Of a DNA stretch of 64,000 nucleotides, positions 1 through 64,000 are shown piece after piece. A program made the translations under genes and the position numbers. The stretch is from the NCBI GenBank assembly GCA_947494995.1, contig CANLWY010000001.1, forward strand, positions 186,001-250,000, in the 5' to 3' direction. The DNA is from an uncultured Campylobacterales bacterium (GTDB taxonomy: Bacteria > Campylobacterota > Campylobacteria > Campylobacterales > Arcobacteraceae). A model generated the notes under the pieces. The model saw only the letters and a program-made list of their open reading frames with translations. It did not search any database and had not been told where the DNA came from. Numbering within the stretch: position 1 is the first letter of the stretch; each line of letters starts with the position of its first letter.

Positions 1-102
1 CATTATTATTTCAGGTGAAGTAGACTCTGCTTTATCAATTATTGCATTAATACTACCAGAAATCAATCTCCCTACTCTTAATCTTATACTTTCATCCACC
101 AT
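1..102 (-). CDS. PspA/IM30-family protein, N-terminal fragment
   Basis: Only the first 34 codons are inside the window; the gene runs off the left edge. The visible peptide begins MVDESIRLRVGRLISG and continues into INAIIDKAES, which matches the start of PspA/IM30 (phage shock protein A) family proteins, where an amphipathic first helix binds stressed membrane and is followed by a long coiled coil. The ATG at 102 lies only 3 bases after AAGGAG; the GTG one codon later is better spaced (6 bases) and could be the true start. Assignment rests on a short stretch, so it is tentative. Confidence 0.55.
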   Translation of the reverse strand, partial: MVDESIRLRVGRLISGSINAIIDKAESTSPEIIM

Positions 103-447
103 TTGCTCCTTTAGGAATTAAAATATTTATAGTAATTATACATAAATAATTTTATTATATACTTTATCGTATATATTTTTTAAGGATATTATTTTGAAAT
201 GCTAGATTTATTTTCTATAATAGTTGAGCTTTTTATAAAAAACTAAAAAAAGTAGTTCCTTTATTGGTTTCAAGGGGTCTATTTGTTTAATGAAGAAAAA
301 GAATGGAATAGATTTAATTTATTTATACTAATTGTACATTTTATACTTTTGTGTTACAATTACATTATTATTTTGGATATTTTATATTTAAACGCCTATT
401 TGAAGGCATTATAAATATTATTCAAATTATTTTTTAAAGGATTGCAT
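103..447. other. Intergenic region without a convincing gene
   Basis: About 340 very AT-rich bases lie between the divergent PspA-like gene and the chemoreceptor. They probably carry both promoters, but no single -10 box stands out. A 43-codon reading frame from a TTG at 283 to 414 follows an AAGGGG, but its product resembles nothing I recognise and is not called. No RNA gene, repeat or strong terminator is seen. Confidence 0.5.
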
Positions 448-2976
448 GTGTTTAAAAATGTCACAATAAAAGTAAAATTAGTTTCTTTAATAATTGGAAC
501 TATACTGTTTATCTCTTTAGCATTAGAGATAAAATCAATAATTTCTCTCAAGAAAGAAGTAAACTTAATATTAAAAAATTCTGAAGAACTTGTATATAAG
601 GTTAAAGAGGAAGAAGTCAAAAATTATGTTTCTTTAGCGTATAAAACAGTAGAGTCTTATTATGAAAGAACTTCAAAAGAGAAGATGAAATTATCTGTTG
701 AAAAATATCTAAAAGGTCAAACAAACTTTTTATTCTCTATTATAACTGCTGAGTATGAAAAGAATAAAGATATATTAAGTGAAGAAGAGCTTTTTCAAAA
801 AATTAAGTCAATAATTTCTGTGACAAGGTTTGATAAAAATGGATATTTCTTTGGATATAGCACTGATGGTGTATGTTTAATACTCCCTCCAAAACCTCAC
901 TTAGAGGGTAAAAGTTTAATGCATGTAAAAGATAGAAATGGTGTCGAAGTTATAAAAGGCGTTGTTGAACAAGGTACATCTGCAAGTGGAGAAGGGTATG
1001 TAACATATGAGTGGCCTAAACCTGGATTTGATGAAGAGCAATTAAAAGTTTCATATGTAAAAATGTTTAAACCTTTAAATTTAATTGTAGGAACAGGTGC
1101 TTATATTGATGATGTTTCTAGTCAAATGCAAATTGAAGCATTAAAAGCAGTTAGTAATATGAAGTATGGTGAGTCAGGATATTTCTGGGTAAATGATTCT
1201 AAACACATAGTAAAAGCACATGGGGTTAAAACTTCTTTAGTGGGTAAAGATATGACTAGTTTCAAAGATAAAAAAGGTACATATCTTTATCAAGAAATTG
1301 TAAAAACAGCTAATGCAAAAAAAGAGGGTGGAACAGTTCATTATTATTGGTCGATTCCAGGGAAAGAAGGTAGTTATAGAAAAATATCATACGTAAAAAG
1401 ATTTGAACCATGGGATATGATTATAGGGACTGGTACCTATGTTATTGATATCGATGATGAAATTATAAAAATGGAAGCAGAGGTTCAGGAAGAAATACGA
1501 GGTCAAATTATGAAATCATCTATTGTAATTATAGTGATTATTCTTTTAATCTCACTTCTAGTAGTCTTTATGTTAAATAAGGTTGTATTAAGACCTTTGG
1601 TTAATTTTCAAAATGGATTATTAAACTTCTTTAAGTATTTAAATAAAGAGCAAACTCATATTGATGAATTAAAAGCTTCTGCAAATGATGAAATTGGTAG
1701 TATGGTTAGTTTGATAAATGAAAATATTTCAAAAACAAAAACAATTATAGATCAAGACAATAATCTTATAACTGATGTAAAAGATATAGTTAATAGTGTT
1801 GGTAATGGGTATTTAGATAAAAGAATTAGTAATTCAACAAACAATGAATCACTAGAAGAGCTTAAAAATCTTTTAAATGATATGTTAGATAATCTAGAAT
1901 CTTTAGTAGGAAAAGATTTAAATAAAATTACTGAAGTTCTTTCAAGATATTCTGCAAGAGATTTCACTGCAACATTGGATAATCAGACATCAGGAAAAAT
2001 CGGTAATGAAATTACTCAAATGAATAAAATGATTACTGAAATTTTAAAAACAAATCAAAATGATGGAGCATCATTACAAAGTAGTGCAAGTGAGTTAACT
2101 ACAAATGTAACTACCTTATCAAATAATGCTACAAGTCAAGCTGCTTCTTTAGAAGAAACAGCAGCTTCAATAGATGAAATAACAAGTAATATTGAGCAAA
2201 CATCACAAAAAGCTCAAGCAATGTCGAATATATCAAATGATACAAAAACATCTGCAACAGATGGTAAAAAACTAGCAACAGACACTGTAAATGCAATGGA
2301 TGAAATAAATGAGACAGTAATTAATATTAATGAAGCAATTTCAGTAATTGACCAAATTGCCTTTCAAACAAATATTTTATCTCTTAATGCAGCAGTTGAA
2401 GCAGCTACTGCTGGAGAGGCAGGAAAAGGTTTTGCAGTTGTTGCTCAAGAAGTAAGAAATCTAGCTAGTAGATCAGCTGAAGCAGCAAAAGAGATTAAAG
2501 AATTAGTTGAAGCAGCTACTACAAGAGCAAACAATGGTAAAAACATCTCTAGTAAAATGATTGAAGGCTTTAGTCATTTAGAAGAAAAAGTTTCTGAAAC
2601 AAATAAATTAATTGATGATGTTACAAATGCTGCAAAAGAGCAAAGTATTGGTATGACACAAATTAGTGATGCAATTAATCAATTAGATAGATTTACACAA
2701 GAAAATGCTTCAGTAGCTGATAGAGCAAGTTCAATTGCTGAGCAAACAAATAGTATTGCTTTAGGGGTTGTTGAAAATGTAAATAAAAACAATTTTTCAG
2801 GAAAAATGGAAAATAGAGTAGAGAGAAAAGCTCAAAATATAAGAACTTCAATACCAAAAGTGGAACCTTCTTTAAAAAGAAGAGAAGTAAGGAAGTCCTC
2901 TTCTGTAAATAAAAAAGTTGAATCTAAAGTAGTTAAAGCAATAAAAGATAATGATAATGAATGGGAGAGTTTTTAA
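448..2976 (+). CDS. Methyl-accepting chemotaxis protein with Cache sensor
   Basis: Transmembrane chemoreceptor that would signal to CheA/CheW. The GTG at 448 is chosen because AAAGGA lies 6 bases upstream; the TTG at 442 abuts it. TM1 spans about residues 9-29. The periplasmic part has two Cache-like halves, with the related motifs [11 protein letters not shown] and [11 protein letters not shown], each followed by a region ending in VGTG or IGTG. TM2 is near 358-378, followed by a HAMP-like linker. The conserved cytoplasmic hairpin tip, [19 protein letters not shown], lies near 634-652. The protein ends NEWESF, which resembles the C-terminal NWETF pentapeptide that tethers CheR/CheB in enteric receptors. 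Ligand unknown; Cache domains of this type often bind small organic acids. It overlaps the convergent kinase gene by 4 bases. Confidence 0.93.
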
Positions 2977-4124
2977 AATTCTAATATAAAAGTTGTCTCT
3001 TCTGATAACTTTGATTTTACATGAAGTTTAATATTGTATTTTTTACAAACTTCATTTACAATATTAAGCCCAATACCAAAGCCACCACTTTGAGTGGTGG
3101 CTCTATAATATCTATTAAAAATATCTTTTATCTTTTTTTCTTCTATACCAATTCCTGTATCTTTTATACTTAAAGTATTTTTTTGTAGTTTAATTGATAT
3201 TGAGCCTTTTTGTTTATTGTATTTAATGGCATTAGAGATAATATTGTTAAAAAGTCTAATAAAATCATTTTCGTCTATTTCATAGTTAGTTGTTTCTAGT
3301 TTTGTTGAAATAGTAATGTGTTTTTTCTCAGCAAGAGCTTCAAAGTATTTTAATTGTTCTTCAATTAACTCTTTTAAATTATGCATTTTTATTTGAGACT
3401 TATCTTCTTTGTCTTCTAAGAATATGTAAGTTAAATCTTTATATATCTCAGATACTTTTTGGGCTGCTAGTTGTATCCTTTGCACTTGTTTTTTTGTTAA
3501 TTCTTCATTTTCTGAAGACATTAAAATAGCACTAATTGGAGTATTTAACTCATGTGTTGTATCTTTTATAAAGTTATTAAGTTTTTCTCTTTCATCTTTT
3601 ATTGGTTTTAAAAAAAGCTTTGCAAGAAAAAAACCTATTAGTGCAATAATTGAATAGATGATTAGAAAAAGAATGATAATTCTATTTTGAAGAGATTGAA
3701 TTGTTTTAAAAAATAGGTTCTCTTTTATTGCTATATAGTAGACTCCAAGATGTCCATAGGTTGAATCATCTACAAGGATAAAGTATTGGTCTTTTTCAAT
3801 GATTTTTTTAGAGAAATCAATTTTCTCTTCAAGGTTTCCAAACATTTTTTTCTTTTTATCATCATAAAAAGAGATTTGATAGAGATTGGTTTTGAAGAAC
3901 TGTGAAGAGTCTAAACTTCTATCTTGCATATGAGCAAATATTATTTGAGAAGATATATTAGAGACAACATTTTGCATTTTTGTTTTTGTTAAATCAAAAT
4001 ATAGTTTTTTTTCATTTTGATAATAAAGTAAGGCAATAAGCATCATTAAAATAAAAGAACCACCTAAATAAAGAGTAAAAAAACGTATAAAAGTTCTTTT
4101 TTCACTATGGGTTAAATCTAAAAT
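2973..4124 (-). CDS. Sensor histidine kinase (no adjacent regulator), probable AUU start
   Basis: Membrane histidine kinase paralogous to the one at 15200-16357. The first ATG (4046) falls inside TM1, but the open frame and similarity to the paralogue continue upstream through [10 protein letters not shown] to codons just after an AAAGGAG at 4130-4136. No ATG, GTG or TTG occurs there, so I place the start at the ATT at 4124 (spacing 5; 383 aa). Layout: TM1 about 15-35, a periplasmic domain of about 120 residues, TM2 near 155-177, H-box THELNTP with His near 191, N-box [11 protein letters not shown], and G-boxes DTGIGIE and GFGIGLNI. The periplasmic domain shares AHM and GHLGV with its paralogue, possible metal ligands. 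No response regulator adjoins it; the closest partner candidate is the regulator at 9484-10143, on the far side of the copper cassette. Confidence 0.85.
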
Positions 4125-4216
4125 AATAACTCCTTTATTCAGACGTAGTAAAGAATAACATAATTTTATTTTTAGATAAATTAATTTCCATTCTGCCTAC
4201 ATAGAAGAATATACCT

Positions 4217-4254
4217 AAAAAATGAAAGCCTCCAAGAGTATTTATCATGGAGGC
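4217..4254 (-). terminator. Intrinsic terminator of the copper ATPase operon
   Basis: Read on the minus strand, GCCTCCA at 4254-4248 pairs with TGGAGGC at 4234-4228 across a 13-base loop and is followed by TTTCATTTTTT. It lies about 85 bases beyond the copA stop. Confidence 0.75.
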
Positions 4255-4338
4255 TAAAAGGAGTGATGAATAAATCATCTTCAAATGAAAAATTATAAAA
4301 TTATAGTAGTTATTTGAGGAGAATGTATGGAAATCTAA

Positions 4339-6519
4339 TTATATTTTTTTCATTTTAAGTCTTAATGAATTTAAAATAACAGTAAGCGAACTAAAACTCA
4401 TGGCAATTCCTGCATACATTGGACTAAGCATTATTCCAAAAAAAGGATATAAAACTCCAGCAGCTAATGGTATACCTAAGGTATTATAAGCAAAGGCCCA
4501 AAAAAGGTTTTGCTTAACAATTTTCATACTTTCAATTGAAAGATTAATACTTTTTATTACTGAGTTTAATTCATTATTAATAAGTACAATATCACCAGCA
4601 TCTTTACTAATATCGGCTCCTGAATTTAAAGTTATTCCTATGTTAGCCTGTTTTATAGATGGTGCATCATTTATACCATCTCCTATAAACATCACTTTTG
4701 ATTCTTTTTGTAAGTTTTTTATTACTTCATATTTTTCAGTTGGAATCACTTGTGAATAAACTTTTTCAATTTCTAGTTTTTTAGCTACTTTTGAAGCTGT
4801 GATACTATTATCTCCTGTTAAAAGAATAGGAGTAATACCCATTACTTTTAAACTTTTAATTACATCTTTAGCCTCATCTTTTATTTCATCTTCTAAAGAG
4901 AAAGAGCCAAGTGTTTTTTTATCAATACTTACTAAAATAACTCCATTTGAGTTTTCAAGCTCTTTTTCATAAAAGTTTAAATGTTCTTTAGAGATTAAAA
5001 CACTATTTTCACTTAGAAGCTTTTTATTACCTAGGATAAATTCTTTTTTACCTATAGTTGCTTTGATTCCGTGTCCTGGAATTATAGTAATCTCATCGAT
5101 TTGTTCATTTACAGGGATATTTTGTTTTTCTACAAAGGAAACAATAGCTTTAGAAATAGGATGTTCACTATATTTTTCAATGGAAGCAATAGTATTAAAA
5201 TAGTTTTTGTCTATATCTGTTTTAGTAACTTTTATATTCCCTTTTGTAAGAGTTCCAGTTTTGTCAAAAACAGCATATTTGATATTTTTAATCTCTTCTA
5301 AAATTTCAGGATTTTTAATTAATATTCCCTCTTTTGCACCCCTACTAACTGAGCTTACTATGGCAATTGGAGTGGCTAGTCCTAAAGCACATGGACAAGA
5401 GATAATCAGGACACTAATACTTGCAATAATTGCATTTTGAAAATCACCAATAAAAATAGCCCATATAAAAAAAGTAAGAAAAGATACTATTATTACTGAG
5501 GGAACAAATATATTAGCAATCTTATCTGCAAATCTACTAATAGGGATCTGTTTACTTTGAGCTGATTTTAAAAGTGAAATAATTTTTGCTAAGGTAGTAT
5601 CTTTTGACTCTTTTAAAACTTCTATAGTAATAATTCCATTTGTATTTAATGTCCCTGATAATATTGTGTCTTTACTTTTTTTAAACACTGGCAGTGATTC
5701 TCCTGTTATCATAGAGGTATCAATATCTGCTTCTCCTTCTATAATAATTCCATCTGCGGGAATTTTTTCACCCGTTTTTACTAAAACTTTATCTCCTATT
5801 TTTAAACTGTTTGCTAAAACAGTTTCCACACTCTTATCCTCTTTTATAATATTCGCATTTAAAGGAGCTAAGTTCATTAGTTTTTTTAAAAAATCACTAG
5901 CTTTTTGTTTTGAATTCTCTTCTAAAAATCTTCCTAAAATCATAAAACTAATAATTACAGCTGCTCCATCAAAGTACATAAATCGTAAGTTTTCTGGAAA
6001 TAAAGAGGGGAAAAATAGAACTATAGTAGAATAAAAATAAGCTGCACTAGTACCAAGGGCAACTAATACATTCATATCATAGTTCTTGTTTGAAATAGCC
6101 TTAAAAGCAAGAGAATAGAATCTTGATCCACAATAAAACTGAACTAAAGAAGCTAAAAGAAATATAACATAGGGTTTAATTGAAATATCAAGAATATTTG
6201 AAAAAGCAAAAAAGAAAATAGCTATTGTAATACTGATTGATATAAGAAATAGTTTTTTTAAGTTTTTAAAGTTTTTTAATTGTTCTTCTTCTAACTCCTT
6301 TAAATCTTCTTCAATCTTATATCCTAACTTTTCAATGTTTTCTATAAGTTTTTCTTTTGAATAAATCTGTGTATCAATTTCAAAAGAGCCTTCATGTGAT
6401 GCAAAACTAACCTTTGTATCTAAAATACCTTTTTGTTTATTTAAGAATTTTTCAATGCCATTAGAACAATTTACACAAGTCATTCCTGATATATTTAGAG
6501 TAATCTTTTTTTTAGCCAT
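4339..6519 (-). CDS. copA: Copper-translocating P1B-type ATPase
   Basis: Exports cytosolic Cu(I) across the inner membrane using ATP. One N-terminal heavy-metal-associated domain carries GMTCVNC (Cys15, Cys18). Around eight membrane segments follow, with the ion-path motif SCPCALGLATP near residue 375 and the actuator motif TGES. The phosphorylation site is DKTGTLT near 417, the nucleotide-domain motif is SEHP, and GDGINDAP lies near 610. The CPC motif together with a late AMSFSS segment indicates Cu(I) specificity. The ATG at 6519 is preferred over 6537 because an AGAGAG lies 5 bases upstream, and it overlaps the arsR-type gene by 8 bases. It is the third gene of a copZ-arsR-copA operon under the operator at 7096-7140. 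About 726 aa, normal for the family. Confidence 0.95.
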   Translation of the reverse strand: MAKKKITLNISGMTCVNCSNGIEKFLNKQKGILDTKVSFASHEGSFEIDTQIYSKEKLIENIEKLGYKIEEDLKELEEEQLKNFKNLKKLFLISISITIAIFFFAFSNILDISIKPYVIFLLASLVQFYCGSRFYSLAFKAISNKNYDMNVLVALGTSAAYFYSTIVLFFPSLFPENLRFMYFDGAAVIISFMILGRFLEENSKQKASDFLKKLMNLAPLNANIIKEDKSVETVLANSLKIGDKVLVKTGEKIPADGIIIEGEADIDTSMITGESLPVFKKSKDTILSGTLNTNGIITIEVLKESKDTTLAKIISLLKSAQSKQIPISRFADKIANIFVPSVIIVSFLTFFIWAIFIGDFQNAIIASISVLIISCPCALGLATPIAIVSSVSRGAKEGILIKNPEILEEIKNIKYAVFDKTGTLTKGNIKVTKTDIDKNYFNTIASIEKYSEHPISKAIVSFVEKQNIPVNEQIDEITIIPGHGIKATIGKKEFILGNKKLLSENSVLISKEHLNFYEKELENSNGVILVSIDKKTLGSFSLEDEIKDEAKDVIKSLKVMGITPILLTGDNSITASKVAKKLEIEKVYSQVIPTEKYEVIKNLQKESKVMFIGDGINDAPSIKQANIGITLNSGADISKDAGDIVLINNELNSVIKSINLSIESMKIVKQNLFWAFAYNTLGIPLAAGVLYPFFGIMLSPMYAGIAMSFSSLTVILNSLRLKMKKI

Positions 6520-6877
6520 GATACTCTCTTTTGTCATTTAGGAGAATTTTTAATAGTTCTCTTACTGAATCGTTTTTTATATAATAAAAAGACATCTTTT
6601 TATCTTTTGTAAAATCCACAATCTCATATTTTCTTAAAACTTTTAATTGATGTGAAACGTGTGACTGTGGAAGTTCTAAAATATTAACCATCTCTCCAAC
6701 ACAGATTTCATAATCCATCAATGCATATAAAATCTTAAGTCTTGTTGGATCACTTAATGCTTTAGTCACATTAGATATAGTTTTAAGCAGTTCATCATTT
6801 GGCAAAGCATTTTTAATGTCAGAGATAAAACTTACACCTTCACAGCAAGAACGAATTAATTTTGGTTGATTTTTCAT
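6512..6877 (-). CDS. ArsR/SmtB-family metal-sensing repressor
   Basis: Winged-helix repressor of 121 residues. The central segment LSDPTRLKILYAL and the recognition region LPQSHVSHQLKVLRK are typical of ArsR/SmtB proteins. It has an N-terminal Cys pair (Cys11-Cys12) and a further Cys59 in EICVGEM, the position of the alpha-3 metal site in ArsR/CadC proteins; N-terminal plus alpha-3 cysteines recall CadC-like or copper-sensing members. It sits between copZ and copA, so it probably responds to Cu(I) and derepresses its own operon through the CATATG repeats upstream of copZ. The metal is inferred from the neighbours only. Confidence 0.88.
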   Translation of the reverse strand: MKNQPKLIRSCCEGVSFISDIKNALPNDELLKTISNVTKALSDPTRLKILYALMDYEICVGEMVNILELPQSHVSHQLKVLRKYEIVDFTKDKKMSFYYIKNDSVRELLKILLNDKREYHG

Positions 6878-6878
6878 A

Positions 6879-7085
6879 TTAATCTTCTATAATATTAAAT
6901 CCAAGCTCTTCCATCTCTTTTTTGAAATTAGATTCTTGGGTTTCATCAGAAATTTCAACACTAACTTCTTTAGGCTCTGTAGTTAGATTTATTTCAATCT
7001 TTCCAAATTGTTCTTCAAGTGAAACTTTTATCAAGTTTGAACAACTTCCACAAGCTATATTTTCTGCTTTAAATATTTTTTTCAT
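6879..7085 (-). CDS. copZ: CopZ-like copper chaperone (HMA domain)
   Basis: Single heavy-metal-associated domain of 68 residues with the metal site IACGSC (Cys12 and Cys15), which would hand Cu(I) to CopA in the cytosol. The usual MxCxxC methionine is replaced by isoleucine-alanine (IAC). An in-frame GTG at 7094 exists, but the ATG at 7085 is 8 bases from AAAGG and gives a normal family start, MKKIFKAENI. It is the first gene of the copZ-arsR-copA operon, immediately behind the repeated operator; only one base separates its stop from the next start. Confidence 0.88.
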   Translation of the reverse strand: MKKIFKAENIACGSCSNLIKVSLEEQFGKIEINLTTEPKEVSVEISDETQESNFKKEMEELGFNIIED

Positions 7086-7095
7086 ATTAGACACC

Positions 7096-7140
7096 TTTCA
7101 TATGTAAAATTATTCATATGAAAATATTATCATATGAAAA
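7096..7140 (-). promoter_or_regulatory. Triple CATATG operator for the ArsR-type repressor
   Basis: CATATG occurs at 7099, 7115 and 7131, exactly 16 bases apart, each flanked by T on the left and A on the right. Neighbouring copies form two overlapping imperfect inverted repeats of the ATATGA-N8-TCATAT type, which is the known SmtB/ArsR operator style. The block ends 10 bases from the copZ start, where a bound repressor would block the promoter. Confidence 0.75.
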
Positions 7141-7160
7141 GTGTTTTGTCAAATATGATT

Positions 7161-7192
7161 CTAAGAAAAGAGTAAAATTAATCTTTTCTTAG
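7161..7192. terminator. Hairpin overlapping the stop of the haem-binding protein gene
   Basis: CTAAGAAAAGA (7161-7171) and TCTTTTCTTAG (7182-7192) form an uninterrupted 11-base-pair stem with a 10-base loop that includes the stop codon of the gene ending at 7178. There is no clean T-run after it on the minus strand, so it may stabilise a 3' end or terminate weakly. Confidence 0.45.
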
Positions 7193-7744
7193 TAGTTCTA
7201 TAGCATTATTAGTCCAAATTAGCATGGCTTTTTTATCTTTTTCACTTAATTTAGAATCCCAATGTGCAACTATATACCTAAGTGGTGGCATTCCTCCTTC
7301 AAGTGCTATTTTTTTAAGACTTTTTAAATCATTTATAGGTGTTTCATGGGAGATAAAAGGAAAATCTTTAGAAAAATCAATATGTGTTTTAGCCTCTTTT
7401 ATATCCTTGTCAATCATTGTTTTTACACCTGGAATTTTATAATAGAAAGGATAGTTTATAGTATTTGAATGACAATTGAAACATTTAGTTTCAAATATTG
7501 GCTTTATATCTTTTAGATAGTCCGCATTTATTTTTTTATATTTATTTTGTAATACCTCATATTGTTTTTTCTTCTTTTCATACTTTATTACTTCTTCTTT
7601 TGTGGCATCCTCTTTTATTTTTTTTGGTGCTTCAATTTTTACAGTTTTCATCTCTTTATCATCATGTTTTTCTGTCCCATGAGCAAATGCCCAAACACTA
7701 AGTAGACTAAAAAATATTATTGATATTAAAAGTTTATTTTTCAT
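7178..7744 (-). CDS. Exported haem-binding (c-type cytochrome-like) protein
   Basis: Secreted protein of 188 residues with a signal peptide (MKNKLLISIIFFSLLSVWAF, cut near AFA-HG), a lysine- and glutamate-rich charged helix around 30-75, and one CFNCH haem attachment motif near 88-92. After it come a conserved PFYYKIPG stretch and a late GGMPPLRY, as in single-haem Haem_bd-type proteins. The ATG at 7744 is taken because AAGGA lies 6 bases upstream and it overlaps the oxidase stop as ATGA. Co-translation with the multicopper oxidase suggests it passes electrons to or from that enzyme in the periplasm; this role is inferred from context. Confidence 0.75.
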   Translation of the reverse strand: MKNKLLISIIFFSLLSVWAFAHGTEKHDDKEMKTVKIEAPKKIKEDATKEEVIKYEKKKKQYEVLQNKYKKINADYLKDIKPIFETKCFNCHSNTINYPFYYKIPGVKTMIDKDIKEAKTHIDFSKDFPFISHETPINDLKSLKKIALEGGMPPLRYIVAHWDSKLSEKDKKAMLIWTNNAIELLRKD

Positions 7745-9159
7745 AACCATTCCTTTTTTACTATAAACTGACCCATCATTCCTGCATCTTCATGTTCAAG
7801 TATATGACAATGATACATATATGGGTATTCTTTAGTTGCTTCATATTCAAATTTAACTGCGACATCAACAGTTTCATTTCCATATATAAGAACAGTGTCT
7901 TTTAATCCTGTTTCATTTGGATAGGGTTTATATCCATTTCTTGATAGGATTTTAAAACTACACCCATGGATATGAAATGGATGAGGCATCCGTTGAGAGT
8001 TTTTTATTCTCCAAATCTCTGTTTCTGCTAAGTTAACTTCTTCATCAATTCTTTTCATGTTCATTTGTTTTCCATTAATTGCTAACCATCCAGGTCTCAT
8101 ATCTAGAGAAAACTCTCTTATTTTTGGAGAATCTAATTGTGTATACTCTTTTATTGTGGTTAACTTTTTAGGTATTGAAAACTTTTGTTTCTCTTCATTT
8201 TTGACATTGATTTTAAGAAGGCCTTTTCCTGCTAATTCATCACCAAATAGAATTTCTTTTCCCGCAAGGTCAGTTAAATCTATTAAAATTTCTGCTCTTT
8301 CTCCTGGACTCAAAAGTAGGGTATTCATTTTTATAGGCTTTGGAAGAAAACTTGAATCCCCAGCTATTTGATAAAAATCTCTTTTATCATTAAACATAAA
8401 CCTACTTATTCTTGCATTTGAGCCATTTAAAATTCTAAATCTTATGGTTTTAGGGCTTACATTTACATATGGGTCTATCACTCCATTTACAAGTGAAAAG
8501 TTTCCCGTAACTCCCATCATAACATCATGCATTGATTGTTTATAAAGGAATTGACCTTTCATGTCAAATCTTCTATCTTGGAAAACTAAAGGAATATCAT
8601 CAACTCCATACTCTTTTGGAATGTCAAGTTTTTTTGAATCTTCATCTTCTATTATAAAAAGTCCTGCTATTCCCATAAAAACTTGTGCCCCAGTTCTTTC
8701 ATGAGTATGGGGATGATACCAACACATTGAAGAGCGCTGATTTATTTGAAATTGGGTAGTCCATATTTTATTTGGATGAATTGATCTATTTGGACCTCCA
8801 TCATTTTCTCCTGGAACTTTTAGTCCATGCCAATGAATGACTGTCTCTTCATCCAATGAGTTTTTTACCTTCATTTTTAGAGTATCATTTCTATTAACTC
8901 TAATTGTTGGCCCTAAAAAGTCTGTATTTATACCGTATGTATTTGTTTCTACACCTTTTAGAAAGTTAACTTTTCCTTTTTGTACATTTAAATCAAATTC
9001 TTTGATTCCATTAATGACTTTTGGTTCTAAAATAGGAGGTATAGCAAGAGGTTTAGAAAAAGAAGGAAATGTTCCAATAATTTTTTTTTGTTCATTTGCA
9101 AACAATGTATTACTTATGGAAGTTAATAATCCTAATTTTACAAAATCTCTTCTTTTCAT
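7741..9159 (-). CDS. Multicopper oxidase with Tat signal (CueO/CotA type)
   Basis: Periplasmic oxidase, likely converting Cu(I) to Cu(II). The ATG at 9159 has AAGGA 7 bases upstream and starts the twin-arginine signal MKRRDFVKLGLL; the longer in-frame start would bury it. Copper ligand motifs appear in order: HWHGLKVPG, CWYHPHTHERTG, HPFHIHGCSF and YHCHILEHEDAGMMG, which together supply the type 1 Cys-His-Met site and the trinuclear cluster. About 472 residues, usual for three-cupredoxin oxidases. It leads a two-gene unit with the haem-binding protein and lies next to copZ-arsR-copA. C. jejuni has a comparable CueO enzyme. Confidence 0.92.
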   Translation of the reverse strand: MKRRDFVKLGLLTSISNTLFANEQKKIIGTFPSFSKPLAIPPILEPKVINGIKEFDLNVQKGKVNFLKGVETNTYGINTDFLGPTIRVNRNDTLKMKVKNSLDEETVIHWHGLKVPGENDGGPNRSIHPNKIWTTQFQINQRSSMCWYHPHTHERTGAQVFMGIAGLFIIEDEDSKKLDIPKEYGVDDIPLVFQDRRFDMKGQFLYKQSMHDVMMGVTGNFSLVNGVIDPYVNVSPKTIRFRILNGSNARISRFMFNDKRDFYQIAGDSSFLPKPIKMNTLLLSPGERAEILIDLTDLAGKEILFGDELAGKGLLKINVKNEEKQKFSIPKKLTTIKEYTQLDSPKIREFSLDMRPGWLAINGKQMNMKRIDEEVNLAETEIWRIKNSQRMPHPFHIHGCSFKILSRNGYKPYPNETGLKDTVLIYGNETVDVAVKFEYEATKEYPYMYHCHILEHEDAGMMGQFIVKKEWL

Positions 9160-9234
9160 TTTAGTTTCCTTTGATTTTTTCGTAAATACCAGTTGAACCA
9201 TCTTTAGCTATATATATAATATTGTAAGCTTATT

Positions 9235-9351
9235 TTATATTCCCTTGTTCCCTTCATAGGATTCCACGTGCCTTTCAACTACATATCCATCAACTATTGT
9301 AGTATGACAAGAAACTGTTGAAGTGTAATACCTAGCTCTTGGTTTTAAACA
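9235..9351 (-). pseudogene. Remnant of a DUF411 metal-binding protein gene
   Basis: Between the oxidase and the next regulator, a 38-codon frame bounded by stops reads SCHTTIVDGYVVERHV in its middle. This matches the hallmark C-terminal part of DUF411 proteins (usual form SCHT-x-V-DGYVxEGHVP), small periplasmic proteins often found in copper-resistance clusters. The N-terminal CxxCxxW-type half and the end of the domain are missing, there is no start codon or ribosome site, and the usual EGHVP is degraded to ERHVE. I read it as the decayed tail of a third copper gene once following or preceding the oxidase. Confidence 0.65.
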
Positions 9352-9435
9352 TTACAATATCCTGTAATTAAAGAATTATTACATTTATTTGTGGAAAGAG
9401 TATGGAGTGTATAGTTAATAAAATAAAACCTAATC

Positions 9436-9477
9436 TTTGTATTTTACATACAAAATCCACAAAAGTTTTATTATAAT
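9436..9477 (+). promoter_or_regulatory. Promoter and palindrome upstream of a response regulator gene
   Basis: TATAAT at 9472-9477 ends 6 bases before the ATG at 9484, and no ribosome site is present, so the transcript should be leaderless. A perfect inverted repeat, TTTGTAT-TTTAC-ATACAAA, lies at 9436-9454, a plausible regulator-binding site over the -35 region. Confidence 0.55.
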
Positions 9478-9483
9478 ACTATT

Positions 9484-10143
9484 ATGAAAATTTTATTACT
9501 AGAAGATGATACTTTATTAAATGAAATAATTGAAGAGTTTTTAGAAGAGTTAGGACACGAAGTACATAGTACTTTTGATGGAGAAGAGGCTTTAGAGGCT
9601 GTTTATGAAAATAGTTTTGATTTACTTCTTTTAGATGTAAATGTTCCTTCTTTGAATGGTTTTGATTTATTAAAAAATTTAAGAGAGAACTCTATAGATA
9701 TACCAACTATTTATATAACTTCTTTACATACTTCAAAAGATATGGAAAAAGGGTTTAAATCAGGAGCTGATGATTATATTAAAAAGCCTTTTCATTTAAG
9801 TGAATTAGAACTTCGTATTAATAATATTAAACGTTTAAGACAAATTGAAAACACAGGAGAGCAAAGAGTCTCTTCTTCTATTTCTTATAGTTATGATACA
9901 AAGTTTATTGTAGTTGATGATATAGAAACACGCTTATCTAAAATAGAAGCAAAAGTCTTTGAGTATCTTTTAAAAAATAAAGATAAATCAGTGTCAATTG
10001 AAGAGATAGCTTTAAACAATTGGATTTATGATGAGGTACCAACTGACACAACAATTAGAACATATATTAAAAACCTTCGTAAAGTCTTAGGAAAAGAGAG
10101 AATTCTAAATATCAAGGGAATAGGGTACAAACTTAATCTTTAA
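9484..10143 (+). CDS. OmpR/PhoB-family response regulator (copy 1)
   Basis: 219-residue regulator: receiver domain about 1-115 (acidic pair LLEDD, phospho-acceptor Asp51 in LLDVNVPS, lysine in IKKPF near 101) and a C-terminal winged helix ending GIGYKLNL. It is close to the regulator at 16338-16997 along its whole length, so the two are paralogues. That other copy adjoins its kinase, whereas this one does not; the paralogous kinase at 2973-4124 is its likely partner, split off by the copper cassette. It is followed 27 bases later by another regulator-kinase pair. Copper-related control is an inference from position. Confidence 0.9.
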   Translation: MKILLLEDDTLLNEIIEEFLEELGHEVHSTFDGEEALEAVYENSFDLLLLDVNVPSLNGFDLLKNLRENSIDIPTIYITSLHTSKDMEKGFKSGADDYIKKPFHLSELELRINNIKRLRQIENTGEQRVSSSISYSYDTKFIVVDDIETRLSKIEAKVFEYLLKNKDKSVSIEEIALNNWIYDEVPTDTTIRTYIKNLRKVLGKERILNIKGIGYKLNL

Positions 10144-10170
10144 TTGATGTTAATTATTTTAATATAATGC

Positions 10171-10845
10171 ATGAAAAAAATTTTATTAGTAGAAGATGAT
10201 ATAAACTTACAGCAGTTGGTTAATGATTACTTAAAAGATTACAATCTTTTTTGTGAAGCATTTTGTAATCCTATAGATGCCCTAGAGGAGTATCGTAAAA
10301 ACTCTAGTCAATACTATTTAGCAATATTAGATTTGGGACTTCCCCAAATGGATGGCTTTGATTTACTTAAAAAACTTAAAGAGATAAAAACAATACCCAT
10401 TATAATATCAACAGCAAGAGATGATATAGGAAATAAAATCTATGGATATGAATTAGGTGTAGATGATTACCTTTCAAAACCATATGAACCTAGAGAACTA
10501 GTTTTAAGAGTAAAAGCCGTATTGAAAAGATACTCTGATGAAGAGTACTTTACTATTAGTAATTTTAAAGTTAATAGAAAAACAAATCAAATCTTTTTTA
10601 ACAATGAAGAAATAGAGTTTACTAAGATAGAGGGTGAAATAATTATCTTACTATTAAGTAATCCAAATAAAGTAATATCAAGAGAAGAGATATTAAGATT
10701 AACTTCTTTAAAAGAGGATACAAGAAATAGAACAATTGATATGCATATTAGTAATATTAGATTTAAAATAGATGATGATTCTAAAGATACAAAATATATT
10801 AAGTCTGTTTGGGGAATTGGATATAAGTTTATAGATGACAATTAA
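10171..10845 (+). CDS. OmpR-family response regulator (ArsR-like, pairs with the next kinase)
   Basis: 224 residues: receiver domain with VEDD, phospho-acceptor Asp54 in AILDLGLPQ and lysine in LSKPYEP, then a winged helix with RNRTIDMHISNIR and a late WGIGYKF. No ribosome site precedes the ATG, and a TATAAT lies just 2 bases upstream of it, too close to give a transcript carrying this start. It may therefore be translated from the mRNA of the preceding regulator gene. Its 3' end overlaps the kinase gene by 11 bases. The pair looks like the ArsRS acid-response systems of Helicobacter and Campylobacter relatives, and the next two genes are proton antiporters. Confidence 0.88.
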   Translation: MKKILLVEDDINLQQLVNDYLKDYNLFCEAFCNPIDALEEYRKNSSQYYLAILDLGLPQMDGFDLLKKLKEIKTIPIIISTARDDIGNKIYGYELGVDDYLSKPYEPRELVLRVKAVLKRYSDEEYFTISNFKVNRKTNQIFFNNEEIEFTKIEGEIIILLLSNPNKVISREEILRLTSLKEDTRNRTIDMHISNIRFKIDDDSKDTKYIKSVWGIGYKFIDDN

Positions 10846-12220
10846 AAATAGACTTTATACAGCTTTTATTTTAGTACTTCTTATTATGCTATTTATGATA
10901 GGAATATTTTTTTATACAACTTTTAATTTAAATAAAATGCATAGTCTTCAAAACCATAGATATGAACAAATAACAAGAACAGAAAAAATCAAGGAGTTAA
11001 ATAAGTCATTTGCTTGGTTAGTTCTTGATATTATTGTTGATAGAAATAAAGAGAATATTGTAGTTGAAAGAAAAGAGAAAGCAAATAGACTCTTTAGTGA
11101 ACTATGGAAGATGAAAGAGACTACAATAGGAAACTCTGAAGAGGATAATGAGAAAAAGAAATTAGAAACTATATTTGAGTATTTTGATGTAATGCAAGAG
11201 CTTATTCAAAAAGATTTGGAAGATATGGTTTTAAACAACTCTTCTGAGTTTGAATTAACTTTATTTAATGAAAAATTCAAAGATATTAGTACTGCAACTG
11301 AACTTTTAATTGAAGAGGAGATATCTGAGCTTCAAAATAAGCTAAACAATGCAGAGCAAGAAAGAGATGCTTTTATTGATATGATAAAATTAGAGCTGAT
11401 TACCTTAGTGGTTATTACTTTTTGTTTATCTTTTATAATCTCAACAAGAATTATTATCTATATAAAAACAATGTTAAAAAAATTAAATAATGGAATCGTA
11501 CATCTTCTTAATAATGATGAAGAGATAATTGAAGTTGATATAGATGATGGAAATGAATTAAGTGAAATAAAAGATAATCTAAACAAGTATTTACAACAAA
11601 AAGAGGATATTTTAAAATCTAGAGAAGAGCTTTTACGGAATATAAGTCATGAGTTAAAAACTCCTATTACAAAAGGAAAGTTTTTAATTGAGAAGATAAA
11701 AACTAAAGAAGATACTAAAACTATCGATAGTATAAATCAAGTTTTCTATGATATTGAAGAGTTAACAAACAAATTATTAGAAAGAGAGAAATTAAATTTT
11801 GCAACTTTGAATAAAAGTACTTTCAGAGTAACTACCTTGATTCTGGAGTCTTTGTCAAAACTATCTATCGATGATGAGTCAATGGTAAATATTGAGATAG
11901 AAGATGATTTTGAAATAGTAGCAGATTTTTATTATATGACAATTGCTGTGAAAAACTTAATAGACAATGCTATAAAGTATAGTGATGAACTACCAATAAA
12001 TATAGTTTCGAAAAATAATACTTTATATATAGAAAATATTGCAAAGAGATTATCAAAAAATTTGGTTTACTATATTCAACCCTTTACTAGAGAGCCAAAT
12101 CAAGAGATGGGACATGGTTTGGGATTAAATATTGTGAACAAGATACTTCAATTACATTTGTTTACCATGAACTATAATTATAAAAATAGTTATAATATTT
12201 TTTATATTACTTTTAAATAA
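10835..12220 (+). CDS. ArsS-like sensor histidine kinase
   Basis: 461-residue membrane kinase: TM1 about 8-28, a periplasmic region of about 150 residues with acidic coiled-coil stretches, TM2 near 186-206, a HAMP-like linker, H-box NISHELKTPITK (His near 272), N-box NLIDNAIKYS and a final GHGLGLNIV. The usual DxGxG box is absent: the segment reads IENIAKRLSKNLVYYIQPF. I recall similarly degenerate ATP lids in epsilonproteobacterial ArsS kinases. It overlaps the regulator before it, so the two are co-translated. Downstream nhaA and a CPA2 antiporter suggest pH or cation homeostasis as the output, an inference. Confidence 0.87.
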   Translation: MTIKNRLYTAFILVLLIMLFMIGIFFYTTFNLNKMHSLQNHRYEQITRTEKIKELNKSFAWLVLDIIVDRNKENIVVERKEKANRLFSELWKMKETTIGNSEEDNEKKKLETIFEYFDVMQELIQKDLEDMVLNNSSEFELTLFNEKFKDISTATELLIEEEISELQNKLNNAEQERDAFIDMIKLELITLVVITFCLSFIISTRIIIYIKTMLKKLNNGIVHLLNNDEEIIEVDIDDGNELSEIKDNLNKYLQQKEDILKSREELLRNISHELKTPITKGKFLIEKIKTKEDTKTIDSINQVFYDIEELTNKLLEREKLNFATLNKSTFRVTTLILESLSKLSIDDESMVNIEIEDDFEIVADFYYMTIAVKNLIDNAIKYSDELPINIVSKNNTLYIENIAKRLSKNLVYYIQPFTREPNQEMGHGLGLNIVNKILQLHLFTMNYNYKNSYNIFYITFK

Positions 12221-12235
12221 TTCTTGTCAAATAAA

Positions 12236-12266
12236 TGTCAATTTTTATGACCTACTGAAATTGACA
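12236..12266. promoter_or_regulatory. Inverted repeat between the ArsS-like kinase gene and nhaA
   Basis: TGTCAATTT (12236-12244) and AAATTGACA (12258-12266) are a perfect 9-base inverted repeat with a 13-base spacer. The right arm contains TTGACA, which has a weak CATAAA 17 bases further on, so it may be the -35 of nhaA with an operator over it. It could instead be the terminator of the kinase transcript, although the tail CTTTTCTTAT is not a pure T-run. Confidence 0.4.
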
Positions 12267-12307
12267 CTTTTCTTATATATTCCCATAAATTTAGGATAAG
12301 GGTATTA

Positions 12308-13597
12308 ATGACTAAACAAATAAATGTTATACAACGTTTTATTAAAGATGAATCTTTTAGTGGAATCTTACTTTTTATTGCAACATTATCTGCCGTGATT
12401 ATTGCAAACTCAACTTTTGGAGAAATGTATTTTGAGTTATGGAATAAGAATCTTGGTGTTGCCATTGGAGATAAAACTATCTCTATGAGTTTAATGCATT
12501 GGATAAATGATGGTCTAATGGCACTTTTCTTTTTAATGGTAGGACTAGAAATAAAAAGAGAACTTTTAATTGGTGAATTATCTTCTACACAAAAGGCAAG
12601 TTTCCCTATAATTGCAGCTATTGGAGGGATGTTAATTCCTGCATTACTTTATGTAGCTTTTAATATGGATGATCCAAAAGGTTTTGGTGTTCCAATGGCT
12701 ACAGATATTGCCTTTGCATTAGGAATTTTAATGCTTTTAGGAAAAAGAGTTAATCCTGCACTAAAACTTTTCCTTGTAACCCTAGCCGTAGTTGATGACT
12801 TAGGTGCGGTTATTGTTGTTGCAACAGTATATACAAGTGAATTACATACAGAATATTTTATCCACGCAGGGATTGTTTATGCACTTTTATGGGCATTAAA
12901 TATCAAAAGAGTGACTTCTTTACTCCCTTATTTATTATTAGGAATTGCATTATGGGTTTTTGTTCATGCTATAGGAATTCATGCAACAATTGCTGGGGTT
13001 CTTTTAGCTTTTGTTATTCCAATAAATTCTAAAGTAAATGAACATGAGTTTGTGGAGAATTCAAAAGAGCTTGTTGATGAGTTTGAAAGAAATATTGATA
13101 GTAATTCTATTCTTAATCACAAACAAATAGATATTCTTGAAAGTATTGCATACAAGTATGATAAGGTTCAAAATCCATTATTGAAACTTGAGCATCAACT
13201 TCATGGTTTAACTGCCTTTTTTATTATGCCTCTATTCGCTTTTGCAAATGCAGGGGTAATTTTAAATTTCTCAGCAGTATCAGAAAATATGATGATTGTA
13301 TTAGGTGTTATTTTTGGACTATTACTTGGAAAACCTTTAGGAATAACAGGTATTACATATTTAGCCCATAAGTTAAATATTGCTAAAAAACCTGATAATC
13401 TATCATGGAATGAAGTTATTGCAGTAGGTTTCTTAGCTGGTATAGGATTTACAATGTCAATCTTTATAACCCAATTAGCATTTTTAGATCCGTCTGTAAT
13501 TGATGCTGTAAAGATAGCAATTTTCTTTGCTTCTTTTGTGGCAGGAATCATTGGTGTGTATTTAATTATGAGGTCTAGTAAACAAAAGGTAGAATAG
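12308..13597 (+). CDS. nhaA: Na+/H+ antiporter NhaA
   Basis: Inner-membrane antiporter of 429 residues that expels Na+ in exchange for protons. Family motifs are clear: an early HWINDGLMALFFLMVGLEIK, then PMATDIAFALGIL, and the paired aspartates of AVVDDLGAVIVV near 162-163 that carry ions. A charged loop between about 235 and 295 separates the two halves of the membrane domain, somewhat longer than in E. coli NhaA. A ribosome site (AGGATAAGGG) precedes the ATG. It is followed after one base by a second proton antiporter, and the pair lies downstream of the ArsRS-like system. Confidence 0.95.
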   Translation: MTKQINVIQRFIKDESFSGILLFIATLSAVIIANSTFGEMYFELWNKNLGVAIGDKTISMSLMHWINDGLMALFFLMVGLEIKRELLIGELSSTQKASFPIIAAIGGMLIPALLYVAFNMDDPKGFGVPMATDIAFALGILMLLGKRVNPALKLFLVTLAVVDDLGAVIVVATVYTSELHTEYFIHAGIVYALLWALNIKRVTSLLPYLLLGIALWVFVHAIGIHATIAGVLLAFVIPINSKVNEHEFVENSKELVDEFERNIDSNSILNHKQIDILESIAYKYDKVQNPLLKLEHQLHGLTAFFIMPLFAFANAGVILNFSAVSENMMIVLGVIFGLLLGKPLGITGITYLAHKLNIAKKPDNLSWNEVIAVGFLAGIGFTMSIFITQLAFLDPSVIDAVKIAIFFASFVAGIIGVYLIMRSSKQKVE

Positions 13598-13598
13598 T

Positions 13599-15203
13599 AT
13601 GTTAGAGATAATTATATTTACACTTCTTATTTCTACTATATTAAATATAGTGTTAAAGAAGTTTGGAATCCCTACAATTATTAGTTATATATCAACTGGA
13701 ACAATTATTGCATATAGTTTTAATCTTCATGATGCAGTAAATAACCATGATTTAAAACAGATTGCAGAGTTTGGAGTTGTATTCTTAATGTTTACAATAG
13801 GTTTAGAGTTTTCTATGAAACATTTAATAAAAATGAAAAAAGAGGTGTTCCTTTATGGTGCATCTCAAGTAATTATAACTGCAACTTTTTTTACTTTAAT
13901 AGGACACTATCTTTTTGATATAAATCTTAAGACATCAATAATTATTGGACTTGCTTTAGCGCTTTCTTCTACAGCAATTGTTCTAAAAGTTTTAAATGAG
14001 AGTGGAGATATAAACAAAGTATATGGGAGAAAAGTATTAGGTGTTTTACTTTTTCAAGATATAGCAGTAATTCCGATTCTTCTTATGATTACTATTTTTT
14101 CAATGGAAGGAGAGTCTGTATCTTCTTTATTAACAAAAACTTTTATAGATGCAACTATTTTATTAATTGGACTTTTTCTTGTTGGAAAGTATGTATTAGA
14201 GCCATTTTTATATAGTGTAGCAAAAACAAAATCTAATGAGATATTTATAAGTTCTATTTTACTATTAGTTATTGGAACATCATATTTAGCTCATCTTTTT
14301 GGATTCTCATACTCATTAGGTGCATTTATTGCAGGTATGATGATTGCTGAAACACATTATAAACATCAAGTTGAAGCTGACTTAATCCCTTTTAGAGATT
14401 TGCTTTTAGGGATATTCTTTATTACTGTAGGTATGCAACTTGATTTTAAAATAATATATGAAAATATTAGTAGTATTATGGTACTACTTCCTTTATTGAT
14501 AATATGTAAAATCTTAATTCTTTATGCAATTATGAGATTTACAGCAACTAAAAGAACTTCACTAAAAACAGCTATCTCGCTATTTCAATTAGGAGAGTTT
14601 GCACTTGTGATTTTTGAATTATCTTTTGCAAGAGATTTAATAGAACAAACTCTTGGACAGATACTAATAGTTACTGTTGTTTTATCTATGATAATGACAC
14701 CATTTGTACTAAAGAATCTATCAAAAATAATAGATATTATAAATAATAAAAAAGATAGAAACAAAGATATTCATGAAATTCATAATGAGAAACTTCAAGG
14801 ACATATTATTTTAATTGGTTTTGGAAGATTGGGAAGAAGTATCTCTAAATTAATAAAAGAGAATGACAAAGAGTTTATAGCTATAGAAAGTGATATAAAG
14901 AATGTAATTGAAGCCCAAAGACAAGGAGATCCTGTGATATATGGGAATGCTTCAAAAAAAGATATTCTAAAGTCTGTAAATATACAAGAGGCTTCTTCTG
15001 TAATAATATCTGTAGGAAATAGTGAAAAACTAATTCATATTTGTGAAGTTGTAAAAGAGATGGCACAAGATAAAAAGACCATTGTTAAAGTGAATAAATA
15101 TGAAGAGAAAGAAAATTTAGATAGGTTAAAACTATCTCATATCGTTGTAGAGACAGAAAAAACAGCAAAAGCCATGTATGAAGAGTCTACACAAATATCC
15201 TAA
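13599..15203 (+). CDS. CPA2-family cation/proton antiporter with RCK domain (KefB-like)
   Basis: 534 residues. The N-terminal 370 or so form about 12-13 membrane helices with family signatures such as GVVFLMFTIGLEFS, ALSSTAIVLKVL and FGFSYSLGAFIAGMM. The rest is an RCK/TrkA-N nucleotide-binding domain with GFGRLGRS near 406 and an acidic residue (IESD) at the end of the second strand. K+ efflux or K+/H+ exchange under NAD(H) control is the usual role; KefB and YbaL-like proteins share this layout. No C-terminal TrkA-C domain is evident. Start follows the nhaA stop by one base; the 3' end overlaps the convergent kinase gene by 4 bases. Confidence 0.9.
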   Translation: MLEIIIFTLLISTILNIVLKKFGIPTIISYISTGTIIAYSFNLHDAVNNHDLKQIAEFGVVFLMFTIGLEFSMKHLIKMKKEVFLYGASQVIITATFFTLIGHYLFDINLKTSIIIGLALALSSTAIVLKVLNESGDINKVYGRKVLGVLLFQDIAVIPILLMITIFSMEGESVSSLLTKTFIDATILLIGLFLVGKYVLEPFLYSVAKTKSNEIFISSILLLVIGTSYLAHLFGFSYSLGAFIAGMMIAETHYKHQVEADLIPFRDLLLGIFFITVGMQLDFKIIYENISSIMVLLPLLIICKILILYAIMRFTATKRTSLKTAISLFQLGEFALVIFELSFARDLIEQTLGQILIVTVVLSMIMTPFVLKNLSKIIDIINNKKDRNKDIHEIHNEKLQGHIILIGFGRLGRSISKLIKENDKEFIAIESDIKNVIEAQRQGDPVIYGNASKKDILKSVNIQEASSVIISVGNSEKLIHICEVVKEMAQDKKTIVKVNKYEEKENLDRLKLSHIVVETEKTAKAMYEESTQIS

Positions 15204-16357
15204 CTTTTAAAAGTTAGGGTAAATGTGGTTCCCACATTCTCTTCTGATTCAACAGCAATTTTAATGTCATAGGCTTCACAAATATAATAAACAATATTTA
15301 GTCCAATACCAAAACCACCTTGCTCTTTTGTAGCTCTATAGTATCTATTAAAAATATCTTTTAAAAGCTCTTTTTTTATTCCAATACCTGTATCTTCTAT
15401 TTTTAGAGTATTGTTTTTTAGTTCTATATGAATTGAACCTTCTATTTTATTATATTTTATAGCATTTGAAACAATATTATTAAACATACGGATAAAGTTC
15501 TCTTTATCCATTTTGAAGATTGTTGGTTCTAAGTTTGCTGTAATATCTAATTTCTTTTTTGTTGCAAATGCTTCAAAATAATCAAGTTGTTCCTTTATGA
15601 TTTCATCAACTTTTAAATCTGTAGGTTTATGTTGTTTAGAACTATCTTGCAAAAATAGATATACTAAGTCTTTATAGATTTCTGAAATTCTTTTTGCACT
15701 TAAATTTACTCTTTGCATATTTTTTTCTGTTAGAGGTGAACCTTTTCCTGTACTCATTAAAATAGCTGTAATAGGAGTGTTTAACTCATGTGTAGTATCT
15801 TTTATAAAATTGTTTAGTTTAATTCTTTCATTCATAATAGGACTAATAAACATACTTGCTAAGTAGTAACCAATTACAGCAATAATTGAGTAGATAACAA
15901 AGAAATAAAAATAGAGTTTTTCAAGTAAAGACTCAATTCTACTATGAAAGATATTCTCTCTAATTACAATATGGTGAACACCTAAGTGACCTCTTGGTGT
16001 TGAGTCAACAAGGACAAAGCTATCATCTATTTTCTGGATTTTTTTTGATATATCTATAGGTGTTTCAATATTACCTATTAGTTTTCTATGGTTCCTATCA
16101 TAAAGTGCATAGTCATATTTAATAAATTTAGCCATTTTTGCTGTGTCTATAGTCATCTCTGCCATATGCGCATAAATAATACTAGAAGATACTTTTGATG
16201 CAACATTTTGCATATTTGAAGTAATTAGATCGTATTGAAGCCTTGATTCCATTTTATAAAATAGAAAAAAGATGATGGATAATAGTATAAAAGAAGAACC
16301 TAAATATAGTCCTAAGAATTTACGAAAGGTATTTCTCTCACTTCTTGTTAAATCTAT
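15200..16357 (-). CDS. Sensor histidine kinase beside the RiPP locus, probable AUA start
   Basis: Paralogue of the kinase at 2973-4124. The first ATG (16252) would cut TM1, while the frame and similarity extend upstream through DLTRSERNTF. The only start-like position after AAAGGAG (16364-16370) is ATA at 16357, spacing 6, giving about 385 residues; no ATG, GTG or TTG lies in that stretch and a stop sits just above it. Layout: TM1 about 15-35, periplasmic domain rich in His and Met (AHMAEM, GHLGVHHIVI), TM2 near 160-180, H-box THELNTP (His near 200), NNIVSNAIKYN, DTGIGIK and GFGIGLNIV. Overlaps the end of its response regulator gene by 20 bases. Divergent neighbours form the copper-RiPP unit, so Cu sensing is a reasonable guess. 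Confidence 0.85.
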   Translation of the reverse strand: MDLTRSERNTFRKFLGLYLGSSFILLSIIFFLFYKMESRLQYDLITSNMQNVASKVSSSIIYAHMAEMTIDTAKMAKFIKYDYALYDRNHRKLIGNIETPIDISKKIQKIDDSFVLVDSTPRGHLGVHHIVIRENIFHSRIESLLEKLYFYFFVIYSIIAVIGYYLASMFISPIMNERIKLNNFIKDTTHELNTPITAILMSTGKGSPLTEKNMQRVNLSAKRISEIYKDLVYLFLQDSSKQHKPTDLKVDEIIKEQLDYFEAFATKKKLDITANLEPTIFKMDKENFIRMFNNIVSNAIKYNKIEGSIHIELKNNTLKIEDTGIGIKKELLKDIFNRYYRATKEQGGFGIGLNIVYYICEAYDIKIAVESEENVGTTFTLTFKS

Positions 16358-16997
16358 AACCCACTCCTTTTATAGTCTCTATGTACTCTTCCCCAATGAT
16401 TTTTCTAATATTTTTAATATAAGTTCTAATTGTTGAAGATGTTGGTGCTGCTTCATATGACCATATGTTTGATGATAGCTCATCTTGAGATACACATCTA
16501 TTTGTATTATTTAAAAGATATTTTAATATTTGTGCTTCTTTTAGTGGAAGCTTTGTCTCAATAGTATCATTGTTTATATAGTTAAGCTTTGTGTTAAATG
16601 TGATATTCTCTCCAATTTCTAGCTCATCCTCTTCTAAATGAAGTAATCTTTTTATATTGTTTATTCTAAGTTCTAGTTCTTTTAGTTCAAAAGGTTTTTT
16701 AAGATAATCGTCAGCACCTGATTTGAAACCTTCTTCAATATCATCAACAGAGTCCAAAGATGTAATAAAAATTGCAGGAGTCGTAATATTACTGTCTCTT
16801 AAAGATTTTAAAAATTCAAAACCTGTCATATTTGGGACATTTACATCTAATATAAGTAAATCAAACTGTTCATCATAAATGATTTCACTTGCCTTCATAC
16901 CGTCATATACAGCAGTAACTTCATAACCTAAGTCTTGTAAGAACTCTTCTATAATCTCATTTAATATTAAGTCATCTTCTAATAGTAGTATTTTCAT
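16338..16997 (-). CDS. OmpR-family response regulator (copy 2)
   Basis: 219 residues: receiver with LLEDD, Asp51 in LILDVNVPN and lysine in LKKPFE, then a winged-helix domain ending GVGYRFNKK. Co-transcribed with the kinase whose start overlaps its end. It is a close paralogue of the regulator at 9484-10143 and begins with the same MKILLLEDD. Upstream, TATACT at 17005-17010 ends 7 bases before the ATG and no ribosome site is seen, so the mRNA is predicted to be leaderless. It is transcribed away from the YceI-RiPP unit, which is the obvious candidate target. Confidence 0.92.
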   Translation of the reverse strand: MKILLLEDDLILNEIIEEFLQDLGYEVTAVYDGMKASEIIYDEQFDLLILDVNVPNMTGFEFLKSLRDSNITTPAIFITSLDSVDDIEEGFKSGADDYLKKPFELKELELRINNIKRLLHLEEDELEIGENITFNTKLNYINNDTIETKLPLKEAQILKYLLNNTNRCVSQDELSSNIWSYEAAPTSSTIRTYIKNIRKIIGEEYIETIKGVGYRFNKK

Positions 16998-17050
16998 AAA
17001 TAATAGTATATCATATAAAAAAACAAATAATCCCCACAGACTCTACACAA

Positions 17051-17075
17051 TAACTTAACAAAGTTACAATATACT
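17051..17075 (+). promoter_or_regulatory. Promoter and inverted repeat of the YceI-RiPP unit
   Basis: TAACTT-AACA-AAGTTA (17051-17066) is a perfect inverted repeat directly upstream of a TATACT -10 box at 17070-17075. Its place between a divergent response regulator gene and the yceI gene makes it a candidate binding site for that regulator. Confidence 0.5.
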
Positions 17076-17106
17076 TTCAATATCCAAAAAGAACAAGGAG
17101 CACGAA

Positions 17107-17685
17107 ATGAAATTAATTACTAAAATTCTTGCAGTATCTGCATTAACATTTAGTTTGGCAAATGCAACACCTCATTCATTAGATGTCGCACATACAGAAG
17201 TAGGTTTTTCTGTAAAGCACTTAATGATTACGAATGTAAAAGGTGAATTTACCGATTTTGGGGCAGATATTGATTTTGATTATAAAACTAAGACATTTAA
17301 TAAATTAAATGCAACAATTCAAACAAAATCTGTAGATACTGGTATTGTAAAAAGGGATAACCATCTAAGAAGTGAAGATTTCTTTTTAGCTGAAAAACAT
17401 CCTCAAATCACTTTTAATATGAAATCATACGAAGCTGATGGAGATGAAGGTATTATGACTGGAGATTTAACTATAAGAGGTACTACTAAAGAAGTAAAAC
17501 TTCAAGTTGAAGATTTAGGAACAGTTAAGGATTTTGAAGGTAATAATAGAGTTGGATTCTCTTTAAGAGGGAAGATTAATAGAACAGATTTTGGTTTAAA
17601 ATGGAATAAAGCTTTAGAACTTGGTGGTTTAGCAGTAGGTGAAAAAGTGAAATTAATAATAGAAGTTGAAGCAGTAGAAAAATAA
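17107..17685 (+). CDS. YceI-family periplasmic protein (copy 1)
   Basis: 192 residues with a signal peptide (cut near ANA-TP) and the complete YceI lipocalin-like barrel: HTEVGFSVKHLMI at the start, DNHLRSEDFF in the middle, MTGDLTIRGTTKEV, and NRTDFGLKWN near the end. YceI proteins bind polyisoprenoid-type lipids in the periplasm and are often stress-induced; the exact role here is unknown. Strong ribosome site (AAGGAG) 7 bases before the ATG. It leads the unit that contains the Cys-rich peptide, the MNIO enzyme and the HvfC-like protein, 28 bases upstream of the peptide gene. A second YceI gene lies at 43368-43934. Confidence 0.93.
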   Translation: MKLITKILAVSALTFSLANATPHSLDVAHTEVGFSVKHLMITNVKGEFTDFGADIDFDYKTKTFNKLNATIQTKSVDTGIVKRDNHLRSEDFFLAEKHPQITFNMKSYEADGDEGIMTGDLTIRGTTKEVKLQVEDLGTVKDFEGNNRVGFSLRGKINRTDFGLKWNKALELGGLAVGEKVKLIIEVEAVEK

Positions 17686-17713
17686 AAAATAAAATTAATA
17701 AAAAGGGAAAAAG

Positions 17714-18082
17714 ATGAAAAATACAAAAATAAAATTAGCAGGAATCCTATTAGGAGCAGCATTAGCAAGTACAGGAGCATATGCAGGAAATGGTTCTTGT
17801 GGAGCTGGTAAATGTGGTGGTTCAGATGCTAAGAAAATGGAAAAGAAAGGTTCTTGCGGTGCTGGTAAGTGCGGTGGAGACATGAAGAAGAAAGAGATGA
17901 AATCAGGTTCTTGTGGAGCTGGTAAATGTGGTGGAGATATGAAAAAACCTGCAGATGAAATGTCAGGAAAAGCTGGTAAAAAAATGTCAGGATCTTGTGG
18001 TGCTGGTAAATGTGGTGGTGACATGAAAAAAGAAGGTAAAAAGAAAGCATCAGGTTCTTGTGGAGCTGGTAAATGTGGTTGA
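17714..18082 (+). CDS. Bufferin/HvfA-like Cys-rich RiPP precursor with five GSCGAGKCG repeats
   Basis: 122-residue precursor. A signal peptide (MKNTKIKLAGILLGAALAS, cut after AYA) is followed by five copies of GSCGAGKCG spaced by lysine-rich linkers with DMKK elements. The repeats hold ten cysteines, the only ones in the protein. In the known HvfA and bufferin peptides, cysteines in EGKCG cores are converted by a DUF692 enzyme into copper-binding heterocycles and the product acts in the periplasm as a copper scavenger. Here the core reads AGKCG, without the glutamate. The enzyme and partner genes follow directly. Function by analogy; the modification itself cannot be read from sequence. AAAGGGAAA precedes the ATG. 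Confidence 0.88.
   Translation: MKNTKIKLAGILLGAALASTGAYAGNGSCGAGKCGGSDAKKMEKKGSCGAGKCGGDMKKKEMKSGSCGAGKCGGDMKKPADEMSGKAGKKMSGSCGAGKCGGDMKKEGKKKASGSCGAGKCG
17792..18079 (+). repeat. Five in-frame repeats encoding GSCGAGKCG
   Basis: Five near-identical 27-30 base units, beginning GGTTCTTG or GGATCTTG and ending AAATGTGG or AAGTGCGG, are spread through the peptide gene with spacers of 33 to 60 bases. They differ mainly at third codon positions, as expected of repeats kept by selection on the protein. Confidence 0.85.
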
Positions 18083-18127
18083 TTTTCAACCACAAGCATT
18101 AAAATAGTATAGAAGGCAAAAAAGATA

Positions 18128-18949
18128 ATGATAAAAGTAGATGGGTGTGGTTTAGGTTTAAGAAGTGATTTCCTTTTGGATGTAGCTGAAAGTAAATTTC
18201 AGCCAGATTGGTGGGAAGTGACTCCTGAAAACTGGATGCATATGCCAAAACTTTTTGAAAAGGCTTTTGAAGAGGCAGTTTTCTCAAGACCAACAGTAGC
18301 CCACGGTTTATCATTATCAATTGGCTCTGTTGATAAACTTAATCGTAAGTTTGTTAAACAGATTAAAACTTTTCTTGATAGATACAATATTGAGTATTAT
18401 TCTGAGCATCTTTCTTTCTCTTCTTTAGAGGGAAAACAATCTTATGAACTTTTACCTGTTCCCATGACTAAAAACATGGTTGATATAATAAGTGATAGAG
18501 TAAAAGAGGTTGAGGATATTATTCAAAGAAATCTTATCTTGGAAAATGCAACATACTATTATGTTCCATACTCTGAGATGAGAGAAGTTGATTTTATAAA
18601 TGAAGTTCTTGAGAAATCAGGTGCAAAGATGCTTCTAGATGTAAATAATGTCTTTGTAAATTCAGTGAATCATACTTTTAAGGCTAGAAGATTTATTGAT
18701 GAAATAGATAAAAGTAAAGTTGCTTATATGCATATGGCAGGTCATTATTTTGATGAAGCTTCAAAAATGAAAATTGATTCTCATGGTATGCCCATAAATT
18801 CTGGTACATGGAAACTTTTAGAGTATACTTTAAATCAAATAGATGCTCCTGTTATGATAGAAAGAGATAATAATATACCTCCTTTAACAGAATTAGCAAA
18901 AGAGTATAAGCAGATGAAAAAAATAGTTAAAAGAGTTAGAAATGCCTAA
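18128..18949 (+). CDS. DUF692-family MNIO enzyme (BufB/HvfB-like)
   Basis: 273 residues, a multinuclear non-haem iron-dependent oxidative enzyme with a TIM-barrel fold. Family landmarks in order: VTPENWMH, HGLSLSIGS, EHLSFSS, LLPVPMT, ILENATYYY, LLDVNNVFVNSVNH, MHMAGH, DSHGMP and IERDNNIPPL; the His, Glu, Asp and Asn in these build the iron site. Known relatives oxidise cysteines of HvfA/bufferin peptides. It lies between the AGKCG-repeat peptide and the HvfC-like gene, whose start it overlaps by 8 bases. It would act in the cytosol before the peptide is exported. The ribosome site is weak (AAGGCAAAAAAG). Confidence 0.93.
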   Translation: MIKVDGCGLGLRSDFLLDVAESKFQPDWWEVTPENWMHMPKLFEKAFEEAVFSRPTVAHGLSLSIGSVDKLNRKFVKQIKTFLDRYNIEYYSEHLSFSSLEGKQSYELLPVPMTKNMVDIISDRVKEVEDIIQRNLILENATYYYVPYSEMREVDFINEVLEKSGAKMLLDVNNVFVNSVNHTFKARRFIDEIDKSKVAYMHMAGHYFDEASKMKIDSHGMPINSGTWKLLEYTLNQIDAPVMIERDNNIPPLTELAKEYKQMKKIVKRVRNA

Positions 18950-19628
18950 GATGGAAAAAGATATAGAAGATAGATTCTTTGATATTTTGATTGATCAAAA
19001 AGATGGTTTTTCAGGTACGCCTATAAACGTATATCAAAAATTAGTATATACTAGATATGAAGAGGTGATAAAGAATTCTCTTCCTTTATTTATTGATAAA
19101 ATTACTCAAAGCGAACTTCAAGAATCAATAATAAAGTTTATGAAAGATACTCCAAAAACGCCTTTTGTATGGCAGATACCAAATGATTTTAGAAAGTTTA
19201 CAAAGAAAAAAAGACTTTTTCATGATCGAAAATATCTTTATGATCTTATGTATTATGATTGGATTGAAATTGAACTTTATATGAAGGAATATAAACTAAA
19301 ACCTCAAAAGAAGTTTAGATATAAAGAGTCATATAAACTATCAAAAACAGCAAGAGTAAAAAAATTTAATTTTGATATTATAGGAAATGATTATAAATCA
19401 AAAAGAGAGAATTATTTAGTCATTTATTATGATTTTGATATGGATGATATCATTTATAGAGAAATAAATCCTCTTATTTACTATGTTTTAAAAACTTTAA
19501 ATAAAAAGAAGTCTTTCGAAAAAGTTATAAAAGAGCTTTGTAAAGTAAATGATATAGATTATAAAGAGGCAAAAACTGTTTTAAAAAATCCTTTTTTAGA
19601 ACTTTATAAAAAAAGAGTTTTTTCTTAA
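18942..19628 (+). CDS. DUF2063/HvfC-like partner of the MNIO enzyme
   Basis: 228 residues. The N-terminal part (VYQKLVYTRYEEVIKNSLPL) has the shape of the DUF2063 domain of HvfC/BufC proteins, in which a YR.....L..ayP-like segment is typical. The C-terminal half is lysine- and tyrosine-rich and contains YLVIYYDFDMDD followed by a short helical domain. In known systems this protein binds the precursor and assists the MNIO enzyme. It is divergent, so the call leans on its overlap with the DUF692 gene and its size. Last gene of the unit; no clear terminator before the AraC gene. Confidence 0.72.
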   Translation: MPKMEKDIEDRFFDILIDQKDGFSGTPINVYQKLVYTRYEEVIKNSLPLFIDKITQSELQESIIKFMKDTPKTPFVWQIPNDFRKFTKKKRLFHDRKYLYDLMYYDWIEIELYMKEYKLKPQKKFRYKESYKLSKTARVKKFNFDIIGNDYKSKRENYLVIYYDFDMDDIIYREINPLIYYVLKTLNKKKSFEKVIKELCKVNDIDYKEAKTVLKNPFLELYKKRVFS

Positions 19629-19678
19629 TTAGCAATTTAGTCCAATATTAACCTTTTTATATATGTTATACTATTAAG

Positions 19679-20503
19679 ATGAAAAAAGATCTTGACTTAA
19701 TACACAATGCAAAATTTTGGAAAGCAAATATAAAAGAGGATATTACCTTTTTTGATGGACATTTTAATAGGTTTGAGTTTGATAAACATGTCCATGAAGA
19801 GTATACAATAACTCTAGTGCAAGATGGAAATATGAAAGCCTTTTTAGATGGTTTTTCTCATAGCTTTAATGAGTCTGCAATTTTAACTATAAATCCTGAT
19901 GAGGTTCATGCTTGCAAAACAGAACACGAAGAAGGATACAAATACAACTCAATATATTTTAAACAATCTTTAGTAGAAGAACTATGTGAAGGTAAAAAAG
20001 ATATTTTCTTTTCAAAGAGTGTTTTAGAAAATAAAGAAATATATAGAAAACTCACCTCTATAGTATCTAAAGATGAGAAAAAGCAAATTTCTCAACTAGA
20101 ATTGGAGTGTGAACTTATAGAAGTAATGAAAAGTATTGTGAATTTAAATACAAACTTTAATACAAACACTAGTTCATTAACACCTCATGATTGTTTAATA
20201 AAAAAAGCAAAAGAGTATATTAATGACAATTTTAGTTTAAATCTTACACTTGATGATATCTCAAAAGAACTTTCTGTTTCAAAGTATCATTTTTTAAGAC
20301 TTTTCAAGGAAAAAACATATCTTTCTCCACATAACTATTTGATGTTAAGACGAATAGAAAAAGCTAAACAGTTTTTACAAAAAGGAGATTCAATTATTAA
20401 TACTGCTTACGAGTGTGGTTTTAATGATCAAAGCCATCTTCATAGAAGATTTAAAGCAATTACAGGACTTACTCCTAAAAATTATCAGAATTTTTTTAAT
20501 TAG
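19679..20503 (+). CDS. AraC-family transcriptional regulator
   Basis: 274 residues: N-terminal cupin-like ligand domain (FDKHVHEEYTITLVQDG, then a NPDEVHAC element) and C-terminal double helix-turn-helix, with LTLDDISKELSVSKYHFLR and the AraC signature IINTAYECGFNDQSHLHRRF. TATACT at 19667-19672 ends 6 bases before the ATG and no ribosome site exists, so a leaderless mRNA is predicted. The next two genes are azlCD, the usual partner arrangement, so it probably senses an amino acid and controls their export. Confidence 0.92.
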   Translation: MKKDLDLIHNAKFWKANIKEDITFFDGHFNRFEFDKHVHEEYTITLVQDGNMKAFLDGFSHSFNESAILTINPDEVHACKTEHEEGYKYNSIYFKQSLVEELCEGKKDIFFSKSVLENKEIYRKLTSIVSKDEKKQISQLELECELIEVMKSIVNLNTNFNTNTSSLTPHDCLIKKAKEYINDNFSLNLTLDDISKELSVSKYHFLRLFKEKTYLSPHNYLMLRRIEKAKQFLQKGDSIINTAYECGFNDQSHLHRRFKAITGLTPKNYQNFFN

Positions 20504-20549
20504 CAATCTCATCCAATACTTTAATTTTTTTGTTTTGTAAAATTCTTTT

Positions 20550-21239
20550 ATGAATAATGATTTTAAAAATGGATTTATAGCAAATATTCCAATAGGACTT
20601 AGCGTTTTTGCTTATGGTTCAGTATTAGGTATGTTATGTACACAAAAAGGTATCTCTTTAACAGAACTTGTACTCATGAACTTTTTTATTTTTGCAGGTT
20701 CTGCACAGTTTGTAATGGTTGAAATGTGGAGTTCAAGCCTTGATATAATAGGAATAGTCTTAGCAGCTCTTATGATAAATCTTAGGTACTTTTTAGTTGG
20801 GGCTTCATTAAACCCTTTGTTTGTAAATAGCTCAAAAAAAGATAAGTTTAAATATATGCATTTTGTTGCAGATGAGAATTGGGCAATTACAATGAATAAA
20901 TTAAAAAGCCAAGAGCTTACACCTTTGTTTTTATTTGGTGGAGGAATTAGTATTTTATTAACTTGGTCTTTAGGAACTATAAGTGGATATACCTTAGGTG
21001 AGTTTATAAGTGATCCTTCTAAATATGGTTTGGATTTTGCTTTTGTTGCAATTTTTACTGCCTTGGCCTTTAATATGTATAAAGGAAAAGAAGATTTACT
21101 TCCATGGTTTATAACAGCTCTTGTAGCAATTGTTTGTGAACACTATATTCCAGGAAAGTTTTATATTATATTTGGTGCAATAACAGGAAGTTTAAGTGCT
21201 GTTTATTTAAGTAAGGAGTCAAATGATGCTAGAACTTGA
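20550..21239 (+). CDS. azlC: AzlC-family branched-chain amino acid exporter, large subunit
   Basis: 229-residue membrane protein of about 6-7 helices with family landmarks GFIANIPIGLSVFAYGSVLG, FFIFAGSAQFVMVEMW and INLRYFLVGASL. Together with AzlD it forms an exporter for branched-chain amino acids or analogues. TAAAAT at 20538-20543 ends 6 bases before the ATG and no ribosome site is visible, so the gene may have its own leaderless transcript. Overlaps azlD by 17 bases. Confidence 0.92.
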   Translation: MNNDFKNGFIANIPIGLSVFAYGSVLGMLCTQKGISLTELVLMNFFIFAGSAQFVMVEMWSSSLDIIGIVLAALMINLRYFLVGASLNPLFVNSSKKDKFKYMHFVADENWAITMNKLKSQELTPLFLFGGGISILLTWSLGTISGYTLGEFISDPSKYGLDFAFVAIFTALAFNMYKGKEDLLPWFITALVAIVCEHYIPGKFYIIFGAITGSLSAVYLSKESNDART

Positions 21240-21534
21240 TATAAACGCTTTAATCTTAATTGCCTTAGTTGCCATTGGAACTTACTCTTTAAGAGTCTCA
21301 GGGCTTTTGTTTTCAAGTAAGTTAGCTAATATTGGAAGAGCAAAGCTTTTCTTAGAGTATTTACCTTCTACACTTCTTTTAGCTCTTGTAATGCCAGTAA
21401 TTATTAAAGAAGGAGTGGTAGGAATTTTTGCAACATTTCTTATTGCTTTATGTATGTATAAAACAAGAAGTATATTACTATCAATGATTCTTTCAGTTTT
21501 ATTTGTAGCTTTGTGTAGAAACTTTATTGTTTAA
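21223..21534 (+). CDS. azlD: AzlD-family exporter small subunit
   Basis: 103 residues with about three to four helices and the typical TYSLRVSGLLF and EYLPSTLLLALVMPVI segments. Small partner of AzlC. Start is the first of two adjacent ATGs; AAGGAG is 4 or 7 bases away, so the second (21226) may be used. Its 3' end overlaps the convergent MATE gene by 4 bases. Confidence 0.9.
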   Translation: MMLELDINALILIALVAIGTYSLRVSGLLFSSKLANIGRAKLFLEYLPSTLLLALVMPVIIKEGVVGIFATFLIALCMYKTRSILLSMILSVLFVALCRNFIV

Positions 21535-21548
21535 ACACAAAGCTTTTT
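21507..21548 (+). terminator. Intrinsic terminator inside the end of azlD
   Basis: AGCTTTGTGT (21507-21516) pairs perfectly with ACACAAAGCT (21535-21544) across an 18-base loop, followed by TTTTTT. The left arm is coding sequence of azlD. Confidence 0.6.
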
Positions 21549-22871
21549 TAACATGTTTTGGGTGTAAAAATATGCAAATATTGCTGCACTATATATCATA
21601 ACTAATATACCAACCCAAAGATAAATATAGTCTAATGCTAACCAAGTAACTATTACAACAGCTACTAAGTATTTTGCAATAATTTGTCTATATAAAGCAA
21701 TATATAAAATCATTTTTGGTTTTTTAATTGCTTGAAGTGTTGATACGCAAATAAATAGGATTACATAAGCGTAGAAAATCCAAACTTCAATAAATAAATA
21801 ATCAAGTCCATATTTAATTACTTCTAAGTCATCATCGAACTGTTGGATAATAAGTTTTCCAAAAATATATAAAAAGAGTATTCCAAATGTTGAAATCATA
21901 AAACCATATTTTAGAGCTTTATTTAGTGTCTCTTGAACTCTTTCATATTTTTTAGCACCAAAGTTATTAGAAACTATTGAAAGTACTGCAGAGCTTAATC
22001 CTAAGGCCGGTAAAAGCATAAGCTGTTCAACTCTAAAACCAATTCCATATCCTGCAACTGCTTTAACTCCATATAAAGAGACAAAATACATTAATATAAT
22101 AGAACCAAAAGCCATAATAAGCATGTTCATGGATGAAGGAATGCCTTGTGATATCAAGTCTTTATATATCTTTTTATGTGGTAAAAAATATCGTAAGTTT
22201 TCAAAGTGAACAAGTTTTGTATTAAAAACTTTTTTAAGCATATAGATATTATTTAAAACTTGTATCAAAACAGTTGCAAAAGCAATTCCTGAAATACCCA
22301 TAGCAGGAATAAACCAAAAACCATAGATAAATAAGGGGTTTAAAATCAAATTTGCAAAAAATCCAAATATAAGAGTATTTCTATATGATTTTGTGTCTCC
22401 ACGTGATACAAGAATTGCATTTAAAGCAAAGTTTGTCATAAAGAATATCGTTCCAGCTAAGATAACATTTATATAGTCTAAGGAAGTTTGTAAATATTCT
22501 CCTGTAGCTCCTAATAGAGTAAACATATAAGGAGAAAAAATAAACCCAACTAGAGTTAATAAGACAGCAAGTATTTGCAAAAAAAAGATTCCTTTATGGG
22601 CATAAAGACTTGCAAGAAACTTTTTTCCTTTTCCATTAGCATTCCCTATTAATGCAGTAATAGCAGAGGAAAAACCATATCCTAGACCAATAATTGTAAA
22701 AAAAATCATAAATGAAAGAGATAATGCCGAAATTGCTTGTGTTGAAATAAGACCCGCATAAAAAGTATCTACAACATTGTACATAGTATTAAAAAACATA
22801 CCAGTACTTGCTGGTATTGCTATTTGTTTTAATAAAGAGGGGATATCTTTGTTAAGTAGTTCCTTATTCAC
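21531..22871 (-). CDS. MATE-family multidrug efflux transporter
   Basis: 446 residues with 12 predicted helices in two similar halves, beginning LLKQIAIPASTGMFFNTMYNVVD, shortened here as IAIPASTGMFFNTMYNVVD, and containing YGFSSAITALIGNANGKGKK. Such proteins export drugs, dyes or metabolites using a Na+ or proton gradient. It overlaps the MerR-family regulator gene by 8 bases, so the pump is probably controlled by that regulator. Confidence 0.92.
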   Translation of the reverse strand: MNKELLNKDIPSLLKQIAIPASTGMFFNTMYNVVDTFYAGLISTQAISALSLSFMIFFTIIGLGYGFSSAITALIGNANGKGKKFLASLYAHKGIFFLQILAVLLTLVGFIFSPYMFTLLGATGEYLQTSLDYINVILAGTIFFMTNFALNAILVSRGDTKSYRNTLIFGFFANLILNPLFIYGFWFIPAMGISGIAFATVLIQVLNNIYMLKKVFNTKLVHFENLRYFLPHKKIYKDLISQGIPSSMNMLIMAFGSIILMYFVSLYGVKAVAGYGIGFRVEQLMLLPALGLSSAVLSIVSNNFGAKKYERVQETLNKALKYGFMISTFGILFLYIFGKLIIQQFDDDLEVIKYGLDYLFIEVWIFYAYVILFICVSTLQAIKKPKMILYIALYRQIIAKYLVAVVIVTWLALDYIYLWVGILVMIYSAAIFAYFYTQNMLKKLCV

Positions 22872-23178
22872 TTGTAGTTCGTTTTTCTTGAAGTTTATTA
22901 AAGCTTTCTTCTAGATTTTTTATTCTACCTTCAACCTTTTTTACAGAAGATTCAAGAGTGAATCCTTCATCTAAAAGCTCTTTTATAAGTAAAATTTTTT
23001 TGATATTAAAATAATCAAATTTTCTAGTTGTTCCTTGCTTAGTTTCACTAGATTTAATTATTCCTTTATCTTCCCAATATCTTAGTTTTCTTTGCGGAAT
23101 ACCAGTAACTTCAGATACATCTCCTATGGTTACTTTAAGTTGTGATACAAGTTTAGGGTCAAAAAGGCTTTCAATCAT
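22864..23178 (-). CDS. MerR-family transcriptional regulator
   Basis: 104 residues: N-terminal MerR helix-turn-helix with TIGDVSEVTGIPQRKLRYWEDK and wing KGIIKSSETKQGTTRKFDY (both quoted in part), then a short coiled coil and no effector domain or cysteine cluster. The ATG at 23178 is chosen because AAGAGA is 5 bases upstream; an in-frame TTG at 23199 has nothing. It sits first in a unit with the MATE pump and faces the isochorismatase-like gene across three TTACAA/TTGTAA palindromes, its likely operators. Confidence 0.88.
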   Translation of the reverse strand: MIESLFDPKLVSQLKVTIGDVSEVTGIPQRKLRYWEDKGIIKSSETKQGTTRKFDYFNIKKILLIKELLDEGFTLESSVKKVEGRIKNLEESFNKLQEKRTTSE

Positions 23179-23201
23179 ATTTTCTCTTTTTATTAACAAT
23201 A

Positions 23202-23264
23202 TACAATTTTTGTAATTAATTTACAATTAAGGTAATTAATGTAACAATTTTACAAGTTTTGTAA
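23202..23264. promoter_or_regulatory. Three TTACAA-type palindromes between divergent genes
   Basis: TACAATTTTTGTA (23202-23214), TTACAATTAAGGTAA (23221-23235) and TTACAAGTTTTGTAA (23250-23264) are all palindromic around a short centre. They fill the space between the MerR gene and the isochorismatase-like gene, so one regulator could control both directions. Confidence 0.6.
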
Positions 23265-23288
23265 CTAATCTACAATAAAGGACAAACA

Positions 23289-23969
23289 ATGACAAGATTA
23301 ATTTTAATAGTAGGACTATTATTTATGCAATTATTTGCAAAAGAGAATAAGGTAGGTGATACTATAGAGTTAAAAAACTCTGCTTTAGTATTAATTGAGT
23401 ATCAAAATGAGTGGTTAGCAAAAGATGCAAAATTAGACTTTTTGATGGAAGACAAAAAACAGTTTAATCATTCTGTAAAAGCATCAAAAGAAGTTTTAGC
23501 ATATGCAAGAAAAATAAATATGCCTATAATCCATGTTCCACTAATTGTAAGTGATGACTATAGAGAATTTGGAAAAGAAAAAGCTAAGCTTGGTCTAAGG
23601 GCTGTTATTCAAAAGGTTGGAACTTGGAAAGGAAAATCTAAAGATTTTCATAAAGATTTTAAACCATTAGAAAATGAATTTATTGTTAGTGGAAGAGTAG
23701 GTGCAAGTGCATTTGCTGGTTCAAACCTACAAGCTATTTTAAGTAATAATGAAATAAAAAATCTTTATTTTATAGGGTATGCAACAAATGTATGTGTAGA
23801 GTCAAGTTTTAGACAAGCCCATGATTTAGGGTATAATTCTTATGTAATAGATGATGCTACAAGTGCTTTTTCTAAAGAACAAAAAGAGTTTTTCTTAAAA
23901 GAGATTGTTCACCATTTTGGTGCATCATTAAAAGCAAATGAATTTGTAAATATGAAAGTATCTAAATAA
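23289..23969 (+). CDS. Exported isochorismatase-fold hydrolase with altered catalytic residues
   Basis: 226 residues with an N-terminal signal peptide (cut near LFA-KE), unusual because most of this family is cytosolic. The nucleophile region is intact (ATNVCVESSFRQAHDLGY). The usual Asp of the family (IDMQ) is Glu in VLIEYQNEW, and the usual catalytic Lys near the SAF element is missing (GRVGASAF). It might act on small amides or have lost classical activity. Divergent from the MerR-MATE unit and probably sharing its control. A hairpin follows its stop. Confidence 0.82.
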   Translation: MTRLILIVGLLFMQLFAKENKVGDTIELKNSALVLIEYQNEWLAKDAKLDFLMEDKKQFNHSVKASKEVLAYARKINMPIIHVPLIVSDDYREFGKEKAKLGLRAVIQKVGTWKGKSKDFHKDFKPLENEFIVSGRVGASAFAGSNLQAILSNNEIKNLYFIGYATNVCVESSFRQAHDLGYNSYVIDDATSAFSKEQKEFFLKEIVHHFGASLKANEFVNMKVSK

Positions 23970-23970
23970 A

Positions 23971-23996
23971 AGAATTGAGGTTTAATCCTCAATTCT
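23971..23996. terminator. Bidirectional hairpin between convergent genes
   Basis: AGAATTGAGG (23971-23980) and CCTCAATTCT (23987-23996) form a perfect 10-base-pair stem with a 6-base loop. It is placed 2 bases after the isochorismatase-like gene and overlaps the last codons and stop of hom. Confidence 0.55.
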
Positions 23997-25241
23997 AATC
24001 ATAACTGGTTTAGCAGTAACTACACCAGCTTGTTCAATAGTTTCTAATGCTTCAACTACATCTTTCTCTTTTGATGTATGAGTTGCAATAAGAAGATGTG
24101 CACAAGTTGTATTAAGTGGTTTTTGAATCATCTTTTCAATTGAGATATTTTTATCACTTAAAATAGATGCAACTTTTGCTAATACACCTGTTTTATCTTC
24201 AACTCTAAGTCTTAAGTAATACTTTGTTTCAATATTATCTTTATTCATAAGCTTTAAATCTTCTCCATGAGATGATTCAAAACCTAACATTGGAGAACCT
24301 TTACCTCTTCTTGCGATGTCAACAATATTTGCAATTACAGCAGAAGCTGTTGCGTCTCCACCAGCTCCTGGTCCATAATACATAGTTTCACCAACTTTGT
24401 CTCCAATTACAGAAACACCATTCATAACTCCATCAACTTTTGAAATCATTTCAGAGTTTGGTACTAGGGCTGGGTGAACTCTAAGTTCAATCTCTTCCCC
24501 TACTTTTTTAGCAACTGTTAGAAGTTTAATAGAGTAGTCAAACTCATTTGCAAAATCAATATCTTCTGGAGCAATATTTTCAATACCTTCAATTAATATA
24601 TCTTCAGGTTTAGCATCAATACCATATGCAATAGAACCTAAGATAAGTAGTTTATGAGCAGCATCAAAACCACCAACATCAAATGTCGGGTCAGCTTCTG
24701 CATATCCAAGCTCTTGAGACTCTTTTAAAATAGTATCGTAATCAACACCTTCATTAATCATCTTTGTAAGCATATAATTACAAGTACCATTCATAATCCC
24801 TCTAATAGATTGGATATGGTTTGCAGTTAAACCTTCTCTTAATGCATTAATAATTGGAATACCACCAGCAACAGCTGCTTCATACTCAAATGGTGTCTCT
24901 CCTGCTAAATCTTGTAAGTCATATCTATGATATGCTAAAAGAGCTTTATTTGCAGTAACAACTGCTTTCCCATTTTCTAAAGCTTTTTTTACAACTTCGT
25001 ATGGTTTTTCAACTCCACCCATAAGTTCAACAATAATATCAATTGAATCATCATTTAAAACTTTTTCAATATCATCAGTAAGTTCAATTGTTACATTTCT
25101 ATCTTTGTTTAAATTACTTACTACCCCAACAGCTGGTTCTAATTCAACACCAGCTCTTGCAGTTATAATATCCTTATTATCTCTTAAGATATTTGCAACA
25201 CTTGCTCCAACAGTACCAACTCCAATTATTCCTATTTTCAT
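23982..25241 (-). CDS. hom: Homoserine dehydrogenase
   Basis: Reduces aspartate semialdehyde to homoserine on the way to threonine and methionine. 419 residues: Rossmann motif GIIGVGTVGASVA at the start, the substrate and catalytic block with GIMNGTCNYMLTKM and ELGYAEADPTFDVGGFDAAHK (quoted in part), and a C-terminal ACT domain from about 345 (LRLRVEDKTGVLAKVA) for feedback control. Preceded by the AlaC-like aminotransferase gene with a 9-base gap; this neighbour order is also known in Campylobacter. Confidence 0.96.
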   Translation of the reverse strand: MKIGIIGVGTVGASVANILRDNKDIITARAGVELEPAVGVVSNLNKDRNVTIELTDDIEKVLNDDSIDIIVELMGGVEKPYEVVKKALENGKAVVTANKALLAYHRYDLQDLAGETPFEYEAAVAGGIPIINALREGLTANHIQSIRGIMNGTCNYMLTKMINEGVDYDTILKESQELGYAEADPTFDVGGFDAAHKLLILGSIAYGIDAKPEDILIEGIENIAPEDIDFANEFDYSIKLLTVAKKVGEEIELRVHPALVPNSEMISKVDGVMNGVSVIGDKVGETMYYGPGAGGDATASAVIANIVDIARRGKGSPMLGFESSHGEDLKLMNKDNIETKYYLRLRVEDKTGVLAKVASILSDKNISIEKMIQKPLNTTCAHLLIATHTSKEKDVVEALETIEQAGVVTAKPVMIRIED

Positions 25242-25250
25242 AAACTATTC

Positions 25251-26459
25251 CTATAAACTACTTAAATATTTTTTTATATTTTTTGCCGCTTGTCTAATTC
25301 TTTTTTCATTTTCAATAAGGGCAATTCTTACATATTGGTCTCCATAGTGACCAAATCCTATCCCTGGGCTTACGGCAACTTTAGCTTCTGTTAGAAGCTG
25401 TTTTGAGAACTCCATACTTCCAAGATGCTTTGCTTTTTCTGGAATTTTTGCCCAAATAAACATAGATGCATTTGGGCAATTCATTTTCCAGCCAGCATCT
25501 GCAAATGCTTCAAGCATTACATCTCTTCTTTTTCTATATTTTTCTATATGTTCTTCAACACAATCCTGAGGGCCATCAAGTGCAACAGTTGCTGCAACTT
25601 GAATAGGCGTAAACATACCATAATCAAGCCAAGATTTGATTCTTTTTAATGCTCCTACAAGCTTTTCATTTCCAACCATAAAACCAACTCTCCATCCTGC
25701 CATGTTGTATGACTTAGAAAGGGTAAATGACTCAATTGCCACATCAAGTGCACCTTCTGCTTGGAAAATTGATGGGGTTTTATATCCATCAAAAGTAATA
25801 TCTGCATATGCTATATCAGAGATGATATAAAATCTCTCTTTTTTAGCTAAATCAACTAATCTTTGATAAAATTCTGGTCTAACTGTTGCACACGATGGGT
25901 TGTGTGGGAAGTTAACTAGTACATATTTTACTTTTGGAATTGACTCTCTTAATGTTTTATTTAATCTTTCAAAAAATAGGTCTTCATCAACTCTAAAGTC
26001 ATCTCCAAATGGTAATTCAAAGTTATGAATACCAGCTCCAGCTAGCATAAATGCATATGAGTGAATTGGATATGTTGGATCAGGTACAACTGCAACGTCT
26101 CCAACATTTACAATTGCTTGAACTAGATGTACATATCCTTCTTTTGAACCCATAGTTGCAACTGCGTGTTTATTTGGATCTAGTCCTTCAACTCCATATT
26201 TTCTTCTATACCAATTACAAATAGCTAATCTTAATTTATAAATCCCTGCACTTGCAGAATAACCATGGTTTTTAGGTTTATCTGCTGTCTCTTTCAATTT
26301 ATCAATAATATGTTGAGGTGCTGGTCCATCAGGGTTTCCCATAGAGAAGTCAATTATATCTTCTCCCGCTCTTCTAGCTTCCATTTTGATGTTATTAACT
26401 TCTGCAAACACATAGTTTGGAAGTCTTTTCATTCTTTCAAATTCTATTTCTGGAAACAT
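25251..26459 (-). CDS. alaC: AlaC-like class I aminotransferase
   Basis: PLP-dependent aminotransferase of 402 residues. It follows E. coli AlaC closely by eye: an early DIIDFSMGNPDG, TMGSKEGYVHL, VNFPHNPS, and the PLP-lysine segment FTLSKSYNMAGWRVGFMVGN, then SPGIGFGHYGDQYVRIALIE. In E. coli AlaC makes alanine from pyruvate and glutamate; in epsilonproteobacteria such proteins are often named LL-diaminopimelate aminotransferase, so the substrate is uncertain. AAGGAG precedes the ATG. It lies between a periplasmic protein gene and hom and is probably co-transcribed with both. Confidence 0.88.
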   Translation of the reverse strand: MFPEIEFERMKRLPNYVFAEVNNIKMEARRAGEDIIDFSMGNPDGPAPQHIIDKLKETADKPKNHGYSASAGIYKLRLAICNWYRRKYGVEGLDPNKHAVATMGSKEGYVHLVQAIVNVGDVAVVPDPTYPIHSYAFMLAGAGIHNFELPFGDDFRVDEDLFFERLNKTLRESIPKVKYVLVNFPHNPSCATVRPEFYQRLVDLAKKERFYIISDIAYADITFDGYKTPSIFQAEGALDVAIESFTLSKSYNMAGWRVGFMVGNEKLVGALKRIKSWLDYGMFTPIQVAATVALDGPQDCVEEHIEKYRKRRDVMLEAFADAGWKMNCPNASMFIWAKIPEKAKHLGSMEFSKQLLTEAKVAVSPGIGFGHYGDQYVRIALIENEKRIRQAAKNIKKYLSSL

Positions 26460-26463
26460 TATC

Positions 26464-27282
26464 TCACTCCTTAATTGTTACACTTAAACCACGTTTAATA
26501 TTTGCTAACGTGTATATATCATTTATTTTTATATAATTTGTCTCACTAGGTATTTCCAACTTAAGTGAGTTGTGTTTATTATTCTCTTTTACAATATCTA
26601 AAATATTTAGATGTTTATCATAAAATACTATACTTGGAAACCATTGATTTCCTGATTTTGAAAGTATATTTATACTTTTTGCATTATTGATTTTTATAAA
26701 ATATGGTTTCAATGGTTTTCTAAAATCAACTTTCTCTCCTACAGTAATTAGTTTTGCTTTCGCTAAAGTTGAATTTGATGTATTAATTGAATACACCCAT
26801 TTTGTATACCCCTCTTTTCTGATATCATTAATTTTGCAGTTATTCTTTGCTAACTGTTTTGATAACATAAGAGGGTCAATGGCGGCTTCTGTTTTTAAAT
26901 TTATTGTCCAAGTAATGTTATTGTTTTCATTATAGATTAGGTTTTTTGTAAAGTAGTGATAATATCCTAAACTCTTAAGTGAATCAGAGATAATTTTCAT
27001 AGATTTTATAGGATCATGAGAGATTAAAAATGTAATTGATACATCTTTAGGACCATTTAATCCTACTTTTAAAAGACCATTATGTTTTAATTTCTCCATT
27101 ACTGCTACATAGTTTATTGAACCATTTTTATAGAAAGCTACTTTATTTGAAAAAAGGTGTTCTATTAAACCTCTATTTTCATTAAACTCTCCATATCCAA
27201 TGATATTTGCAACTTTTTGGTTAAAAGTAGATGCATTTAAAACAATAGCACTAATTAAAACTAAACATAATTTTATTATCAT
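26464..27282 (-). CDS. Putative periplasmic protein of unknown function
   Basis: 272 residues with a signal peptide (MIIKLCLVLISAIVLNAS) and no further membrane segment. The middle part alternates short beta-type strands with phrases such as GPKDVSITFLISHDP and NNITWTINLKTEA; the end resembles a small beta domain (LKLEIPSETNYIKI). No catalytic motif is recognised. Position between the aminotransferase and the TrmH-family methylase matches the place of a periplasmic protein gene in C. jejuni, which supports orthology but not function. Confidence 0.75.
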   Translation of the reverse strand: MIIKLCLVLISAIVLNASTFNQKVANIIGYGEFNENRGLIEHLFSNKVAFYKNGSINYVAVMEKLKHNGLLKVGLNGPKDVSITFLISHDPIKSMKIISDSLKSLGYYHYFTKNLIYNENNNITWTINLKTEAAIDPLMLSKQLAKNNCKINDIRKEGYTKWVYSINTSNSTLAKAKLITVGEKVDFRKPLKPYFIKINNAKSINILSKSGNQWFPSIVFYDKHLNILDIVKENNKHNSLKLEIPSETNYIKINDIYTLANIKRGLSVTIKE

Positions 27283-27291
27283 TTCTTACTC

Positions 27292-27981
27292 TTATTTTTT
27301 TAGTGTGTACATTAGAATTGCAGCTGCAACAGATGCATTCAATGAGTCAAAATTATTTGACATACCAATAGATACTTTCAAATCAAGTTTTTTAATAACT
27401 TTGTTTGAAATACCTTCCCCTTCATTTCCTATAACTAAAGCAACTTTATCTGATTGCTCTATGTTTCCATATTTTTTTAAATCGATACCATCCATTGTTG
27501 CACCAATTAAAGTAAATCCAACTTGTTTCAACTCATTCGCAATATCTAAAGTATTTTCTGATTTACAAAAAGGTATATCCAACATAGCTCCTGAGCTTGT
27601 TCTTACAAGGCCAGATTCTTTAAGTGTTTTAACTCCTGATGCAATAACTCCATCAACTCCTAAAGCATGAGCAGATCTTAAAATTGCTCCAATGTTTCCA
27701 ACATCAGTTAATCCATCAAGTACAACTATAAAGTTCATATCTTTCATTTCTTTAAACGAAGTATATTCAAAAATTGAGATTTTTAAGAAGTACCCTTGAT
27801 GATTTCCACCTTTTGCCAATGCTTGTGCTTTTTGGTTATCAAGTTTATGTATTTTCTTTCCAAGTTTTAAAAACTTTGAAAACAATTTTTTCTCTATCTC
27901 TTTTGAAAAAAATATCTCTTCAATTATTTCGGGGTGTTTTTCGAGTACGTACTGTACTACTTGTTTTCCATATATTATCAT
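27292..27981 (-). CDS. rlmB: TrmH-family rRNA 2'-O-methyltransferase (RlmB-like)
   Basis: SPOUT-fold methylase of 229 residues, likely for guanosine 2251 of 23S rRNA. Motif 1 is DGLTDVGNIGAILRSAHALG, motif 2 VIGNEGEGIS, motif 3 SLNASVAAAILMYTL; these form the knotted SAM site. A short N-terminal substrate-binding domain (IYGKQVVQYVLEKHPE) is present. It is followed closely by rsmI, another 2'-O-methylase, and rpmE lies just upstream of rsmI. RlmB versus another TrmH paralogue cannot be settled by eye. Confidence 0.88.
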   Translation of the reverse strand: MIIYGKQVVQYVLEKHPEIIEEIFFSKEIEKKLFSKFLKLGKKIHKLDNQKAQALAKGGNHQGYFLKISIFEYTSFKEMKDMNFIVVLDGLTDVGNIGAILRSAHALGVDGVIASGVKTLKESGLVRTSSGAMLDIPFCKSENTLDIANELKQVGFTLIGATMDGIDLKKYGNIEQSDKVALVIGNEGEGISNKVIKKLDLKVSIGMSNNFDSLNASVAAAILMYTLKK

Positions 27982-27984
27982 GGG

Positions 27985-28800
27985 CTAGATTTTATCTAAA
28001 TATTGTTGATAAATCTCTTTTACATTTTTCCCTGTCATTTTGGCTATTAGTTTTGCTTTTACTTTAGGGGCTAAATCAAGGCTTTCTATATCAGAAATCA
28101 CTAGATTTTGACCTTGAAAATTTGTAGGTTCTATTACTATAACCCATTCACCTCTTATGTTCTCTTTTTTAAAAATTTCAAAAAGGTTTAAAGCACTGTT
28201 TTTGTAAGTTTTTTGATGAAGTTTTGTAATTTCTTTTGCTAAAAAAATTATTCTATTTTCATCAATGTTTTTTATCTCTTCTAGAGTTTTTAAAAGTCTA
28301 TGAGGTGATTCGTAAAGTATTGGAAGTGTTGAACTTTGCATAACTTGAAGAAGTTTCTCACGTCTTTCTTTTCCTTTATGTGCTAAAAATCCAAAAAATG
28401 TAAATTCAGTATTAGAAAATCCACTCATTGCAAAAGCTGTTAAAACTGCATTTGCCCCAGGAAGAACATCATATGCAAGTTTATTTTCAATTGCGTATTG
28501 AACCAAAGTTGCACCAGGGTCTGAAACACAAGGCATACCAGCATCACTTACATAAACTATATTCTTTTTAAAATCTTCTTGTGTAAGTGTTTTTAGAACT
28601 TGTTGTTCATTATGTGAATGATAGGATTTAAAATCAGTACATTTGAATTCTAGATTTTCTCTTTGAGATAAAAGTTGTAGGAGTTTTTTAGTAACTCTTG
28701 TGTCTTCACACAAGATTAGTTCTGCCTCCAATAGTGCGCTTATTGAACGCTTAGAGATATCCTCTAAGTTACCTATTGGAGTTGGAACTAAGGTTAACAC
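27985..28800 (-). CDS. rsmI: 16S rRNA (cytidine-1402 2'-O) methyltransferase
   Basis: 271 residues, tetrapyrrole-methylase fold. Clear RsmI landmarks: LVPTPIGNLEDISKRSI at the start, CEDTRVTKKLL, YVSDAGMPCVSDPGATLV, DVLPGANAVLTAFAMSGF (quoted in part), FFGFLAHKGKERRE and LYESPHRLLKTLEEI. Starts at GTG 28800 without a good ribosome site, 16 bases after the rpmE stop, which suggests translational coupling with rpmE. Confidence 0.94.
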   Translation of the reverse strand: MLTLVPTPIGNLEDISKRSISALLEAELILCEDTRVTKKLLQLLSQRENLEFKCTDFKSYHSHNEQQVLKTLTQEDFKKNIVYVSDAGMPCVSDPGATLVQYAIENKLAYDVLPGANAVLTAFAMSGFSNTEFTFFGFLAHKGKERREKLLQVMQSSTLPILYESPHRLLKTLEEIKNIDENRIIFLAKEITKLHQKTYKNSALNLFEIFKKENIRGEWVIVIEPTNFQGQNLVISDIESLDLAPKVKAKLIAKMTGKNVKEIYQQYLDKI

Positions 28801-28816
28801 GACGTTAAAGTAATAA

Positions 28817-29017
28817 TTACTTTTGTGCGTATTTAGCTTTGAATTTCTCTACTCTACCAGCAGCATCAACGATTTTTTGCTCACCAGTGAAGAATGGGTG
28901 ACAAGCAGAACAAATATCGATTCTCATAGTCTCAACATTAGACTTAGTTTCGAAAGTGTTACCACAAGCACAAGAAACTGTACAAGCTTTGTAATCTGGG
29001 TGAATATCTTTTTTCAC
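28817..29017 (-). CDS. rpmE: 50S ribosomal protein bL31
   Basis: 66 residues, [20 protein letters not shown] at the start and [14 protein letters not shown] later. The cysteines (CAC plus CSAC) make it the zinc-binding (C+) form of bL31. GTG start at 29017 with AAGGA 7 bases upstream. A promoter lies about 85 bases upstream, with a hairpin in the leader. Probably co-transcribed with rsmI and the TrmH-family gene. Confidence 0.96.
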
Positions 29018-29049
29018 TTGATTTTCCTTAATTTGAATAATGCCTAATA

Positions 29050-29105
29050 AAAGGTCGAATCTATGTCGCCCTTTACTAAGCTCTTAAAATGAAGTTTGGA
29101 TTATA
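29050..29105 (-). promoter_or_regulatory. rpmE promoter and leader hairpin
   Basis: On the minus strand TATAAT occupies 29105-29100, overlapping the miaA stop. The leader of about 75 bases contains AAAGG at 29074-29070 and CCTTT at 29054-29050 with inner CGA/TCG pairing, a small hairpin that could be a bL31 autoregulatory leader. Regulation is a guess. Confidence 0.45.
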
Positions 29106-29976
29106 TCGAAAAATACTTAAGTATATCTGAATTTAAGTTTTCTATTATATTTGAAGTTTTGTTTTTGAATTGATTTTTATTAAAGGTATTTTGTCTTTTT
29201 GCTAGTTTTGCTGTATTTAAAGCAATTTTTTCTTCAAGTTGTTTTTTGCCAATTTTTCCATCTAAAAATTCCAGTGTTTCGATAATTCCAATTGAAAACA
29301 TAGAGTTTGGAGATCTTTTATATTTTTTTTCTAAATAGATTACTTCATCAATAATTCCTTCTTTCATCATTAATGATGTTCTTTGATTTATTCTCTCTCT
29401 TAACTCTTCTTTATCCCACAATATCTCAAATATTTTTAAATCTTTTGCTATGGGTTCTTTTGGATTTAGTTCAAAATATTTTGAGGGACTCATTCCTGAT
29501 TGTCTATAAATAGAGTAGGCTTTTCTTATTCTATAAGTATCATTAGATGCAATTTTAGACATATACTCTTTGTCAAGATTCAAAAGTAATTGATATGTTT
29601 CATCTAATGGTAAATCAAGTTCTACTTCTTTTTCAATTCCTGTAGATAAACCTTCTATTAAAGCTTTTAGATAAAATCCTGTTCCTCCAACAATGATAAG
29701 GTTTTTTGAGTTTTCTTGAGCATATGTCTTTGCTCTTTTATAACAGTCAAAAAATTGTATAACATCAAATTTTTCATTTGGGAGGATTTCATCTATGCCA
29801 AAATGTATTATATCTCCACGTTCTTCTTTTGTCGGTTTTGCAGAAGCTATATCTATCTCTTTATAAACTGACAGTGAATCAAGGGATAAGATTATAGAGT
29901 TGGTTTTTTTAGCAATTTCTAAAGATAGTCCTGTTTTTCCTGAGGCTGTTGAGCCAATAATAGCAATCTCTTTCAT
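29101..29976 (-). CDS. miaA: tRNA dimethylallyltransferase
   Basis: Adds the isopentenyl group to A37 of tRNAs reading U-starting codons. 291 residues: P-loop GSTASGKTGLS, the DSLSVYKEIDIASAKP substrate block, GGTGFYLKALIEGLS and RIRKAYSIYRQSG. The usual DSMQ/QVY is DSLSVY, as in other Campylobacterota. On the minus strand TACAAT (29989-29984) ends 7 bases before the ATG with no ribosome site, so a leaderless mRNA is predicted. Confidence 0.95.
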   Translation of the reverse strand: MKEIAIIGSTASGKTGLSLEIAKKTNSIILSLDSLSVYKEIDIASAKPTKEERGDIIHFGIDEILPNEKFDVIQFFDCYKRAKTYAQENSKNLIIVGGTGFYLKALIEGLSTGIEKEVELDLPLDETYQLLLNLDKEYMSKIASNDTYRIRKAYSIYRQSGMSPSKYFELNPKEPIAKDLKIFEILWDKEELRERINQRTSLMMKEGIIDEVIYLEKKYKRSPNSMFSIGIIETLEFLDGKIGKKQLEEKIALNTAKLAKRQNTFNKNQFKNKTSNIIENLNSDILKYFSI

Positions 29977-30014
29977 AAAAATGATTGTATCGAAATAATT
30001 GTTTTAAAGAGTGT

Positions 30015-30040
30015 AAAAAACGGGAGAAGACCCGTTTTTT
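30015..30040. terminator. Bidirectional intrinsic terminator
   Basis: AAAAAACGGG (30015-30024), loop AGAAGA, CCCGTTTTTT (30031-30040): a perfect 10-base-pair stem with T-runs on both strands. It ends the transcript of the repetitive lipoprotein gene. Confidence 0.88.
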
Positions 30041-30049
30041 ATTAAAAAA

Positions 30050-31417
30050 TTATAGTCCTAAAGACTCTAAAGTTTTGATTGTTAAAGCACCTTGGTTAAG
30101 ACCTTTTGCTTTTTGGTATTCGTTAACTGCAGCTTTTGTTTCTGGTCCATATACACCATCAATTGCTGTAATGTTATATTTTCTATCTTTTAAAGCTTTT
30201 TGTAATCTAGCAACTACATCAGTAGTAGTATTAGTTTCACATAAAATTTCTTGCCATCTTAAATAAGGTTCAGCAGCTTTAACTTTAGTATTATAAGTGT
30301 CATAAACTGCAGGAATAGATATCTTCTTTTCTTGTGCTGGAGTATCAATAACTCTTGTTTTAACCATTTTACAAATTGCTGGAATTTTAACTTCTTTAGT
30401 AGTAGCAGGAGTTGCTAACACTTTTTTAGTAATAGTTTTGTAAACAGCTGGTATTTTAATCTCTTTAGTAGTAGCAGGAGTTGCTAAAACTTTTTTAGTA
30501 ATAGTTTTATAAACAGCAGGAGTTTTTACTTCTTTTGTAGTTGGAGCTTTATCTGTTGCTCTTGTTTTAACAGTTTTGTATACAGCAGGAGTTTTTACTT
30601 CTTTTGTATAAGCATCTCTATCTAAAACTTTTTTAGTTACTGTTTTGTAAACAGCTGGAATTTCAACTAAACACATAATATCGCCAGTTGAGTTATCAAC
30701 TTTTTCAATTTCCCCTCTACCTTTTTTCCAAGTAGTATATGCAGGAGATACTAAAACCTTTTCAGTAACTGTTTTATAAGTTGCAGGAACTGTAACTAAT
30801 CTAGTCTTTTCAGGCTCGACCATAATAGTTTCAGTAGCAGTTTTAAATGTCCCTTCAATTGCTACTAATCTAGTTTTTTCAGGCTCAACCATGATTTTTT
30901 CAGTAATTGTTTTATATGTAGCAGCAACAGGAACTAGTTTGGTTTTTTCAGGCTCAATCATAATAGTTTCAGTAACTGTTTTATATGTAGCTGGTACAGG
31001 AACTAATTTCGTACTTGCTTCTCTAATTGTAACTTTTTTTTCTACTACTTTATAAGTGGCAGGAGTTATAGAAATCTTAGATTGTGCTTCTTTAACTAAT
31101 CTTTTTATTGGTTTAGTTTCATATTGTGCTGGAACTAAAACCTTAGCATAGCATTCACCTGCTTTTGCATTTGGTGGAACTAAAGAGTTTGAAACTGCAT
31201 TTTCATCATCACTTGTATTTACTGAAGTAGCTGGTGTTGTAGCAGAAGATTGTAAGTTTGCGATTCTTTGGTCTTTTGCTTTTAACTCTTGAGTTAGTTT
31301 TTGAATCTCTTGATCTCTTTTCATTAATGCTTCAGTAGAGTCATTTTTTTGAGAACATCCTGTAACAGATAGGATTAAAGCAGCAGAAACTGCAGAAATT
31401 TTTAGATATTTCGTCAT
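30050..31417 (-). CDS. Repetitive lipoprotein with C-terminal peptidoglycan-binding domain
   Basis: 455 residues. A lipoprotein signal ends at VTGC (Cys21), then a short coiled coil (EIQKLTQELKAKDQRI), then from about residue 94 to 385 twelve degenerate repeats of roughly 23 residues built on PAxYKTVTxKV with TxE/TKEV spacers, interrupted once near 235-255 by GRGEIEKVDNSTGDIMC. The C-terminus carries a PG_binding_1 domain (VVARLQKALKDRKYNITAID, VYGPETKAAV). It is probably attached to the outer membrane and reaches the cell wall; the repeats would form an extended beta-type rod. No enzyme motif. Start has AGGTAAACAA upstream; OmpA-like gene is divergent. Confidence 0.82.
   Translation of the reverse strand: MTKYLKISAVSAALILSVTGCSQKNDSTEALMKRDQEIQKLTQELKAKDQRIANLQSSATTPATSVNTSDDENAVSNSLVPPNAKAGECYAKVLVPAQYETKPIKRLVKEAQSKISITPATYKVVEKKVTIREASTKLVPVPATYKTVTETIMIEPEKTKLVPVAATYKTITEKIMVEPEKTRLVAIEGTFKTATETIMVEPEKTRLVTVPATYKTVTEKVLVSPAYTTWKKGRGEIEKVDNSTGDIMCLVEIPAVYKTVTKKVLDRDAYTKEVKTPAVYKTVKTRATDKAPTTKEVKTPAVYKTITKKVLATPATTKEIKIPAVYKTITKKVLATPATTKEVKIPAICKMVKTRVIDTPAQEKKISIPAVYDTYNTKVKAAEPYLRWQEILCETNTTTDVVARLQKALKDRKYNITAIDGVYGPETKAAVNEYQKAKGLNQGALTIKTLESLGL
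30270..31135 (-). repeat. Twelve in-frame repeats of about 69 bases
   Basis: Coding tandem repeats of the lipoprotein gene. The most alike are two adjacent copies at about 30390-30520, which share long identical runs such as ACTTTTTTAGTAATAGTTTT on the plus strand, pointing to recent duplication or conversion. Confidence 0.75.
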
Positions 31418-31545
31418 TTGTTTACCTTTTCTTTAATTTGTTGGAAATATTGTAACATAAAATAATAAAATAATTGTGTAATTAGTAATAAAATTTGTGA
31501 TTTTATGATATAATTTCTTTATATTAAAAAACACAGGAGTCCAAA

Positions 31546-32028
31546 TTGAAAAAGATTATTGCATCTTCAGTTATTAGTTTAGGTATAGTAAGTAGCTTAG
31601 TGGCACAAGATTGTATTATGGTTGCAGATTTAAATGTTGAGTTTAAAAATGATACAACTATATATATGAATAATGCAGAAAGACAAGAGGTTGTAGAGTT
31701 TGCTGCATTTTTAAAGAAAACAGGTCTTTATGCAGTAGTAGAAGGACATACAAGTAAGTTTGCATCTGCAACTTACAATTATGACTTGTCGCAAAGAAGA
31801 GCTGTAAAAGTTAGATCTGAGTTAATAAGATTAGGAGTAAATCCTTCTCAAGTAAAAGCTATGGGATTTGGAGAAAGTTCACCTTTATATAATAATAATA
31901 CTGAAATGGGAGCTCAGAAAAATAGAAGAGTTATTGCTGAAGTATTTAATAGTGCATCAGAATTAAGTAGTTATGTTACATCAGAAAAGAAGAGAATTTC
32001 ACAAATAAAATATAAAGAACAAAGCTAA
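31546..32028 (+). CDS. Small OmpA-like protein
   Basis: 160 residues with a signal peptide (cut near VA-QD) and a near-complete OmpA C-terminal domain: VEGHTSKFASATYNYDLSQR, RAVKVRSELIRLGV, VKAMGFGESSP and NRRVIAEV. Such domains bind peptidoglycan through an Asp and an Arg; the Arg of NRR is present. The protein has no barrel, so it is a soluble or loosely held periplasmic binder. TTG start at 31546 with AGGAG 6 bases upstream; TATAAT at 31509-31514. It is divergent from the peptidoglycan-binding lipoprotein, a possible functional partner. Confidence 0.9.
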   Translation: MKKIIASSVISLGIVSSLVAQDCIMVADLNVEFKNDTTIYMNNAERQEVVEFAAFLKKTGLYAVVEGHTSKFASATYNYDLSQRRAVKVRSELIRLGVNPSQVKAMGFGESSPLYNNNTEMGAQKNRRVIAEVFNSASELSSYVTSEKKRISQIKYKEQS

Positions 32029-32099
32029 AAATATAAAAATTATTTAATTATCAAAAATAACCAAATTTGGTAAATAGTTTTTATGATTAATCTAATATT

Positions 32100-32132
32100 A
32101 AGATACAAGCTTGTTTTTTAGGCTTGTGTCTT
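32100..32132 (+). terminator. Terminator after the OmpA-like gene
   Basis: AAGATACAAGC (32100-32110) pairs with GCTTGTGTCTT (32122-32132) with one G-T pair and an 11-base loop, followed by ATATCTTTTTT. Confidence 0.65.
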
Positions 32133-32157
32133 ATATCTTTTTTGATATACTTCCCAA

Positions 32158-33027
32158 ATGAATAAATTATCAAAACTTTTAAATGACTTCAATGAATTAG
32201 TTATGTTTAAACACTCAATTTTTTCTTTACCATTTATTTTTATTGCAATGGTTGTTTCTTCTGTAGAAGTTAATGATTCAGGATGGTTTGGCTTCAAACT
32301 ATTAATATTAGGTGTTTTAGCTGCAATAAGTGCAAGAAATTTTGCAATGGGTTTTAATAGATATATGGATAGAGATATTGATGCTTTAAATCCAAGAACT
32401 GTCAATCGTCCCAATGTTGATGGAAGAATCTCTGCAAAGCAGATGTTAGTATTTACAATTTTAAATGCACTGTTGTTTATAGTAGTAGCATATTTTGTAA
32501 ATGATTTAGCATTTTATTTATCCTTACCAATACTTTTTATTATAGGTTCATACTCATATTTTAAACGATTTTCTTATTTAGCTCATGTTATATTAGGGAT
32601 ATCACTTGCTTTAGCTCCAATTGCAGGTGTTGTTGCAGTAAGTGAATCAATACCTTTATGGTCAATTTTATTAAGTATTGGTGTAATGTTTTGGGTTGCT
32701 GGATTTGATTTATTATACTCCTTGCAAGATATTGAAGTAGATAAAGAGTTGGGCTTACACTCTATCCCAAGTAAATTTGGACCTAAGAAAACAATGCTTA
32801 TTTCAAAAGTTTTTCATGTTCTAACAGTACTATTTTGGCTTCTTTTTGTAATAAGTTCAAATAGTGGATTATTTGCATATTTTGCAGTAATAATAAGTGC
32901 TATAATGTTAACTTATGAACATATAATAGTAAATAGAGATTTTACAAAAATAGATAAAGCTTTTTTTACTGTCAATGGTTATTTAGGGATTATATTTTTT
33001 GTATTAATTGTTATTGATTCCTTCTGA
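32158..33027 (+). CDS. mqnP: UbiA-family prenyltransferase, MqnP-like
   Basis: 289-residue membrane enzyme with about nine helices that attaches a polyprenyl chain to an aromatic acid. The two aspartate-rich motifs are present: NRYMDRDIDALNPRT near 60-75 and DLLYSLQDIEVDKELGLHS near 185-203. Campylobacterota make menaquinone by the futalosine route, in which MqnP does this step, so MqnP is more likely than UbiA. TATACT at 32146-32151 ends 6 bases before the ATG and there is no ribosome site, so a leaderless mRNA is predicted. Confidence 0.9.
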   Translation: MNKLSKLLNDFNELVMFKHSIFSLPFIFIAMVVSSVEVNDSGWFGFKLLILGVLAAISARNFAMGFNRYMDRDIDALNPRTVNRPNVDGRISAKQMLVFTILNALLFIVVAYFVNDLAFYLSLPILFIIGSYSYFKRFSYLAHVILGISLALAPIAGVVAVSESIPLWSILLSIGVMFWVAGFDLLYSLQDIEVDKELGLHSIPSKFGPKKTMLISKVFHVLTVLFWLLFVISSNSGLFAYFAVIISAIMLTYEHIIVNRDFTKIDKAFFTVNGYLGIIFFVLIVIDSF

Positions 33028-33122
33028 GACTTTTTCTATATCTATTCTAATAATAACTTAAATATTATTTAACAATATATTTAATATAATAATATAATTT
33101 TTTTTATTTTGGAGTGAGTATA

Positions 33123-33926
33123 ATGGGAAATAAACTAAAAGAGGTAACATATTTAACCGTAAAAGATTTAAAAAGTCATGAAATTATATTGCCTGGAAAA
33201 TACTCAAGTACTTTTGAAAATATGGCAAAAAAACTTTCTATAAATTTTGATGATGATAATGTAGTATTAAGGGAATTAAATCAGGACATCGACTACGTAA
33301 ATAAGATAGTAGAGAAAACAAATGATAATTTGACAACTCTTCATAAGTCTACAAATGATGCTCAAACAGCAATAAAAAACAAAGATGAGAATTCTTTAAA
33401 AGCAATAAATGAAGAACTTGCAAAAATGCAAGAGCAAATAAATACACTTCAAAAACAACTTTTTTCAGACCCTCTAACAGGAGCATTTAATAGAAAATGG
33501 TTTTCAGATCAGTATTTGTTTGAAGAGAACTTTAAAAATAATGGTTTTATAGCTTTTTTAGATTTAAATAAATTTAAAATCATTAATGACAACTACGGCC
33601 ATTTAGTAGGAGATCAAGTATTAAAATATCTTGTAAAGTTTTTGAAAAAAGAGTTTGATTATCCTGGGATTGATATTGTAAGGTATGCTGGAGATGAGTT
33701 TATAATTCTAATAGATGAAGAGAAAACGACTATATTTAATATAGATAATATAGTAAAAGAAGCTCAAATAAAACTCTCTAATCAAAAGTTAAAGTCTGCA
33801 AAAATTAAAGAACTACAGTTCTCATTTTCTTATGGATTAACTCCTTTTAAAAGAGGAGATCATGTTGAAAATATCTTAGATATTGTAGATGAATTAATGT
33901 ATAAAAATAAAGAGACTTGTAAATAG
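33123..33926 (+). CDS. Diguanylate cyclase (GGDEF domain, AGDEF active site)
   Basis: 267 residues making c-di-GMP from GTP. The N-terminal 50 residues are unassigned, about 55-115 is a coiled coil, and the GGDEF domain follows from SDPLTGAFNRKWF to the end. The active-site loop reads RYAGDEF near 187, a functional variant in known enzymes. The inhibitory RxxD site is absent (PGID at that place), so no classic product inhibition is expected. ATG at 33123 has GGAG 8 bases upstream; an in-frame GTG at 33114 lies inside the ribosome site. No membrane segment. Its stop shares one base with the next start. Confidence 0.92.
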   Translation: MGNKLKEVTYLTVKDLKSHEIILPGKYSSTFENMAKKLSINFDDDNVVLRELNQDIDYVNKIVEKTNDNLTTLHKSTNDAQTAIKNKDENSLKAINEELAKMQEQINTLQKQLFSDPLTGAFNRKWFSDQYLFEENFKNNGFIAFLDLNKFKIINDNYGHLVGDQVLKYLVKFLKKEFDYPGIDIVRYAGDEFIILIDEEKTTIFNIDNIVKEAQIKLSNQKLKSAKIKELQFSFSYGLTPFKRGDHVENILDIVDELMYKNKETCK

Positions 33927-34546
33927 TGAATAGAAGGGATTTTTTACAAGGAGTAACTCTTAGTTCTATAGTGGCTTTGAATTATGGTTGCAGTATAAAG
34001 CCCCTTGTAAAAGATAAGAATAAAAAACTTGCTATTGTATATGCAACTAAATATGGTGCAACAAAAGATACTTCTTTATGGATAGCAAAAGGGTTACAAA
34101 GAGAAGTTGATTTTTTTGATATTGAACAAGATTCTTTTGAAAATATTGTTAATGAGTATGATTATTTTATTATTGGTTCTGGAGTTTGGATTGATGGCGT
34201 TCATAAAGATTTAATAGCTTTTTTAAAAGAGAACAAAGAAGAGCTAGAAAACAAAATCATTGCTTCATTTATAGTTTGTGGGACAAGTAAAAAAGATAAA
34301 GCTGGTGAAGAGCGAATATCTCAATACTTTAGTAGATTTCATTCTGAAATGATTAAAAAACCCTTAGTAAGTGACTTTTTTGGTGGAAGAATTATAATTG
34401 AACAGTTAAGCAAAAAAGATAGAACAATTCTTGAAAACTTTTATAAAAAAGTGTTAAAAAGAGAGTTTAAAAGTTGGGATAAAACTCAGCCATATAAAGC
34501 TGAATCTTTTGGTAAAACATTTTCACAAGTATTAAAAACTAGTTAA
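33926..34546 (+). CDS. Flavodoxin-domain protein with twin-arginine-type signal
   Basis: 206 residues. The N-terminus MNRRDFLQGVTLSSIVAL is a Tat-type signal (RRDFL) followed by YGC, which might be a poor lipobox. The rest is a flavodoxin fold: VYATKYGATKDTSLWIAKGL for the FMN phosphate and GSGVWIDGVHKDL after the third strand, most like HemG-type protoporphyrinogen oxidases (flavodoxin_5). Being exported is unusual for this fold; a folded FMN protein would need Tat. Starts at a GTG overlapping the diguanylate cyclase stop (TAGTG). Function open. Confidence 0.8.
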   Translation: MNRRDFLQGVTLSSIVALNYGCSIKPLVKDKNKKLAIVYATKYGATKDTSLWIAKGLQREVDFFDIEQDSFENIVNEYDYFIIGSGVWIDGVHKDLIAFLKENKEELENKIIASFIVCGTSKKDKAGEERISQYFSRFHSEMIKKPLVSDFFGGRIIIEQLSKKDRTILENFYKKVLKREFKSWDKTQPYKAESFGKTFSQVLKTS

Positions 34547-36500
34547 GAGGTAATATAATCGAGAAACTAGCTCCCACATATTTTTTGTTTTTAAATTCAA
34601 AAGACTTATTCTCTACAATAACTTGACCTAAAAGGTGATTTGTCACAATTTGATAGGTCATATATAATCCAATACCAGTACCTTGAGATTGGTGTTTTGT
34701 TGTAAAATATGCATCAAAAACCTTAGCAATATTTTTTTCTGGAATTCCTCCTGCATTATCAGTTACAGAAATTTTTACACAACCACCCTCATTTCTTTGT
34801 TCACATTTATTTTTTTTACAATTTATTAAATCGCAATCAAAAGCTCGTTCAACTTTAAAAAATATTAATTTCTCATCTAGTTCTTTTTCACTCAATATAT
34901 CAACAGCATTATTTAAAATATTTATTAGAGATTGAATTAATTCGTTTTCATATGTCATAACATTAATATCTTCAATATCTGATTCTATATGAATATCTTT
35001 ACTTTTGTATCTTGAAGAAGTTAACTGCATAACTTTATTATACAGTGCTTCTGTAGAGATTTCATGAAGTATTTTATTTGGATTAAAAAATTCTCTAAAG
35101 TCATCAATTGTTTTTGATAAATAGTCGGTTGATTTTAAGATGGCATCCAATGCTTCAGCATGTGATTCTTTTGTTAAAGTTCCAAATTCATCTTCTAGTT
35201 TTACTCTACTAGTTGCAGTACTTATCATATTTAAAGGTTGTCGCCATTGATGTGCTATATTACCAATCATCTCACCCATTGACGCCATTTTTGATTGTTG
35301 GTGTAAGAGTACATCTTTTTTTCTATTTGCAATAATTTCTCTTTGTATTCTGTCATTATAATCATCAAAAAATCTTTTTAAAATATTTGAAATATATGTA
35401 GCTAAAAAGATAAGTGCAATTGTAAGAAAAAAACTTATCATTAAAGTCTTTTTTAGTGATTGATTGTTTAATTCCTTTAATTCCTTTGCTTTTTCTTCTA
35501 AGAATTCAAGCATCTCTTTATTATAAAAACCAGAAGCGATAGCCCATTTCCATTCATCTAAACCTTGAACATAAGTAAACTTTTCTGCGGGTTTCCCTGT
35601 TTGAGGCATTATTGTACCGATATAGTTAACAAAGCCACTTCCTTCTTTTGCCTTATTTATTATGGTTTGAGTAATTTTTTTACCATTTGCATCAGTAAGA
35701 TCTATCCTATTTTGTCCTATATAAGATTTTTTAATATGTGCTAATTGAACACCTTCATAATCAAAAACAAATATGTATCCATTTTTCCCATAAAATATAT
35801 TTTGTATATACTCCAGCATATGACTTTTAATTTTTATTGTAAAGTCTTCTAGGTATTCTCCTGTTCCAATAAAGATATCTAATTCTTTATGATATTTATT
35901 AAAGGTAATCTTTTTATACTCTTGTTTTAAATCATTTGGTTTTACCCAGAAGATTTCTTTAAAGAAATCTCCATATTTTAAACTTCCTGCAATTGTCTGT
36001 TTTATGATTTCTTGGTCTCTTTTGTCCTTGAAGTTTATAAGTTGTTTTCCTTCAAACTCAGGCTTAATAGGATGTAAAACATTGATACCATCCATCTGGT
36101 AAATATAAAAATATCCTCTGTTTTCGTTAAATCGAAGATTTCTTAAAGAAGATTTTATTATCCGAAAAATCTCTTTTTTATCTTTATGTGAATACTCTTT
36201 ATAAATGGTATCTACTATAGAGTATGCTTCATCAACTCTTTTCTTGAGTTTATCTTTTAATTCATTTTCAAGATTTTCTTGCTGCTCAACTATTTGTTTA
36301 TAGACTTTTTCTACTTGAATTTTTACTAAATTTTTATTTGTATCTATGAAGTTTTTTTCGTATATTGCCATATCTTTTTCATAGTTTAATTCATTTTGAT
36401 AGTAAATTAAAGCATTTACAATAAGTCCAATTGTAAAGATTACTACAAAAGGAGAGTACTTGACAAAGTTAAGAAGTTGTTTTTCACTTTTTATTAGCAT
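34539..36500 (-). CDS. Cache-domain sensor histidine kinase with cysteine cluster
   Basis: 653 residues: TM1 about 15-33, a large periplasmic part with two Cache-type halves (RGYFYIYQMDG and NGYIFVFDYEG, each followed by an IGTGEY or IASGFY element), TM2 near 350-370, an H-box of the AHQWRQPLNMIS kind near 415, and a HATPase with NILNNAVDIL, DNAGGIP and GTGIGLYMTYQIV. Inside the HATPase, between the N and G boxes, four cysteines lie in a CX4CX4CX7C pattern. The Cache part resembles that of the chemoreceptor at 448-2976, so the ligand class may be similar. No response regulator is adjacent. It overlaps the convergent flavodoxin gene by 8 bases. Confidence 0.9.
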   Translation of the reverse strand: MLIKSEKQLLNFVKYSPFVVIFTIGLIVNALIYYQNELNYEKDMAIYEKNFIDTNKNLVKIQVEKVYKQIVEQQENLENELKDKLKKRVDEAYSIVDTIYKEYSHKDKKEIFRIIKSSLRNLRFNENRGYFYIYQMDGINVLHPIKPEFEGKQLINFKDKRDQEIIKQTIAGSLKYGDFFKEIFWVKPNDLKQEYKKITFNKYHKELDIFIGTGEYLEDFTIKIKSHMLEYIQNIFYGKNGYIFVFDYEGVQLAHIKKSYIGQNRIDLTDANGKKITQTIINKAKEGSGFVNYIGTIMPQTGKPAEKFTYVQGLDEWKWAIASGFYNKEMLEFLEEKAKELKELNNQSLKKTLMISFFLTIALIFLATYISNILKRFFDDYNDRIQREIIANRKKDVLLHQQSKMASMGEMIGNIAHQWRQPLNMISTATSRVKLEDEFGTLTKESHAEALDAILKSTDYLSKTIDDFREFFNPNKILHEISTEALYNKVMQLTSSRYKSKDIHIESDIEDINVMTYENELIQSLINILNNAVDILSEKELDEKLIFFKVERAFDCDLINCKKNKCEQRNEGGCVKISVTDNAGGIPEKNIAKVFDAYFTTKHQSQGTGIGLYMTYQIVTNHLLGQVIVENKSFEFKNKKYVGASFSIILPLN

Positions 36501-36501
36501 A

Positions 36502-37077
36502 TCACTCTTCTAAATATTTAATAATATCTTTTTTTGATCTATTTGATAAAAAGTTTTGATATAACTTTTTATCAACATCAAAAAGTAGTTTACTTGATTG
36601 CTGAATTTGTTCAGCAACAATATTAGAATCAACACCTAATTGAATAAATAATTCATTATCTGAGCTTATCCAAGAGTTAATTATTTTAGAATGAGTTAAT
36701 GACTTTAGTGAAATATGTTCAGCAAACTTTTTAATATCTTTATCAAATACATGTGGATTATCTAGTTTTTCTAAATATGCTTTGTAAAGATATAGAGTTT
36801 TAGCATAGATTTTTTTAGTCAAATTATGACTTGCTCCAATAAGAGCTTTTTTAGTATGAAATTGTAACTCTTTTTTATCAATATTTTTTGTAAGTCCTAA
36901 AGCTTCTATATGGTTTTTGATATTTCTTTTTTGAAGCCATGATGGAGCGTCACTAGGTATTTCAATCTCTTTTTTTTCTTCTTTTGAACTAGAAAAAGGG
37001 TTTAAAGAAGAGATTGAAAAACAACCAGTAAAAAAAAGACTTAAAAAAATTGATAAAAAAAGAGTTTGTCTTATCAT
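36502..37077 (-). CDS. LPP20-like lipoprotein
   Basis: 191 residues with a lipoprotein signal ending FFTGC (Cys19) and a mostly helical, lysine-rich remainder. APSWLQKRN and a short conserved block IEALGLTKN near 60 resemble LPP20-family lipoproteins of Helicobacter and Campylobacter, which are outer-membrane lipoproteins of uncertain function. It ends one base before the kinase gene and could be co-transcribed with it. Confidence 0.65.
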   Translation of the reverse strand: MIRQTLFLSIFLSLFFTGCFSISSLNPFSSSKEEKKEIEIPSDAPSWLQKRNIKNHIEALGLTKNIDKKELQFHTKKALIGASHNLTKKIYAKTLYLYKAYLEKLDNPHVFDKDIKKFAEHISLKSLTHSKIINSWISSDNELFIQLGVDSNIVAEQIQQSSKLLFDVDKKLYQNFLSNRSKKDIIKYLEE

Positions 37078-37086
37078 ACTATGTCC

Positions 37087-38256
37087 TTAGCAATCATTAA
37101 ACTTTTTGATAATCTCTTTTGACTTTTCTAAAGCAATTTCACTTGAGTTTTTATCAAAAGTTAAAGCTACTGCCATTCTTCTTCCTTTATGAGATTGTGG
37201 CTTTCCAAATACTCTAACATAAGAATCTTTTGTAAAAGCAGATTTCTTAATTTTAATTTCTGGGTTGAAGCTATCACCTTTTGCTTTATATGCAGCACTT
37301 GCTCCACATCCATAATCAATATAATCTAATGGCAATCCTAAAACAGCTCTAACGTGTAAAGCAAATTCGCTTTGAGATTGAGTAATCATAGTAACCATTC
37401 CTGTATCATGTGGTCTAGGACTAACTTCTGAGAAGAATACTTCATCACCTTTTACAAATAATTCTACTCCAAAAATACCATGACCACCTAAACCATCAGT
37501 AACAGTTTTAGCTATTTCTTGTGCATTTTTCTTTGCTTTTTTACTCATATTCATTGGTTGCCAAGAGAAAATATAGTCTCCATCTTGTTGAATGTGTCCA
37601 ATAGGTTCGCAGAAAACTGTTTGGCTTCCGTTTCTAGCAGTTAACATTGTGATTTCATAATCAAATTTTATAAACTCTTCAACAATTAATTCACTAGCAT
37701 CACCTCTTGCTTCTTTTGCAATTTCCCATGATTTTTCTAAGTCAGCTTCAGTTTTAGCAATACTTTGTCCGTGTCCAGATGAACTCATAACAGGTTTTAT
37801 TACACAAGGGAATCCCATGTTTTTAGCTGCTTTTTCTAAGCCTTCAAAAGTAGAAACAAACTCATATCCACCAGTTTTTACTTTTAGTTTTTCTGCTGCA
37901 AATTCTCTAATGTTTTTTCTATTCATTGTTTTATTTACTGCATCTGCATTTGGAATTACATGAAAACCTTCTTTTTCAGCTGTAAATAATGCATCTATAC
38001 TTATTGCTTCCACCTCAGGTAGAATAAAATCAGGTTTTTCTCTTCTTATTACATCTAATATTTCATTTTTATCTTTCATATTTATTGTGTAAGATCTGTT
38101 TGCAACTAAGTGTGCAGGAGCGTTATTGTATGAGTCTACGGCAATAGTTTCTATACCTAGTCTTTGGGCCTCAATAATAACCTCTTTCCCTAATTCTCCA
38201 CTTCCAAGAAGCATAATCTTTGTAGAGTCTGATTTTAATGGTGCTGTAAATTTCAT
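37087..38256 (-). CDS. purT: Formate-dependent phosphoribosylglycinamide formyltransferase
   Basis: Third step of purine synthesis, using formate and ATP instead of formyl-folate. 389 residues with an ATP-grasp layout: [18 protein letters not shown] at the start, MSSSGHGQS for the ATP loop, [15 protein letters not shown], and [16 protein letters not shown] near the Mg site. Full family length. Nine bases separate it from the glucosaminidase gene upstream. purM lies at 41102 on the other strand. Confidence 0.95.
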
Positions 38257-38265
38257 TTTTTTCCT

Positions 38266-39018
38266 TTAGTTAATAGTTCTTGTTATATTTTCATTTTGAA
38301 TTTTTTTATAAAAGTTTTTATCAATAATTGTAAGTTTATTTTTTCTAATTATTGACTTTAAAATTTTCACATAGTTATGACCAATTCCTGAGTATTTAGT
38401 CATAGTTGAGCTTAGTTTCATTCCATTTATATATGTCCCTTTGGCTCTTTGTTGTTTTCTATTCTTTCTAAACTCTTTATAGGCTCCAGTTCTATTAAGA
38501 TTCAACATATATGCTGCAATAGAAGCTTGAAGGTCAGGGAAAATTCTTATTAAATGTTTTTTACCTTTTTCTCTTCTTAGTGGGACCATTCCTATTTTTG
38601 GATTATAAGTCCAGTGTCCAAAAATATTGTTAGCTTTTTTAAAGAATCTACTTTTTCCCCAGCCACTTTCTGTTGCAGCTTGTGCAAGAGCCATTGATGG
38701 TGGAATAATATCAACTCTTTCCATATATCTTTTATAGTTGTACAGGGATTTAACTTTATATTTTGTTTGCAGTTTCTTTAGTTTTAAATACTCATGAGAA
38801 TTTTTATCAAGGTTTTTAGAGCCTTTTAATGATTTAATAAACTCTCTTTCTTCTAAAATCTTTCTATTCTCTTTTTCAATTCTTTTTTCAAAAAAGTTAA
38901 AAAAATACTCTTTTTGTTTTGAGATATGAAGTTTATAGTAAGAATCAGGGAACTCTCCTGCATTTAAAGAAACAAAAAATAGTAGAGATAACAGTGTTGT
39001 TTTTATTAAAATATTCAT
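38266..39018 (-). CDS. Bax-like glucosaminidase (putative peptidoglycan hydrolase)
   Basis: 250 residues with a signal peptide (cut near LNA-GE), a helical lysine-rich linker, and a glucosaminidase domain of the Bax/FlgJ kind: ALAQAATESGWGKSRFF holds the catalytic Glu, then NIFGHWTYNPKIGMVP and a late YVKILKSIIRKNKL. It would cleave the glycan strand in the periplasm. It ends a few bases from purT and starts 3 bases after dapF, so all are likely in one transcript. Confidence 0.88.
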   Translation of the reverse strand: MNILIKTTLLSLLFFVSLNAGEFPDSYYKLHISKQKEYFFNFFEKRIEKENRKILEEREFIKSLKGSKNLDKNSHEYLKLKKLQTKYKVKSLYNYKRYMERVDIIPPSMALAQAATESGWGKSRFFKKANNIFGHWTYNPKIGMVPLRREKGKKHLIRIFPDLQASIAAYMLNLNRTGAYKEFRKNRKQQRAKGTYINGMKLSSTMTKYSGIGHNYVKILKSIIRKNKLTIIDKNFYKKIQNENITRTIN

Positions 39019-39021
39019 GCT

Positions 39022-39762
39022 TTACTCGATTATTGCATTAAATATTTTTTTAACAGCACCTTTAAAGTAGATTTTTTCATCAACTTTAGAGATTGTTAAC
39101 TCTTCATTGCTTTTTGGATATACAAAAGTGCTATTTTCTACTAATCCTAAGTCATTTGCTCTTAAGAAACAAGCTACCATACCAGTTCCACATGCAAGAG
39201 TTTCACCTTCTACTCCTCTTTCATATGTTCTAACTTTTATGATGCCATTTTCAATTTTTGCAAAGTTTACATTTGCATTATGAGCATATCTCATTTTAGC
39301 GCATAAATCATGGCTGTATTTATCTAAGTCATCAACTAGTGTTACTAAGTGAGGTACTCCTGTATCAATTAAGTACCAAGTTAAACCTTTTTCTTCAAAA
39401 GGTTCTTTGATTATTATAGGTTTTGTCATTTGTGTTTCTACAATATTCCCATCTACTTTTGATTCAATAATTCCAGCTTCCGTTAAAAATTTCATTTTTG
39501 AAGGTGCAAGATTGTTATTGTAAGCGTAGTGCGCTACTGCCCTAGTTGCATTTCCACACATTGCGGCATCGCTTCCATCACTATTTCTAAATTGCCATTT
39601 AAAATCTGCTTCATCACATGGTAAGATTGCTACAAACCCATCTGCACCAATTCCTTCTGTTCTATTACATAATCTTATTGCATCTTCTGTAAAATCTCTT
39701 TCTATAAATGAGTGGAAAATTACAAAGTCATTCCCACTTGCAGAGTATTTTGCATACGTCAT
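39022..39762 (-). CDS. dapF: Diaminopimelate epimerase
   Basis: Converts LL- to meso-diaminopimelate for lysine and cell wall synthesis. 246 residues with the two catalytic cysteines in MCGNATRAVAHYA and LACGTGMVACF, and SGNDFVIF at the start. Its ATG overlaps the coaE stop by 4 bases. Confidence 0.96.
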   Translation of the reverse strand: MTYAKYSASGNDFVIFHSFIERDFTEDAIRLCNRTEGIGADGFVAILPCDEADFKWQFRNSDGSDAAMCGNATRAVAHYAYNNNLAPSKMKFLTEAGIIESKVDGNIVETQMTKPIIIKEPFEEKGLTWYLIDTGVPHLVTLVDDLDKYSHDLCAKMRYAHNANVNFAKIENGIIKVRTYERGVEGETLACGTGMVACFLRANDLGLVENSTFVYPKSNEELTISKVDEKIYFKGAVKKIFNAIIE

Positions 39763-40349
39763 AAAATCTCCTTAATGATTCTCTCTACTTCTTTTTGTAA
39801 ATTTTTTAAGTTTGTAGAGTTGTCTATAACTAAATCTGCTAAATCTCTTTTTTTATCAATATCCATTTGGTTTGATATTTTTAATTTAGCTTCTTCTTCA
39901 TTTATTCCATCTCTTTGCATTAGTCTTTGAATCTGTAACTCTTTTGGAGTATAAATAACTAAAGATTTAGGAATAGGATAGTGCATTTTTTCGAAAAATA
40001 GTGGAATATCTATGAAATAGGGTTTTTTCTGTTCTTCAAAAATTTTTGACTCTTTTATTATCTCTTCTTTTATTAAAGGATGTAATAAAGCTTCAAGTTT
40101 TAGTTTATTCTCTTCATTTGAAAAGATTATCTTACCTAACTCTTTTCTTAGTACTTTCCCATTTTCTACGTATTGTTCACCAAACATAGTTGCTATTTTT
40201 GCACTATTCTCATCCAATAGTTTATGTGCGATTTTATCAGCATCAATTGTTAAAAACCCGTGAAGTTTTAGTAGATTACAGACTGTACTTTTACCTGTAG
40301 CAATTCCTCCGGTTAAAGCAATTGCATGTTTAAATAAATCATTACTCAT
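39759..40349 (-). CDS. coaE: Dephospho-CoA kinase
   Basis: Last step of coenzyme A synthesis. 196 residues: P-loop LTGGIATGKSTVCNLL, the IDADKIAHKLL substrate element, and the QRLMQRDGINEEEAKLKI lid region. On the minus strand TAAAAT (40362-40357) ends 7 bases before the ATG and there is no ribosome site, predicting a leaderless mRNA. Overlaps dapF by 4 bases. Confidence 0.95.
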   Translation of the reverse strand: MSNDLFKHAIALTGGIATGKSTVCNLLKLHGFLTIDADKIAHKLLDENSAKIATMFGEQYVENGKVLRKELGKIIFSNEENKLKLEALLHPLIKEEIIKESKIFEEQKKPYFIDIPLFFEKMHYPIPKSLVIYTPKELQIQRLMQRDGINEEEAKLKISNQMDIDKKRDLADLVIDNSTNLKNLQKEVERIIKEIL

Positions 40350-40408
40350 AGTAGATATTTTACTGAAATAATGATTTATTTTTGTTTATTGAAGATTAAA
40401 ATGAGTGC

Positions 40409-40951
40409 TTATCTTTTTGCAATACCAGTTAATGCTTTGTGTTGTGCTGCTGGAAATACAAAAGAAGCATGATGAATTTCAGTTGAGTAATACTCTAAAT
40501 CATCAAGTAAATCTGATCTTTGAAGTATAATATCAGCAGTAGGGTGATATTTTTTAGAAGCTAAAATAGCAGTTTCATGTCCAAATTTAAATGGCATAGC
40601 AATCCAGAAATTTTGTCCCACTAATTCTAAGTCTGTTTTTAATTTATCTTCATCTTTCGAGAAACTATCTGTAGAAAGACAGATTAATCCATCATCATTT
40701 AAAACTCTTTGAATATTTGCTAATAACATTTCGTCAATATTTATGTCAGTTAAAATTACTACATCAATATTTTTTTCATCTTTTGAAGTTAAAATTGATA
40801 CATCACCAAACTCAATATTTCCAGTGTGTTTTGATGCTTCTTTTTTAAGTGCTTCACTAGATGAACCAATAATTAAAACATTTTGAGCTTCTTTATGTGT
40901 ACATAAGGGCGTATGTACCATCATTTCATTAAAAGCTTGATTATCTTTCAT
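40409..40951 (-). CDS. Shortened spermidine synthase-like protein
   Basis: 180 residues. NEMMVHTPLCTH near the start and YYSTEIHHASFVFPAAQH near the end are strong matches to the spermidine synthase core, but the N-terminal beta domain of SpeE (about 60 residues) is missing and the SAM-type binding loop GGGDGG is replaced by IGSSSEA. DVVILTDINIDEMLL stands where the catalytic aspartate loop would be. It may be a degenerate or non-catalytic member, or a divergent aminopropyltransferase of Campylobacterota. No frameshift is visible, and a ribosome site precedes it (AAGGAAT). Confidence 0.65.
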   Translation of the reverse strand: MKDNQAFNEMMVHTPLCTHKEAQNVLIIGSSSEALKKEASKHTGNIEFGDVSILTSKDEKNIDVVILTDINIDEMLLANIQRVLNDDGLICLSTDSFSKDEDKLKTDLELVGQNFWIAMPFKFGHETAILASKKYHPTADIILQRSDLLDDLEYYSTEIHHASFVFPAAQHKALTGIAKR

Positions 40952-40985
40952 CTGTATAATTCCTTATATTTTATAAAATTTTCGA

Positions 40986-41062
40986 TATAATAGCACAAAA
41001 CTTTTAAATATATAGGATATATTAAGTATCACTAAAAAATTAAGTAAATTTTAATAAGTGAT
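40986..41062 (+). promoter_or_regulatory. purM promoter and leader hairpin
   Basis: TATAAT at 40986-40991 is followed by a leader of about 100 bases. Within it ATCACT (41028-41033) pairs with AGTGAT (41057-41062), and inside these AAAATT pairs with AATTTT (41047-41052), giving a two-part hairpin with internal mismatches. It may be an operator or leader structure; no known purine riboswitch core was recognised. Confidence 0.4.
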
Positions 41063-41101
41063 GATTTAATACTATTTCAATCATTCAAAACAAGGAAAAT
41101 A

Positions 41102-42097
41102 ATGAGTACAGTTAGTTACAAAGATGCTGGTGTAGATATAGATGCAGGAAACCAATTTGTAGAGAATATTAAACCACATGTAAAATCAACAATGATTCCA
41201 GGTGTATTAGGTGGAATTGGTTCATTTGCAGGAGCATTTGAACTTCCAAAAGGTTATAAAGAGCCAGTAATATTATCAGGTACAGATGGTGTTGGTACAA
41301 AATTAAAGTTAGCAATTGATTCTAAAAAGTTTGATACGGTTGGAATTGATTTAGTTGCTATGTGTACAAATGATTTATTATGTAACTTTGGAGAGCCACT
41401 ATTTTTCCTAGACTATTATGCAACAGCAAAACTTGAAGTAGATGAAGCAACTGATGTTGTGAAGGGTATTGCAGAAGGTTGTATTAGGTCTGAGTGTGCA
41501 TTAGTTGGTGGAGAAACTGCTGAGATGCCAGGAATGTATAAAGAGGGTGATTTCGATTTAGCTGGTTTTTGTGTAGGTATTGCAGAGAAAGCTGAATTAA
41601 ATAGAATTGAAAAAATTGAAGCTGGTGATACATTAATCGCACTTCCATCTTCTGGTATCCACTCAAATGGTTTCTCACTTGTAAGAAAACTTCTTTTAGA
41701 AAAACTTGGAATGACTTTAGATGATGAATTTGATGGTAAAAAGTTAAGTGATGTATTACTTGAGCCAACAAGAATTTATGTAAAAGAGTTTAAAGCAAAC
41801 AAAGAAAATATTAATGCATTAGCACATATTACTGGTGGAGGAATTACAGAAAACTTACCTAGAGTTTTACCTGATAATTTTAAAGCTGTTGTAAAAAGAG
41901 ATGCAATCAAAGTATTACCTATCTTCGAATTTATGGGACAATTTGTTGAAACTGAAGAGATGTACAGAACATTTAACATGGGTGTTGGTATGATTTTAGT
42001 TGTAAATCCAGCAAATGTAGATGCTGTATTAGCAAACACTGATGGTTATGTTATTGGTGAGATTCAAGAGGGTGAAAAAGGCGTAGAGTTTATATAA
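41102..42097 (+). CDS. purM: Phosphoribosylformylglycinamidine cyclo-ligase
   Basis: Fifth step of purine synthesis (AIR synthetase). 331 residues, with YKDAGVDIDAGN at the start, LSGTDGVGTKLKLAI for ATP binding, MCTNDLLCNFGEPLFFLDY, ALVGGETAEMPGMY and HITGGGITENLPRVLP. AAGGAAAATA precedes the ATG. It ends 3 bases from the convergent pirin gene. Confidence 0.97.
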   Translation: MSTVSYKDAGVDIDAGNQFVENIKPHVKSTMIPGVLGGIGSFAGAFELPKGYKEPVILSGTDGVGTKLKLAIDSKKFDTVGIDLVAMCTNDLLCNFGEPLFFLDYYATAKLEVDEATDVVKGIAEGCIRSECALVGGETAEMPGMYKEGDFDLAGFCVGIAEKAELNRIEKIEAGDTLIALPSSGIHSNGFSLVRKLLLEKLGMTLDDEFDGKKLSDVLLEPTRIYVKEFKANKENINALAHITGGGITENLPRVLPDNFKAVVKRDAIKVLPIFEFMGQFVETEEMYRTFNMGVGMILVVNPANVDAVLANTDGYVIGEIQEGEKGVEFI

Positions 42098-42100
42098 AAC

Positions 42101-42805
42101 TCAAGCCTCTGCCATCTCTATAAATAAGAAGTGAGAACTGGTAACCGCTTTTATAGCCATTTCTTCTTCTTTTATAATCTCTAAAGCATCACCTTTTTTT
42201 AATTCAATGCCGTTTATTATTGAACTGCCTTCTATTTGTACAAAATATATTTGTCTTCCTTCTTTTATTGAAAAATCTAAATTTTTTGACTCTTCAAGCT
42301 CACTTACATAAAAGTTTACATCTTGATGGATTTGAACTGGTGCTTCTCCATCTTTTGAAGAGACAATATTTAAAAATCTATTTTTTCTTTGCTCTTTTGT
42401 AAATTTGTGTGAACCATATAGTCTTGGAAGACCTTTTTTAGGAGGTAGAATCCAAATTTGTAGAAGTCGTAAGTCTTTACTTTCATGCATGTTATGTTCA
42501 CTATGGTAAATTCCATCTCCTGCACTTAAATATTGAACTTCTCCTCTTTTTAAGGTTTCTTTATTTCCCATAGAGTCTTTATGCGTTATCTCTCCCTCAA
42601 TTATATATGAGATAATTTCCATGTTTTCATGAGGGTGAGTATCAAAACCACTTTTTGGATGAATAATATCGTCATTTAAAACTCTTAATACTCCAAATTG
42701 AATATTGTCATAGTTTATGTATTCTGCAAAAGAGAAGTGAAATCGTGATTCCAGCCATCCAAGGTTTGAAGTACCCATATTCTTTTTATTTAGTTTTTTT
42801 AGCAT
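42101..42805 (-). CDS. Pirin-family cupin protein
   Basis: 234 residues, double cupin. The N-terminal metal site HPHENMEIISYIIEGEITHK (two His and Glu, then His) and EHNMHESKDLRLLQIWILP are typical of bacterial pirin/YhhW proteins, some of which have quercetinase activity. Third gene of a yceI - FMN reductase - pirin unit behind MarR-type operators, so likely part of a response to quinones or other redox-active compounds. Confidence 0.9.
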   Translation of the reverse strand: MLKKLNKKNMGTSNLGWLESRFHFSFAEYINYDNIQFGVLRVLNDDIIHPKSGFDTHPHENMEIISYIIEGEITHKDSMGNKETLKRGEVQYLSAGDGIYHSEHNMHESKDLRLLQIWILPPKKGLPRLYGSHKFTKEQRKNRFLNIVSSKDGEAPVQIHQDVNFYVSELEESKNLDFSIKEGRQIYFVQIEGSSIINGIELKKGDALEIIKEEEMAIKAVTSSHFLFIEMAEA

Positions 42806-42815
42806 AAATAACTCC

Positions 42816-43316
42816 TTATTTTAAAAGACCTGCAAATTGACTCAAAATTCTTTTAGAACTATCTTCTTTTAGTGGTGTTTGATAGGTTGTGATAATCTCT
42901 CTTGGCATAACAATAGAACCTAGTTTTGTAAACTGTATCCTCATAGCATTTGAAACATCACTTCCTCCACCACCAGAGTGAGTAGCAAGTTGAATCTTTT
43001 TTAATGTAAATAGTTTTCTAAAATCATCACCAACTCTTGATACCCATGCAATAAAGTTCACATGTACAGGAGGAAGAGAGAAGTTGTACTCTGGGGATAC
43101 AAAAAGATATGCTTCTGCACTATCCATTTTCTGTATTAAGGAATCAATAATTCTTGGAATACCATCATTCTCTTCTTTAAAACTATCATACATTGGTAGG
43201 TTTAATTCAACAAGATTTATTATCTCTGATTTCTTACCTAACTCTTTTAATTGTACTTGCATTTTATTTGCTAATTTCATATTTTCATTTAGACTTGATA
43301 CAAATATTAAAATCAT
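42816..43316 (-). CDS. NADPH-dependent FMN reductase family protein
   Basis: 166 residues with a flavodoxin-like fold: an early FVSSLNENMKLANKM phosphate loop and SPEYNFSLPPVHVNFIAWVS, the hallmark segment of the family. Such enzymes reduce quinones, azo dyes or metals with NAD(P)H. It lies 10 bases upstream of the pirin gene and 51 bases downstream of yceI copy 2. Confidence 0.88.
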   Translation of the reverse strand: MILIFVSSLNENMKLANKMQVQLKELGKKSEIINLVELNLPMYDSFKEENDGIPRIIDSLIQKMDSAEAYLFVSPEYNFSLPPVHVNFIAWVSRVGDDFRKLFTLKKIQLATHSGGGGSDVSNAMRIQFTKLGSIVMPREIITTYQTPLKEDSSKRILSQFAGLLK

Positions 43317-43367
43317 AATTATTCCTTTTTTGTGGTCTATATATTGGTTACCACTTTTTAATATAAA

Positions 43368-43934
43368 TTATTTAGTTAAGATACCTTCTAGTTCAATATC
43401 TAGTTTTATCTTATCTCCAACTGCAACGCCACCAGCTTCTAAAACTTTATTCCAAGTAATACCAAAATCTTTTCTATTAATTTTTCCACTAAATGCTAAT
43501 CCCACCCTTATATTTCCCCAAGGATCTTTTATTGAGCCATTGTTTTCAAAATCTAATTTAATATCTTTTGTTACGCCTTTCATTGTAAGTTTTCCATATG
43601 CAGAATCTTCTACAATCTTATCTAAGCTAAATACTATTTTTGGAAATTTTTTAGCATCAAATATATCTGGTGCTCTTAAGTGGTCATCTCTTTTTTTATT
43701 GTCAGTATTAATTGAATTCACTTCAATATTACCAATTAAAGATTTTAATTGATTTGTTTTTTCATCATATTCAAACGAACCATCAAACTTATTAAATTTT
43801 CCACTTACATTAGAAATCATCATATGTTTTACTTTAAAACCTACATTTGAATGACCTGTATCAACATTATATGTTCCACCAAAAAGTGCACTTGCAGCTA
43901 AAATTGAAGCTAATCCTACTTTTACTAATTTCAT
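43368..43934 (-). CDS. YceI-family periplasmic protein (copy 2)
   Basis: 188 residues with a signal peptide (cut near LFG-GT) and the YceI barrel: TGHSNVGFKVKHMMISNV, RDDHLRAPDIF and NRKDFGITWNKVLEAGGVAV. It is a paralogue of the protein at 17107-17685, but differs in control: a perfect TAGTACTA palindrome lies 19 bases upstream of its start, between it and the marR gene. First gene of the probable three-gene unit with the FMN reductase and pirin. Confidence 0.92.
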   Translation of the reverse strand: MKLVKVGLASILAASALFGGTYNVDTGHSNVGFKVKHMMISNVSGKFNKFDGSFEYDEKTNQLKSLIGNIEVNSINTDNKKRDDHLRAPDIFDAKKFPKIVFSLDKIVEDSAYGKLTMKGVTKDIKLDFENNGSIKDPWGNIRVGLAFSGKINRKDFGITWNKVLEAGGVAVGDKIKLDIELEGILTK

Positions 43935-43952
43935 TTATATATCCTTTTCTCT

Positions 43953-43970
43953 TAGTACTAATTAGTACTA
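43953..43970. promoter_or_regulatory. MarR operator upstream of yceI copy 2
   Basis: TAGTACTAATTAGTACTA is a perfect 18-base palindrome located between the marR stop and the yceI start. Two related copies lie upstream of marR itself. Confidence 0.8.
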
Positions 43971-43985
43971 TTTGTTTAAAATTTT

Positions 43986-44438
43986 TTAGTTGGCCTTATA
44001 GACCTTATCTAACAACACATATAAAGTATCAAGTTCTTCATCACTTAAAACCTCAAAAAATTTATGTAAATTTTTTGCATGATTTGGAAATAGTTCTGCC
44101 ATTACATCTTTACCCTTTTGTGTTATTGAAAGAATTGATGCCCTACTATCACTTGGGTCTTTTATTGAAGTAATCCATTCATCTCTTTTTAAATTTTTTA
44201 CTACTACAGTGATGTTCCCAGGCGTACTCATAGTAAGCTTTGTGATACTACTTATATTCAAATCACCTCTGTGATAAAGTACTTCTAATACTTTAAACTG
44301 ATTAAAAGTCAAGTTGAATTCTGATAGATAATCAACTGCTAAATTATGTCCTTTTAAACTAACTCTCTCTACTCTAAGAATAGTTTTCATAGATTTATCA
44401 GTTCTTGCTCCATAACTTTTATTGCTTTTTCTATTCAT
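43986..44438 (-). CDS. MarR-family repressor
   Basis: 150 residues, winged helix: helix-turn-helix ISSITKLTMSTPGNITVVVK, then KRDEWITSIKDPSDSRASIL with the DxR wing motif. The ATG at 44438 has AAGGAG 6 bases upstream; an in-frame TTG at 44444 does not. It is flanked by TAGTACTA palindromes on both sides, so it very likely represses itself and the yceI - reductase - pirin unit. No cysteine is visible in the protein as read, so a thiol-based redox switch is unlikely and a bound ligand is the probable signal. Confidence 0.9.
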   Translation of the reverse strand: MNRKSNKSYGARTDKSMKTILRVERVSLKGHNLAVDYLSEFNLTFNQFKVLEVLYHRGDLNISSITKLTMSTPGNITVVVKNLKRDEWITSIKDPSDSRASILSITQKGKDVMAELFPNHAKNLHKFFEVLSDEELDTLYVLLDKVYKAN

Positions 44439-44462
44439 TGTCAACTCCTTGTGGAAGTATAT

Positions 44463-44521
44463 TACTAATTAGTACTAAATGTCAAGAGTAATTTATATTA
44501 AAGTAGTACTAGTTAGTATTA
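44463..44521. promoter_or_regulatory. Two MarR operators upstream of marR
   Basis: TACTAATTAGTA (44463-44474), part of a longer imperfect repeat, and TAGTACTAGTTAGTATTA (44504-44521) with two mismatches to the perfect copy at 43953. They lie 25-83 bases upstream of the marR start. Confidence 0.72.
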
Positions 44522-44573
44522 AATGCTTGCTAAAGAGACTATTTTATAGGCCCTAGCTAAATTTGAAAATTTA

Positions 44574-45197
44574 TTAAGCTTTTTTTGTACTTGCCATAAA
44601 AAGAGCAGCAATAATTAAAAAAGAACCTGTAATTCTATTCTGTATCATTAAAGCTTTTGCATCTTTTATAAGAAATTTTAGTTTTGAAGCCATAGAAGAA
44701 TAACCTGTCATTACAATTATGTCAATAGCAACTAATGTTAAAGATATAATAGCAAATTGTAACCACAAAGACTCATTTGGATTTAAAAATTGTGGTAAAA
44801 ATGCTACAAGAAAAACTGTCGCTTTTGGATTTGTAATATTTATTAATGTTGATGTAATAAATGCTTTTTTTGCACTATAATTATTTATTCGTTCATTATC
44901 TTCAACCATCTCAACTTTTTCAAATATCTTTGAAAGACCAAGGTAAACTAAGTAAGCTACTCCAAGCCATTTGATGATATTAAAAAGCATAACTGATTTT
45001 GCAATTAAGGCACCTAATCCAATAACTACAATGAAAGTTTGTGTAAATAATCCTAGTTGAAGCCCCATAATAGCAGCATAAGATTTTTTAAGTCCATAAT
45101 TTATTCCATAATTCATTGAAACAACAGCACCAGCTCCTGGAGAGATAGAAATAGCAAGTGAGGCTAGAAATAGTGTTAACCAAACATCAAGTTCCAT
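44574..45197 (-). CDS. LysE-family amino acid exporter
   Basis: 207 residues with about six helices and family landmarks SISPGAGAVVSMNYGINYGL and NITNPKATVFLVAFLPQF. It exports amino acids such as lysine, threonine or homoserine lactone-type compounds; the substrate cannot be told. No clear ribosome site is seen. It ends just upstream of the MarR operators and is probably a separate unit. Confidence 0.9.
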   Translation of the reverse strand: MELDVWLTLFLASLAISISPGAGAVVSMNYGINYGLKKSYAAIMGLQLGLFTQTFIVVIGLGALIAKSVMLFNIIKWLGVAYLVYLGLSKIFEKVEMVEDNERINNYSAKKAFITSTLINITNPKATVFLVAFLPQFLNPNESLWLQFAIISLTLVAIDIIVMTGYSSMASKLKFLIKDAKALMIQNRITGSFLIIAALFMASTKKA

Positions 45198-45326
45198 AAT
45201 AGTTCTTTGTATTAAATTTTTACATTATCTTATCATAACTATTAAAGCAAAATACTTAACCTCTTCGTAATAAACTTTTAGATAAAATATTCCGCTTTAT
45301 GTAAAAACAATTTATGAGGATATAAA

Positions 45327-46433
45327 ATGCTTTTAACACCAGGACCAACTCCTGTACCAGAATTTGTTAGAAAAGCTATGGCTGATGTGACTATTCATCA
45401 CAGAACACCAGAGTTTGAAAAAATATTTGAAGAGACTAGAAATTTATTATTAGAAATTTTTGATATGCCAGAAGCTGTTATGCTAGCTTCAAGTGGAACG
45501 GGAGCTATGGAAGCTTGCGTTACTAATTTAACACACAAAAAGGCATTGACTATCAATTCAGGAAAGTTTGGAGATAGATTTGGGAAAATCTGTCAAGCTT
45601 TTGATATTAAATCAGAAGAGATTAAAAATGAATGGAATACTCCTGTATCTGTTGATACGGTAGTAGAGACAATAAAAAATGATAGTGATATTGATGCAAT
45701 CTTTATTCAAATCTGTGAGAGTGCAGGTGGATTAAGACATCCAGTTGAACAAATCGCAGCAGAGGTTAAAAAGATTAATCCTGAGATTATGATTGTTGCA
45801 GATGGTATTACAGCTATTGGTGTTGAAAAAGTTGATACTACAAATCTTGATGCCGTAATTACTGGAAGTCAAAAAGCTTTAATGCTTCCTCCTGGACTTT
45901 CAATGATTGGATTATCAGATAAAGCAGTTGCAAAAATTAATAGCAGACCTACTGGATACTATTTAAATTTGGCAAGTGAAATTAAAAAGCAAAAAACAAA
46001 TACAACAGCATATACTGCAGCTACAACATTAATCATAGGATTAGGTGCTATTTTAAAGAAAATAAAAGAAGATGGTTTTGAAGCACTTTATGATAAAACA
46101 GCTGCAAGAGCAAATGCTACAAGAGAAGCATTAAAAGCTATTGGGTGTGAGATCTATCCTCAAACTCCTGCAAATGCTATGACTACAGTATATACTGAAC
46201 ATGCACCAGCTATTAGAAAGATTTTAAAAACTAAATATAATACAAATATTGCTGGTGGACAAGATCATATAAAAACATTAATTTTTAGAATTAATCATAT
46301 GGGCTTAGTAGAGGATTTTGAAGCATCATGGGTTGTAAATGCAATTGAACTTGCAATGGATGAGTTAGGGTTAAGAACATTCGATGGAACAGCAAATAGA
46401 GTATTTGCTGAAAATTTCTTCAAAGGAAATTAA
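45327..46433 (+). CDS. Class V aminotransferase (alanine/serine-glyoxylate type)
   Basis: PLP enzyme of 368 residues. LLTPGPTPVPEFV at the start, HHRTPEFEKIF, ASSGTGAMEACV for the phosphate, and ITGSQKALMLPPGL with the PLP lysine. Relatives include serine-pyruvate, alanine-glyoxylate and soluble hydrogenase small-subunit-like enzymes; the exact substrates are uncertain. AGGA lies 11 bases upstream of the ATG. It overlaps the HisZ-like start by one base and is followed by purA, so an operon is likely. Confidence 0.9.
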   Translation: MLLTPGPTPVPEFVRKAMADVTIHHRTPEFEKIFEETRNLLLEIFDMPEAVMLASSGTGAMEACVTNLTHKKALTINSGKFGDRFGKICQAFDIKSEEIKNEWNTPVSVDTVVETIKNDSDIDAIFIQICESAGGLRHPVEQIAAEVKKINPEIMIVADGITAIGVEKVDTTNLDAVITGSQKALMLPPGLSMIGLSDKAVAKINSRPTGYYLNLASEIKKQKTNTTAYTAATTLIIGLGAILKKIKEDGFEALYDKTAARANATREALKAIGCEIYPQTPANAMTTVYTEHAPAIRKILKTKYNTNIAGGQDHIKTLIFRINHMGLVEDFEASWVVNAIELAMDELGLRTFDGTANRVFAENFFKGN

Positions 46434-47278
46434 TGATTTTTGAACACGAGATTCCAAAAGGAAGTAGGCTTTATTTTGGAAAAGCAGCAAAAGCAAAAAG
46501 AGAATTAGAGTATAAGCTTAGTTCTCTTTTAGATGAAAATGGGTTTGAAGAGATTGTAACACCAAACTTTTCTTATTCTCAGCATCAGTCAATTGAAAAT
46601 GATAGAAAGTTAATTAAATTTTCTGATGAACAAAATGAACAAGTATCATTGAGAGCAGACTCTACGCTTGATGTAGTTAGAATTATTACAAAAAGATTAG
46701 GAAGAACTACCTCTCATAGAAAATGGTTCTATGTTCAACCAATTTTTACATATCCATCAAAAGAAGAGTATCAGATTGGATGTGAGTGGATTTGTCATGA
46801 TAATATCGTGGATATTTTAAATTTAACTGGAAATATTTTAGATAATTTAAATATAAAACCAATTTTACAATTGTCAAATATCAATATACCACAGCTAATA
46901 GCTAGTGAACTTGCTATAGATATAAATTTATTCAAAAATGGTGAAATAGCACAGCTTTTTGAATTAAATATTTCATGGTTAAATGAATTAATTAAAGTAA
47001 AAGATATTGAAGATTTAGAAAAGGCTATTGATCTAGTACCTGCTGTTATTAAAGTAGAGCTAGAGAAGCTTTTAAAAACAGCGAAAGAAGTGGAGTATAA
47101 GAATTTAGTAATTGCACCACTTTATCATGGAAGTTTAAAATATTATGATGATGTGTATTATAGAGTAATACAAGATAATCATGTTTTATGCAAAGGTGGA
47201 AAATATAGTTCTGAAGGAATCAGTTCTTTAGGTTTCGCACTTTATACAGATAGTTTATTAAAAATTTTAGAGGATTAG
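46433..47278 (+). CDS. hisZ: HisZ-like ATP phosphoribosyltransferase regulatory subunit
   Basis: 281 residues resembling the catalytic core of histidyl-tRNA synthetase without its anticodon domain: EHEIPKGSRLYFGKAAKAKR, VSLRADSTLDVVRII, YVQPIFTYPSKEEYQIGCEW and a short C-terminal GGKYSSEGISSLGFALY. In organisms with a short HisG, HisZ binds it and mediates histidine feedback. It lies between the aminotransferase and purA, 3 bases before the latter. The alternative, a paralogue with another role, seems less likely. Confidence 0.85.
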   Translation: MIFEHEIPKGSRLYFGKAAKAKRELEYKLSSLLDENGFEEIVTPNFSYSQHQSIENDRKLIKFSDEQNEQVSLRADSTLDVVRIITKRLGRTTSHRKWFYVQPIFTYPSKEEYQIGCEWICHDNIVDILNLTGNILDNLNIKPILQLSNINIPQLIASELAIDINLFKNGEIAQLFELNISWLNELIKVKDIEDLEKAIDLVPAVIKVELEKLLKTAKEVEYKNLVIAPLYHGSLKYYDDVYYRVIQDNHVLCKGGKYSSEGISSLGFALYTDSLLKILED

Positions 47279-48532
<1,254 letters not shown>

Positions 48533-48536
48533 GCCT

Positions 48537-49088
48537 ATGAGAATGAAGTTACATCATACACCGTATATTTCACGAAGAATTTCAAGAGATTTAGTAAACT
48601 GTGAATTTGTTGAAATTAGAAAAACAAAAGATGAAATTACAGATGAAATAGAAAAAATTTTAGATGCTGATATTGAAAAAGAGCATGTATTAGATGAAAA
48701 AGTAGGCGAAATTTTAGAGGCTCAAGAAGAAGAGATTGAGTATTTAAATGCTGACTATAGACAACTTTTTTGGTTAGCTAAAAAAAGAATGGCAAATGAA
48801 TTTGGAGTTATTTTAAATAATGAAGATAGATTTTCAGATTTAGCTCACCAAATTTTAGATTATTTATGGGAAGAGGATTATATTCATTATACAGTATCTG
48901 ATAACCAAGTAAAAAACGTAATCTTTGCTTCAATTGATGAGTTTTTAAAAGGTTTTGAAAGAGCGGATGATGCTGTAATGGAAAAAATCAAACACTATAA
49001 AAGAAAGTTAATACCGGGAACAGAAGAGTATGATATTGTATATCATAGATTATATGAAGAAGAACTAATAAAAAGAGGGTTAATGTAA
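48537..49088 (+). CDS. DUF507-family protein
   Basis: 183 residues, highly charged and helical, with ISRRISRDLVNCEFVE near the start and a later DRFSDLAHQILDYLWEEDYI. DUF507 proteins are found in Campylobacterota and some thermophiles, usually beside carA, and have no known function. The ATG at 48537 is chosen because AGAGGA lies about 9 bases upstream and an upstream extension would overlap purA in another frame. carA starts 1 base after its stop. Confidence 0.88.
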   Translation: MRMKLHHTPYISRRISRDLVNCEFVEIRKTKDEITDEIEKILDADIEKEHVLDEKVGEILEAQEEEIEYLNADYRQLFWLAKKRMANEFGVILNNEDRFSDLAHQILDYLWEEDYIHYTVSDNQVKNVIFASIDEFLKGFERADDAVMEKIKHYKRKLIPGTEEYDIVYHRLYEEELIKRGLM

Positions 49089-49089
49089 T

Positions 49090-50211
49090 ATGCAAAAAGT
49101 ATGGATTTATATTGAAAATGGAACATTTTTAGAAGCTAATTCTTTTGGTGCAACAGGTACATCTGTTGGAGAGATTGTATTCAATACTTCTTTAACTGGA
49201 TACCAAGAAATTATAACTGATCCATCTTATGCAGGTCAGTTTGTAACTTTTACTATGCCAGAGATTGGAAATGTTGGAGTTAATGCAGATGATATGGAAA
49301 GTTCAACTGCATATTGTAAAGGTGTTTTAGTAAGAAACTATCATCATGAACACTCAAACTTTAGAGCTGATGGCGATTTAGATTCACATTTAAAAGAACA
49401 CAATGTTTTAGGTATTTGTAATATTGATACAAGATATTTAACTAAAATGTTAAGAGATGAAGGGGCAATGATGATGATTGCTTCAACTGAAATTTCTGAT
49501 AAAGAGACTCTTGCAAAAAAACTAGCAGAATCTCCTAGAATTGAAGATATTAACTATATTAAAGAAGTATCAACAAAAGAAGCTTATGTACACAAGTTTG
49601 GTGCATGGAATCATGAAGAAATGGCTTATAACAAAGCTATGATGAGTGATAAAAAGATTGTTGTAGTTGACTTTGGTGTAAAAAGAAATATCTTAAATGA
49701 GCTTGTACAATCTGGTCTAGAAGTAGAAGTAGTTCCTTCAACTTTTAAAGCAGAAGATTTAATTGCAAGATTTGAAGCAAAAGAGATTGGTGGAATTTTC
49801 CTTTCAAATGGACCAGGTGATCCATTAACGTTAACAGAAGAGAAAGCAGAAGTTCAAAAGTTAATTGAAGCAAATATTCCAATGTTTGCAATCTGTTTAG
49901 GACACCAAATGTTATCTATTGCTCATGGATTTGATACATATAAACTAAAATTTGGACAACATGGTGGAAATCACCCAGTTGCTAATCCTGAAAATGTAGT
50001 TGAAATAACTGCTCAGAATCACAACTACAATGTTCCTGATGAGATTACACAAATTGCAGAAATTACTCATAAAAACTTATTTGATAATACTATTGAAGGT
50101 GTTAAATATAATAATAAAGAGATTTTCTCAGTACAGCATCACCCAGAAGCTAGTCCTGGACCACATGAGTCGAAGTATATCTTTGATGAGTTTGCTAAAA
50201 TAGTGAAGTAA
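49090..50211 (+). CDS. carA: Carbamoyl-phosphate synthase small subunit
   Basis: Glutaminase subunit that feeds ammonia to CarB for arginine and pyrimidine synthesis. 373 residues: N-terminal CPSase_sm domain (FGATGTSVGEIVFNTSLTGY), then a class I glutamine amidotransferase with the nucleophile in AICLGHQM and the His-Glu pair in SVQHHPEASPGP. No carB follows it; carB must be elsewhere. A hairpin overlaps its stop. Confidence 0.97.
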   Translation: MQKVWIYIENGTFLEANSFGATGTSVGEIVFNTSLTGYQEIITDPSYAGQFVTFTMPEIGNVGVNADDMESSTAYCKGVLVRNYHHEHSNFRADGDLDSHLKEHNVLGICNIDTRYLTKMLRDEGAMMMIASTEISDKETLAKKLAESPRIEDINYIKEVSTKEAYVHKFGAWNHEEMAYNKAMMSDKKIVVVDFGVKRNILNELVQSGLEVEVVPSTFKAEDLIARFEAKEIGGIFLSNGPGDPLTLTEEKAEVQKLIEANIPMFAICLGHQMLSIAHGFDTYKLKFGQHGGNHPVANPENVVEITAQNHNYNVPDEITQIAEITHKNLFDNTIEGVKYNNKEIFSVQHHPEASPGPHESKYIFDEFAKIVK

Positions 50212-50222
50212 TTCACTATTTT
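50197..50222. terminator. Hairpin across the carA stop codon
   Basis: AAAATAGTGAA (50197-50207), loop GTAA, TTCACTATTTT (50212-50222). The perfect 11-base-pair stem encloses the TAA stop in its loop. It can serve carA and the convergent mntP. Confidence 0.65.
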
Positions 50223-50230
50223 ACAAACAT

Positions 50231-50776
50231 TTAGATAAGTCCTTCAATAAGTATTTTAATCCCAAGTAATATTAAAATTCCCCCACCTAAAAATTCAGCT
50301 TTATTTTCTAAATATCCACCAAGTTTTTTACCAATAAATACAGCAACAATACATAAAATAAAAGTCACAATAGTTATAAGCGTTACTGCATAAAGTATAT
50401 CAATTTCTTGAAATGAGAAGGTAATACCTACTGCTAAAGCATCAATTGAAGTTGCAATTGAAAGTATAAATAGAGTTTTGTTTTTTAAATTTTCTATTTC
50501 ATCTTCAATATTATCATCAAGACCTTCTTTTATCATTCTATAACCTAGATAAACTAAGATTATAAAAGCAATATAATGATCAATACTATCAACAAAATTT
50601 GAAAAAGTTGAACCTAAGAAGTATCCTATTAAAGGCATCAATCCTTGAAAAATACCAAAGAATAATGCAATTTTGATAATATTAAAAAGATTAATCGATT
50701 TAAATTTTGCACCACTTGCTATTGATACAGCAACACTATCCATTGCAAGTGCAATGGCTATTAATAAAAGTTCCAA
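50231..50776 (-). CDS. mntP: Manganese efflux pump MntP
   Basis: 181 residues in six helices, with the two halves each holding a conserved Asp: ALAMDSVAVSIASGA and ATSIDALAVGITFSF. MntP exports excess Mn(II). The charged loop between helices 3 and 4 (DNIEDEIENL) is cytoplasmic. No yybP-ykoY-type riboswitch core was recognised upstream. Confidence 0.94.
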   Translation of the reverse strand: MELLLIAIALAMDSVAVSIASGAKFKSINLFNIIKIALFFGIFQGLMPLIGYFLGSTFSNFVDSIDHYIAFIILVYLGYRMIKEGLDDNIEDEIENLKNKTLFILSIATSIDALAVGITFSFQEIDILYAVTLITIVTFILCIVAVFIGKKLGGYLENKAEFLGGGILILLGIKILIEGLI

Positions 50777-50872
50777 AAAACGTCCTAATTTTTTTGCAAT
50801 TATATCTTTTATATTTAGTGAAATTAATAAAAGAACTTTGATATAATATTTTGATATATTACTGGAGCAAAA

Positions 50873-51481
50873 ATGGAAGCATTTAACTTTTTTGAAAAAT
50901 TAACAAATGAAGATAAAGAATTTTTAAAATCAAATTCAAAGTATGTAGAGATACCAGAAAATTTTACTCTCTTCTATCAAGGAGATATTTGCGAGGATAT
51001 TTTACTTCTTGATGAAGGAAGAGTAAAACTATTCATACATGGAGAGCTAGATGAGGTCTTGTCTTTATATGAAATAAATAGAGGTGAACAGTGTATAATA
51101 AATACATCAAGTACACTTTCAAGTACAGAAGCTATTGCAACTGCACAAACAGCAACAGCAATAAAAGGATGGTTAATCCCTTATAATATATCAAAAGAGT
51201 TAATGATACGTTCATCTGCTTATCAAGAGTATATTTTTTCACTTTTTTCTTTAAAGTTTAATGCCCTAACAACTTTAATTGAGGATATAAAATTTAAAAG
51301 ATTGGATCAAAGAGTCTTAGACTATCTAAAGAATCAAAACTCTAATATAGTAGAAATTACACATGAAGAGCTTGCAAATAGTTTAGGTACATCAAGAGTT
51401 GTTATAAGTAGAGTTTTAAAGGATTTGGAAAATAAAAAATATATAAAGCTTCTTAGAAAAAAAATAGAATTATTAAAGTAA
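50873..51481 (+). CDS. Crp/Fnr-family transcriptional regulator
   Basis: 202 residues: cNMP-type sensor domain, long dimer helix, and a winged HTH with EITHEELANSLGTSRVVISR and KDLENKKYIKL. No N-terminal cysteine cluster is seen, so it is not an FNR iron-sulphur sensor; the NTSSTLSSTEAIATA segment contains one nearby Cys (GEQCIINT). TATAAT lies at 50842-50847. The small DUF2892 gene follows 69 bases later and is a likely target or partner. Confidence 0.9.
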   Translation: MEAFNFFEKLTNEDKEFLKSNSKYVEIPENFTLFYQGDICEDILLLDEGRVKLFIHGELDEVLSLYEINRGEQCIINTSSTLSSTEAIATAQTATAIKGWLIPYNISKELMIRSSAYQEYIFSLFSLKFNALTTLIEDIKFKRLDQRVLDYLKNQNSNIVEITHEELANSLGTSRVVISRVLKDLENKKYIKLLRKKIELLK

Positions 51482-51550
51482 TGTAACTTAGGTTACTGAA
51501 AAAAATTCTTCATTTTGTTAAGATTTCAATATAAATAAAAAAGGATTGAA

Positions 51551-51751
51551 ATGAAAAGAAATGTAGGAAAAATAGATAGAGGTTTTAGAGTTATAATAGG
51601 ATTAGCAATTATACTTTTTGGTTTGCTAAATCACTCTTGGTTTGCACTTATTGGATTAATTCCATTATTTACAGCAACACTTGCATGGTGTCCTCTTTAT
51701 AGTCCTTTTAAAATTTCTACTTGTACTAAAGAAGAGTGTAGTGTAAAATAA
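51551..51751 (+). CDS. DUF2892 small membrane protein
   Basis: 66 residues, MKRNVGKIDRGFRVIIGLAI at the start, two hydrophobic helices and a Cys-containing C-terminus (WCPLYSPFKISTCTKEEC). This is the YgaP-type inner-membrane module found alone or with rhodanese domains, linked to sulphur and redox stress. AAAGGATTGAA precedes the ATG. A hairpin overlaps the stop. Confidence 0.88.
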   Translation: MKRNVGKIDRGFRVIIGLAIILFGLLNHSWFALIGLIPLFTATLAWCPLYSPFKISTCTKEECSVK

Positions 51752-51769
51752 GGCTTATGCCTTATTTTA
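51744..51769. terminator. Hairpin between convergent genes
   Basis: TAAAATAAGGC (51744-51754), loop TTAT, GCCTTATTTTA (51759-51769): a perfect 11-base-pair stem that includes the stop of the DUF2892 gene and touches the pgpA stop. T-rich on both sides. Confidence 0.75.
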
Positions 51770-52237
51770 TAAAACAAATTTAATTAAGAGTTGATATGTA
51801 CCTGCTGCTGCAATTCCTGCTGCAATACCAGCTAGGATATCATCTCCCATAACTCCCCAGCCACCTTCTACTTTTTCATCTATTCTTCCAATAATAGATG
51901 GTTTCCAAATATCAAATATTCTAAAGTAAATAAATGCTAATCCACCCATGATAAGCATATTGTCTTGAGTTATTCCAGAAATTGATAAAGCTATCCACAT
52001 CCCTGCTAATTCATCAATAACAATCTCTTTACTATCGTGTTCACCTACTTCTTGTTCATAAATGTTTATTTGTTTTACAGCTATTACTGTTATTAAAAGA
52101 GTAAGTAAAAAAAGTGTTGATAAAGGTATAAAAGGAATTAGTCCTAATCCTAAGATAAGAGCTATAAAACTTCCAACAGTTCCTGGTGCTTTTGGACTTA
52201 ATCCGCTGTAAAATACAGTTAAAAATAGTTTTCTCAT
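51767..52237 (-). CDS. pgpA: Phosphatidylglycerophosphatase A
   Basis: 156-residue membrane enzyme that dephosphorylates phosphatidylglycerol phosphate. Family marks: SGLSPKAPGTVGSFIAL at the start, HDSKEIVIDELAGMW with acidic metal ligands, FDIWKPSIIGRID and GWGVMGDDILAGIAAG. It follows the HP1021-like regulator by 2 bases and likely shares its transcript; C. jejuni has the same genes nearby. Confidence 0.94.
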   Translation of the reverse strand: MRKLFLTVFYSGLSPKAPGTVGSFIALILGLGLIPFIPLSTLFLLTLLITVIAVKQINIYEQEVGEHDSKEIVIDELAGMWIALSISGITQDNMLIMGGLAFIYFRIFDIWKPSIIGRIDEKVEGGWGVMGDDILAGIAAGIAAAGTYQLLIKFVL

Positions 52238-52239
52238 TG

Positions 52240-53124
52240 TTATTTCTTCTTTTCAATTCCAAGTTTTTTTCTCTTTTCCCAAAGAGACTTTCTTGAAATA
52301 CCAAGTTTTTTACTAAGTTCAGTATCTGGGTATTTTGATTGATATGAAACTACCATCATTTTTACATAGTCATTAATTGTCATAATTGAATTTGTTACCA
52401 TCATAGTATCATTTTTTTGGAATTCAACTTTTGTGTAGGGAAATTCCTCTTCTTTTTCAAGAGAAGCAATAATACACTTTTTATCTTCAATTATCCTATT
52501 TAGGTTCTCTTTTGAACTCTTTTTTAGTCCATGATAGTCTGTAAGATAAAGTATTCCATTAAACTTTTCATTTACTTGTTTCTGCCAAGTGTCACTATTT
52601 AAAGAGATAAATTTCATTTGCATATCTAGTTTTCTTGAAAGCTCAAAGGCTAACTTATCAGCACTAATTTGAGAGTTTGTTTCTACTAAGATTGGAAAAG
52701 ATGTTGGTAAAATAGTTCCTGATGTATCTACATCTGTAAATTGAAAATCTAAATACTCTCTTAGTGTTTGAAGTTCACGTCTTAAAGATTTACATTCTCT
52801 GTAATGATAGATTTTTCTTACCAATTCATCCATGATAAATGGTTTCATTATGTAATCTTTTGCACCCTCTTTGATAGGGTCTGTAACAGTTTCATCAGAG
52901 ATATACGATACTAATAAAAGTATAATTGAATCACTATATCTTCTAATAATAGTTTTACAAAGTGCACCAGGTAGTGATGTAGATAGAAGTATAATATCAT
53001 AATCTTTTGTAAGGTTATCAATATTTGGAGACTCTACAAAGTCACAATTATGCCCATCATCTAAAAGTCTTGATACAACTTTTTGTGCAAGATAGATTTC
53101 ACTTTCAATAATTAGTATATTCAT
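52240..53124 (-). CDS. HP1021-like atypical response regulator
   Basis: 294 residues: an N-terminal receiver-like domain in which the phospho-acceptor Asp is replaced (IILLSTSLPG, usually LLDxxLPG), though the lysine of IMKPF remains; a linker and second domain about 130-240; and a C-terminal Fis-like HTH, ELSKKLGISRKSLWEKRKKL. Homologues are HP1021 of Helicobacter and Cj1608 of Campylobacter, orphan regulators linked to redox response, metabolism and control of chromosome replication. The ispDF neighbour on one side and pgpA on the other match that identification. It overlaps ispDF by 4 bases. Confidence 0.9.
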   Translation of the reverse strand: MNILIIESEIYLAQKVVSRLLDDGHNCDFVESPNIDNLTKDYDIILLSTSLPGALCKTIIRRYSDSIILLLVSYISDETVTDPIKEGAKDYIMKPFIMDELVRKIYHYRECKSLRRELQTLREYLDFQFTDVDTSGTILPTSFPILVETNSQISADKLAFELSRKLDMQMKFISLNSDTWQKQVNEKFNGILYLTDYHGLKKSSKENLNRIIEDKKCIIASLEKEEEFPYTKVEFQKNDTMMVTNSIMTINDYVKMMVVSYQSKYPDTELSKKLGISRKSLWEKRKKLGIEKKK

Positions 53125-54245
53125 TTTCTTTTCCAGTCATAATATTTTAGTGTTGCAATACTCTGCACGGCAACACCTTCAGCTCTTCCTATGAAGCCCA
53201 GTTTCTCAGCAGTTGTTGCTTTGATATTAACAAATTGTTTTTCTAAATTAAGTAGTCTTGCAATAGTAGATTTAATCTCTTGTTTATGTGGGTTTATTTT
53301 TGGTTTTTGTGCAATAATTGTTATATCTACATTTACAATCTCATAACCAACATTGTAAATAAATTTTACAATATCTTCTAATAATATTTTTGAATCTATG
53401 TTTTTATATTGTGCATCAGTATCTGGGAAGAATTCACCAATATCTCCTGCCCCACATGCACCTAAAAGTGCATCAATAACGGAGTGAATTAAAACATCTC
53501 CATCACTATGTGCTTTAAAACCATAAGGGACATCTATATTTACTCCCCCAAGCCACATTTTTTTATTCTCTTCAAATGGATGAATGTCAAATCCAGTTCC
53601 AGTAAAAAAGTTTTTTGAAGGTTCGTTTATGCACTCTATAGAAGATATATCTTCTTCAAAGGTAAGTTTTTTACTTTTAAGACTGCCTTGTATATATTTT
53701 ATTGTTCCACCAATTTCTTTAATTGCACTACTATCATCTGTAAACTCAATATTTGTATTTAATGCTTCTTTTAATATTTTAACACGTGAAAGTTGAGGAG
53801 TTTGTATAAGTTTTACTTCATCTCTATTGATAGTTTCATTTTCATATATAACGGTATCATTAACAGTTAATATAGGAACAATGCAATCTGCATTATTTTT
53901 TTCAGTAATTAGATTTTTTATAACTTCTTCAGGAACACAAGCTCTAGCAACATCAGTAACCATTACATGTTCTGTAGTTACTAAATTAAGTGCATTTTTC
54001 ATTGAGTCTTGTCTGGTTTTACCACCCTCTACAAATGTAAATTCATCAGTAAAGTTCTTCATATAATTAAGTTCATTTCTATGTGAAGCTATGATTATTT
54101 TATTAAAGTTAACATAAGTCTTAAGTTTATTTGTAACAAATAGCCACAATGGAGAGTTTTCAGTTCTTAACCACTGTTTCTTTGCCGACAAGTCGAACCT
54201 AGAGGAGTTTCCAGCACATAATACAATTAGTGTAACATTTGACAC
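53121..54245 (-). CDS. ispDF: Bifunctional IspD/IspF enzyme of the MEP isoprenoid pathway
   Basis: 374 residues. IspD part (about 1-215): LCAGNSSRFDLSAKKQWL, VTDVARACVPEEVI and LIQTPQLSRV. IspF part: GTGFDIHPFEENKKMWLGGV, SDGDVLIHSVIDALLGA, and a late ATTAEKLGFIGRAEGVAVQ. Fusion of the two is normal for Campylobacterota. Starts at GTG 54245 with AAGGG 5 bases upstream. Confidence 0.95.
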   Translation of the reverse strand: MSNVTLIVLCAGNSSRFDLSAKKQWLRTENSPLWLFVTNKLKTYVNFNKIIIASHRNELNYMKNFTDEFTFVEGGKTRQDSMKNALNLVTTEHVMVTDVARACVPEEVIKNLITEKNNADCIVPILTVNDTVIYENETINRDEVKLIQTPQLSRVKILKEALNTNIEFTDDSSAIKEIGGTIKYIQGSLKSKKLTFEEDISSIECINEPSKNFFTGTGFDIHPFEENKKMWLGGVNIDVPYGFKAHSDGDVLIHSVIDALLGACGAGDIGEFFPDTDAQYKNIDSKILLEDIVKFIYNVGYEIVNVDITIIAQKPKINPHKQEIKSTIARLLNLEKQFVNIKATTAEKLGFIGRAEGVAVQSIATLKYYDWKRK

Positions 54246-54301
54246 AAAGACCCTTTGAGTAAAAAAGTTACAAAGTATACTTGAATGTAACTTATGAATT
54301 C

Positions 54302-55123
54302 TTAAAGATCATTTTCTAATTTAAATTTAATAGAATCAATTGATTGTAATAAAGGTTCAACATCCATTCCATATTCATTTGCCTTATTTAAAGCTCTTTG
54401 AATATTTTGATCAGAAAGGGGATTTCTAATATCTGATAAAATCTTGATAATCTCTAAAATCTTTACTTTTTCTACATAATCTTTTGGACAATGTTCTACA
54501 TCTTCGACAAACCCAATAGAGAAGATAAGATTGTGACTTAAATTCCAATGTTTAAATATATTTGCAGTAATTCTTGCACATGAATATCCTAAGTACTCTT
54601 TTTCAACAGTAGATACATTTTTACAAACTTGTAGTTTTTCTAAGAATTCTTCTGTTTGCCCACTCTCTTCAATAACTTCTGAGATTACAAATTTTCCAAT
54701 TTCTTGTAAAAATGCAGGTAGAAGTAAGTCTTCCTTTAAATCAAAGCTTACTTTAGAAACCCAAGTATTGACCAATGACGATGCAAGATTTGATGAGAAC
54801 ATGAAATCATCAGTTGTTACGTCATATGCAGATAATTTTGTATTAACAAGATTTTGAATAACAGTACCTAGTGCTATTGAAATTGTAAAGTTTACTCCTA
54901 AAAGAGAAATTGCTCGACTTGGAGTCTCTACTTGACTAACAAAGCCAAACATTGCAGAGTTCGCTACTCTTAGAACAGTAGTGATTATTAAAGGATCTTT
55001 TTCAATAATTTTTAGTAAATCTAAAGGTTCTTGATTAGACATCTTTCTAAACTCTTCAAGTTCTAAAACACTTTTTGGTAGTGGTGGCAGTGAATCAATT
55101 TTCTCTACAATAAGCTTTTTCAT
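54302..55123 (-). CDS. HDOD-domain protein
   Basis: 273 residues filled by one HDOD domain: IDSLPPLPKSVLELEEF at the start, KIIEKDPLIITTVLRVANSA, FGFVSQVETPSRAISLLGV. The HD-type metal residues are not obvious, as usual in HDOD proteins, which act in signalling rather than hydrolysis. It is preceded by an unknown gene ending 23 bases upstream. The pairing with chemotaxis or c-di-GMP signalling is possible but not shown. Confidence 0.88.
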   Translation of the reverse strand: MKKLIVEKIDSLPPLPKSVLELEEFRKMSNQEPLDLLKIIEKDPLIITTVLRVANSAMFGFVSQVETPSRAISLLGVNFTISIALGTVIQNLVNTKLSAYDVTTDDFMFSSNLASSLVNTWVSKVSFDLKEDLLLPAFLQEIGKFVISEVIEESGQTEEFLEKLQVCKNVSTVEKEYLGYSCARITANIFKHWNLSHNLIFSIGFVEDVEHCPKDYVEKVKILEIIKILSDIRNPLSDQNIQRALNKANEYGMDVEPLLQSIDSIKFKLENDL

Positions 55124-55145
55124 TATGTATCCTGTTTAAATCATA

Positions 55146-56072
55146 TTACTTTGAGGATGATATAATATCAATTAATTGTTTATACTCATCTGTATTAAGT
55201 TCTAATAGTCTTATTTTTTCGGCTCTCATATCATAATTTTTTTTATTTTTTAAAAAGTTTGCACTGTTTTTAAACTCCTGTATTAAGGCCTTCTCGAATT
55301 CTTTTTTTGTATTAATAGTGCTATTTTTATTTAAAATTGATTCATTTATAAAAAACTCTTTAATATTTAAAAAATAACCATTATTAAAATACTCAGGTTT
55401 ATTTTTATAGTATGCAAGTTTATAAATCATTTTAAGTAATAAAAAAGATAAATGATTTATAAATATCATTTTTTCTGTTTCATAATTTTTCTTTGGTTTA
55501 TCTCCAAAGTTTGATGTTTTTGAAAGTTCAAATCCATGTTGCATAGATTCACAGTATAAAAAGTATTCTTCAAAAATATAATCTAAGGTTTTGTTCTTTG
55601 TATGAACATATAGAATATGAGTAAAATAATAGAGCTGTTCACCAATTAGATTATTTAGTATATTAAGCTCTTTTTCTTTAAAAGGAATAAAAAACTTAAG
55701 TAAATTTTTTGACTCTTTTAAAATTTGAAAGATAGGAGCAATAAGTTCTCTTTTGTATTTATCAACAGAAAATATTTTACATAAGGTAGTAAAAATTTTT
55801 ATTAATAGGAGATAGATTTTAAAAAGTGTAAAAAATCTCTCTTTATCATTTTTAAAACTATTTTTTAACTCCTCTTCATAAAATCTAAAGAGTTTTGAAA
55901 TGTTATTAAAGTTGTAGTTATTTCTACTAAAAATATCAAATTTCTTATTGAAGTTTAGAATAAGAATAACTTTTATTAATGATTCTTCAGATTTGTTTTT
56001 ATCAGATCGAATTTTAGTAAAAATTTCACTTGTAATGATATATAATTTTTCTAATTCAATATTATTTTTCAT
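55146..56072 (-). CDS. Hypothetical helical protein
   Basis: 308 residues, very rich in Lys, Phe, Asn and Ile, predicted almost entirely helical, with no signal peptide, membrane segment or recognised motif. It begins MKNNIELEKLYIITSEIFTK and ends LNTDEYKQLIDIISSSK. Followed closely by the HDOD gene, so the two may be co-transcribed. Start has AGGGATATC upstream. I do not recognise a family. Confidence 0.65.
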   Translation of the reverse strand: MKNNIELEKLYIITSEIFTKIRSDKNKSEESLIKVILILNFNKKFDIFSRNNYNFNNISKLFRFYEEELKNSFKNDKERFFTLFKIYLLLIKIFTTLCKIFSVDKYKRELIAPIFQILKESKNLLKFFIPFKEKELNILNNLIGEQLYYFTHILYVHTKNKTLDYIFEEYFLYCESMQHGFELSKTSNFGDKPKKNYETEKMIFINHLSFLLLKMIYKLAYYKNKPEYFNNGYFLNIKEFFINESILNKNSTINTKKEFEKALIQEFKNSANFLKNKKNYDMRAEKIRLLELNTDEYKQLIDIISSSK

Positions 56073-56172
56073 GATATCCCTATTTTTTGTAAGAAATTAT
56101 TATATAAAAAGCTAACTTACATAACTAATAAAATTAAACTAGTAGAATTAATTAAGTTTATATAAACTAAAT

Positions 56173-56190
56173 TTGATATAATCATCAAAA
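56173..56190 (+). promoter_or_regulatory. thiC promoter region
   Basis: TATAAT at 56177-56182 lies within an inverted repeat TTTGAT-ATAATC-ATCAAA. The leader to the ATG at 56213 is only about 24 bases, too short for a TPP riboswitch. Confidence 0.5.
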
Positions 56191-56212
56191 AATATTGATA
56201 TAGGATTTTTAC

Positions 56213-57574
56213 ATGAGAGATTGGTTAGACAATCACAAAGATGATGAAGTAAGAACTCAGATGTATTATGCCAAAAGAGGTATTGTTACACCTGATATGG
56301 AATATGTTGCAAAAGTTGAAAAAATAGACCCAGAACTAGTTAGAAGTGAGATTGCAAGAGGAAGATTAATAATTCCTGCAAATGTTAATCATAAACATTT
56401 AACACCAATGGCTATTGGAATGGCGTCTTCTTGTAAAATCAATGCAAATATAGGTTCCTCTGCATTAGCATCAGATATTGCTGGTGAGATAGAGAAAGTT
56501 GATGTTTGTTTAAAACATGGTGCCGATACAATCATGGATTTAAGTACGGGTGGAGATCTTGATTCTATTAGAGAAGCAGTAATTGAGCACTCTACTGTTC
56601 CAATAGGTACAGTTCCAATGTATCAAATTCTACATGATTGTAATGATAAAATTGAAGATTTAACAATTGAGTCTATGCTTGAAGTTTTAGAGAAACAAGC
56701 ACAACAAGGGGTATCATACTTTACAATTCATGCAGGGTTTTTATTACAATTTATGCCTCATATTGCAAAAAGAAAAATGGGAATCGTTTCAAGGGGTGGT
56801 TCTTTAATGGCAGCATGGATGATGCATTATCATAAAGAGAACCCATTTTATGATGCATATGATGATATTTTAGATATTTGTAGAAGATATGATGTGTCTT
56901 TATCTCTTGGAGATTCATTAAGACCTGGTTGTTTAGCTGATGCATCAGATGAAGCACAACTATCTGAACTTAAAGTTTTAGGTGAACTTACTTTAAGAGC
57001 TTGGGAAAAAGATGTTCAAGTTATGATTGAAGGTCCAGGGCATGTTCCTTTAAATCAAATTGAAAGAAATATGAAATTAGAAAGAGAGTATTGTCATGAG
57101 GCACCTTTCTATATTTTAGGGCCACTTACAACAGATATTGCAGCTGGTTATGATCATATCTCTTCTGCTATTGGTGCTGCTGTTGGTGGATGGCATGGTG
57201 CTTCAATGCTTTGTTATGTTACACCAAAAGAACATTTAGGATTACCTAATGCTCAAGATGTAAGAGAAGGTATTATTGCATATAAAATTGCAGCACACTC
57301 AGCAGATATTGCAAGAGGTAGAAAAGGTGCAAGAGATATTGATGATGAGATGTCAGATGCAAGATATTCATTTGATTGGAATAAGCAGTTTGAGCTTTGT
57401 TTAGATCCGGAGCGAGCACAAGAGTATCATGATGAGACTCTTCCTCAAGATGTATTTAAAGAAGCAGAATTTTGTTCAATGTGTGGACCAAAGTTTTGTT
57501 CATATAAAATTACACAAAAAATTGTAGATACTCATGGTGATGCAATAAATACTGCTGGAACAGCTACAAATTAA
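56213..57574 (+). CDS. thiC: Phosphomethylpyrimidine synthase
   Basis: Radical-SAM enzyme that makes the thiamine pyrimidine from AIR. 453 residues, with [50 protein letters not shown] and the C-terminal iron-sulphur motif [10 protein letters not shown]. It draws AIR from purM's product. No TPP riboswitch is seen upstream, so thiamine control is by other means or absent. A strong terminator follows. Confidence 0.97.
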
Positions 57575-57592
57575 AAAAACTTTCTAAAAATC

Positions 57593-57623
57593 AAAAAGGT
57601 TAAGGAGTTTCCTTGACCTTTTT
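57593..57623 (+). terminator. thiC terminator
   Basis: AAAAAGGTTAAGGA (57593-57606), loop GTT, TCCTTGACCTTTTT (57610-57623), one T-G pair, followed by further T's. Confidence 0.88.
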
Positions 57624-57720
57624 TTGTAAACTAAATAAATTAAAATTCAAATTAAGACAAAAATTATCCTATTTTAAATATAATACGGAAATTTTAAAAC
57701 TATAACATTAAGGAAAATAA

Positions 57721-58881
57721 ATGGCAACAGTAGCTGACATAAAAAAACAGCTAGAGAATGTCCTTTATCCAGGTTTCCAAAAGTCAATTGTGGAATTTGG
57801 TTTTGTAAAGGATATTGAACTAACTAATGAAAATACATGTGTGGTACACTTAGATATTACATCAAGTGCATCAGATGTAGAAGAGCAATTAAAAAAAGAC
57901 ATCTCTTCAACTCTAGCTCAAATTGGAGTTTCTGGAACACTAAGTGTTAAGAAACCAGAAGAACCAAAACAACAAAGTAATAGTGTAAGTGGAAGTAATA
58001 TTGCACCACAAATTAAAAACTTTGTAATGGTATCTTCAGGAAAAGGTGGAGTTGGTAAATCAACTACAACTGTAAACTTAGCTATTGCTGCAGCAATGCA
58101 AGGTAAAAAAGTAGGTATCTTAGATGCTGATATTTATGGTCCAAATATTCCTAGAATGATGGGACTAAATGGCAAAGAAGTTGAAGTAGTTGGAAATAAA
58201 GCTAAACCATTTGATGCATATGGTGTTGCTGTAATGTCAATGGGATCACTTATGGAAGAAGGTCAAGCTCTTATTTGGAGAGGGGCTATGATTATGAAAG
58301 CTATTCAACAACTATTAAGAGATATTTTATGGGAAGAGTTAGATATTCTATTTATTGATATGCCTCCAGGTACTGGTGATGCTCAGTTAACATTAGCACA
58401 AAGTGTACCTGTAACATGTGGTGTAAATGTAACAACTCCACAGCATGTTGCTCTTGATGATTCAAGAAGATCTTTAGATATGTTTGCAAAACTTCACATT
58501 CCAATTGGTGGAATTGTTGAGAATATGAGTGGGTTTATTTGTCCTTCATGTGAAACTGAATCAGATATTTTTGGAATGGGAACTTGTGAAGAGTTAGCTG
58601 ATCAATATAATACACAAGTATTAGGTAATCTTCCAATTGAACCTGCTATTAGAGAAGGTGGAGACTCTGGTAAACCAATCGTTTATTGTCAGCCAGAATC
58701 AGTATCTGCAAAAAGATATATGGAAGCAACTGCAAAACTTATTGCTTTTGTTGATGAAGTAAGTGAGAAAGCAGAAAATGCTTCAATTCAACCTACTACA
58801 GCTCCAGGAGTATCAGCTTGTTCTACTGCTTCTGCAGGTTCAGCACAACAATCTAGTTCTGGTGGATGTGGTTGTAGCTAA
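57721..58881 (+). CDS. mrp: Mrp/ApbC-type iron-sulphur cluster carrier ATPase
   Basis: 386 residues: an N-terminal MIP18-like domain (about 1-85), the deviant Walker A SSGKGGVGKSTTTVNLA near 103, IDMPPGTGDAQLTLAQ, and the cluster-binding CPSC in SGFICPSCETES. Forms a dimer that carries and transfers [4Fe-4S] clusters. The C-terminal 35 residues are low-complexity Ser/Ala/Gln-rich and end GGCGCS, a further Cys pair. AAGGAAAATAA precedes the ATG. Confidence 0.95.
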   Translation: MATVADIKKQLENVLYPGFQKSIVEFGFVKDIELTNENTCVVHLDITSSASDVEEQLKKDISSTLAQIGVSGTLSVKKPEEPKQQSNSVSGSNIAPQIKNFVMVSSGKGGVGKSTTTVNLAIAAAMQGKKVGILDADIYGPNIPRMMGLNGKEVEVVGNKAKPFDAYGVAVMSMGSLMEEGQALIWRGAMIMKAIQQLLRDILWEELDILFIDMPPGTGDAQLTLAQSVPVTCGVNVTTPQHVALDDSRRSLDMFAKLHIPIGGIVENMSGFICPSCETESDIFGMGTCEELADQYNTQVLGNLPIEPAIREGGDSGKPIVYCQPESVSAKRYMEATAKLIAFVDEVSEKAENASIQPTTAPGVSACSTASAGSAQQSSSGGCGCS

Positions 58882-58892
58882 ACTAAAAAATA

Positions 58893-58921
58893 AACTCCTA
58901 TAGTTTTAAGCTATAGGAGTT
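58893..58921 (+). terminator. Hairpin after mrp
   Basis: AACTCCTATAG (58893-58903), loop TTTTAAG, CTATAGGAGTT (58911-58921), a perfect 11-base-pair stem. The tail ATCTTT is short, so termination may be partial and allow read-through into the small gene 17 bases further on. Confidence 0.6.
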
Positions 58922-58937
58922 ATCTTTAGGAGAAAAC

Positions 58938-59078
58938 TTGAGAAATATTTTTATTATAAGTCTTGTTGTCGTTGCTTTTGGATATATGATTTCAATCATG
59001 ATAAATAAATATGAGACAATGAAAGAAACTAATAGTCAAATAGAAAAACAAAAACAAGTTCAACCAAAAACTAAATAA
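58938..59078 (+). CDS. Small single-span membrane protein, 46 residues
   Basis: TTG start at 58938 with AGGAG 5 bases upstream. The product has one hydrophobic helix (RNIFIISLVVVAFGYMISIM) followed by a hydrophilic Lys/Gln tail, KQKQVQPKTK. It resembles no family I can name, but its good ribosome site, normal base use and clear membrane-anchor layout argue for a real gene. It starts just after the mrp hairpin. Confidence 0.6.
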   Translation: MRNIFIISLVVVAFGYMISIMINKYETMKETNSQIEKQKQVQPKTK

Positions 59079-59095
59079 CTTTTCTATTCGATTTT

Positions 59096-59593
59096 TTAAT
59101 AATCAAACTTCCCTTTTGATGGTATAACAAGTAAAAAACCTAATACCGCAATTATTACTAAATTAGTGATAATTATAAAATTTAGAGTTGTAAAAAAAAC
59201 AACAATCCCCAAAATAACAATTATCTCAAATATAGCAAGTGATATAAACATTATACTTAGGTATTTTTCTTTAAAATACTTAAACTCCTCTTCTATATCT
59301 TTAAAGTTTTGTTTTTTTGTTTCTGAAATAAGATGGGAATATGCTTTTTTAAAATAGAGATAACCAGTGATTAATATTATAATTGAAACAAGATATATTG
59401 CATTGTGGATATCTATATTCATAAAAAGAGTATTTGTCAATATCTTTTGGTCAAAAATTGCTTTATATAGTCCCTCATCTAATATGTAAAAACATACAAA
59501 AAGGTAAATAAATTGTGCTATTAACATAGAAAACCAAATAATTATACTTCCATTTATACTTTGCCTTGATTCATTGGATAATTCATTTATCAT
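59096..59593 (-). CDS. Hypothetical membrane protein with four helices
   Basis: 165 residues. The start at 59593 is set by AAGGA 6 bases upstream; longer in-frame starts lack a ribosome site. Four hydrophobic segments lie near 15-40, 55-75, 108-128 and 135-155, with a charged loop (KKQNFKDIEEEFKYFKEKYL) between the second and third. No motif or family is recognised. It is monocistronic and convergent with the small gene at 58938-59078. Confidence 0.7.
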   Translation of the reverse strand: MINELSNESRQSINGSIIIWFSMLIAQFIYLFVCFYILDEGLYKAIFDQKILTNTLFMNIDIHNAIYLVSIIILITGYLYFKKAYSHLISETKKQNFKDIEEEFKYFKEKYLSIMFISLAIFEIIVILGIVVFFTTLNFIIITNLVIIAVLGFLLVIPSKGKFDY

Positions 59594-59691
59594 AATCATT
59601 CCTTCAAATAAGATGTGAAAGTATAGCAATAGTATAATAAATATGCAAACTAATTATTTAAAATTATGTTTAATAAGATTGATAGAATGGG

Positions 59692-59717
59692 TAAGTTAGA
59701 GTATAAACTCTAACTTA
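59692..59717. terminator. Hairpin after hisIE
   Basis: TAAGTTAGAGT (59692-59702), loop ATAA, ACTCTAACTTA (59707-59717): a perfect 11-base-pair stem 4 bases beyond the hisIE stop. The T-rich tail is on the plus side only, so its strength as a hisIE terminator is uncertain. Confidence 0.55.
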
Positions 59718-59720
59718 TAT

Positions 59721-60401
59721 TTATTTTCTTGAGTTTTTTTCTTCGATTCCTGACATTCCGAATCTTCTAGCTAGTTCTTGTTTAACTCTATCAGGACTTA
59801 TGTTTTTAGAAGCAAGTGCCACTAATACATGATATGTAATATCTGCTGCTTCATAGATAATTTCTTCTTCGTCATTATCTTTAATAGCAAAAGTAAACTC
59901 CCCTGATTCCTCAACTATCTTTTTAAGCATTGAGTTTTCTTTACCTTGAAGAAGTTTTGCTGTATATGATGTTTTTGGGTCGTCATTTTTTTTCTCTAAA
60001 ATTGTATGATAAAGTGTATCAACAACTCCATAAGCAGTTGTTGTATCAACTTCTACATCCAGAACTTCTTTATTTTGACCCTCTTTAATAGAAGTAAAGA
60101 AACAAGATTTTCTTCCCGTATGACATGCAACACCAGTTTGATTTACTTTTAAAAGAATTGTATCATCATCACAATCAACTAAAATATCAACTACTTCTTG
60201 TGTATGTCCAGAGCTTTCACCTTTTTTCCAGATTCTTTGTTTACTTCTTGAAAAGTAGTGTGCAATATTTGTTTCAATTGTAAGTTCTAAAGCTTGTTTA
60301 TCCATATATGCAAGCATTAAAACTTGTCCTGTAGTGGCTTCTTGAGTTACTACGGGAATAAGCCCATCCATTTTATCCCAATCTATTTTTTCTATACTCA
60401 T
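59721..60401 (-). CDS. hisIE: Bifunctional HisI/HisE histidine biosynthesis enzyme
   Basis: 226 residues performing the second and third steps of histidine synthesis. HisI part (about 1-115): LMLAYMDKQALELT, SRSKQRIWKKGESSGHTQ and the metal site DCDDDTILLKVNQTGVACHT. HisE part (about 125-215): KIVEESGEFTFAIKD and EAADITYHVLVALAS with the acidic Mg ligands. AGGG lies upstream of the ATG. Confidence 0.95.
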   Translation of the reverse strand: MSIEKIDWDKMDGLIPVVTQEATTGQVLMLAYMDKQALELTIETNIAHYFSRSKQRIWKKGESSGHTQEVVDILVDCDDDTILLKVNQTGVACHTGRKSCFFTSIKEGQNKEVLDVEVDTTTAYGVVDTLYHTILEKKNDDPKTSYTAKLLQGKENSMLKKIVEESGEFTFAIKDNDEEEIIYEAADITYHVLVALASKNISPDRVKQELARRFGMSGIEEKNSRK

Positions 60402-60429
60402 CTATGAAATCCCTATGATTTAAAGTAAA

Positions 60430-60453
60430 AAAAAGGGCTATTAAGCCCTTTTT
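60430..60453. terminator. Bidirectional terminator after the SPFH gene
   Basis: AAAAAGGGCT (60430-60439), loop ATTA, AGCCCTTTTT (60444-60453), T-runs on both strands. It ends the SPFH-protein transcript before hisIE. Confidence 0.88.
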
Positions 60454-60456
60454 GTT

Positions 60457-61545
60457 TTATTGGTTAATGACAGTATCTCTAGTTTTGTTCTTCGTGTCAA
60501 CCCAGATGTTTGGAGTTGAACCACCAGGAGTTAAGAAGATTTTTGCATCTTTGTTTTCTCTAAGCGCTTCGTTGAACTTTCCTTGAACTTGAATTTGTTG
60601 CATTTCAAGAAGTTCTCTTGTTAAAGATTCCGCAATTTCTTTATTTGCTTGAGCTTGTGCTTTTGCTTCAATCTCTACTGCATCAGCTCTACCTTGCGCT
60701 TCGATTCTATTTTTATCAGCCTCACCCTTTGCAAGTGCAGCTTTTTTCTCAGCTTCTTGTTTAGCTCTTAAAACTTCGTATCTAACTCTTTCTGATTCTT
60801 GGTTTGCAATTTGAACTCTTTCAATTTGATCCTTGATTTTTTGTGGTAATACAATTTCTCTTAATTGAACAGATTCTAAAATTACAGGTTGTCCTTCAAG
60901 CTTAGTAATATCTTTTTCAAGACCAGCTTGAATTTTTTGAGCAATTTCATTTCTTTTTGTTGGAAGTTCTTCTGCTGTATAGTTACCTACAACATTCCTT
61001 ACTACGTCTCTTACAACAGGGTTAATAATTTTATCTTCCCAAGAAAGACCCCAGTTAGCAACAGTTGTTGGTGCACCATCTGAAGTAAGTCTATATTGAA
61101 CAGTTAGTTCAATAGAAACTGGTAAACCTCTGGCATCAAGAATATTGATTGCTGGGTTTAGTTTAATACCTTGGTCAAATCCACCAGAAGTTTCAACAGA
61201 AGCATAGTTCATAAGTCTTACTTTTGTATCAACTACAATTACTTTTTGGTATCCAGGAACAATAAAGTGGAAACCAGGTCTTAATGGATCCTCATCATAT
61301 TTACCTAATGTTTGTTTGATACCTACATAACCAGATTCAATTGTTAAAAATGGTTTGAATAAGAACATTGCTCCAACAATGGCAATAATCACATAAAAAA
61401 TTCCTGCTTTCTTTCCAAAGTTTTTGAACATTTCAGGTGGCTCAAAAGGTGGTTGATAATTACCTCCACCACCATTATTTCCTGAGTTTCCACCACCCTT
61501 ATTTTGCTGTTGTCTATTCTTAAAATAGTCGTTATCTATTGGCAT
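60457..61545 (-). CDS. Prohibitin/SPFH-family membrane protein
   Basis: 362 residues: a glycine/asparagine-rich cytoplasmic start (GGGNSGNNGGGGNYQPPFEP), one membrane helix near 50-68, an SPFH domain (ESGYVGIKQTLGKYDEDPLR, VRDVVRNVVGNYTAEELPTK) and a long Ala/Glu-rich coiled coil. The glycine-rich start resembles HflK, and the SPFH part resembles prohibitins. Such proteins form ring-like scaffolds, often regulating FtsH. No partner HflC gene is adjacent. Confidence 0.9.
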   Translation of the reverse strand: MPIDNDYFKNRQQQNKGGGNSGNNGGGGNYQPPFEPPEMFKNFGKKAGIFYVIIAIVGAMFLFKPFLTIESGYVGIKQTLGKYDEDPLRPGFHFIVPGYQKVIVVDTKVRLMNYASVETSGGFDQGIKLNPAINILDARGLPVSIELTVQYRLTSDGAPTTVANWGLSWEDKIINPVVRDVVRNVVGNYTAEELPTKRNEIAQKIQAGLEKDITKLEGQPVILESVQLREIVLPQKIKDQIERVQIANQESERVRYEVLRAKQEAEKKAALAKGEADKNRIEAQGRADAVEIEAKAQAQANKEIAESLTRELLEMQQIQVQGKFNEALRENKDAKIFLTPGGSTPNIWVDTKNKTRDTVINQ

Positions 61546-61564
61546 TTTTTTCCCTTAATTTTTA

Positions 61565-62485
61565 TTAATTAATATACGTTAAATCTTTTAAGTATTTTTC
61601 GTTTTTACCCGCAACTACATCAAAGTAAGCTGTTTGTAAAGCCTCTGTAATTGGACCTCTTTCACCAGCTCCAATAATTCTTGCATCAATATCTCTAATA
61701 GGAGTCACTTCCACAGCAGTTCCAGTAAAGAATGCTTCATCAGCGATATAAACTTCTTCTCTTGTTAACCTTCTTCTAATAACTGTATATCCTAAGTCTT
61801 CAGCTAACTCAATAACTGTAGCTTGAGTAATAGACTCTAAAGAGTTGTCATTAGGAGGAGTAATAATTACACCATCTCTAACAATAAAGAAACAAGCTCC
61901 TGATGCTTCTGCTATATATCCTTGATCGTCTCTTAAAAGTGCTTCATCGTATCCACATTGAACTGCTTCACCTTTAGCCATTTGAGAGTTTAAGTAGTTT
62001 GCAACTGCTTTTGCTTTACCCATACCAGAAGTATTAGAGTTTCTAGTCATAGATGCAATTTTTACTCTTACACCTTTTTTAAGACCTTCCTCTCCTAAAT
62101 ATGCTCCCCATTCCCATGCTGAAATAGAAACATTTACAGGTGCTTCTTTATGGTAAAGTCCCATAACACCATATCCTAAATAAACAAGAGGTCTAATATA
62201 AGCACCTTCAGTTAATTCATTTTTTTGTAATAATTCAATTTGAGCTTTATTTAATTCATCTTCAGTAAAAGGAACATCAATTAATGTCATCTTAGCTGAG
62301 TTAATAAGTCTTTTTGTATGCTCTTTTAATTTGAAGATTGCACATCTACCATCATGAGTTTTATATGCTTTAGTACCTTCAATTGCACCATTACCGTAGT
62401 GTAATGTGTGGCTTAATACATGAACTTTAGCGTCATGCCAGTCAACAAATTTTCCATCCATCCAGATGTATTTTGCTTCAGTCAT
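61565..62485 (-). CDS. ilvE: Branched-chain amino acid aminotransferase
   Basis: 306 residues, fold-type IV PLP enzyme for the last step of Ile, Leu and Val synthesis. Marks: SHTLHYGNGAIEGTKAY at the start, KAKAVANYLNSQMAK with the PLP lysine, YDEALLRDDQGYIAEASGAC, and FFTGTAVEVTPIRDID. AGGATATTTTAG precedes the ATG. It is 19 bases upstream of the SPFH gene. Confidence 0.95.
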   Translation of the reverse strand: MTEAKYIWMDGKFVDWHDAKVHVLSHTLHYGNGAIEGTKAYKTHDGRCAIFKLKEHTKRLINSAKMTLIDVPFTEDELNKAQIELLQKNELTEGAYIRPLVYLGYGVMGLYHKEAPVNVSISAWEWGAYLGEEGLKKGVRVKIASMTRNSNTSGMGKAKAVANYLNSQMAKGEAVQCGYDEALLRDDQGYIAEASGACFFIVRDGVIITPPNDNSLESITQATVIELAEDLGYTVIRRRLTREEVYIADEAFFTGTAVEVTPIRDIDARIIGAGERGPITEALQTAYFDVVAGKNEKYLKDLTYIN

Positions 62486-62637
62486 CTAAAATATCCTAAG
62501 TTAAAAATTTTAGCTAATAGTGTATCCAAGCTTTTATTAAATATAAGTGAGAAGAAAAAATTAGCCAATAAGGGATAAGCTTCTTTTATGATTGCTTGAA
62601 TAAACTTACAAATATTTTTATAGGAGTACTATTTATC

Positions 62638-63237
62638 ATGAGTCAACAAGAGTTTTGGAATAGTAAGTTTTCAAGAGAAGGTTTTTTATATGGTTTAAAA
62701 CCAAATAGTTTTATTGCATCAAAAATCAAAGAGTTTCCACGAAGTTCAAAAGTACTTTGTCTTGGAGAAGGTGAGGGACGAAATGCAATATTTTTGGCAC
62801 GTAAAGGTTTTGAGGTTACTGCTATCGATGCTTCTGATATAGGACTTAAAAAATTAGAACAAAGAGCAAAAGAAGAAAATCTTGATATTAAAACAATTTG
62901 TATGGATTTAAATGATTGGGAAGCAAATGAAAAATATGATGTAATTGTTGCTTCTTATTTGCATTTGTATAAAAATGAAAGGGCAGTACTTTTTGAAAAT
63001 ATTGACGACTCTTTGGGATTTGATGGTGTTTTTGTAGGTGAATTTTTCTCTGTAAAACAGTTATCATATGAGAGTGGTGGACCAAAAGATGCTGATTTAC
63101 TTTATACAGTTGAGGATTTTAAATCACACTATGCATTTAGTGATGCAGAAGTAAAAGAACAAGTTACAATTTTAGATGAAGGAAAAGGACATCAAGGTGA
63201 GGCTTGTGTAATTAGAGTTCTATCTAAAAAAAATTAA
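62638..63237 (+). CDS. SAM-dependent methyltransferase (TehB-like)
   Basis: 199 residues, class I methyltransferase: FWNSKFSREGFLYGLKPN at the start, motif I VLCLGEGEGRNAIFLARKGF, then TAIDASDIGL and VGEFFSVKQL. The family includes TehB-type tellurite and thiopurine methylases; substrate unknown. The ATG at 62638 has TAGGAG 11 bases upstream, a long spacing; a TTG at 62596 would add 14 hydrophobic residues without a ribosome site. Confidence 0.85.
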   Translation: MSQQEFWNSKFSREGFLYGLKPNSFIASKIKEFPRSSKVLCLGEGEGRNAIFLARKGFEVTAIDASDIGLKKLEQRAKEENLDIKTICMDLNDWEANEKYDVIVASYLHLYKNERAVLFENIDDSLGFDGVFVGEFFSVKQLSYESGGPKDADLLYTVEDFKSHYAFSDAEVKEQVTILDEGKGHQGEACVIRVLSKKN

Positions 63238-63253
63238 TTAGTGATTATAAAAC

Positions 63254-63280
63254 GAAGTAGGTAGGGCTTTGCTCTACTTC
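63254..63280 (+). terminator. Possible terminator after the methyltransferase gene
   Basis: GAAGTAG (63254-63260) and CTACTTC (63274-63280) flank a loop that can pair further (AGGGC/GCTCT in part), followed by TTTAC. Moderately convincing. Confidence 0.5.
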
Positions 63281-63395
63281 TTTACAACTAAGTTGCATAA
63301 AATTTCTAAATCTTTTACTTAACAACTTTTTAACTATAATTTAAATATACTATCTAACTTAAATAAAGCTTACTAAATTTATAAAGATTAAAAGA

Positions 63396-64000
63396 ATGAC
63401 AGAAAAAATTAAAGAATTAATCAAAGACAGAGTTATAATAATTGATGGAGCTATGGGAACACAGCTTCAAATTGCAGATATAAAACCAGAATATTGGATA
63501 TATGAAGGTGAAGATTTAGAAGGGTGTAATGAGCTTTTAAATTTAACAGCACCTCATATTTTAGAGCAGATACATGATAATTATGCAAAAGCAGGTGCTG
63601 ATTTAATCACTACAAATACTTTTGGTTCTATGTCATGGGTTTTAGATGAGTATGATATTCCTCAAACTTCATATGAACTTTCAAGACTTGGAGCTGCAAT
63701 AGCCAAAAAATCATGTGAAAAATATGGGACAGTTGAAAGCCCTAAATATGTTTTAGGTTCTATTGGACCAGGAACTAAACTACCATCTCTATCTCATATT
63801 GGATATGATGCAATGTTTGAAGGTTATAAAACAATGGCTCAAGGTTTAGTTGATGGGGGAACAGATATTTTCTTACTTGAAACTTGTCAGGATCCACTTC
63901 AAATAAAAGCTGCTCTTCACGCACTAAATGAAGTGGCACCTCATATTCCAATTATGGTTTCTGTAACAATTGAGTTAAGTGGTACTATGCTTATAGGAAC
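63396..64000 (+). CDS. metH: Cobalamin-dependent methionine synthase, N-terminal fragment
   Basis: The first 201 codons of a gene that runs off the right edge. The visible part is the homocysteine-binding domain: VIIIDGAMGTQLQ, ITTNTFGSMSW, LGSIGPGTKLPS and LLETCQDPLQIKAAL. In MetH a folate domain, a B12 domain and an activation domain follow; length cannot be checked. The ribosome site is weak (AAAGATTAAAAG). No cobalamin riboswitch is seen in the 158 bases upstream. Confidence 0.9.
   Translation, partial: MTEKIKELIKDRVIIIDGAMGTQLQIADIKPEYWIYEGEDLEGCNELLNLTAPHILEQIHDNYAKAGADLITTNTFGSMSWVLDEYDIPQTSYELSRLGAAIAKKSCEKYGTVESPKYVLGSIGPGTKLPSLSHIGYDAMFEGYKTMAQGLVDGGTDIFLLETCQDPLQIKAALHALNEVAPHIPIMVSVTIELSGTMLIG

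Follow-up and report, generated by a model that had tools for sequence, protein, structure and literature searches.

The locus lies in a window of 64,000 nucleotides from an uncultured bacterium of the Arcobacteraceae, in which four plus-strand genes form a single tight unit: a YceI-family protein is encoded first (17107..17685; PF04264, 149.2 bits, cut-off 23.7), followed by a cysteine-repeat peptide of 122 amino acids (17714..18082), an MNIO (DUF692) enzyme of 273 amino acids (18128..18949) and a PME1/HvfC-fold partner of 228 amino acids (18942..19628). The intergenic gaps measure 28, 45 and –8 bp in this order. A two-component system encoded divergently on the minus strand adjoins the unit and consists of an OmpR-family response regulator (16338..16997; PF00072 and PF00486), which many relatives also carry next to the unit, and a sensor histidine kinase (15200..16252 from its first ATG; PF02518 and an alignment of 11 kinases). 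The kinase frame stays open further upstream, where the first membrane helix is encoded. All parts named in the initial annotation were recovered at their positions. No terminator-like site was found across 16900-19800, and the 17 hits of a sigma-70 scan were no better than shuffled sequences (16.6 expected). Since the gene order of the unit recurs in relatives, a chance arrangement can be ruled out; a chance repeat within a non-coding reading frame is excluded by the conservation of both the peptide and the unit in these relatives.

The peptide contains ten cysteines and, by its repeats and its score against NF050137 (32.8 bits, cut-off 19.5), is an HvfA-like Cys-rich RiPP precursor. Judged by eye, it starts with a Sec-type signal peptide (MKNTKIKLAGILLGAALASTGAYA; 17714..17785, plus strand). 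Exactly five GSCGAGKCG repeats follow on the same strand, the number originally annotated (17792..17818, 17849..17875, 17906..17932, 17990..18016 and 18053..18079). The precursor has no Pfam match and is not of the DUF2282 (bufferin) type. Although it passes NF050137, its 5-mers are xGSCG and AGKCG, and the EGKCG core is not borne out for the Arcobacteraceae peptide: among 129 Cys pairs from 32 enzyme-bearing Arcobacteraceae loci, the residue preceding the first Cys is Ser (100), Ala (25), Gly (3) or Thr (1) and never Lys, and the second 5-mer in peptides of the GSCGAGKCG-repeat type is mostly AGKCG, which lacks Glu and places the second Cys after Lys. EGKCG cores had also been ascribed to Haemophilus and Caulobacter, which holds for Haemophilus but not for Caulobacter (0 of 14 known genomes in the NF050137 control; the PF05114 control matches Caulobacter vibrioides). 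Duplicate loci were removed before counting (L109 = L029, L112 = L032, L039 = L200). A later test covered 23 loci, ten of which lay on contigs already counted and were not counted again; the 13 new ones are ten enzyme-bearing loci of the GSCGAGKCG-repeat type, the locus of genome G412 and two loci of another type from genus g71 (G436 and G438), which were excluded from the counts. The g71 loci have an Arg-Arg or Arg-Thr enzyme; G438 carries GKCG repeats, and no peptide was found in G436.

The MNIO enzyme is a relative of HvfB and BufB (PF05114, 290.8 bits). At 22 His, Asp, Glu, Asn or Arg positions it carries the residue shared by at least 97% of the 85 MNIOs aligned, and none of the positions conserved in at least 95% of the 84 other MNIOs is changed, consistent with the intact active site assumed in the initial annotation. 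Likewise, the DUF2063/HvfC-like nature of the partner is supported by PF22106 (30.0 bits, cut-off 27) and by its predicted fold, whereas PF09836 remains below its cut-off (14.7 of 27.2 bits). The AlphaFold model (pLDDT 88.4) finds its best PDB match in 3dee (E 1.6e-06, TM 0.67), followed by TglI of TglHI, as would be expected of a PME1 protein with an RRE-like domain.

Judged by protein families, conserved residues, partner fold and gene order, the locus is a member of the known copper-type HvfABC or "captophorin" kind (Lys-Cys repeat, MNIO plus PME1), as had been proposed. In published MNIO-PME1 systems with Lys-Cys repeats, which have a link to copper, the heterocycles formed are now assigned as 5-thiooxazoles (PMC13097082; PMC13419390). 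The HvfABC(X) oxazolin locus of Haemophilus influenzae shares with the window a Sec-signal Cys-repeat precursor, an MNIO and an RRE-bearing partner, but it has AEGKCGEGKCG instead of GSCGAGKCG repeats and the DoxX-like HvfX in place of YceI, and the available text of its description mentions no two-component system such as the one beside the window unit (PMC13419390). Captophorins such as fontiphorin FonABC have the MNIO-PME1 pair and Lys-Cys 5-mer repeats in common with the window, where, however, the repeat is xGSCG-AGKCG without Glu and the equivalents of Arg16 and Phe250 are replaced (PMC13097082, the main text of which mentions neither Campylobacter nor YceI). The Buf_EGKCG/oxazolin family and the bufferins resemble the window in signal peptide, MNIO, DUF2063 partner and a copper role, the latter presumed here (PMC12452194; YceI, Campylobacter and Arcobacter are not mentioned in its main text). 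The curated NCBI equivalogs are not reached for HvfA (NF050188, 23.3 of 95 bits), HvfB (NF003818, 310 of 360 bits), HvfC (NF050145, 73.8 of 142 bits) or BufB (NF050167, 247 of 310 bits). The view of the locus as a distinct branch is correct. The MNIO tree itself is weakly supported, with values of 0.51 at the node uniting Campylobacterota and 0.69 at that of the Arcobacteraceae. The literature searched holds no account of such loci in Campylobacterota.

Alignment of 11 divergent promoter regions revealed two conserved direct heptamers at 11-bp spacing, CCCCACA-N4-CTACACA (17032..17049, plus strand), which we propose as the operator of the response regulator; a weaker third heptamer, CTTAACA, lies at 17054-17060. 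Of the 44 Arcobacteraceae loci of the GSCGAGKCG-repeat type, 42 have the CTACACA repeat ahead of the unit, as do 31 of the 33 outside the 11 loci that defined it. The exact form occurs only once in its own 3.17-Mb genome; another operator-like site, which deviates at two positions, is located at 15795 within the kinase gene (the window scan used mononucleotide shuffles). Co-conservation and the conserved operator speak for a dedicated two-component system, as suggested initially. In the kinase sensor domain, no clear metal site or motif was apparent by eye from the 11-kinase alignment. Further upstream in the window, on the minus strand, lie genes for a copper-type P1B ATPase (CopA-like, 4339..6537; TIGR01511, 587 bits, cut-off 397) and a CueO-like multicopper oxidase (7741..9201; NF008205, 462 bits and below its cut-off of 525, with PF07732 and PF07731 above theirs), approximately 8-13 kb from the unit, and CusA is encoded ~23 kb upstream in the genome. 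The operator, the copper genes upstream and the enzyme-less relatives described below had all escaped the initial annotation; together with the altered contact sites that accompany the altered repeat, they are new.

On these grounds, the locus is probably a RiPP operon directed against copper stress and built on the HvfABC/captophorin plan (MNIO plus PME1), in a form specific to Arcobacteraceae. The adjacent kinase and regulator would probably sense periplasmic copper or envelope redox stress, and the regulator would turn on the YceI-peptide-MNIO-partner unit via its tandem CTACACA operator. The precursor may be gripped in the cytoplasm by the partner through the LGAAL region of its Sec signal peptide, and the MNIO would oxidize cysteines of the repeats. 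The most likely products are 5-thiooxazoles; each would take 4 Da off the mass of the peptide, and all ten together about 40 Da at the most. After export by Sec, the peptide would buffer periplasmic copper beside the CopA-, CueO- and Cus-type systems. YceI may fill an accessory periplasmic place that is taken by DoxX/HvfX in other families. Several observations weigh against this reading: the scores below the HvfB, BufB and HvfC equivalog cut-offs, the two altered contact sites and the natural Ala of the repeat treated below, the operator-like site within the kinase gene, the sensor domain without a clear metal site, and the enzyme-bearing relatives without CusA in the stretch examined.

Not all relatives carry the maturase. 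No PF05114 match was found in 12 of the 42 peptide-bearing Arcobacteraceae genomes, and the same applies to 21 of 40 peptide-bearing genomes in a Campylobacterota sample, compared to 67 of 2583 genomes in a survey of Buf_EGKCG (PMC12452194), although our value is based on another model (NF050137) at a loose E-value. G412 is not counted among the 12: its PF05114 match (50.8 bits) is partial, lies on another contig and is also AP_endonuc_2-like, and no MNIO is found at its peptide locus. In 11 of the 12 genomes the peptide occupies its home locus. The 12 home-locus peptides of these 11 genomes keep 84 of 105 Cys within the motif, two genomes adding CxC-type stretches, and 11 of 12 enzyme-less loci, counting that of G412, retain the operator. 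The next gene is then a MATE gene on the opposite strand. These peptides show signs of purifying selection, which also counters the idea of a decaying pseudogene: dN/dS is 0.10-0.16 for four pairs of closely related sequences and reaches 0.57 at most across the 14 pairs listed. An MNIO that was merely missed can be rejected, since a partner search (NF050145, E 0.001, 30 genomes without G412, no match reaching the curated cut-off) found partners only in the three MNIO-bearing genomes and in none of the 27 others, and four genomes without the enzyme, all of genus g2, consist of one contig each and reach 99-100% completeness (G405, in comparison, is only 76% complete). Within g2, two genomes that carry the enzyme branch from within a group lacking it; either repeated loss or a single loss followed by a single regain would account for this pattern.

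The signal peptide differs between both groups. An LGAAL motif (17750..17764, plus strand) is invariant in enzyme-bearing loci and usually lost where the enzyme is absent: it matches in two of 12 enzyme-less peptides, one of them (L197) out of register, and in four of 19 peptides from other families, at least two of which (L166, L169) are out of register. LGFLL and LGLLL are among the forms that replace it in enzyme-less relatives. The corresponding Fisher test (p 5e-07) ignores relatedness and is not readable as a probability, because ten of the 12 genomes with an enzyme-less home locus, counting G412, belong to one genus. We propose that this pattern points to a short signal-peptide motif for recognition by the maturase, in accordance with the leader role reported for the signal peptide; HvfA that retains its signal sequence is the preferred substrate of HvfBC (PMC13419390).

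We consider, at about even odds, that the peptide is the durable part of an Arcobacteraceae copper regulon and acts as an unmodified periplasmic thiol peptide, the MNIO-PME1 maturase being dispensable and lost more than once. The peptide would remain at its locus, controlled by the same operator and kept by purifying selection, LGAAL would decay once the enzyme is gone and thereby mark the residues read by the maturase, and the repeat (Glu lost, Lys changed to Ser or Ala) would have been altered together with the enzyme contact residues. A rival explanation, to which we give slightly less than an even chance, is that the peptide is chiefly a thiol-based, metallothionein-like periplasmic metal binder, its modification being optional and dropped by some lineages. 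The genomes without PF05114, the retained cysteines, operator and low dN/dS, and the opposite-strand MATE gene behind the peptide speak for it, but loci with the enzyme conserve both its catalytic residues and the signal-peptide motif, indicating that modification is selected there, and the enzyme-less genomes may encode an unrelated modifying enzyme at another site. Related bacteria with and without the enzyme offer a natural comparison of what thiooxazole formation adds beyond plain thiols; the similar operator and identical operon position make it testable by adding or removing one gene pair.

Both published substrate-contact sites are changed in the Arcobacteraceae enzymes, the equivalent of Arg16 being Ser and that of Phe250 being Asn; the related Histophilus enzyme 3BWW, unlike the window enzyme, has Arg-Arg and ERDF at these sites. 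This natural change of repeat and enzyme provides a co-variation handle on MNIO specificity. Because of the below-cut-off scores and both altered contacts, the window MNIO might install a different group, or modify only the Lys-Cys of each pair and leave the first thiol free in a mixed thiol/heterocycle site. The residues ahead of the two Cys (Ser, Ala, Gly or Thr for the first, Lys for the second) and the Ser and Asn at the contact sites speak for these options. We nevertheless regard them as unlikely: FonBC acted even on substrates in which Lys was replaced by Ala or Thr, and FonB variants at Arg16 and Phe250 kept activity (PMC13097082). A Glu-to-Ala change between repeats lowered FonBC turnover, and Ala is natural in the window repeat (PMC13097082).

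It is still less probable that the unit answers another stress (other soft metals, sulfide or oxidants) and that the copper genes are nearby by coincidence: YceI proteins are general stress proteins, and CusA was not found in the examined stretch of 15 of 31 enzyme-bearing relatives, but it is a near neighbor of the unit (4 to 474 bp away) in 25 of 43 relatives, 14 of 31 with and 11 of 12 without the enzyme, and at one locus (L158) a CopA gene lies ~13 bp before a related peptide gene.

DoxX is absent from the unit, as annotated; the only DoxX match of the genome lies on another contig, which sets the unit apart from DoxX/HvfX-bearing clusters. A blastp search near 50 Pseudomonadota loci, chosen by similarity to the window enzyme and thus not a random sample, returned no YceI and was too insensitive to count, because DoxX was likewise missed. 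YceI does take its place in the window unit, but it is not a general trait of the branch, being present in 21 of the 32 enzyme-bearing loci. The exchange of DoxX for YceI is real but lineage-bound.

The initial annotation had described a YceI gene, a Cys-rich peptide gene, an MNIO gene and a partner gene as one unit (window 17107-19628), and this arrangement holds: the four genes lie on the plus strand, the gaps are 28, 45 and -8 bp, and a scan of window 16900-19800 found no terminator-like site. The 122-amino-acid peptide indeed carries five exact GSCGAGKCG repeats and ten cysteines, and its N-terminus (MKNTKIKLAGILLGAALASTGAYA) is, judged by eye, signal-peptide-like. It scores 32.8 bits against the NCBI domain model for HvfA repeats (NF050137, cut-off 19.5), and at 23.3 bits does not reach the cut-off of 95 of the NCBI HvfA equivalog. 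The MNIO is clearly identified (PF05114, 291 bits) and falls short of the HvfB (310 bits, cut-off 360) and BufB (247 bits, cut-off 310) equivalogs, as does the partner for HvfC (73.8 bits, cut-off 142). The predicted model of the partner (pLDDT 88.4) best matches the PME1 protein 3dee, followed by TglI of TglHI. An intact active site had also been proposed for the MNIO, the only one in its genome; in agreement, 22 of its H/D/E/N/R positions are shared by 97% or more of the 85 MNIOs in the alignment, and none of the positions conserved in at least 95% of the 84 others is altered. We regard the system as a variant of an established type; its chemistry and metal are inferred. No published account of these loci was found in the literature searched, with which we compared them through the available text of PMC12452194, PMC13097082, PMC13419390 and PMC12538549.

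According to the available text on the fontiphorin system FonABC, Arg15 and Arg16 of the MNIO FonB flank the Glu at substrate position 1, and Phe250 faces the Lys and Gly that surround the Cys (PMC13097082). In Pseudomonadota, Arg-Arg is found in 48 of 50 loci and ERD followed by Phe also in 48 of 50, the exceptions including incomplete rows; their repeat peptides, where found, are mostly [E/D]xKCG. The Phe250 equivalent is Asn in all 39 distinct Campylobacterota loci. In the 22 Arcobacteraceae loci whose repeat is (S/A)CG-AGKCG, Ser replaces the second Arg, and all ten loci of this repeat type in the later set show Arg-Ser and ERDN. Arg-Arg is kept in 13 of 17 other Campylobacterota loci (not in L041, L095, L096 and L114), L100 and L102 among them, although a residue other than Lys precedes the first Cys there. 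Among 129 Cys pairs from the 22 and ten loci with the (S/A)CG-AGKCG repeat (32 in all), the first Cys is preceded by Ser (100), Ala (25), Gly (3) or Thr (1) and the second by Lys. Since FonB variants at the Arg and Phe contact sites stayed active, as far as the available text goes, the change points to altered recognition, not lost chemistry. Two Arcobacteraceae genomes (L099, L104) carry the cluster type of other families, with an Arg-Arg enzyme, KCG repeats and DoxX; these enzymes group apart from the Arcobacteraceae clade, pointing to transfer or to a second, older type. On a Nitratifractor contig (L041 829-1373), two Cys-rich precursor genes in tandem precede one MNIO gene.

The two strongest new results are a promoter operator shared between loci and a maturase that is repeatedly missing where the peptide is kept. 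A direct heptamer repeat with 11-bp spacing, CYMCACA-N4-CTACACA, is common to the intergenic regions of 11 loci with a divergent regulator; this is the layout expected of an OmpR/PhoB-type regulator. Allowing at most two mismatches, with sites 33-277 bp upstream of the YceI or peptide gene, we found the operator in 21 of the 22 Arcobacteraceae loci that have this repeat type and the enzyme, in all ten additional ones obtained later and, counting G412, in 11 of the 12 loci without the enzyme. This amounts to 42 of 44 loci, or 31 of 33 once the 11 defining loci are set aside; at this threshold L033 and L197 lack it. Outside the Arcobacteraceae-type loci, it occurs in three of 17 enzyme-bearing Campylobacterota loci (L106, L115, L117). 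Each of ten mononucleotide shuffles of the 64-kb window contained either no site or a single one. In the unshuffled window, one extra operator-like site, with two mismatches, lies within the kinase gene (15795). The genome contains one exact match, the unit promoter, and one match with a single mismatch on a different contig; the reversed pattern, used as a control, matched once.

PF05114 has matches in 28 of 397 sampled Campylobacterota genomes (26 above cut-off) and the peptide model in 40; the corresponding counts among 104 Arcobacteraceae genomes are 37 and 42. Of the 40 peptide-bearing genomes of the phylum, 21 gave no PF05114 match, as did 12 of the 42 in Arcobacteraceae. In the available text of a published survey, 67 of 2583 of the Buf_EGKCG type lack an MNIO by the survey's own model (PMC12452194), a contrast that is indicative because the models differ. 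In 11 of the 12 enzyme-less Arcobacteraceae genomes (ten of genus g2, one of g7) the peptide sits at its home locus: Cus or two-component genes, YceI (10/11), peptide, and then MATE, homoserine dehydrogenase and aminotransferase as in the window. The space between peptide and MATE, stop codons lying outside gene counts, is 29-59 bp in ten genomes and 399 bp in L198, where it contains a second peptide. The twelfth genome (G203) has a KCG-type peptide adjoining genes for DoxX and for a GMC oxidoreductase. The order CusA-peptide-MATE is also seen in G412 (genus g4), which has a partial, distant PF05114 match elsewhere and is not one of the 12. Partner genes were found in just three of 30 searched genomes, those with the enzyme.

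Cysteines of enzyme-bearing peptides lie in the CGxGKCG motif in 180 of 180 cases (22 peptides) and 78 of 83 (ten later peptides); for the 12 enzyme-less peptides it is 84 of 105, and L155 and L198 contain CxC-rich stretches. For four close enzyme-less pairs, dN/dS is 0.10-0.16, with up to 0.57 among the 14 pairs listed; the median is 0.29 without the enzyme (45 pairs) versus 0.22 with it (181 pairs). Hybrid peptides joining KCG-type repeats to metallothionein-like CxC stretches are encoded at L157 5674-6186, L155 5715-6020, L198 5713-6027, L168 5703-6122 and L172 6002-6340. In L153, L166, L167, L169, L170 and L171, whose genomes gave no PF05114 match, a KCGAGKCG-type peptide is encoded close to DoxX and, in most of them, to a GMC oxidoreductase; the DoxX gene of L153 scores above cut-off for the HvfX model (NF050144), and L153 also has a Gluconate_2-dh3 protein.

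The signal peptide varies with the enzyme. All 22 enzyme-bearing Arcobacteraceae peptides carry LG-[A/V]-A-[L/I], as do all ten of the later set. L193 and L200, enzyme-bearing genomes that nest among enzyme-less g2 genomes in a proxy tree, have the motif. Of 12 enzyme-less peptides, from 11 genomes, a single one (L154, genus g7) retains it; L197 matches the expression as well, but out of register, and the G412 peptide lacks it. In other families the looser LGx[GAST] is found in 14 of 17 peptides with the enzyme, that of L101 lying beyond the tested stretch, versus 4 of 19 without, where at least two of the four matches are out of register. By eye, Pseudomonadota precursors mostly have G[ST]A at a like place, and an extra stretch, NPFxxxxLxxGY, that is missing in Campylobacterota. 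A 2026 bufferin paper reportedly agrees with this pattern. It also fits the preference of Haemophilus influenzae HvfBC for HvfA with its signal sequence, as stated in the available text of PMC13419390.

Among loci of this repeat type, YceI is found in 21 of 32 with the enzyme and, counting G412, in 10 of 12 without it. Because it stays with the peptide after the enzyme is gone, YceI is probably tied to the peptide's job, not to maturation. DoxX is present in G417 and in 12 of the 17 other Campylobacterota loci with an enzyme, none of which gave YceI; no locus combines the two. A second YceI gene in this genome also lies in the window (43386-43871, minus strand; G000:C1:229386-229871).

Upstream of the unit, a metal-handling stretch (window 2973-10143) encodes a copper-type P1B ATPase (4339-6537; TIGR01511, 587 bits, cut-off 397), an ArsR-type regulator, a haem-binding protein, a CueO-like multicopper oxidase (7741-9201; 462 bits, under the cut-off of 525) and a kinase and response regulator, both paralogous. 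The genome's own CusA-type gene lies ~23 kb upstream of the unit, beyond the window. Among relatives, CusA lies 4 to 474 bp from the unit in 14 of 31 with the enzyme and in 11 of 12 without it, and 4.5-6.5 kb away in L031 and L219; it was not found within the fetched stretch of 15 of the 31. In L158 (3346-6022) and L161 (3436-5998), from genomes without a PF05114 match, a CopA-type ATPase gene directly precedes a lipoprotein-like KCGAGKCG peptide gene, by ~13 bp in L158. Beside the unit, the kinase gene (window 15200-16380, minus strand) has lost its usual start: nine of ten relatives have an in-frame TTG (GTTGGTTAT) just ahead of the conserved VI(D/V)LT start, and the window has TGG, a substitution silent in the regulator gene that overlaps here. 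The kinase must then either use an unusual start, such as ATA, or be shortened and lack its first membrane helix.
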